From positions 1 through 40,442 of the forward strand of contig JABJBS010000041.1 of assembly GCA_018668695.1 (NCBI GenBank): DNA of 40,442 nt. Direction: 5' to 3'. The notes under the pieces were generated by a model. The model was not told the DNA's origin, made no database searches, and worked only from the letters and a program-made list of their open reading frames with translations. This document shows positions 1 to 40,442 of the stretch, one piece after another (within the stretch, counting starts at the first letter, position 1; the number at the start of each line of letters is the position of its first letter). The DNA comes from Deltaproteobacteria bacterium (GTDB lineage: Bacteria; Myxococcota; XYA12-FULL-58-9; JABJBS01). Position numbers and translations under genes: made by a program.

Positions 1-242
1 CTCATCAGCAGCCCTAGGCTGCGCACGCTCGAGCCCAATCAAATCCCACTCCAAGCAAGGCAACCGCCGATGCTTACACATACAAAACAGGAGTGAGCCC
101 ACCAGCACCCCGCCCGAGGACGCACCGCTTCTTTTCGCGCAACGTTGGCGCATGCAGGGATAGTTCAAACTGCCAAATTGAATTCAAAGTATTGCGCCTA
201 GGTGAGCACAAAAGAAGTGGGCGCCCGCAGCAGGGAAGCGGT
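1..242. other. Left-edge region, no convincing gene
   Basis: I see no recognisable gene here. A 67-codon frame from a GTG at 93 to 296 is Arg/Pro/Ser-rich, has no family resemblance that I recognise, and runs into the repeat at 243-300, so I do not call it. The region may hold the 3' flank of a gene lying beyond the window edge. Confidence 0.4.
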
Positions 243-300
243 AACTTGTGTTTGCTTATCAGACCAAATTATTTTCGTAATGATTTCGTGAAATAGGAGG
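243..300 (+). repeat. 58-bp imperfect direct repeat, copy A
   Basis: This stretch aligns without gaps to 2285-2342 in the same orientation, with about 44 of 58 positions identical by my hand count. The best-conserved core is TTCGTAATGATTT followed by GTGAAA and CAGG or TAGG. The two copies bracket the P450 gene. They could be an intergenic repeat family, a shared regulatory site or the scar of a duplication or insertion. Confidence 0.5.
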
Positions 301-301
301 C

Positions 302-586
302 ATGCTAGAGCGCCCATCGAATCGACCTCAGGTTGTATGCAGTTACTGGTGCCCATCAGGGTATTCTCGCCGCGACGTTACCATCGGACCACAGTGTTCT
401 TTGTATCATGTTGGAAAGTGCGTGGACTCAAATTCCTATCACAAAGAAAGCTGCGGTTTTGCCGGTAAGGTGTGTATGAGCGGTATGGACTGCGAAGATG
501 CTAAGCCTGGAGAACAAGGGATCTGGTCTAAAGAGATGACACCGTTGTATGGGACCTTTAGCGACCGGAGTGGAATTTCATTTTGA
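302..586 (+). CDS. Possible small cysteine-rich hypothetical protein
   Basis: An open frame of 94 codons starts with ATG directly after repeat copy A. It has about eight cysteines scattered along its length, which could suggest a disulfide-bonded peptide, but no signal peptide or membrane segment is visible. AGGAGG lies only one base before the ATG, which is too close for a normal ribosome-binding site. I do not recognise a family. It is convergent with the P450 gene. It may be a chance frame or a fragment, so confidence is low. Confidence 0.22.
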   Translation: MLERPSNRPQVVCSYWCPSGYSRRDVTIGPQCSLYHVGKCVDSNSYHKESCGFAGKVCMSGMDCEDAKPGEQGIWSKEMTPLYGTFSDRSGISF

Positions 587-655
587 CAACGGACGCGGGT
601 AAAACGGCAGAGTTTAATCTATTCCATAGTAAGTCCCGACCTGGGTTCGTTTCAT

Positions 656-2008
656 CTAGCGACGAGAGTATTTGATCCGGCAGGGGCTCTTGGGCCACTT
701 GGTCTCTTGGCCGGGTTTGGCTCTCGGGTTTTTGTCCAAAAGCGTGATGTTGTAGTTCTGTAAGAGCTTGGCCATGATAATTTTCATCTCAAGCTTGGCA
801 AAATTTACACCCGAGCAGCGATGAATTCCGCCTCCAAACCCAATCAGGCTGTAGGGTTTCTTATCTTCGGCCCTATCCGGTGCGAATCGTAGTGGGTCAT
901 ACCTATCAGGGTCTTTGAAGACTTCTGGGATTCGGTGCGCCGTATCGGGAACGGCAAAGACCATGGTGCCTTGTTTGATCTCATACCCATCGAGATAAAA
1001 GTCATCTCGAACCCCTCGCATGTACATGTACGCAACAGGGTGCATGCGCTCGGACTCTTTGATGGCCCAGTCAATGGTCTTGAGCCCTTTGAGCTGGTCG
1101 GGACGATAGTTCTGGGTGTCACCGATGACTTCGGCAAGTTCCCCTTTCACGCGCTCTAGATAGTCTTCGTTTTGAAGCAGCTCAATCAGCGTCCAGCTGG
1201 TCTGTCCCACGGTAGTTTCGTGCGCTGCCCAGGGAATGAAGAGAAGCATACTTACCAAGAGCCCATCGGGTACAGGTTTGCCGTCATAGTAGGTAGACTC
1301 AATGAGTTCCTGAAATAGGTCCTTGGGCTCAAGCGGATTCTTACGGCGCTCGTCCATGAGCTCGTGGATCATGGTCTCAATCTTAGCCTTGGCTTCTTTA
1401 CTGCGCTTGAACTTAGGCAAAGGGAGCCACGATGGAAGCACCACATCGGCCCCCTGAGAGAATTTCCTGAAGACTTCGAAGTATTCTGAGCCGAGTTTTC
1501 GTCGAAACTCTTCACCAAAAAAGGCGCTCGCTCCCACATGCATGACCAGAGGGCCAAAGGCATCGGTCACGTCGATCTCGCCCGAGTCCCCGAGGATATG
1601 CTCCATGAAGTAGTCCACCTCTGAGACCATCATGTCCACGAAACGATTGTTGTGTTGCAGAAGAGGTAAGATCACCTTCATCTGTTCTTGGTATTCGGTT
1701 AGGTGGGCAAAAAAGAAAAGTCGCTTATCAAACATCTTCATGAGCGTTTCGTAGCCTTGGCGCATGGAGAAGATACCATCGGTCTCTTTAAAGAAGAACT
1801 TATGATAATCCGGTCCAATCAAGGCAACGGCCTTTTTCATACCGAGGTCAATCGAAAAAATGGGGCCCTTCTCTTTATAGCCTCGACGCATGACGCCTGT
1901 AGGGTCCTTGAGAAATTCCAGTGTATGGCCCACCATTGGGAGACGTCCACCAATCATGGGAGGGGCACTGAGGGTATCATTTGACGCTTTCGAAACATAG
2001 GTAGTCAT
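656..2008 (-). CDS. Cytochrome P450 (CYP51-like, class E type)
   Basis: A heme-thiolate monooxygenase of 450 residues. Visible P450 landmarks in order are a proline-rich N-terminus (APPMIGGRLPMVG), an I-helix with AAHETT, the K-helix ExxR (ESERMHP), a PERF-like FAPDR, and the heme loop FGGGIHRCSG with the axial ligand Cys398 and a following FAKLEMK helix. The overall pattern (GPIFSIDLG near the start, a long conserved C-terminal half) resembles the CYP51 group, but substrate assignment as a sterol demethylase is only inference. I chose the ATG at 2008 because GAGGAG sits eight bases upstream; a longer frame reaches 2182 but its extra residues look non-coding. No redox partner is adjacent. The protein appears soluble, with no clear N-terminal anchor. 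It is transcribed alone or after the 2370-3185 gene. Confidence 0.9.
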   Translation of the reverse strand: MTTYVSKASNDTLSAPPMIGGRLPMVGHTLEFLKDPTGVMRRGYKEKGPIFSIDLGMKKAVALIGPDYHKFFFKETDGIFSMRQGYETLMKMFDKRLFFFAHLTEYQEQMKVILPLLQHNNRFVDMMVSEVDYFMEHILGDSGEIDVTDAFGPLVMHVGASAFFGEEFRRKLGSEYFEVFRKFSQGADVVLPSWLPLPKFKRSKEAKAKIETMIHELMDERRKNPLEPKDLFQELIESTYYDGKPVPDGLLVSMLLFIPWAAHETTVGQTSWTLIELLQNEDYLERVKGELAEVIGDTQNYRPDQLKGLKTIDWAIKESERMHPVAYMYMRGVRDDFYLDGYEIKQGTMVFAVPDTAHRIPEVFKDPDRYDPLRFAPDRAEDKKPYSLIGFGGGIHRCSGVNFAKLEMKIIMAKLLQNYNITLLDKNPRAKPGQETKWPKSPCRIKYSRR

Positions 2009-2369
2009 TAGGCTTGCTCCTCGCGTGTGAAGTTTGTCTACTCTCAGGGCTGGTTGACCCACAGATGACTTGTTCACCCAATATGTTTTTAGAAATCCCC
2101 CTTGGGAGTGACCAACCTTAGTATGCTTTTTATTCATGGTGAAATTAGACTCTTGTAAAACATGGTAAGTCTTATTTCTCATAATGAAATATGAAAAAAA
2201 TTACGCGACTGGCCTTGCGTTCTTCTCGTGGCTATGGATGAAGGATTGTGAGTAATCTCAATATGGTAAAAATTATTTAACGGGAACTTTTGTTTTTTTC
2301 GTAGGCCAAATGCTCTTCGTAATGATTTTGTGAAACAGGTAGACCGCAGACATTTCTACTTAATCTGTT
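2009..2369. promoter_or_regulatory. Upstream region of the P450 gene
   Basis: This 361-base stretch separates the P450 start from the stop of the upstream minus-strand gene. It holds the P450 ribosome-binding site (GAGGAG on the minus strand, near 2017-2022), an AT-rich segment around 2180-2310 that could contain the promoter, and repeat copy B. I cannot assign definite -35 and -10 boxes. Confidence 0.35.
2285..2342 (+). repeat. 58-bp imperfect direct repeat, copy B
   Basis: This is the partner of 243-300, in direct orientation at an offset of 2042 bases, with about three quarters of positions identical. It ends 28 bases beyond the stop codon of the 2370-3185 gene. Confidence 0.5.
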
Positions 2370-3185
2370 TTACAATGACCCCTGGTCTGGTTTTGAATCA
2401 GCCAATACCTGGTTCATGAATTCACGGGCGACCTTCACGTAGTGGGGGATGTCTTTATGGCTGATCTGGTTTTTTGTCCCACTGACTAAGAATGTTGTTT
2501 GCAGGCCTTCCCAGATGAGGTCTTCTTCAGCAGCGATGCATCTCGTGATTGGGGCTCTGAGAAAATTGATTATTGCATCTCTGTCATGGCCCTTAATCCA
2601 GTGTGCATCACTGAATGGGCGGTCGTGGAGGAGCTCGATTTCATCGCTATTAAGCCATTGCTGAATACTTGGATCCCGGTTGACATGGTCGTTTAGTTCT
2701 TTAAGACGCTGTCCGGTTAGCGCATTAATACCTTCTTTGAATTGCTGAAAGGCATGGAAGGCTCCACCGAAATTTTCTCGTACCTTGTCTATGGCGGTTT
2801 CGGGCCGAATGTAGAAGTGGGGCATGGTCATGCGAGGGTGGCTTAGGACGATGACGGTTTTCAAACGAACATGGCCTTTTCGCATATTTTGAATGCGTTC
2901 GTGGGCTATGTAGGTGAGGTCAAAAATACAGATTGTGCCTTCACCCTCCTGGCGAGTGAGTAAGTTGTTGACCTTGGGGCCGTGGCCGACTTGGAGCGTA
3001 AAGAACTTGGCGTACTGGTCGAGCAGGGAAGGGTCTTTCTGCTTGTAGTTGCAGTCCAGTTCGTAAGCGAGCTTTCTCATGGCGCGCTCACGTCGCCACC
3101 GAGCGGTGTAGATATAAAGAACGCCGCAGCCAATGGTCAGAGCCATGAGGTTGGCGAGCAGGGTTTCCAGGTCTAATGTGTCCAT
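2370..3185 (-). CDS. Membrane-anchored hypothetical protein
   Basis: A 271-residue protein with one hydrophobic segment near residues 10-27 (LANLMALTIGCGVLYIYTA) followed by a basic stretch (RWRRERAMRK), giving a single N-terminal anchor with the rest probably cytoplasmic. The soluble part starts with a YELDCNY segment, then a region with GHGPKVNNLL, CIFDLTY and ahead of it an acidic turn. This layout (cell-surface anchor, short Cys-containing segment, then an FDL/FDY beta strand) resembles uncharacterised proteins I have seen in myxobacteria and planctomycetes, but I cannot name a family. No catalytic motif is evident. It lies 383 bases beyond the stop of the glutaminase gene and upstream of the P450 in the same orientation, with a probable terminator between it and the glutaminase. 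Confidence 0.7.
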   Translation of the reverse strand: MDTLDLETLLANLMALTIGCGVLYIYTARWRRERAMRKLAYELDCNYKQKDPSLLDQYAKFFTLQVGHGPKVNNLLTRQEGEGTICIFDLTYIAHERIQNMRKGHVRLKTVIVLSHPRMTMPHFYIRPETAIDKVRENFGGAFHAFQQFKEGINALTGQRLKELNDHVNRDPSIQQWLNSDEIELLHDRPFSDAHWIKGHDRDAIINFLRAPITRCIAAEEDLIWEGLQTTFLVSGTKNQISHKDIPHYVKVAREFMNQVLADSKPDQGSL

Positions 3186-3510
3186 ACAGACTTATACGCC
3201 ATCGCTTCTCCCACGTCGAACTCCAGCAAACCCATGAGAACACCATCACCCTTGAATTGTGTGAAAACGAACCAAGTATTCATGCACGACCCTTTGATGG
3301 TGACAAACTTCAGACTCTGCATGAAGATTTATGGATACACCTTATGCGCTCTGAGAAGAACGAAAACAGGGAGACCGGCGATTAGACCATGAAGAGCAAA
3401 TTCTTAAAAAATATCGAAGGTGTGCACTTTGCTGATGGTGGTGTTTTAACCAACGACCTTTGAATAAAAGGTGTCCCGAGCGCTGGCGGCACTTAAATCA
3501 GTATGTGCCA
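3186..3510. other. Intergenic region with a tiny plus-strand frame
   Basis: No confident gene is present. A 69-codon frame (3176-3385, plus) overlaps the start of the minus-strand gene and shows no protein-like features. A 24-codon frame from ATG 3389 to TGA 3463 (starts MKSKFLKNIEG) lies just upstream of a strong plus-strand terminator, so a short transcript or leader peptide is possible. An imperfect palindrome with an AGCGCT centre lies around 3470-3491. Confidence 0.3.
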
Positions 3511-3549
3511 AAAGCAGGGGAGGGCTTGGTCCCTCTCCTGCTTTTTTTT
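3511..3549 (+). terminator. Rho-independent terminator, probably bidirectional
   Basis: A 14-bp stem (3511-3524 paired with 3531-3544, with one G-T pair) and a six-base loop CTTGGT are followed on the plus strand by a run of eight T. On the minus strand the same hairpin is followed by TTTT then GG, so it could also end the glutaminase transcript, whose stop lies about 100 bases away. No confident plus-strand gene precedes it. Confidence 0.8.
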
Positions 3550-3652
3550 GTATTCAGTTCAATAGTGCAATGACGTGATACACGGTACGAAACTGTCATC
3601 GTCATGAAGGCAACACTTGTGAAAAATATTTTCTAATGTGTTGCCAGTCCTC

Positions 3653-5269
3653 TTAGTTCGATGACGCACTCTTCAAAATTTTAGCAATATCTTTGTGATT
3701 TCCTTTTTGGGCATCCTGCAGTGGTGTCCCGCCCCATCTGTCTACAGGATTGAGAATAGCTCCGTGCTCGATGAAGAGCTCTACAACGTGGCATTGCCCT
3801 TCAGCGGCAGCGAGATGCAGCGGCGTACGCCCATCGTAATCCGATGTATCGATGGAGGCGCCGCGAGCAATCAATCGCTGAATGGCGGTTAGATCACCTT
3901 TACTTGCGGCCCAAATCATCATGGTGGTGAGATCACTCTCATTGGCCATGGTTTGAATTCGGGGATCTTTCTTGTCCGAAATACCAGTCAGGTTATCGTA
4001 GTTGTGGAAATTATAGCGGCTAACAAGTTCTTTACAGAAGGCGATGCCTCTTACGGAGTTGCCCAAACGGTCAAGTCTTGGAGACCAAGTGCATAGCCCC
4101 ATCACATTCGGCACAACAATCATCATGACCCCAGAGACACCGCTCTTAGCAGGCAGACCGATGGAGAAAGCAAATTCACCACTGAAGTCATACATGCCGC
4201 ACGAGTACATAAGTGAGAGGCAATTTTGAACTGTTTCTGGACCAAATACGCGTTTGCCGGTGGATGGACAAATGCCGCCATTGGCAAGTGTGGCTGCAAC
4301 CATAGACATCATGTCTGCAGTCATCTCGATGGAGCAGGATTGAAAATAGAACTCGAGAATATCGACGAGTTCTGTATTCTCAGGGAATGCTTTGTTTTCA
4401 CGCATAAAGTAACCCAGCGCGAAATTACGGTCGGCAGATTGACGTTCTGACAAATAAACCGAATTGCTAAAGGAAGGCTTTTGTCCACCCGCAAGCTCAG
4501 CCCATTGTTCCATGACATAGTCAAAGCGGTCGGCCACATTGAGCTCTGGTTTAATCAGAGAGCAGGTCATGATTGCACCGGCATTGATCATGGGGTTGTG
4601 GGGTCTACCATTGTGGTTCAAAGCCAGCTCATTGAACCCGCGCCCGCTTGGTTCACGGCCCACATGGTTATGAACTTTTTCCGTGTCATTGGTTTCAAGT
4701 GCCAGGCAGTAATTAATTGGCTTTGTTGAGGATTGTACGCAGAAACGAACATCTGATTCACCGATGGAGAATCGTTGGCCATCGATTGTGCAAAGCGAGA
4801 CACCGTATTGGTCAGGGTTCACGCGTCCAAGCTGCGGAATGTAGTCCGCAACAGTGCCGTCGGTGTTGGTTTTGGTGACGTCGTAGATTTCCTGCATCTC
4901 GGTACAGAAATTTTCGAAATCGGGAATCACGAGTCGGCCTTGCAATGCTTGCTCAACCAATGCAACCGACGGAGCAATCGCGCCTGAAAACTTTTCCAAT
5001 TCGATTTTGTTCGGCGGGTCCAGCTCTTGCAGTCTTTTTTGTGTCTCTACGAGCCGAGGATCATCAAGGTGAAGTCCTGCTTTTTCCAGCGCTATTAAAA
5101 TCTGTTCACGTTTTAAATAACCGAGTTGATGGCTATCTAAGGCTCTAAAAATGGCTGCTTCACGTTCAAGATGTAAATCAGGAGTTTGCTGTGGTTTGGT
5201 GGCCGAAGCCTTGGATTTGGTTTTCTTTTTGGCAGTTGTGGTGCTGCGAACTTGCATATCGTTTTCCAT
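3653..5269 (-). CDS. glsA: Glutaminase with N-terminal helical domain and C-terminal ankyrin repeats
   Basis: Hydrolyses glutamine to glutamate and ammonium. The layout matches animal GLS-type enzymes: a basic Lys/Thr-rich leader, an EF-hand-like helical region (about residues 30-105), the beta-lactamase-fold glutaminase domain (about 110-440), and two to three ankyrin repeats in the last 95 residues (GRTPLHLAAAEGQ, GGTPLQDAQKGN). The catalytic Ser-x-x-Lys dyad is seen as VQSSTK (Ser180, Lys183), with NPMINAGAI and KSGVSGVMM further on. Bacterial GlsA proteins usually have the catalytic domain alone. The start is uncertain: ATG 5269 is used here, ATG 5257 has a weak GGAAAA upstream, and the open frame extends to 5350. 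None has a strong ribosome-binding site. It follows glnII by about 110 bases in the same direction, so the two are probably co-transcribed and the step between glutamate and glutamine may be controlled in both directions. Confidence 0.93.
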   Translation of the reverse strand: MENDMQVRSTTTAKKKTKSKASATKPQQTPDLHLEREAAIFRALDSHQLGYLKREQILIALEKAGLHLDDPRLVETQKRLQELDPPNKIELEKFSGAIAPSVALVEQALQGRLVIPDFENFCTEMQEIYDVTKTNTDGTVADYIPQLGRVNPDQYGVSLCTIDGQRFSIGESDVRFCVQSSTKPINYCLALETNDTEKVHNHVGREPSGRGFNELALNHNGRPHNPMINAGAIMTCSLIKPELNVADRFDYVMEQWAELAGGQKPSFSNSVYLSERQSADRNFALGYFMRENKAFPENTELVDILEFYFQSCSIEMTADMMSMVAATLANGGICPSTGKRVFGPETVQNCLSLMYSCGMYDFSGEFAFSIGLPAKSGVSGVMMIVVPNVMGLCTWSPRLDRLGNSVRGIAFCKELVSRYNFHNYDNLTGISDKKDPRIQTMANESDLTTMMIWAASKGDLTAIQRLIARGASIDTSDYDGRTPLHLAAAEGQCHVVELFIEHGAILNPVDRWGGTPLQDAQKGNHKDIAKILKSASSN

Positions 5270-5378
5270 GGTTGAGGTTGTGAGACATCGACAAAAAAAA
5301 TGACGCGAGAATAGATAAGGTAAAGAAAATTCTTTACCCCATGTAAACATCAGGGACTAAGAAGTCGGAACGGCAGAA

Positions 5379-6434
5379 TCAGTCGATTCCACAGACGCTC
5401 ATAAGGATGCGACTGCAAACCTGGTATGGGTTTGCATTGGCACCGGGGCGACGGTCTTCAATATAACCGTAGCCGTCTTGAGAAACATGTCGAGGGATCC
5501 GGATGGATGCACCTCGGTCAGCGACGCCGTGGCGAAACTGAGTGATGCTGCAGGTTTCGTGCTCGCCCGTGAGCCGCTCTGCAAGACCGGCTCCATAAAT
5601 AGCGATGTGCTCTTGATGCTTATTACCAAGGGCAGCAATTGCGTTTTCAATGGTTCCCATTCCGGTAAATTTGCTTCGCATATTTGCGGTAGAAAAGTTG
5701 GTGTGCATTCCCGCGCCATTCCAGTCGCCTTTGATTGGCTTGTTTTCAAAGGATACTTGAATGCCTTCGTCTTCTGCGATGCGGTGCAGCATCCAGCGCG
5801 CAACCCATAGATGGTCGGCGCAGATCAGCGGATCGATGTTCTCATTGGTATCACCACGAAAACCTATTTGGAATTCCCACTGACCAGGCATGACTTCAGC
5901 GTTCGTTCCGAAAAGCAGCAGGCCGGCGTCGAGGCAAGCATCGGTGTGACGCTCAACAACCTTACGGCCGTACGCGACATTGGCGCCAACGGAGCAGTAA
6001 AATGGCCCTTGAGGTGCTGGGTAGCCACCGTTTGGCCAACCAAGAGGATTTTGCTCCATAAAGAATGTGTACTCTTGTTCAAAACCAAACCATGCTTGCT
6101 CGCCGGCTGCGCCTTTGTCGAGCACATCGCGAAGTTGCGCTCTGTGGTTCGTTTCGTGAGGACGACCATCTGCATACATGACTTCGCACAAGACCACGAT
6201 CGAGTTTCCACTGCGGATAGGGTCATTGGTTGTAAAAACAGGCTTAAGGGTGAGATCTGAGTCACCGCCTGTTGCCTGGTACGTCGATGAACCATCGTAG
6301 CCCCAATCGGGTATGTCTTTAACGCAAAGTTCTTGGGTATTTTCTACACGTAAGATTCGGGTTTTAGAACGAAGTTCTTGGGTGGGGTGGGCTCCATCGA
6401 GCCATAGGTATTCCGCTTTGATTGTCTGAGTCAT
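5379..6434 (-). CDS. glnII: Glutamine synthetase type II (eukaryote-like)
   Basis: Makes glutamine from glutamate, ammonium and ATP in the cytoplasm. The length of 351 residues fits GSII (decameric, about 330-370), not the 470-residue GSI. Recognisable segments are LWLDGAHPTQELRSKTR, PDWGYDGSSTYQA, the glutamate-rich FGFEQEYTFF metal site, GQWEFQIGF, GAGMHTNFST and SIRIPRH, all in the family order. GSII lacks the adenylylation control of GSI, so control would be at transcription or by feedback. The start is supported by GAGGAA a few bases upstream. A perfect 8-bp inverted repeat lies 63 bases before the start codon. The gene is divergent from the response regulator and is followed by the glutaminase gene. 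Confidence 0.96.
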   Translation of the reverse strand: MTQTIKAEYLWLDGAHPTQELRSKTRILRVENTQELCVKDIPDWGYDGSSTYQATGGDSDLTLKPVFTTNDPIRSGNSIVVLCEVMYADGRPHETNHRAQLRDVLDKGAAGEQAWFGFEQEYTFFMEQNPLGWPNGGYPAPQGPFYCSVGANVAYGRKVVERHTDACLDAGLLLFGTNAEVMPGQWEFQIGFRGDTNENIDPLICADHLWVARWMLHRIAEDEGIQVSFENKPIKGDWNGAGMHTNFSTANMRSKFTGMGTIENAIAALGNKHQEHIAIYGAGLAERLTGEHETCSITQFRHGVADRGASIRIPRHVSQDGYGYIEDRRPGANANPYQVCSRILMSVCGID

Positions 6435-6496
6435 TGGTTCCTCATGGTTTGGTAAGGTTCACTGAAACAGCCAGTGACCGTGGTGCTAGGTCCAGA

Positions 6497-6519
6497 AAAC
6501 AGATGGGGGGAATCTGTTT
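6497..6519. promoter_or_regulatory. Inverted repeat in the glnII / response-regulator divergent region
   Basis: AAACAGAT (6497-6504) and ATCTGTTT (6512-6519) form perfect 8-bp arms around a GGGGGGA loop, in the 289-base region between the divergent start codons of glnII and the response regulator. It could be an operator or a leader hairpin of the glnII mRNA. The rest of the divergent region shows no sigma-54 consensus that I could find on either strand. Confidence 0.4.
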
Positions 6520-6723
6520 CTACGAACCGCTGCCCTACGCCCGATTGTATTTGGAAGGTATCAGGAATCGATGGAATTATTCGTCCGACAAAGCAGTGAA
6601 TGTTTATCGGGGATTACCTGACGAACGTTTGATTGATAATTCGTTTGATTTATCGCAGACACGACGCTTGAAGTTTGTTACTAGCCGCTCAAATAACAAT
6701 ATTTGTTTGAAGGAGGCGTTTCG

Positions 6724-7398
6724 ATGAAACTCGAGGGCTTGATCCGTATTTACCTGGTGGATGATCATCCAGTATTCAGGTTGGGGTTAGCTGGCTTGTT
6801 ACGTGCAGAACCAAAAATGCAATTAGAGGGCGAAACGGATTCGGGTCGCCAGGCATTAGAAGAAATTCCATCGAAGAAGATTGATATTGTTGTTTTAGAT
6901 CTTTCCCTTCAAGATATGAGTGGACTGGACTTAATTCGCGAGTTACGCAGAGAAAAAAAAGACGATTTTTCAATACTTGTTTTATCAATGCATGACGAAG
7001 ATGTTTTCGCCGAGAGAGCGCTCAAACTGGGTGCAGATGGCTATTTGATGAAGAATACGGCCCCTGTGGATATACTTCATGCCATTCGTCAAATCGCACG
7101 TAAAGAAGTTGCGCTTAGTAAGCGTCAGTCTGATTTGATGCTGAAACGCATTCTCGGCCGCGGGTCTCATAATGGTGATTCACCATTGCAGTCATTAAGC
7201 GACCGTGAGTTGGAAGTTTTTGAATTGGTGGGTCATGGTAAAAGTACTCGTATTGTCGCGGAGAAACTTTTTATCAGTGTGAAAACCGTTGAAACTCATC
7301 AAGCACATATCAAGCGCAAACTTGGATTATCGAATCATGCAGAATTGATGCGTTCAGCATTTGCCTGGATCAATGAATTGAACCCCTCGATTACTTGA
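6724..7398 (+). CDS. NarL/FixJ-type response regulator
   Basis: A two-component transcription regulator of 224 residues. The receiver domain (about 6-125) has the acidic pair in YLVDDHP, the phospho-acceptor Asp59 in VVLDLS and the conserved Lys in YLMKNTAP. A linker follows, then a LuxR-type HTH (about 155-215) with LSDRELEVFELVGHG and KTVETHQAHIKRKLGL. ATG 6724 is preceded by GGAGG with seven bases spacing, which decides it over an upstream TTG at 6703. No histidine kinase is in the window, so it is an orphan here. It is divergent from glnII and convergent with amt, so control of nitrogen genes is a reasonable guess, but nothing in the sequence proves it. Confidence 0.93.
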   Translation: MKLEGLIRIYLVDDHPVFRLGLAGLLRAEPKMQLEGETDSGRQALEEIPSKKIDIVVLDLSLQDMSGLDLIRELRREKKDDFSILVLSMHDEDVFAERALKLGADGYLMKNTAPVDILHAIRQIARKEVALSKRQSDLMLKRILGRGSHNGDSPLQSLSDRELEVFELVGHGKSTRIVAEKLFISVKTVETHQAHIKRKLGLSNHAELMRSAFAWINELNPSIT

Positions 7399-7486
7399 AG
7401 CCGCGTATAGTCTATTTTTAACGCATTGCGGTATGTTCGTTTTGATACACTGTATAAAAGAAGTTGTGTGGTGGTGTTGGTGGTAA

Positions 7487-7537
7487 AAAGTCATGCACCG
7501 AAGGAAAATTGAATCGAGTGCTCAGATGCATGACTTT
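7487..7537. repeat. Inverted repeat between convergent genes
   Basis: AAAGTCATGCA (7487-7497) and TGCATGACTTT (7527-7537) are perfect 11-bp arms separated by 29 bases. They sit between the response-regulator stop and the amt stop, a place where a bidirectional terminator would fit, but no T-run follows on either side. Confidence 0.45.
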
Positions 7538-7568
7538 GTAAGTGCCATCTAAATAGTTTGGCTAGAGA

Positions 7569-8978
7569 TTAATGACTCAACGCCTGGGTTAACAAGAGCT
7601 GTTGAAGCAATGACTCCGTGAGTAAACCTCTTTGAATCAGCATTGAGCCAAGCGGCTCTGGATTTTCTTCTTTTTTCTGAAGCGAGAGGCAACTCTCGAT
7701 ATCCTTTTGACTGGCCAGCCCGTGTTGGATGACCAATTGGCCGAGTGGTAAGTTGGAATGGGTCGCATAGGCTGATTCACTGTGCTGTGCGCGATCCAAA
7801 TTGTCTTCTTCGGGGCTTTGCACACGGATACCAACCGTCATCTCCAGTAATTTGAGCAGAAGAGCGGTGCCTGCGCCAGCGAATAGAATCGTCGCAAGGG
7901 TAGCCTCTGTTTGTGGAAGCATTAAATCAATATTTCCATAGATTAGGCCGTTGTCACTGCCTGGGTTGACTTTTGCGCTTGCGAAAACGCCGGTTAGAAT
8001 GGAGCCAACAATGCCTCCAACACCATGGCAGGCGAAGACATCAAGGGTATCATCGAAGTTTCTTCGGCTAAGAAACCGAAGCGTTGCGTAGCTTGCACTC
8101 GCCCCTAAAATTCCCATAACAACCGCTCCAGTAACGGTCACAAACCCAGCGGCGGGTGTAATCGTGACCAGTCCCACCACGGCTCCTATGGATGCGCCAA
8201 CCGCGCCGGCGCGTTTCTTTAGAACAAGATCGAGCAGGACCCACGTTGCAAGGCCAGCTCCAGCTGCCAGGTGGGTGGTGACCAATGCGTGGGCTGCAAT
8301 GCCATCAGCGGCTAAGGCTGATCCGGCATTGAATCCAAACCATCCCATCCATAGCAGCGCTGCGCCTAGAACAGTCATGGGCACATCGTGAGCGTGTGCG
8401 GCAACGCGCTCTTTGGGATCACGTGGTCCAAGAACCATGGCGGCAACCAGGGCCGAAACACCTGCGGAAATATGCACGACGGTTCCACCGGCGAAATCAA
8501 GTGCACCATGTTCTGCAAGCCATCCTCCACCCCAAACCCAATGGCAGAGTGGGCTGTAAATACCGATGCTCCACAGGATGATGAAGAGTATGTAGCTTGT
8601 GAATTTCATTCGCCCAACAAGGGCTCCGGAAATTAAAGCAGGTGTGATGATGGCAAACATCATTTGAAATCCCATAAAGAGATTATGAGGGATCGTACTT
8701 CCTTCTTGAGGCTGCATATCTACACCGCTTAGAGCAATAAAATCGAAACCTCCTACCCAGGGATTACCGGGTGCAAAGGCCAGGGAATAACCGACCCCCA
8801 TCCAAACCAGACTGATCACGCCAAGAGCGATCATGCTCATCATGAGGGTATTCACGACGTTTCTTTTTTTAACGAGGCCCGCATAGAAAAAAGCGAGTCC
8901 AGGTGTCATTAGCATTACGAGTGCAGTGGACATAAGCATCCAGCTTGTGTCTCCTGCATTTAAGAGTGATGTATCCAT
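7569..8978 (-). CDS. amt: Ammonium transporter with C-terminal MshEN-like repeat pair
   Basis: An inner-membrane Amt/Mep/Rh ammonium channel of 469 residues, with about 11 membrane segments over residues 10-385. Key residues of AmtB are kept: Asp161 and His169 in LDFAGGTVVHISAG, and His318 in VFACHGVGG, giving the twin-His pore. After the usual cytoplasmic tail (SPEEDNLDRAQHSESAY) there is an extra domain of about 60 residues with two copies of PLGxxxIQxGLxxxxxxxxxLxxQ (about 410-434 and 442-465). This is the pattern of MshEN / type II secretion ATPase N-terminal modules, some of which bind c-di-GMP. The usual leading Arg of the binding motif is Pro in both copies. ATG 8978 has GAAGGA nine bases upstream and is preferred to the TTG two codons earlier. 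No GlnK/PII gene is adjacent. Confidence 0.95.
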   Translation of the reverse strand: MDTSLLNAGDTSWMLMSTALVMLMTPGLAFFYAGLVKKRNVVNTLMMSMIALGVISLVWMGVGYSLAFAPGNPWVGGFDFIALSGVDMQPQEGSTIPHNLFMGFQMMFAIITPALISGALVGRMKFTSYILFIILWSIGIYSPLCHWVWGGGWLAEHGALDFAGGTVVHISAGVSALVAAMVLGPRDPKERVAAHAHDVPMTVLGAALLWMGWFGFNAGSALAADGIAAHALVTTHLAAGAGLATWVLLDLVLKKRAGAVGASIGAVVGLVTITPAAGFVTVTGAVVMGILGASASYATLRFLSRRNFDDTLDVFACHGVGGIVGSILTGVFASAKVNPGSDNGLIYGNIDLMLPQTEATLATILFAGAGTALLLKLLEMTVGIRVQSPEEDNLDRAQHSESAYATHSNLPLGQLVIQHGLASQKDIESCLSLQKKEENPEPLGSMLIQRGLLTESLLQQLLLTQALSH

Positions 8979-9357
8979 TTTCAATATCCTTCTTATTCAG
9001 GGGGGTCATATTTTGAGACCCGAGACACCTAGCATCAAGTAGGGCACTACCGTTCGGTCGATTGCCTGATTTAACGCCGGATTATTTTTGTATGGATAGA
9101 CTCATTAAGAGATCGGGGAATATACTAAGGGGGTCAGGGTTGTTGCCCGACCAAGAGGTCACATTGTTTGCGCGATGGCAGTGATAGCGGCAGGCTGGTT
9201 TGCTCTAAAACTTCTAATATTCCAGAGTCGATGATCTCTCTTCAGAGGTGAGTCTCCACGCGTATGTGCCGTTTATTAGAATGACAAGCCTGATTCCGAT
9301 ATCGCGTTTCGATTTACCCTGTTTTAGCCGAGTGTTCGAAAACCTTTGCTTTGGGGT
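8979..9357. other. Intergenic region between amt and the biosynthetic operon
   Basis: No gene is visible. It must hold the amt promoter and the end of the 21-kb operon transcript. A bulged hairpin (GGTCAGGG paired with CCCGACC) lies around 9133-9153 but has no T-run. I saw no clear sigma-54 site and no classical terminator after the operon. Confidence 0.4.
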
Positions 9358-10884
9358 CTAGCGCCCCTCACACAACTTGAGTGCTTCCTTCACCACATTC
9401 TTTCTAGTTAATGTTGATACTGCCATAAGGCCACCGAGGAATGCGCCTACCACTCCCGGACTGCATACATCTTGCCCGCCCAGTAAAAGGCCTTTGATGG
9501 GTGTCACAGGTTTAAGATCCTCTAAGTTGTAGCGGCCCGTATATGCCCCAACGCCGTAGCATAGGCCCTTCATGTGGGATGTGTAATGTTCAATCGATAA
9601 AGGTGTGCTTACATTTCGATGTATCACGTGGTTTGAGAAACCTGGAAACACAGATTCGACTAAATCTTCGACTTGATTGGCTAGAAGCTCTTTGTATTCA
9701 ACATAATCATCGCCGCGATTTCCTAATTGTGTTTCCTTCCATTTATAAAAGTGTTTTGTGTTAACGGTAGCAATCACCTGTGCGGAATGTTGGTTTTCGT
9801 GTATATTCACATAATTGAAATGTTGGGGCTGATTTTTTTCAAGCTCTTCCCAGTCTGTGACATCAACGGAATCGACACCGTCAAAAACAAAGTAGTTACC
9901 CTTAGGTACACTTTTCGAACTCGAAGATTGTTCGTCCAAGCAATAGTTTAGCACAACAAATGAGTAGAACTCCCGAAGGGACTTTATTAGATTTAAAGAG
10001 CGCGGTTGGTACTTATGCTCAAGCTTCTCAAAAGTTTCGAAAAATCCGATTGTAGAAATGACCGCTTCCGATTCATAGCAGCGACCATCGTCTAGTAACA
10101 CTCCTTGAATGGTTCCGTCTTTTACCAAGAAATCTTCTACACCATGTCCAGTGATAACTTCGCCGTTATTTTTTTTGATGGTGTTTCGAAATGACTTCGA
10201 AATATCCATAGCACTGTTTTTCTGTATATATGAGCCATTGAGCGAGTCCCAGGCAAAGAAAGCATGCATCGTGAAACTGGCAAGGTTTGGGGGAAGGCCA
10301 TAGTTGTCCCATGTGTACGCGAGATGATTTTGCAATTCGGTTGAGAACCCATTTGTGTCGAAGTACTCACGGACGGTGACCTTATCGAATTTACGAACCA
10401 AGTTCCCAAGAATTGATTTCGCTCTTTTTCCGACCTTGGTCTCTCGTAGACACTGATAGCCACAATAATGGTCAAAGTCCTCTGAGATGTTTCTGATATC
10501 TTTGAGATACCGAATGATTTTCTTCTTTTCATTGGGGAATAAGTCTACGAGCTGATCTTGATATTCTTTGTGTCCGTTAGGTCGAATAAATTCTTTACCA
10601 TTATGCAGGAACCGTTCAACATCATCTGGTAGCTTAACCCACGGGGCTCCGCCCCCACTCAAGAGCGTCCAGATTTTTTCGTAGTTATCTTGTCCACGGG
10701 CAGGCCAATTAAACCAGTGGAGTCCTGCATTAAAACGTCGTCCCTTAATCTTAAAGGGGACTGTCATGCCGCCGAAGACTTTGTGCTTCTCAACAATAAG
10801 AACTTTCATTCCAATTAGGCCACAAAGGGCAGCTGCAGTCATGCCGCCCATGCCGCTTCCAACAACAATCACGTCGTACTTCAT
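9358..10884 (-). CDS. CrtI/RetSat-family FAD-dependent oxidoreductase
   Basis: A 508-residue flavoprotein of the phytoene desaturase / retinol saturase superfamily. The N-terminal Rossmann fold has GSGMGGMTAAALCG (residues 9-22), then the adenine-ribose Glu in LIVEKHKVFGGM, and the C-terminal FAD motif LLLGGQDVCSPGVVGAFLGG near 460-485. Family members add or remove double bonds in long conjugated chains, so action on a polyene made by this operon is plausible; whether it desaturates, saturates or isomerises cannot be told. GAGGAG lies six bases before the ATG. It is the last gene of the operon, 27 bases after the membrane-TPR gene. CrtI-like genes next to several FabF-type genes are also known from the ladderane clusters of anammox bacteria, but no radical SAM gene is present here. 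Confidence 0.85.
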   Translation of the reverse strand: MKYDVIVVGSGMGGMTAAALCGLIGMKVLIVEKHKVFGGMTVPFKIKGRRFNAGLHWFNWPARGQDNYEKIWTLLSGGGAPWVKLPDDVERFLHNGKEFIRPNGHKEYQDQLVDLFPNEKKKIIRYLKDIRNISEDFDHYCGYQCLRETKVGKRAKSILGNLVRKFDKVTVREYFDTNGFSTELQNHLAYTWDNYGLPPNLASFTMHAFFAWDSLNGSYIQKNSAMDISKSFRNTIKKNNGEVITGHGVEDFLVKDGTIQGVLLDDGRCYESEAVISTIGFFETFEKLEHKYQPRSLNLIKSLREFYSFVVLNYCLDEQSSSSKSVPKGNYFVFDGVDSVDVTDWEELEKNQPQHFNYVNIHENQHSAQVIATVNTKHFYKWKETQLGNRGDDYVEYKELLANQVEDLVESVFPGFSNHVIHRNVSTPLSIEHYTSHMKGLCYGVGAYTGRYNLEDLKPVTPIKGLLLGGQDVCSPGVVGAFLGGLMAVSTLTRKNVVKEALKLCEGR

Positions 10885-10911
10885 GATAGCTCCTCACACA
10901 TCGATGGTAGG

Positions 10912-12069
10912 TCAAGGACAATGGTTGACCTTCGAGGTCTGTGATGGGTCGAGGCTGGCTAATAGATCTGGCTCAACCTCAGTTAATTTATCGGCCGCTC
11001 GACAAAAGAAATGGGCGGGTGTGTCTTTGTTCACAAGAAGCAATTGGAGATCTGAGATAGCGACTTCTCGTTTCTTAAAAAAACTTGGGAGTGCAAAGTA
11101 GTAACTGGCGCGGGCAAAGCGAAGCTCATCCAGGGTTGGGTTCTTTTGAATAACTGCATCTAACTCTTTAGATGATGCAGAAACAATATTGAGTCTGGTC
11201 GTCGGCCCAAGTTTTTTGTTGCGTGCTCGCATGCCATCAATAACGGCGCGGTAGCCTTTGGCGATTGGTTGTCCCGGCTCTTTTTCGAGCACTTTTTCAA
11301 ACCAATGCCGTGCACTTGGGATTTGGTTGAATTGAAAGCTGAGTCGAGCAACTTCCAGCATGGAATCTATGGATTGTGAATCCGTCGCTTGTTGGGCTGC
11401 TTGCTCTAATTGAGCTTTTTCAAGGGCGCTCAGAACGGTATCGGTTTCGTGCTCTTGAGGAACCAATACATGAACACAGGTAATCGTTAGGGATGCAATT
11501 ACAAGAGCTCGAACTGTTGTTTGGGCCGACCAGTGATGCACCCAGTTACGTTTGTTTTGGGATGTCTTAAGGGTTGAATCAACCAGAGAGCTAATGGGAA
11601 TGCAGATTAGGGGAGGTAGCCAGTATGCACTCGTGTTTGGGACAAGCGAAACCGCCAGATATCCAGCGACACCAAAAGCGAGAGGCTCGGTGATTTTGAT
11701 AATCAGGCTTTTTGTTTCTACATTAGATACCCACAAGGACAATGCTTCTAATGTTTTAACGAATGCAAAGGCGGCATAATAGAAAGCACCCGTGTACGGT
11801 AATATCTCATCAGGATTACCCATCAGCGCGGTCAAAAATTGGCCAGTAGCGGCGATAGAGCACGCGGTGTAGCCATCATGGAAACTGAAGGCGTGAAGAT
11901 ATTGAATGCAAATAATCGAGAGGATGAGCGCGATTGCTCCAAGTCCTAAGAGGGGCGGGATGGTGGACGTTATAGCGGCTGCACCAAAACCGATACAGAT
12001 AACTGCAGGCCCCCAACTGTGTTGACCATGATTACGGGTATTCTGGGTCCGGGTTGGTGGTTCGTACAT
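10912..12069 (-). CDS. Polytopic membrane protein with C-terminal TPR-like domain
   Basis: A 385-residue protein. About five to six hydrophobic segments fill residues 20-210 (for example IGFGAAAITSTIPPLLGLG and ALVIASLTITCVHVLV), followed by a soluble helical domain (about 215-385). The soluble domain has a TPR-like ARHWFEKVLEKEPGQPIAKG and a stretch around 325-360 with ELRFARASYYFALPSFFKKR. That last stretch and the preceding AYR-like segment resemble the TPR lipoprotein encoded at 16023-16571, so the two probably share a domain. I do not recognise a named family. CGGAG precedes the ATG. It sits 12 bases after the outer-membrane protein gene, so a role in the export or envelope part of the pathway is likely. 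Confidence 0.8.
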   Translation of the reverse strand: MYEPPTRTQNTRNHGQHSWGPAVICIGFGAAAITSTIPPLLGLGAIALILSIICIQYLHAFSFHDGYTACSIAATGQFLTALMGNPDEILPYTGAFYYAAFAFVKTLEALSLWVSNVETKSLIIKITEPLAFGVAGYLAVSLVPNTSAYWLPPLICIPISSLVDSTLKTSQNKRNWVHHWSAQTTVRALVIASLTITCVHVLVPQEHETDTVLSALEKAQLEQAAQQATDSQSIDSMLEVARLSFQFNQIPSARHWFEKVLEKEPGQPIAKGYRAVIDGMRARNKKLGPTTRLNIVSASSKELDAVIQKNPTLDELRFARASYYFALPSFFKKREVAISDLQLLLVNKDTPAHFFCRAADKLTEVEPDLLASLDPSQTSKVNHCP

Positions 12070-12081
12070 GCTTGGCTCCGT

Positions 12082-13902
12082 CTAAATATTCATCGTGAAG
12101 TCGATTGCGCACTGGACCCCAAGGGGAAGTTGCGCGAACAACGTCATGGATTTCGCGAGACCGGTCTCGCATCTGACGCCAAGATTGGATTTTTCTCCGA
12201 TGTTTGTTGATAGGCTCGCGGTGATCAGCAGGCCATCTAAAGGATAGAGCGCCATGAAGTTCAAATCCCACTGTATCTCGGCACCTGTTAGGCTCGCGAG
12301 CCGCACAAGGGCGCGATGCCGGTAGAGTTCTAGTGGATTCCAGTTTTCTGATGCGATAGCTCCCAGGTTTTGGGCGGCCTGCGCCGTACCCTGTCCCGTT
12401 AAGGATTCGATGACTTGAGCATAGGCTTCATTTTTTTTGGCCGTAAGGCCGTCCTGATCGTAGATATATTCAAGTGAGAGCCGCAGTTGTCCCAATTTGC
12501 CGCCGTCAAAGTCAAATTCTGGTCCCGCGCTAAGGCGCAGCCATGTTTTATTGGAGCGGTCATCGGGTTGGATTCCTTGGGGAGTCGTTTTCCAAATTAC
12601 AGTCCGCGCCCCGTGTTTCACGCCAATTTCGGTGAACCAGTTTGTGGTCTCCCCGATCCATTCCAAGCTCATGGAGAACCAAGTGTTAGAATTTCGATTG
12701 ATTGTGGCGTCAATAAACAACTTGTCGTTGAAGTTGGTTGCGAGACCAGCCTGATAAGCTGCTGTCTGGTCATAGCCGAGAAGCGCATCACTGTACTTTG
12801 ACTCTAAGAACGGAAAGTAGCGCCCGTAAAGTTGAATAGCGTGTGGCAAAAAGAACACTTGCTCTACTCCAACCGGGTTAACTTGTTCCCAAGGAGGACG
12901 ACGGCTGTCCCAGCTCCAACCATTGATTGGAAGACTGTATGCAGGGTGAAATGAGAGTCCGGGGCCTGTATCAACTCGGATAAGGCCTGCGTTGCTAAGA
13001 GATACAATCTCTCCGAATCGGTTCTCGAGGCTTAGGGTTGCAAGCTGAAGCCTACTTTTGTTTGTCTTGATAACTTCCAGGTCCCGGTCTTTCTCCAGTG
13101 CCATTCCCAGTAGAATATCCACATGAATGCTTAAGCGGGTGTGCCAGGTATCGTTGACTTCAAATGACCGTGTCCATCCCAATTGTGTATTGGCGATGAC
13201 CAATGCCGCCAGGTTCTTGGACTGAACATCAAGATCTTGGTGAATGAAGCTTTTTACGTTGGAGTTTTGTGCACTTAAAGAGGTGACGAGTTGTAGATCG
13301 GTGCTCCACGCTTTGGGCTTTGGTTCTTGTATGACCGTTTCTTCGATGGGGGAAAGAAAATCCCAAGGGTCATTGGATGTATCGGTGCTTGCTAGAGGCT
13401 GGCTCACCTCAGAGTTTGAAGTCTCATTCTCTTTCTCGGTAATCAGTAATAGATCCTGAGTTGGCGAGGCGATGGTTTCCTCATTGTTCTTTTCGATAAG
13501 AGGCAAAGATTCTTGTGCAGCAGTAGGGATGATGGGTACTTCAGTAGACTGCTCGACGAGCAGGGAACCAAGCGCTTTTTCTTTTGGTTCGTGTATTAAC
13601 GCTGCTGCGGTAACTTGTGGGCAGTTTTTTTCCAGTTGTTGTCGTTTTGGAAATAGAGATTTACCTTTCCACTGGACGTTTATACGCCGAGGGAATGTTG
13701 CCAAGACTGATATGGTGGTTCCTTTGCCCATCCACACCTGTGGCCCTTTGCCACTTTGTTTCTTACTGGCGCGAATTGGCTTGGTGAGAACGCATTGGTC
13801 ATTAATCTCTTGTGCCATTGCCGGTAGAGCCAAAAGCAGGTTGCCTATAAGTATGAGCGCAATGAACCAAGCGCCTTGGTGTGACGAAAGCCGGTTGTAC
13901 AT
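12082..13902 (-). CDS. Exported probable outer-membrane beta-barrel protein
   Basis: A 606-residue protein with a clear signal peptide (residues 1 to about 33, hydrophobic ALILIGNLLLALPAMA, cleavage after AMA). The mature N-terminus has a small beta-rich segment (VWMGKGTTISVLATFPRRINVQW) with SH3-like character, then a Glu/Ser/Thr/Pro-rich low-complexity linker (about 100-200). The C-terminal 400 residues show alternating strands rich in Trp, Tyr and Phe with Asn/Asp turns, as in beta-barrels. No family is recognised. ATG 13902 is used because it begins the signal peptide; the open frame extends upstream to 13974 inside the LolA-like gene. One base separates it from the LolA-like stop. The context suggests the outer-membrane part of the transport path. 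Confidence 0.8.
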   Translation of the reverse strand: MYNRLSSHQGAWFIALILIGNLLLALPAMAQEINDQCVLTKPIRASKKQSGKGPQVWMGKGTTISVLATFPRRINVQWKGKSLFPKRQQLEKNCPQVTAAALIHEPKEKALGSLLVEQSTEVPIIPTAAQESLPLIEKNNEETIASPTQDLLLITEKENETSNSEVSQPLASTDTSNDPWDFLSPIEETVIQEPKPKAWSTDLQLVTSLSAQNSNVKSFIHQDLDVQSKNLAALVIANTQLGWTRSFEVNDTWHTRLSIHVDILLGMALEKDRDLEVIKTNKSRLQLATLSLENRFGEIVSLSNAGLIRVDTGPGLSFHPAYSLPINGWSWDSRRPPWEQVNPVGVEQVFFLPHAIQLYGRYFPFLESKYSDALLGYDQTAAYQAGLATNFNDKLFIDATINRNSNTWFSMSLEWIGETTNWFTEIGVKHGARTVIWKTTPQGIQPDDRSNKTWLRLSAGPEFDFDGGKLGQLRLSLEYIYDQDGLTAKKNEAYAQVIESLTGQGTAQAAQNLGAIASENWNPLELYRHRALVRLASLTGAEIQWDLNFMALYPLDGLLITASLSTNIGEKSNLGVRCETGLAKSMTLFAQLPLGVQCAIDFTMNI

Positions 13903-13903
13903 C

Positions 13904-14659
13904 TTAGTTCTCGAAGTTGACCTTAGGCAGATAGTTCTTATCGAAATAAGCCGTTGGTAGTTCCGAAGAGTCAAAGCTAGAAAATAACGTTCGGGTTAAG
14001 GATTTGGGGCGCAGCGCGTCTTCAATAATGATTTCACTGCAAACTTCTTGTCGACCGATTTTTCTGTAAGATCTGTAGTGAGCAGTCTTCAGTAACTTGC
14101 CGCTTTTGGTGAAGAAACGTGCGTGTATTGGTGCGTAGGTCTTTGCATGAACCGTTAACTCTACTTGCTTGTAGAGCGCGCGGGAATTCGATGCTTTGAG
14201 GCTAAGCTTTATTTGGCCTTTTTTCTCTTCGGGCTCAATGGTCGCATCGTAGTACTTTTGCAATTCAATGTTTACGGTGTCCCCAATGGAAGCACTTCCT
14301 GAAAGTCTTTGAGAAGCTGATACAGGGATAGGCCGGGATGTCTTCTGATTGTACACCCACATCTTGTTGTCTCGAAACAATACCAAATTGTTGCGTTCTT
14401 GTGCCGGTGACAAATAGCGTAACAGTACTTTTCGTTCTTGGTCTTCTCTGCCAACCCACATTTGGTAATTGGTTGTAGATGAAAGTTTTTTGTCTTCGTA
14501 GACTTCAATTTTCATCCGATTGCTGTAGTCGCCATTGAGACCACGATGGGCATCGACCACTTTTAGGATCTCTGACGGTTCGATGGTTTGGCTTGCAGAT
14601 GCGATGCCTGAGCAAGAAATTGTTAATAGCAATGTCATGGTGAAACGATTCATTTTCAT
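13904..14659 (-). CDS. LolA-like outer-membrane lipoprotein-sorting protein
   Basis: A 251-residue periplasmic protein with a signal peptide (MNRFTMTLLLTISCSGIASAS). The mature part matches the LolA-like family often found next to MacB or RND exporters: an ERKVLLRYLSPAQ segment, LVLFRDNKMWVYNQKTSRP, then SASQRLSGSASIGD, and a late YAPIHARFFTKSGK. LolA folds carry hydrophobic chains across the periplasm. Aryl polyene clusters also carry a LolA-like gene, so transfer of the lipid-like product is a reasonable role. The start at 14659 (or 14653, two codons later) follows GGAG; the frame reaching 14803 overlaps the permease gene and is rejected. It lies 19 bases after the permease stop. Confidence 0.88.
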   Translation of the reverse strand: MKMNRFTMTLLLTISCSGIASASQTIEPSEILKVVDAHRGLNGDYSNRMKIEVYEDKKLSSTTNYQMWVGREDQERKVLLRYLSPAQERNNLVLFRDNKMWVYNQKTSRPIPVSASQRLSGSASIGDTVNIELQKYYDATIEPEEKKGQIKLSLKASNSRALYKQVELTVHAKTYAPIHARFFTKSGKLLKTAHYRSYRKIGRQEVCSEIIIEDALRPKSLTRTLFSSFDSSELPTAYFDKNYLPKVNFEN

Positions 14660-14678
14660 AGTCTCCGCGTGAGGTGGT

Positions 14679-16007
14679 TTATCCGTTTCGAAGGGCTTGG
14701 ATGATATTTGCTTTGCAACCCTGGTAAGCAGGGAAGAGGCACGAGAGGAACACTGCACATACAATGAACTCAAACACGTGAAGGACAAACCAAGGTGTTT
14801 CAAATACTCTTAGCTTGATCAGATACCCTTTGCTTGCTCCAGGTGGAGGAGGGGCTTCAATGCCAAATTGATTGAATACAGCGACCGCACCGAGACAGAG
14901 GGCAAGAGCAATTGCTCCCATGACGAATCCCAGTAGTATCGTCTCGTTCACGAATCCTTTTAAGATTGAGTTGGGCTGGGCGCCAAATGCACGTAGCAGC
15001 GCAATCTCATCTGTTCGTTCGGTTGTCATAATCATTAGGACACTGCCAATAAAGAGCAGGGCGAAGAGCATAATCACCGTTGAAAAGAAGGTGAAGATGT
15101 TTTTATAGAGCCTCTCTACCGATCCATAAAATGTAGCCAGTGATTTCCAATCTCGGTATTCGAGGATAAACCCTTTTTGACTGAGAAGGTCTTGGGTGTA
15201 GTTCATGACCTCGAGAAGGTCTTCGCTGGATTTGAGGAGGATAATTACTCTATCAACAGATTCGGTCCCCAACATGTCCCATGCATTAGAAAGTGTTAGC
15301 TTGACCGCCACGTCATCGTAATCTTCCGAGAAACTCTCCGTGACTCCCTTTACTTCTAAGTCTGTCGCGGCCATCCCATCGTTGGGACTGTTGGATAGTA
15401 AGGTGAGGATAGTACCTGGCGAGGCTGCCAGCTGGGTTGCAACTCCCTTACCAATAAGACCAACTCCCTCATCACCGCTGGAAAAGCGCTGACCTTGTGT
15501 GATGGTTTCTCCAAATGCCGATAACTTTCGATCCGCAGCTGGCTCAACAGCTCGCGCAACGAATGTGGCAGACGTATCGCCGTTTGAAATCAGGCCGCTG
15601 AAATTGAGTTCTGGTGCAATAACGTCAATTTTTGTCGCGAGGAACGGATCTTTCTTCAAGCTTTCGACGAGGCTTTTGTATTGCGTAAGTTTGTACTTCC
15701 ACGGTTCTTGTTTCCCGTGTTCTGCATAGCCAGCCTGATATATTTGGAAATGCCCGGTCTCGCTGCGAATGGTGCTTTCTGAAAGGCCCCAAAATGAATG
15801 TTGGAAATAGCCGCCCATAACAGTTAACGCCATCATACAAACAAGTATGGTCGCACCTAGAATGATGCTGATGTGTCTACGCCCCAGGATGGCCTTTAAT
15901 GAGAATCTCAAAAGACCTGGGGTACTCACGATTGAGTAGGTAAAATACACGAGCGCAATAAACATAAGCAGGTGAAGGCTGCCGGTCATGATTGGGTTGA
16001 ACATCAT
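14679..16007 (-). CDS. ABC transporter permease (FtsX/MacB/LolC type)
   Basis: A 442-residue inner-membrane permease. Layout: a first hydrophobic stretch (about 10-30), a second membrane helix near 48-68 (LGATILVCMMALTVMGG), a periplasmic domain of about 200 residues, and three C-terminal membrane helices (about 285-310, 335-360, 405-430). The FtsX signature region shows as MIMTTERTDEIALLRAFGAQPNSI, the coupling segment typical of MacB and LolC/E. The extra N-terminal hydrophobic segment before the usual first helix is unusual. AAGGAAAA precedes the ATG. It pairs with the ATPase at 16565-17260, with the TPR lipoprotein gene between them, and is followed by the LolA-like gene. Export or lipid extraction from the inner membrane is the expected role. 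Confidence 0.92.
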   Translation of the reverse strand: MMFNPIMTGSLHLLMFIALVYFTYSIVSTPGLLRFSLKAILGRRHISIILGATILVCMMALTVMGGYFQHSFWGLSESTIRSETGHFQIYQAGYAEHGKQEPWKYKLTQYKSLVESLKKDPFLATKIDVIAPELNFSGLISNGDTSATFVARAVEPAADRKLSAFGETITQGQRFSSGDEGVGLIGKGVATQLAASPGTILTLLSNSPNDGMAATDLEVKGVTESFSEDYDDVAVKLTLSNAWDMLGTESVDRVIILLKSSEDLLEVMNYTQDLLSQKGFILEYRDWKSLATFYGSVERLYKNIFTFFSTVIMLFALLFIGSVLMIMTTERTDEIALLRAFGAQPNSILKGFVNETILLGFVMGAIALALCLGAVAVFNQFGIEAPPPPGASKGYLIKLRVFETPWFVLHVFEFIVCAVFLSCLFPAYQGCKANIIQALRNG

Positions 16008-16022
16008 TGGCTTGTTTTCCTT

Positions 16023-16571
16023 TTAGGGAATTTGTTTCAGCGCCATTTCAACAGTGCTGCGCTCGGTTTGGGTCAGGGTGTATGTGCTTGCGAGTTCGTC
16101 CAATACACTTTTTGCTTCAGCTTGCTTCTTAAACAGGGCTGGAAGGCTGGCGAGGGTTACGCCGTAATATAAACGAACCATTTTTTGTTTTGGGCTTTTC
16201 TTGAGTGCCTTTTGTAGGATGTCCAGACCTTCATCGACACATTCTACAGCTTTAATAAGATCGACGTCTTGGTATACGTCACCCATTTTTGCTCGGTAAG
16301 CGCCATTGATTCCCGTGAGCTCTGGGTGCTTGAAATGAGTTTCGAGTGATTTGATTTCGGCCCACTCTTTTTCGATGCCATCAACACTATCGGCGGAATT
16401 GTTCAATAAGTACCGTGCGTATACCAATGCCTGTTTTTGAGACTTGGTCTGTTCATATTTGTTACGCAGTCGACTCTTTTCTGCCTGCGCTCCGGAGTTG
16501 GAGCACGCGAGTACTAAAAATGTAGCGGCCAGAGTCATAGATAGAACAGATTTCGATTGGGCGATTAACAT
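16023..16571 (-). CDS. TPR-like lipoprotein of the export module
   Basis: A 182-residue protein with a lipoprotein signal (LVLAC, lipidated Cys23, followed by Ser-Asn). The mature part is helical with repeats; it includes AYRAKMGDVY and KMVRLYYGVTLASLPALFKKQAEA. The latter resembles the RFARASYYFALPSFFKKR segment of the membrane-TPR protein at 10912-12069, so the operon carries two copies of this domain. Function unknown; it may hold parts of the ABC/LolA machinery together. Its start overlaps the ATPase stop by seven bases, and the permease gene follows after 15 bases, showing translational linkage within the transporter set. Confidence 0.85.
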   Translation of the reverse strand: MLIAQSKSVLSMTLAATFLVLACSNSGAQAEKSRLRNKYEQTKSQKQALVYARYLLNNSADSVDGIEKEWAEIKSLETHFKHPELTGINGAYRAKMGDVYQDVDLIKAVECVDEGLDILQKALKKSPKQKMVRLYYGVTLASLPALFKKQAEAKSVLDELASTYTLTQTERSTVEMALKQIP

Positions 16572-17260
16572 GGGTAAATTTCTCCGTCCCTCAGGGTGAT
16601 GATATTTTCATTGAATGCTTCAATGACGGTTTGGTCATGGGTGGATACGATAATAGCGGCATGGTTTTGTGAACTAAGCCGGTCAAAGATCTTAAGTATT
16701 GATTTGGTGGTAACACTGTCGAGAGCGGATGATGGTTCGTCCGCAATGATCAAATCGGGTGATTTTAGAAGTGCGCGTGCAATGCAGACCCGTTGTCTCT
16801 GACCACCACTTAGTTGGCTTATCCTTTTGTTGATCTCGCGACCAAGTCCAACGCCTCGCAAAAGTTCTTTTGCCAATTCATAGTCTTCATCCAGTAGTTT
16901 TCTAGTATGAATGATTGGCAGCAAAACATTATCGAGGGCGCTGTAAAAAGGAACGAGGTAGTTTTCTTGAAAAATGAATGAAATCTTTGAGGCTCGAAAA
17001 TCGGTTCTGATCGATTCGTCTGCCTTCGAAACCTCTTGCTCTGAGAAATGGATAGAACCACTTGATGGCGTTTCTAAGAGTCCTAGGAGATTTAAGAGGG
17101 TAGTCTTGCCGCTCCCAGATGGACCTACCAGGCAATAGATTTTGCCTCGTTCTAAGGTCAGATTGGTTGGTTTAAGGGCCTGTATCGGATTGCCGTATGA
17201 CTCTCCATAGGTCTTACTCACGCCGTTAAGAGTGGCCACTGTCTGAGTCTTGGGGTTCAT
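16565..17260 (-). CDS. ABC transporter ATP-binding protein (LolD/MacB type)
   Basis: A 231-residue cytoplasmic ATPase with Walker A GPSGSGKTT, Q-loop FIFQENYL, the signature LSGGQRQRV, Walker B LIIADEPSSALD and H-loop STHD. The short length and the SISFxFQ-type Q-loop region fit the LolD/FtsE/MacB branch that drives FtsX-fold permeases. GGAAG precedes the ATG. A 141-base gap upstream, after the aminotransferase-reductase stop, is one of the two places in the operon where an internal promoter might sit. It partners the permease two genes downstream. Confidence 0.95.
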   Translation of the reverse strand: MNPKTQTVATLNGVSKTYGESYGNPIQALKPTNLTLERGKIYCLVGPSGSGKTTLLNLLGLLETPSSGSIHFSEQEVSKADESIRTDFRASKISFIFQENYLVPFYSALDNVLLPIIHTRKLLDEDYELAKELLRGVGLGREINKRISQLSGGQRQRVCIARALLKSPDLIIADEPSSALDSVTTKSILKIFDRLSSQNHAAIIVSTHDQTVIEAFNENIITLRDGEIYPC

Positions 17261-17401
17261 CGATGCTTCCGTTACTTTCTAAGCCAGTAAAATGTCCGGG
17301 TTTCACACTAGGGTTTCGCGACGAGGGTCGTGTTTCTGACGAGTTTTTTGAAATATGTGAAAGTGTCGCAATAACGGCAGCTTAAGCCGCGAGGGCGGGA
17401 C

Positions 17402-20314
17402 CTAGAGGCCCCTGGTTTGGGGAACCGTGGCAGCAAATCCATAGCTTTCAGCCAAGGCCGTCACTTCTTTAACTTGTTTGCGGGTGATGTCTCCGAAAGA
17501 AAAGTTACGTCCACTTCCGGAGAGTCCCATAAGCATGGTTTCGGCCACACAGCCGTATACAGTGCCGTGTGGTAGATTTTTTACCGTTTCGGTCATTTCT
17601 TGTTGAAACGGAAGCTTGGCCAAGCCGCCTTGCATGTAGGTTACGTCATGGCGGTCTTTAACATCTTGCTTGGCATTGAGTGGAACACCAATATCAACCA
17701 CGACTGCTTCATGCTTGACGATGTCGGAGCCGACGAATGGCTCGCTTGCACTGGCTGCACATACGACGATGTCGGCGGAGGCAATGGTAGCCAGTGAATC
17801 CGTGACCGTGACGAATGGATCTGTTCCAAATTCCTGCTGAATTAAGGTTGCAACATCCTTACCTGTATTCTTCGGCATGTCCTTGTCACCAAGCTCTGCG
17901 ATAAAATCTTGCACAGATGTTAAATTCGCAACATCAAGTGCCAGTCCGCTCAAAGACTCTTTGCCTTCCTTACGAATGGTTTCGATTAGGGTTTCATAGA
18001 CGCGGTGATAGGCTCTTGAAAGTCGCTTAACTGATCCAGCTCTACCGCTGCCCACAAGCATCAAGTGAGCTACACGCTCAGCGAGTAGTGCTGAGTAGAC
18101 CTGACCGATATTTCCAGCACCTCCAACGACTGCAGCTGTGCAGCCGTCTAGTTGCTTACCTGTTTTTTCGGTGGCCTCTTGCATGGCCTTAAAACCCATG
18201 CCTGTCGTGAGTGCATTGCCCGAGGTATATGGCATTCCCGGTACTCGCGGTAAGGCTTTACCATTGTTGGTCACAACCGAGGTGAACATCCCCAAACCAA
18301 ATGCAGTACAGCCGTCTTTTTTAGCTTGTAATGCAGTGTCGTAAATCGCTTCACGTAGATCATCTAGTCCAGGGCCATTGAGATCCCCCAGGACTTGGCT
18401 GGCGGTTCGGCTTAAAATGTAGAATTGAACATCTACTTCTTTGCCAAAGGAAGCCGTTATTCTCTTTGGAACCGACGGCGCGTTGCACATGATGGTCACG
18501 TTGTTCGCATTATAGATACCGGCACGTTCTTCATTGGTGAGCCGTTCCAACGCGGGGTCGTTGTCGGAAATGTTAACGGGGTCCATGACATGGGCGATGA
18601 AGCCGATTTTGGGAACACCAACTCTCGATTTCTCTTTATAGTGAGCCCGCTTTTGTTTCACTTCATCACGTCTATAATCTCGGATTTTGTGATCTCTAGA
18701 GGACCGGTCTTGATTACCTACGTGCTGGAGTAGTTGATAGCTGTCTTGGTAGTAGAGGGTTTTGCATAATCCTTCGAAGCCCTGAATAATGGTATCTACT
18801 TCATCATCGGTGAGTGTTACGCCTGGCTCAAGCCGCAGGGTTGACGGTGCGCTTGCGGTGGGGACAGCTCTTATTCCCTGAACTTCTTGGAGGTAAGAAA
18901 AGAGACTGTAGCCCAGTCTGTTGTGGTGTGACACAAGTCGTACGACTGCGCTGTCCGCATCAACGTCCTGAAAGAATTCAACTCCAATCATTAAGCCGAT
19001 TCCGCGAACTTCTTTAATGGTACCTGGGTATTTTCTGGAAAGCTCGCGGAAACCCTCCATTAAGCGGTTCCCAAGCTCAGTGGCTCTCTCGTAAGCAGCA
19101 CCTTCGTCTTCTTCGAGCATGTCGAATACTGTGAGTGCAACGGAAGCACTCAACTCATCTTCAGCAAAGGTGCTGGAGTGAATGATCCCAAAGGCATCCT
19201 CGTAGTTGGCTCGCTTAATCAATACCGCGGCGTTTTTGGCAACACCTCCGCCAATAGATTTCGCGAAGAGAACCATGTCGGGGGCTACATCATGCGGTTG
19301 GCAAGCGAAAAGTGTGCCGCTGCGTCCCATCCCACATTGAATTTCATCAAAAATAAGAGGGAAGTTTTTGTGGTCGCATATGTTCCTAAAGTCCCGAAGG
19401 GTGCTACCCGGAATTGCGTGTATGCCGCCTTCTCCTTGAATCGGTTCAATAATCGCCGCAGTGTAGGCCGGGTAATCTTTTTCGACGAGGCTGATTTGAT
19501 TTGTCTTTTTATTAATCACGAAATCGTAAAAAGTTTGGCTAACCTCATCCATGATGAATTCGATTTCCGAAAGGTCTTCGTGATCAATGAAAACTGTTTG
19601 CATCCCGAAATACAAGAATGCTCGGCGGAAGGTTTCATTGTGGGTCATCTGTGCCGCAGCTACGCTTTTTCCGTGAAATGCCTTTTTGAGCGCAAATATG
19701 ATGGGGCGAGAGCTCAGGGCCACACTGTTGAGTCGTGATATATACCCGCGTAATTCCCCTGGAGTAAGCGTGTCTGCAAAAATTTGCTCACGCAGCTCTG
19801 TTTCAGCGAATAGTTCACCGGGGATTTCCACTTCGCCGTCGTTCCATCTCGCTTCCAGATCGTTGAACTTCTGGTCCAATTTTTTCGTAAGTTCCTGAAC
19901 TTTTAGGACTCTCTGAAATTCCGCATGCTTAATAGCAAGGTCAACTGCTTCAGCGCCGCTGTTCGCAAATCGCACCACGTAGTCTTCGTCTAGATATTTT
20001 TCGGCCAAACCTGATAGTCGTTCGGCAAGCCTTGCGGTGATAGGGCGGGGCGCGAATTGCGTGTGGATGGGAGTTTTGTTGTTGAGGAAATCCTTAACCG
20101 TGTCGTGGATTCTTGGGTGATTGTGCCCAAACATAAGGGAACCATACCCGCAGAGACAATCAATAATACTACCTGTTTCTCCTTTGGCATTCTTATAAGT
20201 GAGCGTGTGTCCTTCTGCTTTGATAAACGTTTTCTCTACTCCGTTGGCTTTCAATAATTTGGCTTGGAGTGGGTTTACATACTTTTCGTAGGTGGTTAAT
20301 TCTGGATTGTTCAT
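17402..20314 (-). CDS. Fusion: class III aminotransferase + acyl-ACP reductase-like domain
   Basis: A 970-residue bifunctional enzyme. Residues about 1-530 are a class III PLP aminotransferase: NSGAEAVD, EPIQGEGG, DEIQCGMGRSG (Asp323) and the PLP lysine Lys352 in LFAKSIGGG. An insertion near 130-205 is not typical. After a charged linker (about 535-565), residues 568-965 resemble cyanobacterial acyl-ACP reductase (AAR): KIGFIAHVMDP, GLGMFTSVV, TSGNALTTG, the Rossmann motif VVGGAGNIGQ (729-738), and VYGCVAETML with Cys922 at the position of the AAR acyl-thioester cysteine, followed by GRNFSFGDIT. AAR turns fatty acyl-ACP into aldehyde; the aminotransferase would turn the aldehyde into a primary amine. 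The tambjamine enzyme TamH has a comparable aminotransferase-then-reductase order. GGGAG precedes the ATG; the KR gene ends six bases before. Confidence 0.9.
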   Translation of the reverse strand: MNNPELTTYEKYVNPLQAKLLKANGVEKTFIKAEGHTLTYKNAKGETGSIIDCLCGYGSLMFGHNHPRIHDTVKDFLNNKTPIHTQFAPRPITARLAERLSGLAEKYLDEDYVVRFANSGAEAVDLAIKHAEFQRVLKVQELTKKLDQKFNDLEARWNDGEVEIPGELFAETELREQIFADTLTPGELRGYISRLNSVALSSRPIIFALKKAFHGKSVAAAQMTHNETFRRAFLYFGMQTVFIDHEDLSEIEFIMDEVSQTFYDFVINKKTNQISLVEKDYPAYTAAIIEPIQGEGGIHAIPGSTLRDFRNICDHKNFPLIFDEIQCGMGRSGTLFACQPHDVAPDMVLFAKSIGGGVAKNAAVLIKRANYEDAFGIIHSSTFAEDELSASVALTVFDMLEEDEGAAYERATELGNRLMEGFRELSRKYPGTIKEVRGIGLMIGVEFFQDVDADSAVVRLVSHHNRLGYSLFSYLQEVQGIRAVPTASAPSTLRLEPGVTLTDDEVDTIIQGFEGLCKTLYYQDSYQLLQHVGNQDRSSRDHKIRDYRRDEVKQKRAHYKEKSRVGVPKIGFIAHVMDPVNISDNDPALERLTNEERAGIYNANNVTIMCNAPSVPKRITASFGKEVDVQFYILSRTASQVLGDLNGPGLDDLREAIYDTALQAKKDGCTAFGLGMFTSVVTNNGKALPRVPGMPYTSGNALTTGMGFKAMQEATEKTGKQLDGCTAAVVGGAGNIGQVYSALLAERVAHLMLVGSGRAGSVKRLSRAYHRVYETLIETIRKEGKESLSGLALDVANLTSVQDFIAELGDKDMPKNTGKDVATLIQQEFGTDPFVTVTDSLATIASADIVVCAASASEPFVGSDIVKHEAVVVDIGVPLNAKQDVKDRHDVTYMQGGLAKLPFQQEMTETVKNLPHGTVYGCVAETMLMGLSGSGRNFSFGDITRKQVKEVTALAESYGFAATVPQTRGL

Positions 20315-20319
20315 TGTAT

Positions 20320-21063
20320 TTAATCTCCCTTGGTCGTTTGTACGAAGCCACCGTCAATGACGAGGTTGCTTCCATTACTGAGTGCAGCCGGGTGTAGGGC
20401 CATGAAGGCTACGACGTCGGCGATTTCTGTTGGTTCTGCAAAACGACCCATTGGAATTCTAGAAAACGCGCGTGGGTCCGTGTACCAAGGAGCTGCTTTG
20501 ATCATATCGGTTGCGACAGGTCCCGGTGAGATACAGAAGTAGTTTGTGTTGTTGTCACTGCATTGGGCGCTTGCCTGAGTCCAGGCGATAAGCATTGCCT
20601 TGGAAACGGCGTATGCACCTTGGCCTGGTCTTGGTCTCACACCGGAGACACTTCCCAGGGTCACAACAACTGGTTTTTTTGCTTTGTTGAGTGCCGGACG
20701 CACATGGTCATAAACCCGTAGGCTGCCCCATACGTTGGTTTCTAAAACGCGTTCCCAATCTTGGGAATCAAGGCTGACGAGTAGGTCATCTTTAAGTACA
20801 CCAGCGTTGTTGACCAATATGTCGAGTCGATCGGTTCCAATTTTGTGTGCAATGTTTTGCACTGACTTCTCGTCCAGCACATCCAATTCAACGAATTCAG
20901 CAGTACCTTCGTTATCTGAAATTAGATTGATGAGGTTTTGTACTTCCTCTGTGAATCGGCGTGCTGCAATCAGTACATGAAACCCTTCTCGGGCCAGGCG
21001 CTCGGCAATAGCTGCCCCGATTCCTCTCGAACCGCCTGTTATGAGTGCTCGTTTTTGTGTCAT
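20320..21063 (-). CDS. FabG-like 3-oxoacyl-ACP reductase (SDR)
   Basis: A 247-residue classical short-chain dehydrogenase. It has the cofactor motif TGGSRGIG (residues 8-15), NNAG, and the catalytic set with Ser in LGSVSG and Tyr-x-x-x-Lys in AYAVSK, then SPGPVATDM and a C-terminal VIDGGF. An Arg at the end of beta-2 (IAARR) suggests NADPH. As the only intact ketoreductase in the cluster it should reduce the beta-keto group in every cycle. It starts two bases after the stop of the degenerate SDR gene and ends six bases before the fusion gene, so it is tightly coupled to both. Confidence 0.95.
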   Translation of the reverse strand: MTQKRALITGGSRGIGAAIAERLAREGFHVLIAARRFTEEVQNLINLISDNEGTAEFVELDVLDEKSVQNIAHKIGTDRLDILVNNAGVLKDDLLVSLDSQDWERVLETNVWGSLRVYDHVRPALNKAKKPVVVTLGSVSGVRPRPGQGAYAVSKAMLIAWTQASAQCSDNNTNYFCISPGPVATDMIKAAPWYTDPRAFSRIPMGRFAEPTEIADVVAFMALHPAALSNGSNLVIDGGFVQTTKGD

Positions 21064-21065
21064 CT

Positions 21066-21680
21066 TTAGCTCGCCTTTCTTAGGCCGGTTTCAATGCCCT
21101 GTGCGGTCACGAAAAAATTGTTATTGATGTGGGACCAAGAAAGAAGTCCGCTTAGGTCGGTTGGATCGATGGTATTGCAGATGCCTAGATAGTTTACTGC
21201 AACTTTCTTTCTTGCCAGTTCCATGCCCGCCACCTTGGCCAGTGCTTCAAGGCCTGCGTTAAGAGTGGACTCGATGACCAGTGGGTTGGACGGCGCTAAG
21301 ATGCTATGGCCAATCTCACTGTTGAGGATCCAGACGGAACCGGATCGAGCGCGCATCAAAGGACGGTAGAGTCCTTTAAGTGCGAGGAATGTTTGATTAA
21401 GCAGTCCCCGAATATTCCGGTTGCAGCGTGTATCGGATTTCTCTAATGAGATGCTGGGTACAATCAGTACAGTATCAAATGGTCCTAGGGTTTTCACCAG
21501 TTCGGTATGCGAGTTGGTCCCGTAGTCCACTTTTTGGTAGACCTTTGTCGGATCAGCTATGTGACTGGTTGTCTGGGAATTCGTAAGAACTGTTACATCA
21601 AATTCGTCATGGAGCTTATTAAATAAGCTTAAACGATTTGGTGTGCCCACAAACTGAATTAGTAATTTCTTGGTTTTCAT
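21066..21680 (-). CDS. Degenerate SDR-fold protein lacking catalytic residues
   Basis: A 204-residue protein that follows the SDR pattern in its second half (GSVWILNSEIG, then LNAGLEALAKVAGMELARKKVAVNYLG) but has lost the key residues. The glycine-rich loop TGxxxGIG is replaced by VGTPNRLSLF, NNAG is replaced by VPSIS, and the Tyr-x-x-x-Lys is replaced by Val-x-x-x-Thr (VIEST). It is therefore probably not an oxidoreductase; it may be a partner or scaffold of the intact KR encoded directly downstream, or bind the acyl chain. Starts: ATG 21680 is used here; an in-frame TTG lies three codons upstream at 21689. No strong ribosome-binding site is seen, so translation may depend on the hydrolase gene ending 24 bases before. 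Confidence 0.75.
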   Translation of the reverse strand: MKTKKLLIQFVGTPNRLSLFNKLHDEFDVTVLTNSQTTSHIADPTKVYQKVDYGTNSHTELVKTLGPFDTVLIVPSISLEKSDTRCNRNIRGLLNQTFLALKGLYRPLMRARSGSVWILNSEIGHSILAPSNPLVIESTLNAGLEALAKVAGMELARKKVAVNYLGICNTIDPTDLSGLLSWSHINNNFFVTAQGIETGLRKAS

Positions 21681-21704
21681 AGCTAGCAATACGCTGGCTG
21701 CGCG

Positions 21705-22553
21705 TCAGTTCTGACAAAAAAACTTACCGATTGCTTGGTTTAGTGGACGGTGGTTTTCAATATAGGAACAGTGACCGGTATCTTGAAGGGTAAGGTGTTG
21801 TGACTCGCGTATTTGAGTCTGCAGTGCCTCTTGGTGTGATACGGGAAATACTGTGTCATCACTGCCACTTACGATGAGAGTAGGGCAATCAATTTCTGCG
21901 GCCATCTCTTGGAGATCGGGTTTGCTTCCGATTGCTTGAAGAAGCTTTAACACACCTTCACGGTTACGATTGTAGGATGCATATTGATCGAGCAAGAGCG
22001 ATTCCATGGATGCTATCCTGGGAAGATATTTCGCCGAATAGAACCAGGGATAAACCAGAGAAAATATCGATTTCAGATCATCTCCCGAGCGAATAGATCT
22101 CGCAACACCTTCGACTATTTTTGAAGCATGACCGGCGACTGTGGCACTCGTGTTGAGTAACACAAGTCGTTTAACGAGCCCGGGGTGTCTGGATGTCAGT
22201 GCCATGGCAAACATTCCACCTACGGAATAACCGATTAGATTTACCGGTTTGGAGGTCAGTTGTTTGATGAGCTTGGCAATGTTGTCAACTATCTCTAAGA
22301 AACTGATTTCGTTATTACTTTGCGGTGTTTCACCGCAGCCAGGGTAATCTAGGTATATTAAACGATATTGCTTCTTAAAATCGGGATAACGTTCCTGGCG
22401 AATCCAAGCCTTATGGTTGTGGAAAAGACCATTTAGAAAGACGATTGAATCCTCGGCCTCTTTATTGCCGGCTTGATAACAACGGATAGCCATTGGGGAT
22501 GAAGACGATGATGCCACTTGTTTTTGCACCTTGTTATGCACATTTATCAACAC
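21705..22553 (-). CDS. Alpha/beta hydrolase
   Basis: A 282-residue alpha/beta-fold hydrolase with an intact triad: nucleophile Ser110 in GYSVGGM, acid Asp232/233 in SGSDDTVFP, and His261 in DTGHCS. The oxyanion region is FLNGLFHNH and the strand-4 motif is DYPGCGETP. A Ser-rich N-terminus (about residues 13-20) precedes the fold. In a PKS operon it could be an editing thioesterase that clears stalled chains or an ester-hydrolysing tailoring enzyme. It is not needed for release if the fusion enzyme does that. The GTG start at 22553 overlaps the end of the upstream DH gene by 20 bases, indicating translational coupling. Confidence 0.88.
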   Translation of the reverse strand: MLINVHNKVQKQVASSSSSPMAIRCYQAGNKEAEDSIVFLNGLFHNHKAWIRQERYPDFKKQYRLIYLDYPGCGETPQSNNEISFLEIVDNIAKLIKQLTSKPVNLIGYSVGGMFAMALTSRHPGLVKRLVLLNTSATVAGHASKIVEGVARSIRSGDDLKSIFSLVYPWFYSAKYLPRIASMESLLLDQYASYNRNREGVLKLLQAIGSKPDLQEMAAEIDCPTLIVSGSDDTVFPVSHQEALQTQIRESQHLTLQDTGHCSYIENHRPLNQAIGKFFCQN

Positions 22554-23538
22554 GGTGTTTTTCCAAAAACTGAAAGAATTCTTCTCGATGGGTGGTATGG
22601 AATTTAGCTTTCTTAACTCGAAAGCGTTCAGCCTTCATGACCACTTGGCCTGTACTGTCAGCAGCAATGATATCGGCTTCCATATAGGTGTCGTCCATCG
22701 TGACACGTCTCACCAGGACCCTGCAGGGGCCTTCTGTGGGGTGTTTAGATAAAATGGTGATGTCTTTAGCGCCTACTGGAAGGCTCCCAAATACGCGTTG
22801 TAGCCTAGAGAGAAAAACCATGTACTGGAGGCAGGAATCGTAGCCTAAGGGAGACGTCATGAAAATCGATTGCTGGCCTTCTATATAGTCTTGCTCCTTC
22901 GCACCGCAGTCGTATTCGCCGTAAATGTATTCTTTATTGTCGCTTACGGAAAAGTTACCGGTAATACTCTGAAATTGAACACCATGTGATGGAGAATAAA
23001 ACCGATAGAATTCGTTACTGGGGAAACTAAATTGAGTGAAGTTCATTTCCGGTAAGAGCAAGGATTCGGGTTTCTGAATTCTTGATGTTACAATCACGCG
23101 TGCCGAGGCGTTGACTCTTTTTCCTAATATTTTCCCAACTTTATTGACGCGGTCGGAAGTAATGGCGAGCTCGTAGATAGTTTCGGTATCGGATTTTACT
23201 TGTCGTGTGAGCCCAATTTCGATGGTGAGTGCTTTTCCTGGCTCAATTGCGATGGCTCTTTCAATGTTGAGGTTTCTAACGTGTGAAATCTCCAAATGGG
23301 GGCTTTCTAATGATGTGCTTAACCACTTGGCTGTTTCGCAAAAAAGTTCAATGATTTGGGTGGCGGGCACGAAGCAATCGCCACCAAAAGTGTGGTCATG
23401 TAGATACTTATGGTGTTGAGTATCAATATGTACCCTGAGGCCTTTTAGTGCAGAACCTTCGGTTATGACTTCAGTACACCCGTGGAGATGGGGCAGAGAT
23501 AAGTTCTCTACCATTTTTGTGTTCATTAGCTGATTCAT
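22534..23538 (-). CDS. Free-standing PKS-type dehydratase (double hotdog), second copy
   Basis: A 334-residue protein with the fold pattern of polyketide synthase dehydratase domains. The first hotdog has His49 in HTFGGDCFVP (HxxxGxxxxP). A mid-protein SPSHGVQFQSITG matches the GPxFQxL segment. The second hotdog has Asp234 in SPLGYDSCLQ (DxxxQ). Both catalytic residues are therefore present. It should remove water from a 3-hydroxyacyl-ACP to give a trans double bond. Such domains are normally embedded in type I synthases; type II systems normally use FabZ/FabA single hotdogs. It starts 17 bases after the first DH gene and overlaps the hydrolase gene. AGGAAC precedes the ATG. Confidence 0.85.
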   Translation of the reverse strand: MNQLMNTKMVENLSLPHLHGCTEVITEGSALKGLRVHIDTQHHKYLHDHTFGGDCFVPATQIIELFCETAKWLSTSLESPHLEISHVRNLNIERAIAIEPGKALTIEIGLTRQVKSDTETIYELAITSDRVNKVGKILGKRVNASARVIVTSRIQKPESLLLPEMNFTQFSFPSNEFYRFYSPSHGVQFQSITGNFSVSDNKEYIYGEYDCGAKEQDYIEGQQSIFMTSPLGYDSCLQYMVFLSRLQRVFGSLPVGAKDITILSKHPTEGPCRVLVRRVTMDDTYMEADIIAADSTGQVVMKAERFRVKKAKFHTTHREEFFQFLEKHRVDKCA

Positions 23539-23555
23539 TGTTTGTTCCTGGTGGG

Positions 23556-24545
23556 TTATGCAGCGGCCGCTGGTCCTGACTTTTCTCTATATTTTTCAAT
23601 GATAGACTCAGTTCCTGAACGGCTGTATCGCTCAAAAGGTGCCTTCTTGAGAATCAGTTCGCCGATGGACCCAACAAAATCACCGTTGTTCAAATGCAGG
23701 TTTGCCTCTAGGGTCATGGTGTCATCGTTGTGCTCCACGACTTTCGCACGGCAGCGGTACGATGCATCCCCTTCAAAAGGTTTATCCATACGGAAGTTGC
23801 GCACTTGAACAGGCAACTTTGTATAGAAATAGTCCTGCTGTCCTGGGACATTGAGCATGCTGAAGGTCACAGCCGTTTGGAGAATGCTGTCGAAGCCAAG
23901 TGGCGATAAGATAAATGGCAGATTCTTAATTTCTGAAAACGATTGCTCTCGGTCACCAATTTGAAACTGGCTTTCGACCTGGTCTTTGGCTGGCGATAGG
24001 AGAAGTTTACCATTCAATGTTTGGAAGAGTGGCCCATGGGTGTTGATGAAATACTCATAGAGCTTGGCTTTTGTCATGTCGTAGCGATGTTGTTCCTTGG
24101 GAGGAACAATTTCTTTGCCTTGCTTGGAGTCGAGGCCAAGTGCAAACTCGGCACTGCAAATCACTACATTCTTGCGTTTAACTTCACCTTTGCTGTTTCG
24201 TAGCGCCCCTCGGATTTCACAAGCATAGTGACGACCTGAATCGTTGTTTTCTATTTTTCGAACATTTACGCGGATGGTGTAGCGTTCCTTTTCAAATACA
24301 TGAACCGCGCGTCTGATATCGAGATTCTTTAGATTCAAAGGGAAGATGTCTTCTTCCGGATCAAGCATGGAGCAACCTTCAAGCATCATGTCCGCTAAGA
24401 CAGCTCCAGGTATGAGGCATTTTCCTGCAAAGAAATGGTCGCGCATAAAGGGCATGAATTCCGAGCAGAGTGTGATGTCGAGTTCCAAGCTATCGTGTGT
24501 CTGGGCGTTTAATACGTTCCAGTGTTCAAAAAAGTATTTATTCAT
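23556..24545 (-). CDS. Free-standing PKS-type dehydratase (double hotdog), first copy
   Basis: A 329-residue homologue of the next gene. Catalytic His37 is in HFFAGKCLIP (HxxxGxxxxP), the mid-protein motif is THGPLFQTLNG, and the second-hotdog Asp219 is in SPLGFDSILQ (DxxxQ). Both catalytic residues are intact. Two active dehydratases could share work on different chain lengths, or one could be a dimer partner of the other. The C-terminus ends in an Ala-rich tail. AGGAAG precedes the ATG, and the gene begins 17 bases after the third KS gene. Together with the acyltransferase linker it suggests that parts of this cluster came from a dissected type I PKS. Confidence 0.86.
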   Translation of the reverse strand: MNKYFFEHWNVLNAQTHDSLELDITLCSEFMPFMRDHFFAGKCLIPGAVLADMMLEGCSMLDPEEDIFPLNLKNLDIRRAVHVFEKERYTIRVNVRKIENNDSGRHYACEIRGALRNSKGEVKRKNVVICSAEFALGLDSKQGKEIVPPKEQHRYDMTKAKLYEYFINTHGPLFQTLNGKLLLSPAKDQVESQFQIGDREQSFSEIKNLPFILSPLGFDSILQTAVTFSMLNVPGQQDYFYTKLPVQVRNFRMDKPFEGDASYRCRAKVVEHNDDTMTLEANLHLNNGDFVGSIGELILKKAPFERYSRSGTESIIEKYREKSGPAAAA

Positions 24546-24562
24546 GTCTGTCTTCCTGAATT

Positions 24563-25855
24563 CTATCGGTTGAAACGTGAAAAGATGACCGAAGCATTCT
24601 GCCCACCGAATCCAAAGTTGTTGCTTAAGATGTGATCTACTCGGTGGTCTCGCGCCACTTCCGGTACGTAATCGAGATCAAGATCTGGGTCTCGCTCACC
24701 CCAGTTACGGGTGCCATGAACAACGTTATTTCGTAAGCTCTCGATACAAACGATTGCCTCGAGGGCTCCCGCTGCCATGATGCCATGTCCAATCATGGAT
24801 TTGGTTGAGGACACGGGTATCTTGAGAGCATGTTCACCAAACACATTCTTAAGTGCTCGTGTTTCGCTTAAATCATTCATTTTGGTGCTTGTTCCATGGG
24901 CATTCACATAGCCAATGTCCTCTGGATTCAGTTCGGCAGTATCCAACGCTGCCTGAATGGTTCGTGTAGCACCGCTGGCTTCCGGGTCCGGGTCCGTTGC
25001 TCGGTAGGCATCACTGTAGGCTCCATAGCCTTTGATTTCGCAAAGGATATTGGCACCTCGCGCTTTGGCGTGCTCAAGTTCTTCGAGCATCAACACACCA
25101 CAACCTGATCCCATCACAAAACCCGAACGTCTGTTGTCAAAAGGTGAACAAGCTGTTTCCGGATCAGGGTTGGTGGTGAGGGCTCCAATTCGGGTGAATC
25201 CAATCATGCCCGTAATCGAGAAATTGTACGCACCACCGGCAAGAATAGCGTCAAGGCGTCCTTGGCGAATATGGACAAAGGCCTCTCCAATCGCATTATT
25301 ACCAGAGGCACAGGCAGTGCCTATTGCAAGTTGAGGACCTCGAATCTTGTAGGCACGACTCACGAAGTGGTTGATGCTGTCTGAGTCATGATAGGGCATT
25401 TTCTTGCCTACATTGTTTTGCGCTAAGAGGTCGTAGAACTTCTTTCGATTAAAACTCTTCCCGTCTGTGCATTTCGCCATAATGGGAGCTATCTGGCTCA
25501 TGTAAACGTCGGTCGAGATATCTCTATCCGCTATATAGCTACCAATACGAGATGTGTTCGAAAGTTTCCTTGGGTCGAGTCCAGACTGCTGAACTGCTTC
25601 ATAAGCAGCAAGAAAGAATGACTGGATATCATCGTCTTCCGGTAACCTTGAAAACAATTCGTTATCTAGTTCGGCGTATTGGTTGAAATCAACTTTTGGT
25701 AATGGCGCACCAATTTTAACAAGATCTCCTTTTAATTGGTATTCCGGAATAGAACGAATTGCGTTCTCTTGCTTTAGCACTTTGTGCCACAGTGTTTCTT
25801 TACCAATTCCAAAAGGGCTTACGGCACCCATTCCTGTTACTACGACTCTTTTCAT
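24563..25855 (-). CDS. Beta-ketoacyl-ACP synthase (FabF-like), active
   Basis: A 430-residue KAS II-type condensing enzyme. The catalytic triad is present: Cys182 in GTACASG, His320 in NAHGTSTKMND and His357 in STKSMIGHG with Lys352. The ATG at 25855 gives the usual FabF start (MKRVVVTGMGAVSPFG); an ATG four codons upstream has no ribosome-binding site. The family extends acyl-ACP with malonyl-ACP. In this operon it is the second active KS and stands after the CLF-like gene, so it may extend a different chain-length range or start the chain. The gap to the CLF-like gene is 47 bases. Confidence 0.93.
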   Translation of the reverse strand: MKRVVVTGMGAVSPFGIGKETLWHKVLKQENAIRSIPEYQLKGDLVKIGAPLPKVDFNQYAELDNELFSRLPEDDDIQSFFLAAYEAVQQSGLDPRKLSNTSRIGSYIADRDISTDVYMSQIAPIMAKCTDGKSFNRKKFYDLLAQNNVGKKMPYHDSDSINHFVSRAYKIRGPQLAIGTACASGNNAIGEAFVHIRQGRLDAILAGGAYNFSITGMIGFTRIGALTTNPDPETACSPFDNRRSGFVMGSGCGVLMLEELEHAKARGANILCEIKGYGAYSDAYRATDPDPEASGATRTIQAALDTAELNPEDIGYVNAHGTSTKMNDLSETRALKNVFGEHALKIPVSSTKSMIGHGIMAAGALEAIVCIESLRNNVVHGTRNWGERDPDLDLDYVPEVARDHRVDHILSNNFGFGGQNASVIFSRFNR

Positions 25856-25902
25856 TTTACATTCCATTTCTGGCAGTGGACTAACGAAGGCTTGCGCTTT
25901 GG

Positions 25903-27183
25903 CTAGCTCGACTTGTTTTCTGGTGTTTGAAGGATGATGCTGCAGACTGAACCAAAGTAATCAAAGCAATTTGATAATACGTTTTTATGATTCGTTATCC
26001 GCGCGTCGTGGCGGACATAGTCAATGCTCTGGTTCTCAAAGAACTCTCCATCGCCTAGGATGGGGGCGATGAAACCTTCATCGAGTTGGATAGCGGCGTA
26101 GGCTACATTGATTGAACTAGAAGCGCCAAGCCCATGGCCAATTGTTCCGGCGGTTGCAGTGATGGCCGCACCTTTACCAAAAACGTTTTTGATGGCGATG
26201 GCTTCGGCTTGGTCCAGTTTTGGGATGCCGCAAGCATTGGCTTGGACAACTTCGATATCTTCGGGCTTGAGACCGGAATCGATGATGCAATTTAACATAT
26301 TGTCTTCGTATGCCTGCGCTATGTCTTGAATATCTAACTCTTCAAGATCAGGCAGGTATGACTGGGTGTAGCCTGTGATGTCTGCATAACGTTTGGCGCC
26401 ACGTTCTTGCGCTACATCTGCGCGCTCGACAACGAGAGTGGCTGCGCCTTCGGCTACCCAAAGTCCATCTGAATCCTTGGCGAATGGCCTTCCACCTGAT
26501 TTTTCAACTGAAGCAATACCCCGCTCATTAAGACGGTGAATTTGGTCCACTGCAGGCTCCCATTCGGAGCTTCCACAAACGATGCGCTTGGCGCGCTGAT
26601 CAGCGATGGCGTACATTGCATTACCGATGCTTACCATGCCGCTGGCAACGCCGTTTACGCAGCTGTAATTGATGCCCTTGATGCCATTTTGAATCGAAAT
26701 TTGTCCAGCGGTTGTGTTGGGGAGTCTGGGAAGAATCCACAGGGGAGGTAATTTACGATAACCCATAGAACCGAGTAGCTCGTAGTCTATGGTTTCATCA
26801 GACTTTACACAGGGTACAAAAGCCGCCCGGGTGCTGGCAACGCTGTTGTTAACGCCCGCACCATAGATGACTCCATTCCCGTCTTCGTCGGCTGAGATTT
26901 CTTGTTTTGTAAGCCCAGCATGCTTGAGTGCAAGGCGTGACGAAACGCTTCCGAACAATACGGGCCTGGTCATAAAACGAATGGACCGGCGGTCTTCGAT
27001 GTATTGCTTGGGATCAAAGTCTGGAACCAACGCAGTGTAGATTGGAAAGTCCTCATCGGTGGTGGACGTTGTTTGTAGTGCTGACTTGCCGTTTTTGAGT
27101 CCGTCGATATGGGTGTCTAATTCTAGTCCCATTGGGGTGACGACTCCCACGCCTGTAATGGATATATGGTTTGTTTTACTCAT
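25903..27183 (-). CDS. Chain-length-factor-like KS homologue, catalytically inactive
   Basis: A 426-residue KAS-fold protein in which all but one of the key residues are changed. By alignment with its neighbours the active Cys is Val179 (NGVASG), the first His is Asn316 (VQANACG), and the Lys is Ala345 (ATAGTIGH), while His350 remains. This is the pattern of CLF/KS-beta subunits, which pair with an active KS and set chain length. It lies directly after the KS at 27220-28446 (36-base gap), the standard KS-CLF order, so those two are the likely heterodimer. GAGGAA precedes the ATG. A CLF usually has Gln at the Cys position; Val here is less common. Confidence 0.88.
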   Translation of the reverse strand: MSKTNHISITGVGVVTPMGLELDTHIDGLKNGKSALQTTSTTDEDFPIYTALVPDFDPKQYIEDRRSIRFMTRPVLFGSVSSRLALKHAGLTKQEISADEDGNGVIYGAGVNNSVASTRAAFVPCVKSDETIDYELLGSMGYRKLPPLWILPRLPNTTAGQISIQNGIKGINYSCVNGVASGMVSIGNAMYAIADQRAKRIVCGSSEWEPAVDQIHRLNERGIASVEKSGGRPFAKDSDGLWVAEGAATLVVERADVAQERGAKRYADITGYTQSYLPDLEELDIQDIAQAYEDNMLNCIIDSGLKPEDIEVVQANACGIPKLDQAEAIAIKNVFGKGAAITATAGTIGHGLGASSSINVAYAAIQLDEGFIAPILGDGEFFENQSIDYVRHDARITNHKNVLSNCFDYFGSVCSIILQTPENKSS

Positions 27184-27219
27184 GGTAGATTCCTCGGGTT
27201 CATATTTTCGTGATGTTGA

Positions 27220-28446
27220 TTAGGCGGCGGCCATAACCAGCGATGCATTGTAGCCGCCGATTCCGCTGGAGTTAGAAATGCAATATTGCAGGTCGGTATT
27301 ACGGTTTCCCTCAGCTACGTAATCCAAGTCACAGTCTCTGCATCCTTGTTTGAAATTGCGGGTTCGGTGAATGGTCTTTTCCTGAAGGCTTTTTGCGCAA
27401 ATGGCTGCTTCAATAGCTCCACTGGCAGCAAGTGTGTGACCGAGCATCGATTTCGTGCTGTTGATTGGGACGCCTGGTGCTCTTTTTCCAAATAAACTTT
27501 TGATGGCTTGTGTTTCGACTGCATCATTGGCTTTGGTGGAAGTGGCATGCGCATTAACGTAGTCGATTGCTTTTTCGTCAATTCCGGCATTGGCCATAGC
27601 TTGTTGCATGGCTCGAATCTTTCCTTCTTCACTGGGGTCGGTTACTCGAAATGCATCCATTGTCATGCCGGTTCCAACAATTCTTGAAATTGGTTCTGCC
27701 TGGCGTTTTTCTGCATGCTTTGCTTCCTCGAGTACCAATACACAGGCACCTTCACCCAGAACAAAACCAGTTCGGTCTTTGTCGAAAGGTCTCATCGCAT
27801 TGTCGGGAGAGTCGGATGGAGAGATCATTCCCAGTCGGGAATAACCACTTAGGTAAGGCGCAGCTAGCTTACTGGATGTTGCACCGGCAAGCATGACATC
27901 AGCTTGGCCAGTTTGAATCATACTAAAAGCATTACCAATTGCGACAGTGCCACTGGCACAAGCATTGACGACCGTGGACCCGTAGCCTTTGAGACCAGCG
28001 GCAATAGATAGATAGGAGAGCCATAGGTTTGGATAGGTATCGAGGAACCAGCGTGGACGGCGTCCTTCTAGAGGCTGGCTGCTGTAGCGCTCGGCCATTC
28101 CTGTTCCAGTACCAATGATGGCTCCAATGTTGTATCGCTCGCAGTCATCGGGTGCATTAAGAGAGGCTTCTTTGAGAGCGGACAGACCAGAGTAAACAAG
28201 CATGTTGGTTACTTTATTGGTGTTGCGAAGCAGTTTGGGGTTTAGGTTGAATTGGCTTAGGTCGAAGTCGGCCGCCGCAGCGGCCACATTGACACCATGT
28301 CCTTCAAGCTCAGGGGCAATGGAAGAAAGTTTATCGAATCCGTGCTCTCCTTCGAGTACGCTATTCCATACAGTATCTACACTGCTACCCAGGGACGTAA
28401 CCATCCCTATGCCGGTAATTACAACATCGCGCTGAGTACTCATCAT
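27220..28446 (-). CDS. Beta-ketoacyl-ACP synthase (FabF-like), active, probable KS-alpha
   Basis: A 408-residue condensing enzyme with Cys163 in NACASG, His300 in NAHATSTKAND, Lys332 and His337 in STKSMLGHT, so all catalytic residues are present. HATST in place of the usual HGTST is a small variation. Family role: decarboxylative condensation of malonyl-ACP with an acyl chain. It is followed by the inactive KS homologue and is therefore the probable alpha subunit of a KS-CLF pair. AAGGAG precedes the first of two adjacent ATG codons (28446 and 28443). The ACP gene ends 39 bases upstream. Confidence 0.93.
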   Translation of the reverse strand: MMSTQRDVVITGIGMVTSLGSSVDTVWNSVLEGEHGFDKLSSIAPELEGHGVNVAAAAADFDLSQFNLNPKLLRNTNKVTNMLVYSGLSALKEASLNAPDDCERYNIGAIIGTGTGMAERYSSQPLEGRRPRWFLDTYPNLWLSYLSIAAGLKGYGSTVVNACASGTVAIGNAFSMIQTGQADVMLAGATSSKLAAPYLSGYSRLGMISPSDSPDNAMRPFDKDRTGFVLGEGACVLVLEEAKHAEKRQAEPISRIVGTGMTMDAFRVTDPSEEGKIRAMQQAMANAGIDEKAIDYVNAHATSTKANDAVETQAIKSLFGKRAPGVPINSTKSMLGHTLAASGAIEAAICAKSLQEKTIHRTRNFKQGCRDCDLDYVAEGNRNTDLQYCISNSSGIGGYNASLVMAAA

Positions 28447-28485
28447 GCCAATCTCCTTATGCTCTCTGTTTTGTTGAGGCTCTTT

Positions 28486-28857
28486 TTATGCGCTGGCTCT
28501 ATGGCTGATAAAATCGCTGAGGACTTGAACCGAAAAGAAAACGTTTGGGTCTTGGCTTTTGCTGAAGTCGGCGATGACGTTGGAACGGATATGGCTGTAG
28601 TCTTTTTCCAGCTTGTCCGTAACTTCCTTGTTAAGTGCTCCGGTTGTGTCGAAGAGATCGGCTTCTCTTAAGAAGGCAGGGAAGATGTCACCAGGATTTA
28701 CTTTGCCATCAACTTCTTGCTCAATTCCGTATGCAATGTCGATGAAGTCGATGGACTCGACGGCGAGATCATCAATTAGGTTGGCATCTTCTTTGATATC
28801 GGAATCGTCAACGCCGAGTACATCTACTAGAATTTCTTTAACTACTTCTACACTCAT
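28486..28857 (-). CDS. Acyl carrier protein with an insertion before the last helix
   Basis: A 123-residue carrier protein, against about 80 for a normal ACP. The phosphopantetheine serine is Ser35 in LAVESIDFID, with the usual acidic helix II after it. The last helix seems to be FFSVQVLSDFISH, which corresponds to the TVxDLxxYI end of ordinary ACPs. Between them lies an insertion of about 45-50 residues (roughly 55-103) with ALNKEVTDKLEK. Insertions of this kind occur in carrier proteins of planctomycete and deltaproteobacterial lipid clusters, as far as I recall. GAGG followed by an A-run precedes the ATG. It carries the growing chain for the KS, DH, KR and fusion enzymes; a phosphopantetheinyl transferase must be encoded elsewhere. 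Confidence 0.92.
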   Translation of the reverse strand: MSVEVVKEILVDVLGVDDSDIKEDANLIDDLAVESIDFIDIAYGIEQEVDGKVNPGDIFPAFLREADLFDTTGALNKEVTDKLEKDYSHIRSNVIADFSKSQDPNVFFSVQVLSDFISHRASA

Positions 28858-29013
28858 TTTTTTTCCTCATGTATCGTTATTGAACGCGACATTAGGCCGC
28901 GTCAGTCTTGTTGTGTTGATATTCGGTACATGGATGTAACTTCTGACTCATTGAATCGTCTTTTCTTAACTGATTGATCAATCTAGTCGTGCATCTCTGG
29001 AACATGATGAATG

Positions 29014-29033
29014 GGTTTTGCCCACAAAACCCG
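29014..29033. promoter_or_regulatory. Hairpin in the 261-base gap between acyltransferase and ACP genes
   Basis: GGGTTTT (29014-29020) and AAAACCC (29027-29033) form a 7-bp stem with a six-base loop and no T-run. The gap 28858-29118 holds no convincing gene; a 115-codon minus-strand frame (28892-29239) overlaps the acyltransferase end and looks non-coding. The hairpin could slow transcription or protect the downstream mRNA so that ACP and KS are made in different amounts from the acyltransferase. Confidence 0.35.
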
Positions 29034-29118
29034 TTAGGTCTGGACTTAAAGTTGCATAGGATTTGTGGCGAACGAGATCGGCTGGCTTCGGGGAAGACCG
29101 TAAAGGTGCTGGGTAGGT

Positions 29119-30540
29119 TTAAGCTACCTTGGCGAATGATGGCTCCGTACGGTGTACGGTAAGCTCGGTGCGAGGAGCCTCGACGCTGAATTGCTCGGCC
29201 CAAAGGTTCTGAATATTCATCGGAATTCCAAGAGTCCACATACGGCCGATGGCATGGATGAATGCGGTGACATCAGAAGTTTTTTTACTGTTGAGACTGA
29301 TGCATGTATGCTCTTTTCCCTTTAGGATTCGACGAATAAGTCCACTGAGTACTGTTCCCGGCCCAACTTCTACAAATGTTCTTATGCCTGCTTGATGCAT
29401 GTTATTGATTTGTTCCACGAATCGAACGGTATTGGTTATTTGGGAGGACAATGTTTTTCTAATAGATCGAGGTCCATCTGGATAAGGTAGTCCTGTGGTA
29501 TTTGCATAGACTGGAATATTTGGAGTGCAGATATCCTCGCGGGTGAGAGTATCCAGGAAGGGTTTTTCTGCCGATTCAACTACAGATGAGTGAAAGGCTG
29601 TTGCCACAGGCAATCTCTGGACACGCAGCCCCTGAGATTCAAGCACAGCTTCTGCTTGCTCGATGGTATCGACCGTTCCTGAAAGGACCACCTGGTTGGG
29701 TGCATTGTCATTGGCCAATCGAACTTTTACATGATGCGCAAGAAGGATTTCCTCGACTTTTTTTGCTGGTGAACGCACAGCCGTCATTGCGCCCGGAATA
29801 TTGGCGGCATCTCGCATGAGTTCGCCTCGACGGCGTGCCAGCTTAAGAAGTGTATCGCTGTCTATTGCTTTAGCTGCGTAGAGTGCGGTCAATTCGCCAT
29901 AGCTATGGCCGCCAACAGCATCGGCTTGAATACCCAGACATTGTAGGAGGTTTAGGTAGGCCAAAGATGCGGTTCCAATGGCTGGTTGTGCCCATTGCGT
30001 ATCGGTGAGCTGTTTGAGGTGTTTTTCGGGGGTTTGTTTGGATCCATGAGAATCGGGAAAGACTATCTCATTGATGGATTTTTTCTCGCCAGTGAATCGT
30101 AACTTAGCTGCTTGCTTCCATGCGGCAAGCGCGGGTTGCCAAGTTCTCGATAGCATTTCGGTCATGCCCAGATATTGACTTCCTTGACCTGGAAATACGA
30201 ATGCCACTGGAGATGTGCTGGCCCCGGCGTTGTAATAAATCCCAGATTGCTTTGATATTTGTTTTTGGGGTTGGAGTCTTATTTGGCAAAGAGCTTCTCG
30301 GACATGGGAGATGAGCTCTTCTTGAGAAGTTGCCAAAATCGCGATCCGGTACTTGTATTGTTCCGTAGCGCTTAAATGATTTTGTTTGATTGTTTGTTCG
30401 CAGGGGATTGTGGGTTCTTCAAGTCGTAAAAGAAGGTTTCGGAGTTTTTTACCTAATATTGCAGGGGTGAGGGCCGAGAGTAGAATAGGGCCCAGAAGAG
30501 ATGCTTGAGGTGTTTGGTTTTCTTGTTTTGTGTCAGTCAT
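29119..30540 (-). CDS. PKS-type malonyl acyltransferase with N-terminal linker
   Basis: A 473-residue free-standing acyltransferase. The catalytic Ser213 is in GHSYGE and His317 in ATAFHSS; FPGQGSQ opens the domain near residue 116. The AFHS motif is typical of malonyl specificity. The first 110 residues (LLSALTPAILGKKLRNLL, then YRIAILATSQEELISHV, then GIYY) match the KS-AT linker of type I PKSs, which FabD enzymes (about 310 residues) do not have. The C-terminal tail after about 400 looks like the post-AT linker. This suggests an AT excised from a type I synthase. It is the first gene of the operon. AGGAG lies ten bases before the ATG. It should load malonyl units on the ACP encoded next. 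Confidence 0.93.
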   Translation of the reverse strand: MTDTKQENQTPQASLLGPILLSALTPAILGKKLRNLLLRLEEPTIPCEQTIKQNHLSATEQYKYRIAILATSQEELISHVREALCQIRLQPQKQISKQSGIYYNAGASTSPVAFVFPGQGSQYLGMTEMLSRTWQPALAAWKQAAKLRFTGEKKSINEIVFPDSHGSKQTPEKHLKQLTDTQWAQPAIGTASLAYLNLLQCLGIQADAVGGHSYGELTALYAAKAIDSDTLLKLARRRGELMRDAANIPGAMTAVRSPAKKVEEILLAHHVKVRLANDNAPNQVVLSGTVDTIEQAEAVLESQGLRVQRLPVATAFHSSVVESAEKPFLDTLTREDICTPNIPVYANTTGLPYPDGPRSIRKTLSSQITNTVRFVEQINNMHQAGIRTFVEVGPGTVLSGLIRRILKGKEHTCISLNSKKTSDVTAFIHAIGRMWTLGIPMNIQNLWAEQFSVEAPRTELTVHRTEPSFAKVA

Positions 30541-30855
30541 GTTGATGCAATCTCCTTGCCTATGCAGTGGTCCTTGTCGACTTTGTCGTTAGTAGATTCG
30601 CAACACGGTTTAGATTTTCGACATTTTTTTATAAGAAATTGATTAGAAATTGATTAATGTAAATTGATTAAGCAGGAAATTGATTAAAATTGATTAAGCA
30701 GGAATGGAAATTGTAAATTGATTATAAATTGATTAAGCAGGAATGTGTATATGTCTCACTTTGGTAGCTAAACTGTTTCATCTTGACTCATCACTACATT
30801 GACCTTCTGAATTTATTACGGTTTTTTCTGGCACATAGCTTGCGGTATTGTATGT
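30541..30855. promoter_or_regulatory. Divergent upstream region of the operon and the transposase gene
   Basis: This region contains the operon promoter on the minus strand and the AT-rich repeat array at 30636-30748. The nearest repeat is only about 95 bases from the acyltransferase start codon, so the element may lie within or next to the operon promoter. No gene is present. I cannot place -35/-10 boxes with confidence. Confidence 0.4.
30636..30748 (+). repeat. Array of seven AAATTGATTA units
   Basis: AAATTGATTA starts at 30636, 30647, 30661, 30677, 30687, 30715 and 30726. At 30661, 30687 and 30726 the unit continues as AAATTGATTAAGCAGGA. The last copy runs on to GATTAAGCAGGAATGTGT (30731-30748), which has a perfect inverted copy at 31992-32009 on the other side of the transposase gene. 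The array may be nested transposon ends or iteron-like protein-binding sites. Confidence 0.75.
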
Positions 30856-31830
30856 ATGCAGAAAGATACCGGCCAAACTCTCCAAATCACGCATGCTCGA
30901 TATATTCAGTCAGGGATGATTTACCACATCATCAGTAAAACTCTTCGCGGGCAATTTCTTTTGGCCCCCAAGAAAGGTGTCTCTGCACTTTGTGGTGGAG
31001 TGGTGGCAATGGCTCGTCAAAACTGGCCTGAAGTTAAGCTTTATGGCTTTGCATTTATGTCTAACCATATTCATTTGATGGTATCTGGTCGCGGCGATGA
31101 TGTGTCTGGTTTTGTTGGCTTTATAAAACGTGAAATCTCTCGAAGGCTTGGTCAGCGTTATAGAATGCCCGGTAGCTTTTGGCATCAGAGATATGTTGCT
31201 ACAGCTCTGCCAACTGAAGAAAGCCAGGTTAAATGCCTTAAGTATGTTTTGAGCCAAGGCGTGAAGGAAGATTTGGTCGAGCGGCCAGAGCATTGGCCGG
31301 GCTTACATTGCGCAAAGCATTTAATGACCGGTTCTCAAATCAAAGCGCAGTGGTTTCATGCTACAGAATATCACCGCGCTAAGGTGAATCAGAAACAACG
31401 ATTATATAAGAAGCGGCTCAATAAATCTGACTTTGTAGAGCAGCTAAAGTTAAGAGTGGATGCTTTGCCGGGCTGGTCACATCTCAGTGAAGCGGAGAGA
31501 AGAAGAATTGTTACTGGTTTAGTTGAAGAAATTGTGTCTCTAGAAACCAAGCGTAGGGAGCGTGAGTCGAAGAGGGTTGTTGGTCGCCGAGCAGTGAAGG
31601 CTATGGATATTAGCATCTGCACAAAGCCGTTATTGCCTCCTTGGTGGCGTGTACGCCGCCGTCAGTTAACAGCATGGGCGAAGAGATTTGATGAAGCTAC
31701 CAGAGCTTATGTGGGCAATTATTGGTGCTTTCAACTTGCTTATCGTGAAGCCTCCTTAGGCCTGAAAAAATCGGTAGGTCCGGATGGATTTCCTGATAAC
31801 TGTTGGACATCCTTATTATATCGAGCTTAG
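30856..31830 (+). CDS. Y1 (HUH) transposase, REP-associated tyrosine transposase type
   Basis: A 324-residue protein. The N-terminal half has the GMIYHIISKT strand, the HUH motif FMSNHIHLMV, and a helix with the candidate catalytic Tyr in CLKYVLSQGVKE, with PGSFWHQRY between them. This order is that of TnpA-REP (RAYT) and IS200-like single-strand transposases. The C-terminal part, rich in Arg/Lys and with a basic YKKRLNKS segment, is longer than IS200 enzymes (about 150 residues) and fits RAYTs. ATG 30856 has a poor ribosome-binding site. The gene is divergent from the biosynthetic operon and lies between the repeats described for the element. RAYTs are usually domesticated single-copy genes that act on REP repeats. 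Confidence 0.88.
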   Translation: MQKDTGQTLQITHARYIQSGMIYHIISKTLRGQFLLAPKKGVSALCGGVVAMARQNWPEVKLYGFAFMSNHIHLMVSGRGDDVSGFVGFIKREISRRLGQRYRMPGSFWHQRYVATALPTEESQVKCLKYVLSQGVKEDLVERPEHWPGLHCAKHLMTGSQIKAQWFHATEYHRAKVNQKQRLYKKRLNKSDFVEQLKLRVDALPGWSHLSEAERRRIVTGLVEEIVSLETKRRERESKRVVGRRAVKAMDISICTKPLLPPWWRVRRRQLTAWAKRFDEATRAYVGNYWCFQLAYREASLGLKKSVGPDGFPDNCWTSLLYRA

Positions 31831-31991
31831 AGCAGTAGATACTTTGAAATAGATATGCCACCTAGGGACGCGTGCGTTCGCTGCTTAAAGTGAGAGCCTT
31901 TTGTAGATGTTAGAGATTGAATCAGTGCTTGAAATTTAGCTTAAAATGCTTGTTTCAGAAGTAAAAGACTTTGTTTTTCTCTATTCCTTAA

Positions 31992-32009
31992 ACACATTCC
32001 TGCTTAATC
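31992..32009 (-). repeat. Right terminal inverted repeat of the RAYT element
   Basis: This is an exact reverse complement of 30731-30748. Just outside it, on the minus strand, the sequence AGAGAAGATT is present twice in tandem, reaching into the last codons of the FkbM gene. Confidence 0.75.
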
Positions 32010-32013
32010 TTCT

Positions 32014-32913
32014 CTAATCTTCTCTAGAGGGCGAAAAGTTGAATCGACCGGAACGGATAATTGCTGTTTTAAAATTATCATCGAGACCGTTCACAGGCAT
32101 GAGTTGGTTTTGGATGCTTGATGGTATGGGGCGGTCTGGGTGGAAGCAGAGCATGTTGACTTCTGGGCGGTGCTGCTGAAACACATTGATTGAATTTTGG
32201 TAGAAATTATCAGGATTGAAGTAATTTTCGAGATGCCACATGCAAGTGTAGCCAAGGTTATCTAGGATCTCCAACAGTTCCCTGGACCCTGGCTCTGAGT
32301 TGTTTTCAACAAATAGCAGTGGTTTGTGGTTGGCTATCGTGTTCGATGCTCCTTTAAGTACCTGAGATTCCATCCCCTCGACGTCGACTTTAATCATGTC
32401 ACAACGCTTTAGCGCCATGCTGTCGATAGTTTTTTGGGGTACTGGTTCACCAGTGCCGTCCTGTTCAATCTTTAGGCCAGCGAAATTAATTGTTTCCCAA
32501 GGCGGAAGCACGGGTACTTTAATGTCACAGCATATCTCGCCGACAGCTTGCTGAGAGAAGAGGACATTGAGGATTCTGTTAAGGGCAAGGTTGGCGCAAA
32601 GAAACTGGAAAGCGAGATGCTGGGGCTCAAATGCGTAAACAATACCGCCTGAGCCTTCCACCGCTTTGGCCAATGGAACGGTATGGGTGCCGATGTTAGC
32701 ACCAACATCGAGAACGACGTCGCCGGGTTCGAGAAGCGAGACCAGAAGTTGCACTTCATGCTCACACCACTCACCGTATAAATCCATGCAACGACCAACA
32801 GAATAATCGTTCCTATTGTAAAGGATTAAACCGTGTTTACAGCGTTTGAGGTTAACCCAGTCTTCCTCAATGATAGCTTTGCTAGCGTCAATCTTGATAT
32901 TTGCTCCACTCAT
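32014..32913 (-). CDS. FkbM-family methyltransferase
   Basis: A 299-residue SAM-dependent methyltransferase. Motif I is VLDVGANIGTHTVPLA (about residues 73-88), followed by the acidic AFEPQ strand, and the family's DMIKVDVEGMESQVLKGA segment and LLFVENN. FkbM enzymes O-methylate sugars or natural products, so a link to a glycan or secondary metabolite is possible, but no sugar genes are nearby. It stands alone, with the RAYT element directly downstream of its stop. The upstream ribosome-binding site is weak. The last four codons overlap a tandem repeat next to the element end. Confidence 0.9.
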   Translation of the reverse strand: MSGANIKIDASKAIIEEDWVNLKRCKHGLILYNRNDYSVGRCMDLYGEWCEHEVQLLVSLLEPGDVVLDVGANIGTHTVPLAKAVEGSGGIVYAFEPQHLAFQFLCANLALNRILNVLFSQQAVGEICCDIKVPVLPPWETINFAGLKIEQDGTGEPVPQKTIDSMALKRCDMIKVDVEGMESQVLKGASNTIANHKPLLFVENNSEPGSRELLEILDNLGYTCMWHLENYFNPDNFYQNSINVFQQHRPEVNMLCFHPDRPIPSSIQNQLMPVNGLDDNFKTAIIRSGRFNFSPSRED

Positions 32914-33208
32914 GGCATTACGCTACCACTCTTGTACAGTTCATAAAAGATGTTAGAGCGCTTGAACGGAAATACGAGTCGCGCCTTCATGTACCTGGGT
33001 CTGTTCCAACTGATTTCCTCCGACCATACTCATGTATTTGTGAGTCAAGGTTCGATCTCCCACATCGTAAATATGCTGAAAGAGAATGAGAGTTCTACTC
33101 CAGTGACCTTGATTGGCATGCCGCAGCGTTTCTACATCGATATCGTGAACTAGCCTCGTAGGAGTCGTTTCAGTATCATCAATATATATTGTGTTCGGAG
33201 ATTCTAGT
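32914..33208. other. Intergenic region, nothing clear
   Basis: A 67-codon plus-strand frame (32950-33153) shows no family features or ribosome-binding site, and I do not call it. The region should contain the FkbM promoter on the minus strand. Confidence 0.35.
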
Positions 33209-33388
33209 TTACCTTCGTTTGTTCATCACTGCATAGTAGACGCACCGAATCGAACTGGGGGATAAATACTGTGCGGGTAAACCTTTGACATCACCGCGGG
33301 CCAGGGCATCTGCAGCTGCATAACACGCGGCATGAACATCCCAGCCGTCATTCACACGGTTACGTACATCTTCGAATTCGGCTCGCAA
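33209..33388 (-). CDS. Short hypothetical or gene remnant (TTG start)
   Basis: A 59-residue frame starting at a TTG. Its composition looks protein-like: an amphipathic helix (LRAEFEDVRNRVNDG), an Ala-rich segment (HAACYAAADALARGD) and a basic end (NKRR). I do not recognise it. It may be the C-terminal remnant of a longer gene, because an in-frame stop lies seven codons upstream of the TTG. It lies just downstream of the DsbA-like gene on the same strand. Confidence 0.33.
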   Translation of the reverse strand: MRAEFEDVRNRVNDGWDVHAACYAAADALARGDVKGLPAQYLSPSSIRCVYYAVMNKRR

Positions 33389-33409
33389 TTTAGTTATGCA
33401 TAATTTAGT

Positions 33410-34285
33410 TTAGATACTCTGACGACCCTTTATGACAATCTCGTTTTGATAGTATTGGGCCTTATTGGTCCCGCTCTTTTTGGCTTTGTCGAGTTCAGTC
33501 TCAATCAAGTCCTGGAGAACTTCGGTAGGCTGGAAACCTTTTAAGTATCGTCCATTGATAAAGAAAGCCGGCGCTCCTAGAGAACCTAGAATAGCGGCCG
33601 TGCGTTGGTCCGTTAGAATGTGCTCCTTATATTTGTTTTCTCGATAGCAGTTTTGCCACTTTATCAAGTCAACCTTGGCTGTCTTAGCATAGCCGAGTAG
33701 ATCTGTATCTTCGAGTTCAAATTGGGTCTCGAAAAGAGTGTCATGAAACTCCCAGAACTTACCTTGCTCGTGTGCACACATAGATCCGTTCGCCGCCGGC
33801 ATAGACCGTGTCCGACGCTCAAGGGGATAGTGTTTGAAGACCAATCGTAGATTCTCACCGTATTGCGTTTTCAGATCTTTGAGAATTGGAGCCATTTGGC
33901 CAGAGAACATCTCTTGGAAATTAAAGACATGTACTAGGGTAACCCAAGCGTCGTCGGGACCTTGAGTCGGTGAGTCCCCAACGCGAAATGAGTAAACCTT
34001 TTCAGGATCTGGGCTATTGTACCTTCGTTGCGAAGGATCAGCTTTAGCAGCACCTGCCCCTGGATCTTGAGCTGCGGCTTGTTTGGCAACGGGTTGCACT
34101 TTGGGTGGTGGCTTTACTCCTGGTCGCAGTGTTTGGGTCCCTAAAACGCTAACTTTAGCCAGGATTTTTTCCTGGTTGCCTTTGAGGTCTCGAAAATCAT
34201 CTCGTGAGATGCAGCTCGTGAGCATCAGAGTTAGACCCATAGCAAGTAAAATAGCGGCCAATGGACGGCTCGAACGCATGATCAT
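33410..34285 (-). CDS. DsbA-fold lipoprotein lacking the CxxC active site
   Basis: A 291-residue protein. The lipoprotein signal ends LMLTSC (Cys25). A helical segment (DFRDLKGNQEKILAKVSVLG) and a Pro/Ala-rich linker (about 55-95) precede a thioredoxin fold of the DsbA/DsbG type (about 98-280): FNFQEMFSGQMAPIL where DsbA has FxxFxCPYC, then YGENLRLVFKHYPL, a helical insert with CAHEQGKFWEFHDTLF, and the cis-Pro loop GAPAFFINGRYLKG. The CxxC is replaced by MFSG (126-129), so thiol oxidoreductase activity is unlikely. Function may be chaperone or scaffold. ATG 34285 follows GGAGGGGA with seven bases spacing, which decides it against 34324. Confidence 0.9.
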   Translation of the reverse strand: MIMRSSRPLAAILLAMGLTLMLTSCISRDDFRDLKGNQEKILAKVSVLGTQTLRPGVKPPPKVQPVAKQAAAQDPGAGAAKADPSQRRYNSPDPEKVYSFRVGDSPTQGPDDAWVTLVHVFNFQEMFSGQMAPILKDLKTQYGENLRLVFKHYPLERRTRSMPAANGSMCAHEQGKFWEFHDTLFETQFELEDTDLLGYAKTAKVDLIKWQNCYRENKYKEHILTDQRTAAILGSLGAPAFFINGRYLKGFQPTEVLQDLIETELDKAKKSGTNKAQYYQNEIVIKGRQSI

Positions 34286-34715
34286 ATCTTCCCCTCCGAG
34301 ACGTGACAGGCACCAGGTGAGCATCGAATAAGTGAGAGTCTTTCACATCTCAGGGCATGTCAACGAAGACAACGAATTAGAAAGAGGTTTGTGGGAAGGG
34401 TCGCCCGAACCCGTTACTAATGAATTCAAGATTTCCAGTTTTACATATCTTGATGTATTTTTGTCACGGCAACGCTCTAAGCGAGTAAGAAGCCTCAATT
34501 AAAGTCTGCTCTTAGGGCTCTTTGATAAGAACTGCACCCTGTTTCTCAGAGTAACTCGTGCCACAACAACTCTTTAACTTTTAACCCTGGCACAATCGTC
34601 AGGCATCTCTAGAGCCTGGTAGACCTTCGAGGGTGACTGGCCGAAAGCATTCAGGCCCGGTACCCACGAGTAACCAAATTCAACCTAGGCTGATACGCGC
34701 GTAGTCGATCCCGAA
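34286..34715. other. Intergenic region, nothing clear
   Basis: 430 bases between two minus-strand genes without an open frame of note. I see no classical terminator or operator. It should contain the promoter for the DsbA-fold lipoprotein. Confidence 0.35.
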
Positions 34716-35675
34716 TTACTTCTTCACCGCAAAGACACAGACTGTCTGCCCAACCTGTTTACGCTGCATATTTTTTCGCTCAAACCAAGCCTCCAACTCT
34801 CCATCTGCCTTTAGCTTCTTTATCTTCTCTACGGCTGCCGCCAGCTCCCCCTCTTTACATAATGCAAAGGTCGAATCATTCTTGGCGAAGTACTCACTCT
34901 TCTCCACAAACCCGTCCAAATCAAAGTAAAGGTCGGCGTCGTACAAAATTTCGTCGTAAATATGTTCAAATCGCACACTGTTCGGATCAAAACCTGCTTC
35001 TTCTAATGCAGTTCTCATCGTCTCTACAGTAGGCGCGCGTTTCTCCCAGGCACTGAACGCATCAGGGATGCACTCCGCCCACCACATGCCGATTTCAACA
35101 CAAACCGGAGGAGAGAAATTAATACTAATCCGGCCGCCGGATTTAAGAACTCTATACCATTCCTTGCAAGCTGCTTTAAGATCAGAGAAATCGTTGTCCG
35201 GACGCAGGTGGTGGACAACTTGGTTGTTAATCACCGCATCATACACTCCCGTTTTTAGCCCGGGCATGTCACACACATTATCTACAGAGAATGAAATATC
35301 CGCCCCAGAAACTGTCTTCAGATTAGGCAATAGTTCCCCGTCTTCAGTACTGGTTTTCAAACCGTCACCCGTGATTAATTGCTTAACGTTATTCCAAGCC
35401 TCTTTCACCATACTCATATTGAAGTCGGAACAATGAACTTTTTTCAGGTTATAAACATTCTCTCCACCCTTTTTCGTAAATTCGACGGTGTAATTTCCCG
35501 TCCCACAACCAGAATCTAAAAGATGAATATTGGAAAGGTCATGTGTGGGCGCTCCATCGATGCCATCTCCACCGCCTGAGATAAATTGAGCAATTCTTTT
35601 GGCAGCCAACGGGCGGCGTAGAGCTGTGTAGGTGGAGGCTTTTTCGTCGTAGGATTCGTAAGAGTGTGGCATCAT
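34716..35675 (-). CDS. Class I SAM-dependent methyltransferase
   Basis: A 319-residue methyltransferase. Motif I is LLDSGCGTGNYTVEF (about residues 50-65), the acidic CSDFNMSMV strand follows, and VINNQVVHHL is the motif-IV-like segment with GGRISINFSPP after it. The pattern resembles small-molecule (UbiE/Coq5-like) enzymes. Substrate unknown. An N-terminal SYDEKASTYTALRRPLA is typical of the cap before the Rossmann fold. Two ATGs are adjacent (35675, 35672). It is isolated from other metabolic genes. Confidence 0.88.
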   Translation of the reverse strand: MMPHSYESYDEKASTYTALRRPLAAKRIAQFISGGGDGIDGAPTHDLSNIHLLDSGCGTGNYTVEFTKKGGENVYNLKKVHCSDFNMSMVKEAWNNVKQLITGDGLKTSTEDGELLPNLKTVSGADISFSVDNVCDMPGLKTGVYDAVINNQVVHHLRPDNDFSDLKAACKEWYRVLKSGGRISINFSPPVCVEIGMWWAECIPDAFSAWEKRAPTVETMRTALEEAGFDPNSVRFEHIYDEILYDADLYFDLDGFVEKSEYFAKNDSTFALCKEGELAAAVEKIKKLKADGELEAWFERKNMQRKQVGQTVCVFAVKK

Positions 35676-35834
35676 TTACTTTCAAATTGAAGTTTCATCT
35701 GGACCCAATTCGCTCAGACACCATCAAAGGCGTTGCGCGACAGCTCATTAAGCACAGATTCGTATCTATTAGGAAACGCTATCTTATATTTGACTGCGTC
35801 ATGGAAATCTAATTTGAAATTTAATTTAAATTTA

Positions 35835-35926
35835 ATTTAGCAGGAACGTGTGTTTACTTAGGGCGCCAACTTCTTTCGGTTATGATTTCACGAGAGAGGT
35901 CGGGTGCACATATTCCTGCTTTAATC
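35835..35926. repeat. REPIN-like inverted pair of the RAYT end motif
   Basis: ATTTAGCAGGAACGTGTG (35835-35852) faces the reverse complement of GATTAAAGCAGGAATATG (to 35926) across 92 bases. Both are near-copies of the terminal repeat at 30731-30748. As at the RAYT element, AT-rich tandem units (AATTTAATTT type, about 35809-35839) precede the left motif, and the right motif begins five bases after the stop codon of the neighbouring minus-strand gene. No transposase lies between. This looks like a non-autonomous relative. Confidence 0.6.
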
Positions 35927-35931
35927 ATTTC

Positions 35932-38900
35932 TCAAGGCACGCATTCTGCTGGAAATGCAAGGGTGCCGTTGAATTCCACATAGGTGGTGCTCGGTGACCG
36001 GTTGGGAATGGGCGCTTCGTTCATCGTGACTGTGTTGAAACCGTCGCCAAATGAAAAGTTCTTAAAGAGCTGGGTCCACGATTCCGTTTGTGGATTATCG
36101 CCGTCTTGGAGCCCGCCGGTGCTGCAGTTTGCAAGAGCCGAATTGTCGATACACTCCACATTGCCCGAGGATTGATAATTGGGAACGCAGCCCGCGCCGC
36201 TGGCGGGATTGTCGGGTGTCCAGTTGTTGCCTGAGCCACTGGTATTACACGTTTGCCAGGTTAATGCCGTGCCAGAGAGGCTGCCCGCGTTGAGGCTCAC
36301 AGTGTTCGTATTGGTTCCCGCAGTGCCATTGGTATTCGTGTTGGTGGTTAGCCCTGAAACCGTGCTGGAGAACACCTGGTCCATTGAATAGTAGAGCACA
36401 CCGGCATCGCCATTGCCTGGGTTGCCTTGTCCGTCATCGGACACTCTTATTTTTAAAACACCACGTTGAGCCGGGTTGCTGCCATCGGGAATCACAAAGC
36501 TTGCATCACCCATTCCAAAGGTGGTGCCGGCAATACGAAACATGCCCGTTAATTCATAGGTCAGGATATGAAAGGAGCAACCCAGAAACGGTTCTTCACA
36601 ATAAGAGCCATCTCCCAGGGTATCGGCCCAACCTTCAGGGCAAGCGCATTCAAAGCTGCCGGGAATATTGGAGCAGCTGGCCACCAGGTCGCAGTGATTG
36701 ATTCCCGTGATGCATTCGTCGATGTCCTCGCAAAGGGTGCCGTCTGCATAAACATCGCTGTATCCCTCGGGGCATGCGCCGCAGGTAAAGCTTCCTTCGG
36801 TGTTGGTGCAGCTCACCAGGTCGTCGCAATCGTCGCTGCCAAGTGAGCACTCATTTTGGTCGACGCATTGTGTTCCATCGCCGTTCACATCGGTATAACC
36901 CGCCGGGCAACCGCCGCAGGTAAAGCTTCCAGCGGTATTGATGCATTCAACCTCGGCCGAACAGTCATCGCTTCCCAAAGCGCATTCATCGATGTCCTGG
37001 CACTGTGTGCCATCTGCGAAGGCGTCGTTAAAACCTGTGGGGCACGCACCGCAGATAAAAGCACCATCTGTATTGGTGCACGATACCAGGGCATCGCAAT
37101 TGGATGTCTGTGTTGCGCATTCATCAATGTCTGTGCAAACCCCGTCGATTCGGATGTAGCCGGGGTTGCAGTCGCCGAGAATGGCGCAGATAGGCGCTGC
37201 TCCGCTCCAATACCCATTGGCCATGCAAATACGTTCACCGCTATCACTCACGCCCATGGCAAACCCGATATCACAGCTGTAGGTCGCCGATGCTGTGTAA
37301 CCCGTTTCGCTATAGGTAACATTGCCATTAGGAGCTGAAGGCGGCGCGCCGCAATCCACGGCTGTGCAAACCGCAGTGGGTCCATGCCAGCTGCCATCAC
37401 CGCTGCAAAGCTGAGTGGCGCCGCCGACGGGCAGAATCAAATAACCTTCGTCGCATGCATAGCTGATTTCGCTGCCATAGGTTGTGGTATCCTGGTTGAT
37501 AGAGCCGTGGGTGAGGGCGGCCGGTTCTCCGCAATCGATGATGGTGCAGGTAGGTGTTACGCTGCTCCAGTTGCCATTCTCATCGCAATAACGAATGGCG
37601 CCATCGATGGGCGTCATCAGCATGCCTTCATCGCACTGGTAAACCACAAGGCTTTCATAGCCTGTTTCAGAATAAGATACACTGCCGCCTGCAATCTCTT
37701 GCGGCGCATCACATTGAATGGCCTCACACGTGGGTACGGTGCCGGTCCATTGACCATCGGCTGCGCACACAAGAACACTGGCTTGCTCATCGGACGCTTG
37801 AAATCCTTCATCGCATTCATAATACACCTGGCTTGCGTAGGTGGTGCTGGCTAGAAACGCGCTGGCATCCCCAACCACCGGCGGCTCGCCGCAATCCACG
37901 AGGGCATCGCAGGTAGCGCCCATAAATCCAGGGAGGCAGGCGCACTCATAGTCGTTATCAACCTCGGTGCAGGTCGCTCCGTTTTGGCAGGGGTTTGTTT
38001 CGCATGCACTTAGCTCTTCTTCAGGGTCAGGGTTTTGAGGTTCATCGCCTGCCGGTGTTTCGCAGAGTTCACCGGTAAACGCCGGAGGACAATCGCAGGT
38101 ATAAGTGTCGGGGGTGTCGTTGACGCAAATGCCGCCATTGACGCAGGGGTTATCTAAGCAGGGCCCGGTGGCAGCTGGAGCGATACAAAAGGTTTGCTCA
38201 CTGGCGCCGGGTACGAGCCCCAGTAAATCGCCAATGGGAATATCGCAGGTATAACCGTCTCGGCATTCGGTGCTCTCGGTGCAAGCATCCAAGCAAAGCC
38301 CGAGATCAGCAAACCCGTAAATATCGAATGGAAACCCGCCCTGGGCCAACTCATCCAGGGTTTCGGCGGTAACGTTTTCAAAGGGCACAAAGCACGAACC
38401 GCCGGCCCCGCAATCGCTGTCGGTTACGCATTCTCCTTCGGTGGAACAATAGCCCCCGGGAAACTCAAGCCCGATACCTGCAAAATGTGCGGCGCTTGCT
38501 GGATCTGCATCGGGAAAAATCAGGTCGGCCACTGGCTTGTATTCTCGCAGACACAGTGGCGTGCCGGGAGCGGCGCATTGAATATCTTCCTCACAAGCCG
38601 AGCCTGCCAGCAGGCCATCACCTGGGACCGGTTCTTCGCCGTCGCATCCTGGTAAATTCCCCGAAATAACTATCTCTTCCACTACACTGTTTTCTCCAAC
38701 TGCATCGCGCAAGGTCAATGCAATGCAGGTAGAGAGCTCAGGGTTGTCTACTATTAAAAAACTCCCACCCACGGCTTCTAAGGCATTCATGCCTTCAATA
38801 TTGTTCAGCACAGCGTTCAGAGCGATGCGGAGCGAGCCGCCAATAGACGAGAGCGAGGTAAAGCCGCTCACCGAGAGTAGCTCATCCCCTGTGACAATGA

Positions 38901-39540
38901 TGAAGTCTTCGCCTACGGTGAGCAGGTTTTCATACCCGCGAATGATTGTGAGCGAATCGTTGTCCATCACATTGAAGTTGCCTCCTATGGAGATAAGTTG
39001 ATTGAAGTCTTCCATGAAGCTTAAAGATTCGTTGTGAAGGATATTGAAATCTCCGCCAATGGTTTCCAAGAGGGCAAGCCCGTCGATGCTTGTGAGATTT
39101 TCGTGGTGCGAGATATTCAGGTTTTCGCCTACAGATTGCAGGGCAGAGAGGCCATCTAAGTGCTTGAGCGAACGGTTGTTCCAAATGTTGACCTCCATAC
39201 CCACGGTGGTCAATGCCGGCATGAAGAAGTGTTCCAGAACCTCGTTGTTACCGGTAAGCAGAAGGCGGCCATGAATTCTCTTGAGCAGTGGCAGTTGAAA
39301 CGTAACAAGCGTTTCAGTTTTCACCGTCAGGTCGCCGGTGATGACGATATAATGGTCGATGTAGTTAACGTCTTCTTGGTCCTCAATCACAAAGCTGCCC
39401 ACGTGCGTGGTTTGCTCGTAAACCGTCTGGCCGTTGGGGCCGCTGTTGTCGGTGTCCTCATGTCCCGATGGGCTATTCGCGCCGCTGCATCCAATCGTCA
39501 TAGCCATGGTCAAGGCGACCAGCCAGTTTGTCCATTCCAT
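35932..39540 (-). CDS. Large lipoprotein with L-domain-like repeats, EGF, CCP/sushi and Ca-EGF modules
   Basis: A 1202-residue surface protein. A lipoprotein signal (LTMAMTIGC, Cys about 18) is followed by receptor-L-domain-like repeats (about 60-290; NLxIxxNxxLxxIxGL units), Cys-rich segments (about 310-455), two EGF modules (about 460-545; CVNGGICVND, CQNGATCTEV), four CCP/sushi modules (starting near 547, 608, 667 and 726; each with CDEGF/CDEGY-type ends) and four calcium-binding EGF modules (starting near 803, 850, 893 and 938, each with DIDEC or DQNEC). The last 220 residues are Gly/Asn/Thr-rich with no family I recognise. ATG 39540 is preceded by AAAGG; the frame extends to 39783 without a signal peptide. 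Adhesion or cell-cell contact is a reasonable guess; no function is shown. Confidence 0.88.
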   Translation of the reverse strand: MEWTNWLVALTMAMTIGCSGANSPSGHEDTDNSGPNGQTVYEQTTHVGSFVIEDQEDVNYIDHYIVITGDLTVKTETLVTFQLPLLKRIHGRLLLTGNNEVLEHFFMPALTTVGMEVNIWNNRSLKHLDGLSALQSVGENLNISHHENLTSIDGLALLETIGGDFNILHNESLSFMEDFNQLISIGGNFNVMDNDSLTIIRGYENLLTVGEDFIIVTGDELLSVSGFTSLSSIGGSLRIALNAVLNNIEGMNALEAVGGSFLIVDNPELSTCIALTLRDAVGENSVVEEIVISGNLPGCDGEEPVPGDGLLAGSACEEDIQCAAPGTPLCLREYKPVADLIFPDADPASAAHFAGIGLEFPGGYCSTEGECVTDSDCGAGGSCFVPFENVTAETLDELAQGGFPFDIYGFADLGLCLDACTESTECRDGYTCDIPIGDLLGLVPGASEQTFCIAPAATGPCLDNPCVNGGICVNDTPDTYTCDCPPAFTGELCETPAGDEPQNPDPEEELSACETNPCQNGATCTEVDNDYECACLPGFMGATCDALVDCGEPPVVGDASAFLASTTYASQVYYECDEGFQASDEQASVLVCAADGQWTGTVPTCEAIQCDAPQEIAGGSVSYSETGYESLVVYQCDEGMLMTPIDGAIRYCDENGNWSSVTPTCTIIDCGEPAALTHGSINQDTTTYGSEISYACDEGYLILPVGGATQLCSGDGSWHGPTAVCTAVDCGAPPSAPNGNVTYSETGYTASATYSCDIGFAMGVSDSGERICMANGYWSGAAPICAILGDCNPGYIRIDGVCTDIDECATQTSNCDALVSCTNTDGAFICGACPTGFNDAFADGTQCQDIDECALGSDDCSAEVECINTAGSFTCGGCPAGYTDVNGDGTQCVDQNECSLGSDDCDDLVSCTNTEGSFTCGACPEGYSDVYADGTLCEDIDECITGINHCDLVASCSNIPGSFECACPEGWADTLGDGSYCEEPFLGCSFHILTYELTGMFRIAGTTFGMGDASFVIPDGSNPAQRGVLKIRVSDDGQGNPGNGDAGVLYYSMDQVFSSTVSGLTTNTNTNGTAGTNTNTVSLNAGSLSGTALTWQTCNTSGSGNNWTPDNPASGAGCVPNYQSSGNVECIDNSALANCSTGGLQDGDNPQTESWTQLFKNFSFGDGFNTVTMNEAPIPNRSPSTTYVEFNGTLAFPAECVP

Positions 39541-39617
39541 TGTGAGCACCTTTCGCTCTTGTACCTGAGGAGAATTTGTACCTACGCCAAAAGACAATAA
39601 ATCATGCATGGTGAAAC

Positions 39618-40442
39618 CTATGGATTGATTTGCAGGCTTGATGCCGGCAAAGGTTGATTGGGAGAACACGTTGAACCGCCGCCAAAGCAGTGCCTGATTC
39701 GCAGCAAGGGAGAATAAGAATAGGATTCGTAATGGCGCGCAGCTATATCGATGTCGTGGGCGCCTTCGCCGAGATGAACACATCCCGTATTGGGGCTGGC
39801 GTTGGAGCCGTAGCCGGTTTCAGCTAGGGGGATACTTGTCGAATTGGCATTGATGTAAACTCGCCCGCAACTGTTGCGCCTACCAGCAATATCGCCTGGC
39901 CCGATACCTCCGGCACCCGTATCAACACTGAAGCAGTGGAGCCCGGTGTCGTCGGCATGGAATTGTCCGGTGAATAGAATTTGAAAGCTTCCCCAAATGC
40001 CAGTGTTGTTAGAGTGGCTCCAATTGGGTTCAAAGTCATAATGGGAAGGGTTATCGTAATCGTTGGTGCTTCCGGCGGCGTATCCCCAGCCCGCATGGAT
40101 ATCCATGGTTTGGTTGGAGTTATCAAAAAGTTCCCACATGGCCCCGTAATTGCCGCCAAAGAAAACGTTGCACTGGCCCGATGTGAAAAATCCACCAGGA
40201 GATTCGCCGATGATGGCGGTTAAACCATTGAAGGCAAAAGGGTCTGTGAAGGGGAGCCCATCCTCTGTTTCTTCGCAATCCGAAAGGGTATCGCCGTCGC
40301 TGTCGAGTCCATCGATGATGCAATCGCTGGCATCTATCGAGCAGGCCAGACAAGCCAGGTCGCCGCTGCAGTAATCGCCAGCCGATGCACAGGTGAGGCC
40401 TGCCAAATCACCATCTTCGCATTGCTCGTCGGAATCGATCAC
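39618..40442 (-). CDS. Cys-rich secreted protein with PA14-like end (5' part outside window)
   Basis: The frame is open to the right edge, so only the last 274 residues are visible. They start with a Myxococcus-type Cys-rich (DUF4215-like) unit (IDSDEQCEDGDL), then a calcium-binding type 3 unit (DSDGDTLSDCEETEDG), and end in a beta-rich region of about 170 residues (FTGQFHADDTGLHCFSVD, GAHDIDIAARHYES) that resembles PA14 domains. The protein is likely exported and probably surface-bound. It precedes the CCP/EGF lipoprotein gene by 77 bases on the same strand, so the two may be expressed together. Confidence 0.8.
   Translation of the reverse strand: MIDSDEQCEDGDLAGLTCASAGDYCSGDLACLACSIDASDCIIDGLDSDGDTLSDCEETEDGLPFTDPFAFNGLTAIIGESPGGFFTSGQCNVFFGGNYGAMWELFDNSNQTMDIHAGWGYAAGSTNDYDNPSHYDFEPNWSHSNNTGIWGSFQILFTGQFHADDTGLHCFSVDTGAGGIGPGDIAGRRNSCGRVYINANSTSIPLAETGYGSNASPNTGCVHLGEGAHDIDIAARHYESYSYSPLLRIRHCFGGGSTCSPNQPLPASSLQINP

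Follow-up and report, generated by a model that had tools for sequence, protein, structure and literature searches.

A predicted acyl-ACP-to-amine release enzyme in a type II polyketide-like operon with a Lol-like module from a deltaproteobacterium

Introduction

The window analyzed here is the whole of one contig (C41, 40,442 bases) from a Deltaproteobacteria bacterium assembly of 424 contigs, estimated to be 98.6% complete and 2.6% contaminated. It encodes a protein in which an aminotransferase (TA) is joined to a thioester reductase (TR) resembling cyanobacterial acyl-ACP reductase (AAR). The locus raises the question of whether this TA-TR protein converts a carrier-bound acyl chain directly into an amine, as a preliminary description of the sequence had proposed, and, if so, which chain it would release and where the product would go.

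Domains and catalytic residues of the TA-TR protein

17402..20314, minus strand: TA-TR fusion, 970 aa, aminotransferase and AAR-like thioester reductase (single uninterrupted open reading frame)
18731..20314, minus strand: class-III aminotransferase (TA) domain, residues ~1-528 (PF00202; CrmG 5dds; Foldseek)
19259..19261, minus strand: codon of Lys352, the predicted PLP lysine (55/55 relatives)
17402..18619, minus strand: AAR-like thioester reductase (TR) domain, residues ~566-970 (TIGR04058; 6jzq profile)
17549..17551, minus strand: codon of Cys922, aligned with AAR Cys294 and equivalent to PtTamH Cys887 and PigE Cys296 (alignment; literature positions)

The N-terminal half is matched by the Pfam profile PF00202 over residues 44-514 (E=1.7e-62), and the nearest solved structure for this half is CrmG (PDB 5dds, E=1.3e-77). 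The C-terminal half alone is matched by the PigE family profile and by TIGR04058 (AcACP_reductase; 56.8 bits, E=2.3e-15), a score that falls far under the curated cut-off of 449.7 bits. A phmmer search of this half against solved structures aligned it with Synechococcus AAR (PDB 6jzq/6jzu, E=3.7e-8), with the cysteine in register, and with the AAR-like part of PigE. A profile built from 34 TR domains, 31 of which are matched by TIGR04058, finds 6jzq with E=4e-36 and, in PigE (PDB 4ppm), the AAR-like N-terminus with E=6e-46; counting along the alignment of this profile places Cys922 at the position of AAR Cys294. The AAR motifs named in the preliminary description all lie at the expected places (GFIAH at residue 571, FTSVV at 677, TSGN at 697, VVGGAGNIG with the glycine-rich NAD(P) motif at 729, CVAE at 922 and NFSFG at 937), and its reading of an aminotransferase joined in one chain to an AAR-like reductase, with Cys922 as the thioester cysteine, is upheld by these profile and sequence matches. 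The matches and the aligned cysteine are far beyond what chance would give, and by homology the C-terminal domain is assigned to the AAR relatives with its predicted catalytic cysteine retained. Against the PigE equivalog NF053554 the full protein scores 354.3 of 850 bits, missing the cut-off, and its domain order is TA-TR rather than TR-TA.

Both predicted catalytic residues are widely kept. The PLP lysine is present in all 55 full-length relatives, which span many phyla, and the reductase cysteine in 52 of the 55, the other three carrying glycine. These three (L030, L092 and L098, from Embleya and Actinacidiphila) are full-length TA-TR proteins with PKS-like KS and AT matches nearby, and their TR domains may be inactive or work differently.

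A structure model built from 5 sequences was poor (pLDDT 63.7) and was replaced by one built from 56 sequences, which is confident throughout the full length (pLDDT 91.8, pTM 0.88). The top PDB matches that Foldseek lists for this model all correspond to the TA half (CrmG, TMt 0.92), so it is sequence profiles that place the TR domain in its family. Of the checks suggested beforehand, the HMM comparison of the C-terminal half thus came out clearly in favor of AAR homology, while structure prediction supplied a confident full-length fold and listed matches for the TA half only.

The operon around TA-TR

The TA-TR gene lies mid-run in a tight minus-strand operon of about 9.4-30.5 kb, with a gap of 5 bp to the ketoreductase (KR) gene. 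Upstream are the synthase genes, from the acyltransferase to the ketoreductase, and downstream are the genes from an ABC ATPase to a CrtI-like enzyme. Since the window is a whole contig, the ends of the operon probably lie inside it. The genes other than TA-TR are, in the order of the operon:

29119..30540, minus strand: acyltransferase (AT), GHSYG motif (PF00698, E=1.2e-39)
28486..28857, minus strand: acyl carrier protein (ACP), Ser in ESI motif (PF00550; 49% to Fibrobacter ACP)
27220..28446, minus strand: ketosynthase KS1, complete Cys-His-His (profile; alignment with Fibrobacter homologues)
25903..27183, minus strand: CLF-like ketosynthase, lacking the active Cys and first His (profile; alignment)
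24563..25867, minus strand: KS3, second complete ketosynthase, Cys-His-His (62% to Fibrobacter homologue)
23556..24545, minus strand: PKS-type dehydratase DH2, HxxxGxxxxP and DxxxQ kept (PF21089; alignment)
22534..23538, minus strand: PKS-type dehydratase DH1, HxxxGxxxxP and DxxxQ kept (PF21089/PF14765; alignment)
21705..22553, minus strand: alpha/beta hydrolase carrying Ser-Asp-His, perhaps an editing thioesterase (PF00561; alignment)
21066..21689, minus strand: degenerate SDR lacking both the glycine motif and YxxxK, perhaps a partner of the KR (weak FabG match)
20320..21063, minus strand: ketoreductase, FabG-like SDR, YxxxK kept (profile; alignment)
16565..17260, minus strand: ABC ATPase of export module (PF00005; 52% to Fibrobacter)
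16023..16571, minus strand: small lipoprotein-like protein, labeled by inspection and conservation (no Pfam match; 43% to Fibrobacter homologue)
14679..16007, minus strand: LolC/E-like FtsX permease (PF02687; TIGR02212, E=9.6e-24; FtsX 50% to Fibrobacter)
13904..14803, minus strand: LolA-like periplasmic carrier (PF17131, E=3e-27)
12082..13974, minus strand: putative outer-membrane protein, by inspection and conservation, kept in the Fibrobacter cluster (no Pfam match)
10912..12069, minus strand: conserved membrane/TPR protein (Fibrobacter conservation; weak TPR match)
9358..10884, minus strand: CrtI/carotenoid-isomerase-like FAD oxidoreductase (operon membership inferred from direction and spacing)

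No enoyl reductase was recognized among the operon genes. KS1 and KS3 obtain their best PDB scores against FabF enzymes, not polyene-type ketosynthases; a polyene-type origin was considered, and these FabF-like matches do not decide it. The degenerate SDR, which also sits beside the ketoreductase in a Fibrobacter cluster described below (G195:C360 21564-22136, likewise with no NAD motif and no YxxxK), is possibly a non-catalytic partner of the KR. Scans of the window for promoters and terminators gave no more matches than in shuffled sequence.

Outside the operon, the window carries a cytochrome P450 gene at 656-2182, on the minus strand like the operon, and, recognized by eye, a glutaminase-like protein with ankyrin-like repeats at 3653-5350 and a REP-type transposase look-alike on the plus strand at 30856-31830, upstream of the AT gene.

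The Fibrobacter cluster and wider relatives

Relatives were collected by scanning one genome per species with an alignment query, and the best 80 of 503 were kept; used as a single-sequence query against genome contigs and viral contigs, TA-TR gave no match, whereas the alignment query did. Among these best 80 of 503, the closest TA-TR comes from a Fibrobacter metagenome-assembled genome (46-47% identity), on a contig where the genes from ACP through ketoreductase are arranged almost as in the window and the Lol-like module is present too. TA-TR lies at the end of the Fibrobacter cluster, compared with mid-cluster in the window. The Fibrobacter cluster (L110/L111) also contains a third dehydratase-like gene with a broken active-site motif (G195:C360 17761-18669).

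The next relatives are 34-38% identical and come from Streptomyces, Pseudomonas and Chitinolyticbacter, where they belong to KS-CLF-KS-CLF-TA-TR gene runs that in most cases include ACP and KR. In the tree, which was made with a quick method, the window and Fibrobacter TA-TRs pair with a support of 100 and are sister to 13 TA-TRs (support 99-100). This sister clade, from which the pair stands outside, includes the TA-TR of Streptomyces nigrescens HEK616 and the koreenceine-like TA-TRs of Pseudomonas, while the TamH-like proteins of Pseudoalteromonas and Chitinimonas form a clade separate from the window pair.

Further clusters were sought with the CLF at E≤1e-50. None came to light among 195 genomes of the phylum to which the window belongs, nor among 284 and 291 genomes sampled from two further phyla, which were searched without a positive control. 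Another genome of the Fibrobacter phylum (G367) gave a CLF match (33%), which proved to be an ordinary fatty-acid gene region. Within these limited searches, the cluster is seen in two genomes, that of the window and the Fibrobacter one.

Several other loci deserve mention. Exporter genes adjoin TA-TR elsewhere: a Pseudoalteromonas tam-type locus has LolC/E-like and ABC genes (L051 13855-19205), and LolA-like and MMPL-like genes, assigned by eye, lie near TA-TR in koreenceine-like clusters of Pseudomonas (L025 15690-19147) and Photobacterium (L121 20616-24032). Among the loci of the TamH-like clade, one, in P. aurantia, has a PigJ-like gene along with LolC/E-like export genes. The Photobacterium locus is a koreenceine-like ACP-KS-CLF-KS-CLF-TA-TR-KR cluster on plasmid pDA100 of Photobacterium sp. 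DA100 (a 2.1-Mb replicon, Vibrionaceae), and its TA-TR shares 33% identity with the window protein and 40% with its Pseudomonas counterpart. TA-TR was also seen inside open frames of ~2000 codons with large extra regions, in Nocardia (L058, L059, L066, L076, L079, L085 and L097) and in L017. No report of Lol-like export in clusters of this type was found in a search of the literature.

Published enzymes of the same build

The closest biochemical precedent is PtTamH of tambjamine YP1 biosynthesis in Pseudoalteromonas tunicata, a protein of ~950 aa in which a TA precedes an AAR-type TR with Cys887, and which in vitro converts a C12 acyl-ACP to the C12 amine with NADH and L-Glu (PMC9594044). The window protein has the same domains in the same order, an N-terminal class-III TA and a C-terminal AAR-type TR with its catalytic cysteine. 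The likeness to TamH suggested in the preliminary description, which had left open whether the reductase family was shared, can therefore be extended to that family. They differ in that the substrate of PtTamH is a C12 acyl chain on a TamA-type ACP and in that the two fall in separate clades of the tree; the identity to the P. aurantia TamH homologue, used as a stand-in for PtTamH, is ~29%.

For KecF of koreenceine biosynthesis in Pseudomonas koreensis, it was proposed in 2019 that an ACP-bound polyketide is converted to an aldehyde and then transaminated (PMC6498172), and in 2024 several natural fusions of TA and AAR were handled as TAm-AAR enzymes, with PpKTFusion as the KecF homologue (PMC10829540). 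The koreenceine system resembles the window in combining TA and AAR-like release with a type II PKS (ACP, KS/CLF, reductases) and membrane or transport genes, and the window TA-TR is 34% identical to Pseudomonas TA-TRs of koreenceine-like loci. The kec cluster, however, has two KS/CLF pairs and a drug-transporter-like KecK, with PKS-type dehydratases not described, whereas in the window a single CLF is accompanied by an additional complete KS, and two dehydratases, a pseudo-SDR and a Lol-like ABC module are encoded as well. Streptoaminals and 5-alkyl-tetrahydroquinolines of S. nigrescens HEK616 come from the nine-gene stm cluster, where an aminotransferase accompanies two KS/CLF sets (PMC12187902). 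A locus of this strain (L023), which we equate with stm by strain and gene content rather than accession, holds a TA-TR 35% identical to that of the window beside ACP, KS/CLF and KR genes; unlike the window, it has two KS/CLF pairs, and no Lol-like module was seen in it. The set typical of koreenceine- and streptoaminal-type clusters, ACP, KS/CLF, ketoreductase and TA-TR, is therefore present together in the window, with two complete KS and one CLF in place of two KS/CLF pairs.

PigE of prodigiosin biosynthesis (MAP branch), reinterpreted in 2021 as a dual enzyme acting on a thioester (PMC8341465), likewise carries an AAR-like TR and a class-III TA in one chain (PDB 4ppm), in the reverse order. 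Cyanobacterial AAR has the homologous reductase and the same catalytic cysteine motif, but stands alone with ADO as its partner. A single-chain enzyme taking an acyl-ACP to an amine is thus a kind already known, and it is the cluster setting in the window that is new.

Proposed pathway and alternatives

A route from acyl-ACP to an amine was put forward in the preliminary description and is already published for PtTamH; with an aldehyde as intermediate, it is the best reading of the window protein. We consider it probable that TA-TR releases an ACP-bound chain as an amine, a step for which homology to an enzyme characterized in vitro gives strong support. From the domain identities, catalytic residues, operon, cluster conservation and kinship to koreenceine/streptoaminal-type release enzymes described above, we infer the catalysis, step order, product and export of the following pathway.

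The AT would put malonyl on the ACP, and KS1 with its CLF partner, and KS3, would lengthen the chain in the manner of a dissociated (type II) polyketide or fatty-acid-like synthase. The ketoreductase and two dehydratases would leave the chain unsaturated, and their presence favors such a chain, although this is uncertain because the CrtI-like enzyme or an enoyl reductase of primary metabolism could reduce it. The TR domain would then move the acyl group from the ACP to Cys922 and, using NAD(P)H, reduce it to an aldehyde, which the TA domain (Lys352-PLP, with Glu perhaps as amino donor) would convert to a primary amine, either linear as in tambjamine tails or cyclized as in koreenceines. Release might alternatively fall to the alpha/beta hydrolase. 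The product, probably lipid-like, would reach the outer membrane by way of the LolCDE/LolA-like module. That an unsaturated polyketide amine is sent to the outer membrane can be put forward only tentatively.

Other readings of the same genes were weighed. TA-TR may instead be a TamH-like fatty-amine enzyme that draws long-chain acyl-ACP from primary metabolism, with the neighboring synthase making a separate product or a partner of the amine. PtTamH does act on C12 acyl-ACP, and a Pseudoalteromonas tam-type locus shares the LolC/E-like and ABC export genes, but the tree groups the window protein with polyketide-type release enzymes and away from TamH, a TamA-like adenylation-ACP gene was not found in the operon, and the window TA-TR has an ACP and a synthase of its own in the same tight run; we regard this reading as improbable.

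The two halves might also serve different reactions, with the TR supplying an aldehyde for another step and the TA acting on another carbonyl of the same chain or on another molecule. They are separate domains joined by a linker of ~36 residues, as such a division of labor would allow, yet for fused homologues sequential action on one substrate has been shown or proposed, and the catalytic residues of TA and TR are co-conserved in most relatives, which makes the division distinctly less probable still. That the fusion is decayed or non-functional is the least credible reading, and very much so: nothing specific speaks for it, though three relatives have Gly for Cys, while the frame is open, the catalytic residues are intact, the fold model is confident and the protein is conserved in two distant genomes. 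The release of an ACP-bound chain as an amine by TA-TR remains the preferred reading.

Implications for polyketide-amine clusters

The window adds a TA-TR lineage set in an undescribed cluster, in which a synthase, a releasing enzyme and a Lol-like export route occur together. Aryl polyenes decorate the cell envelope, and the lipid proposed here would differ from them by its amine head. It is conceivable, if doubtful as a whole, that the window and Fibrobacter clusters represent a separate branch of polyketide-amine clusters, common to two distant lineages, which would use a KS/CLF, a second KS and PKS-type dehydratases of its own to make an unsaturated, polyene-like lipid amine and would place it in the outer membrane via a dedicated LolCDE/LolA-like carrier. 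Should the product turn out to be an envelope amine lipid, bacterial membrane lipids would gain a new class, and the cluster would offer biocatalysts for making long or unsaturated amines.
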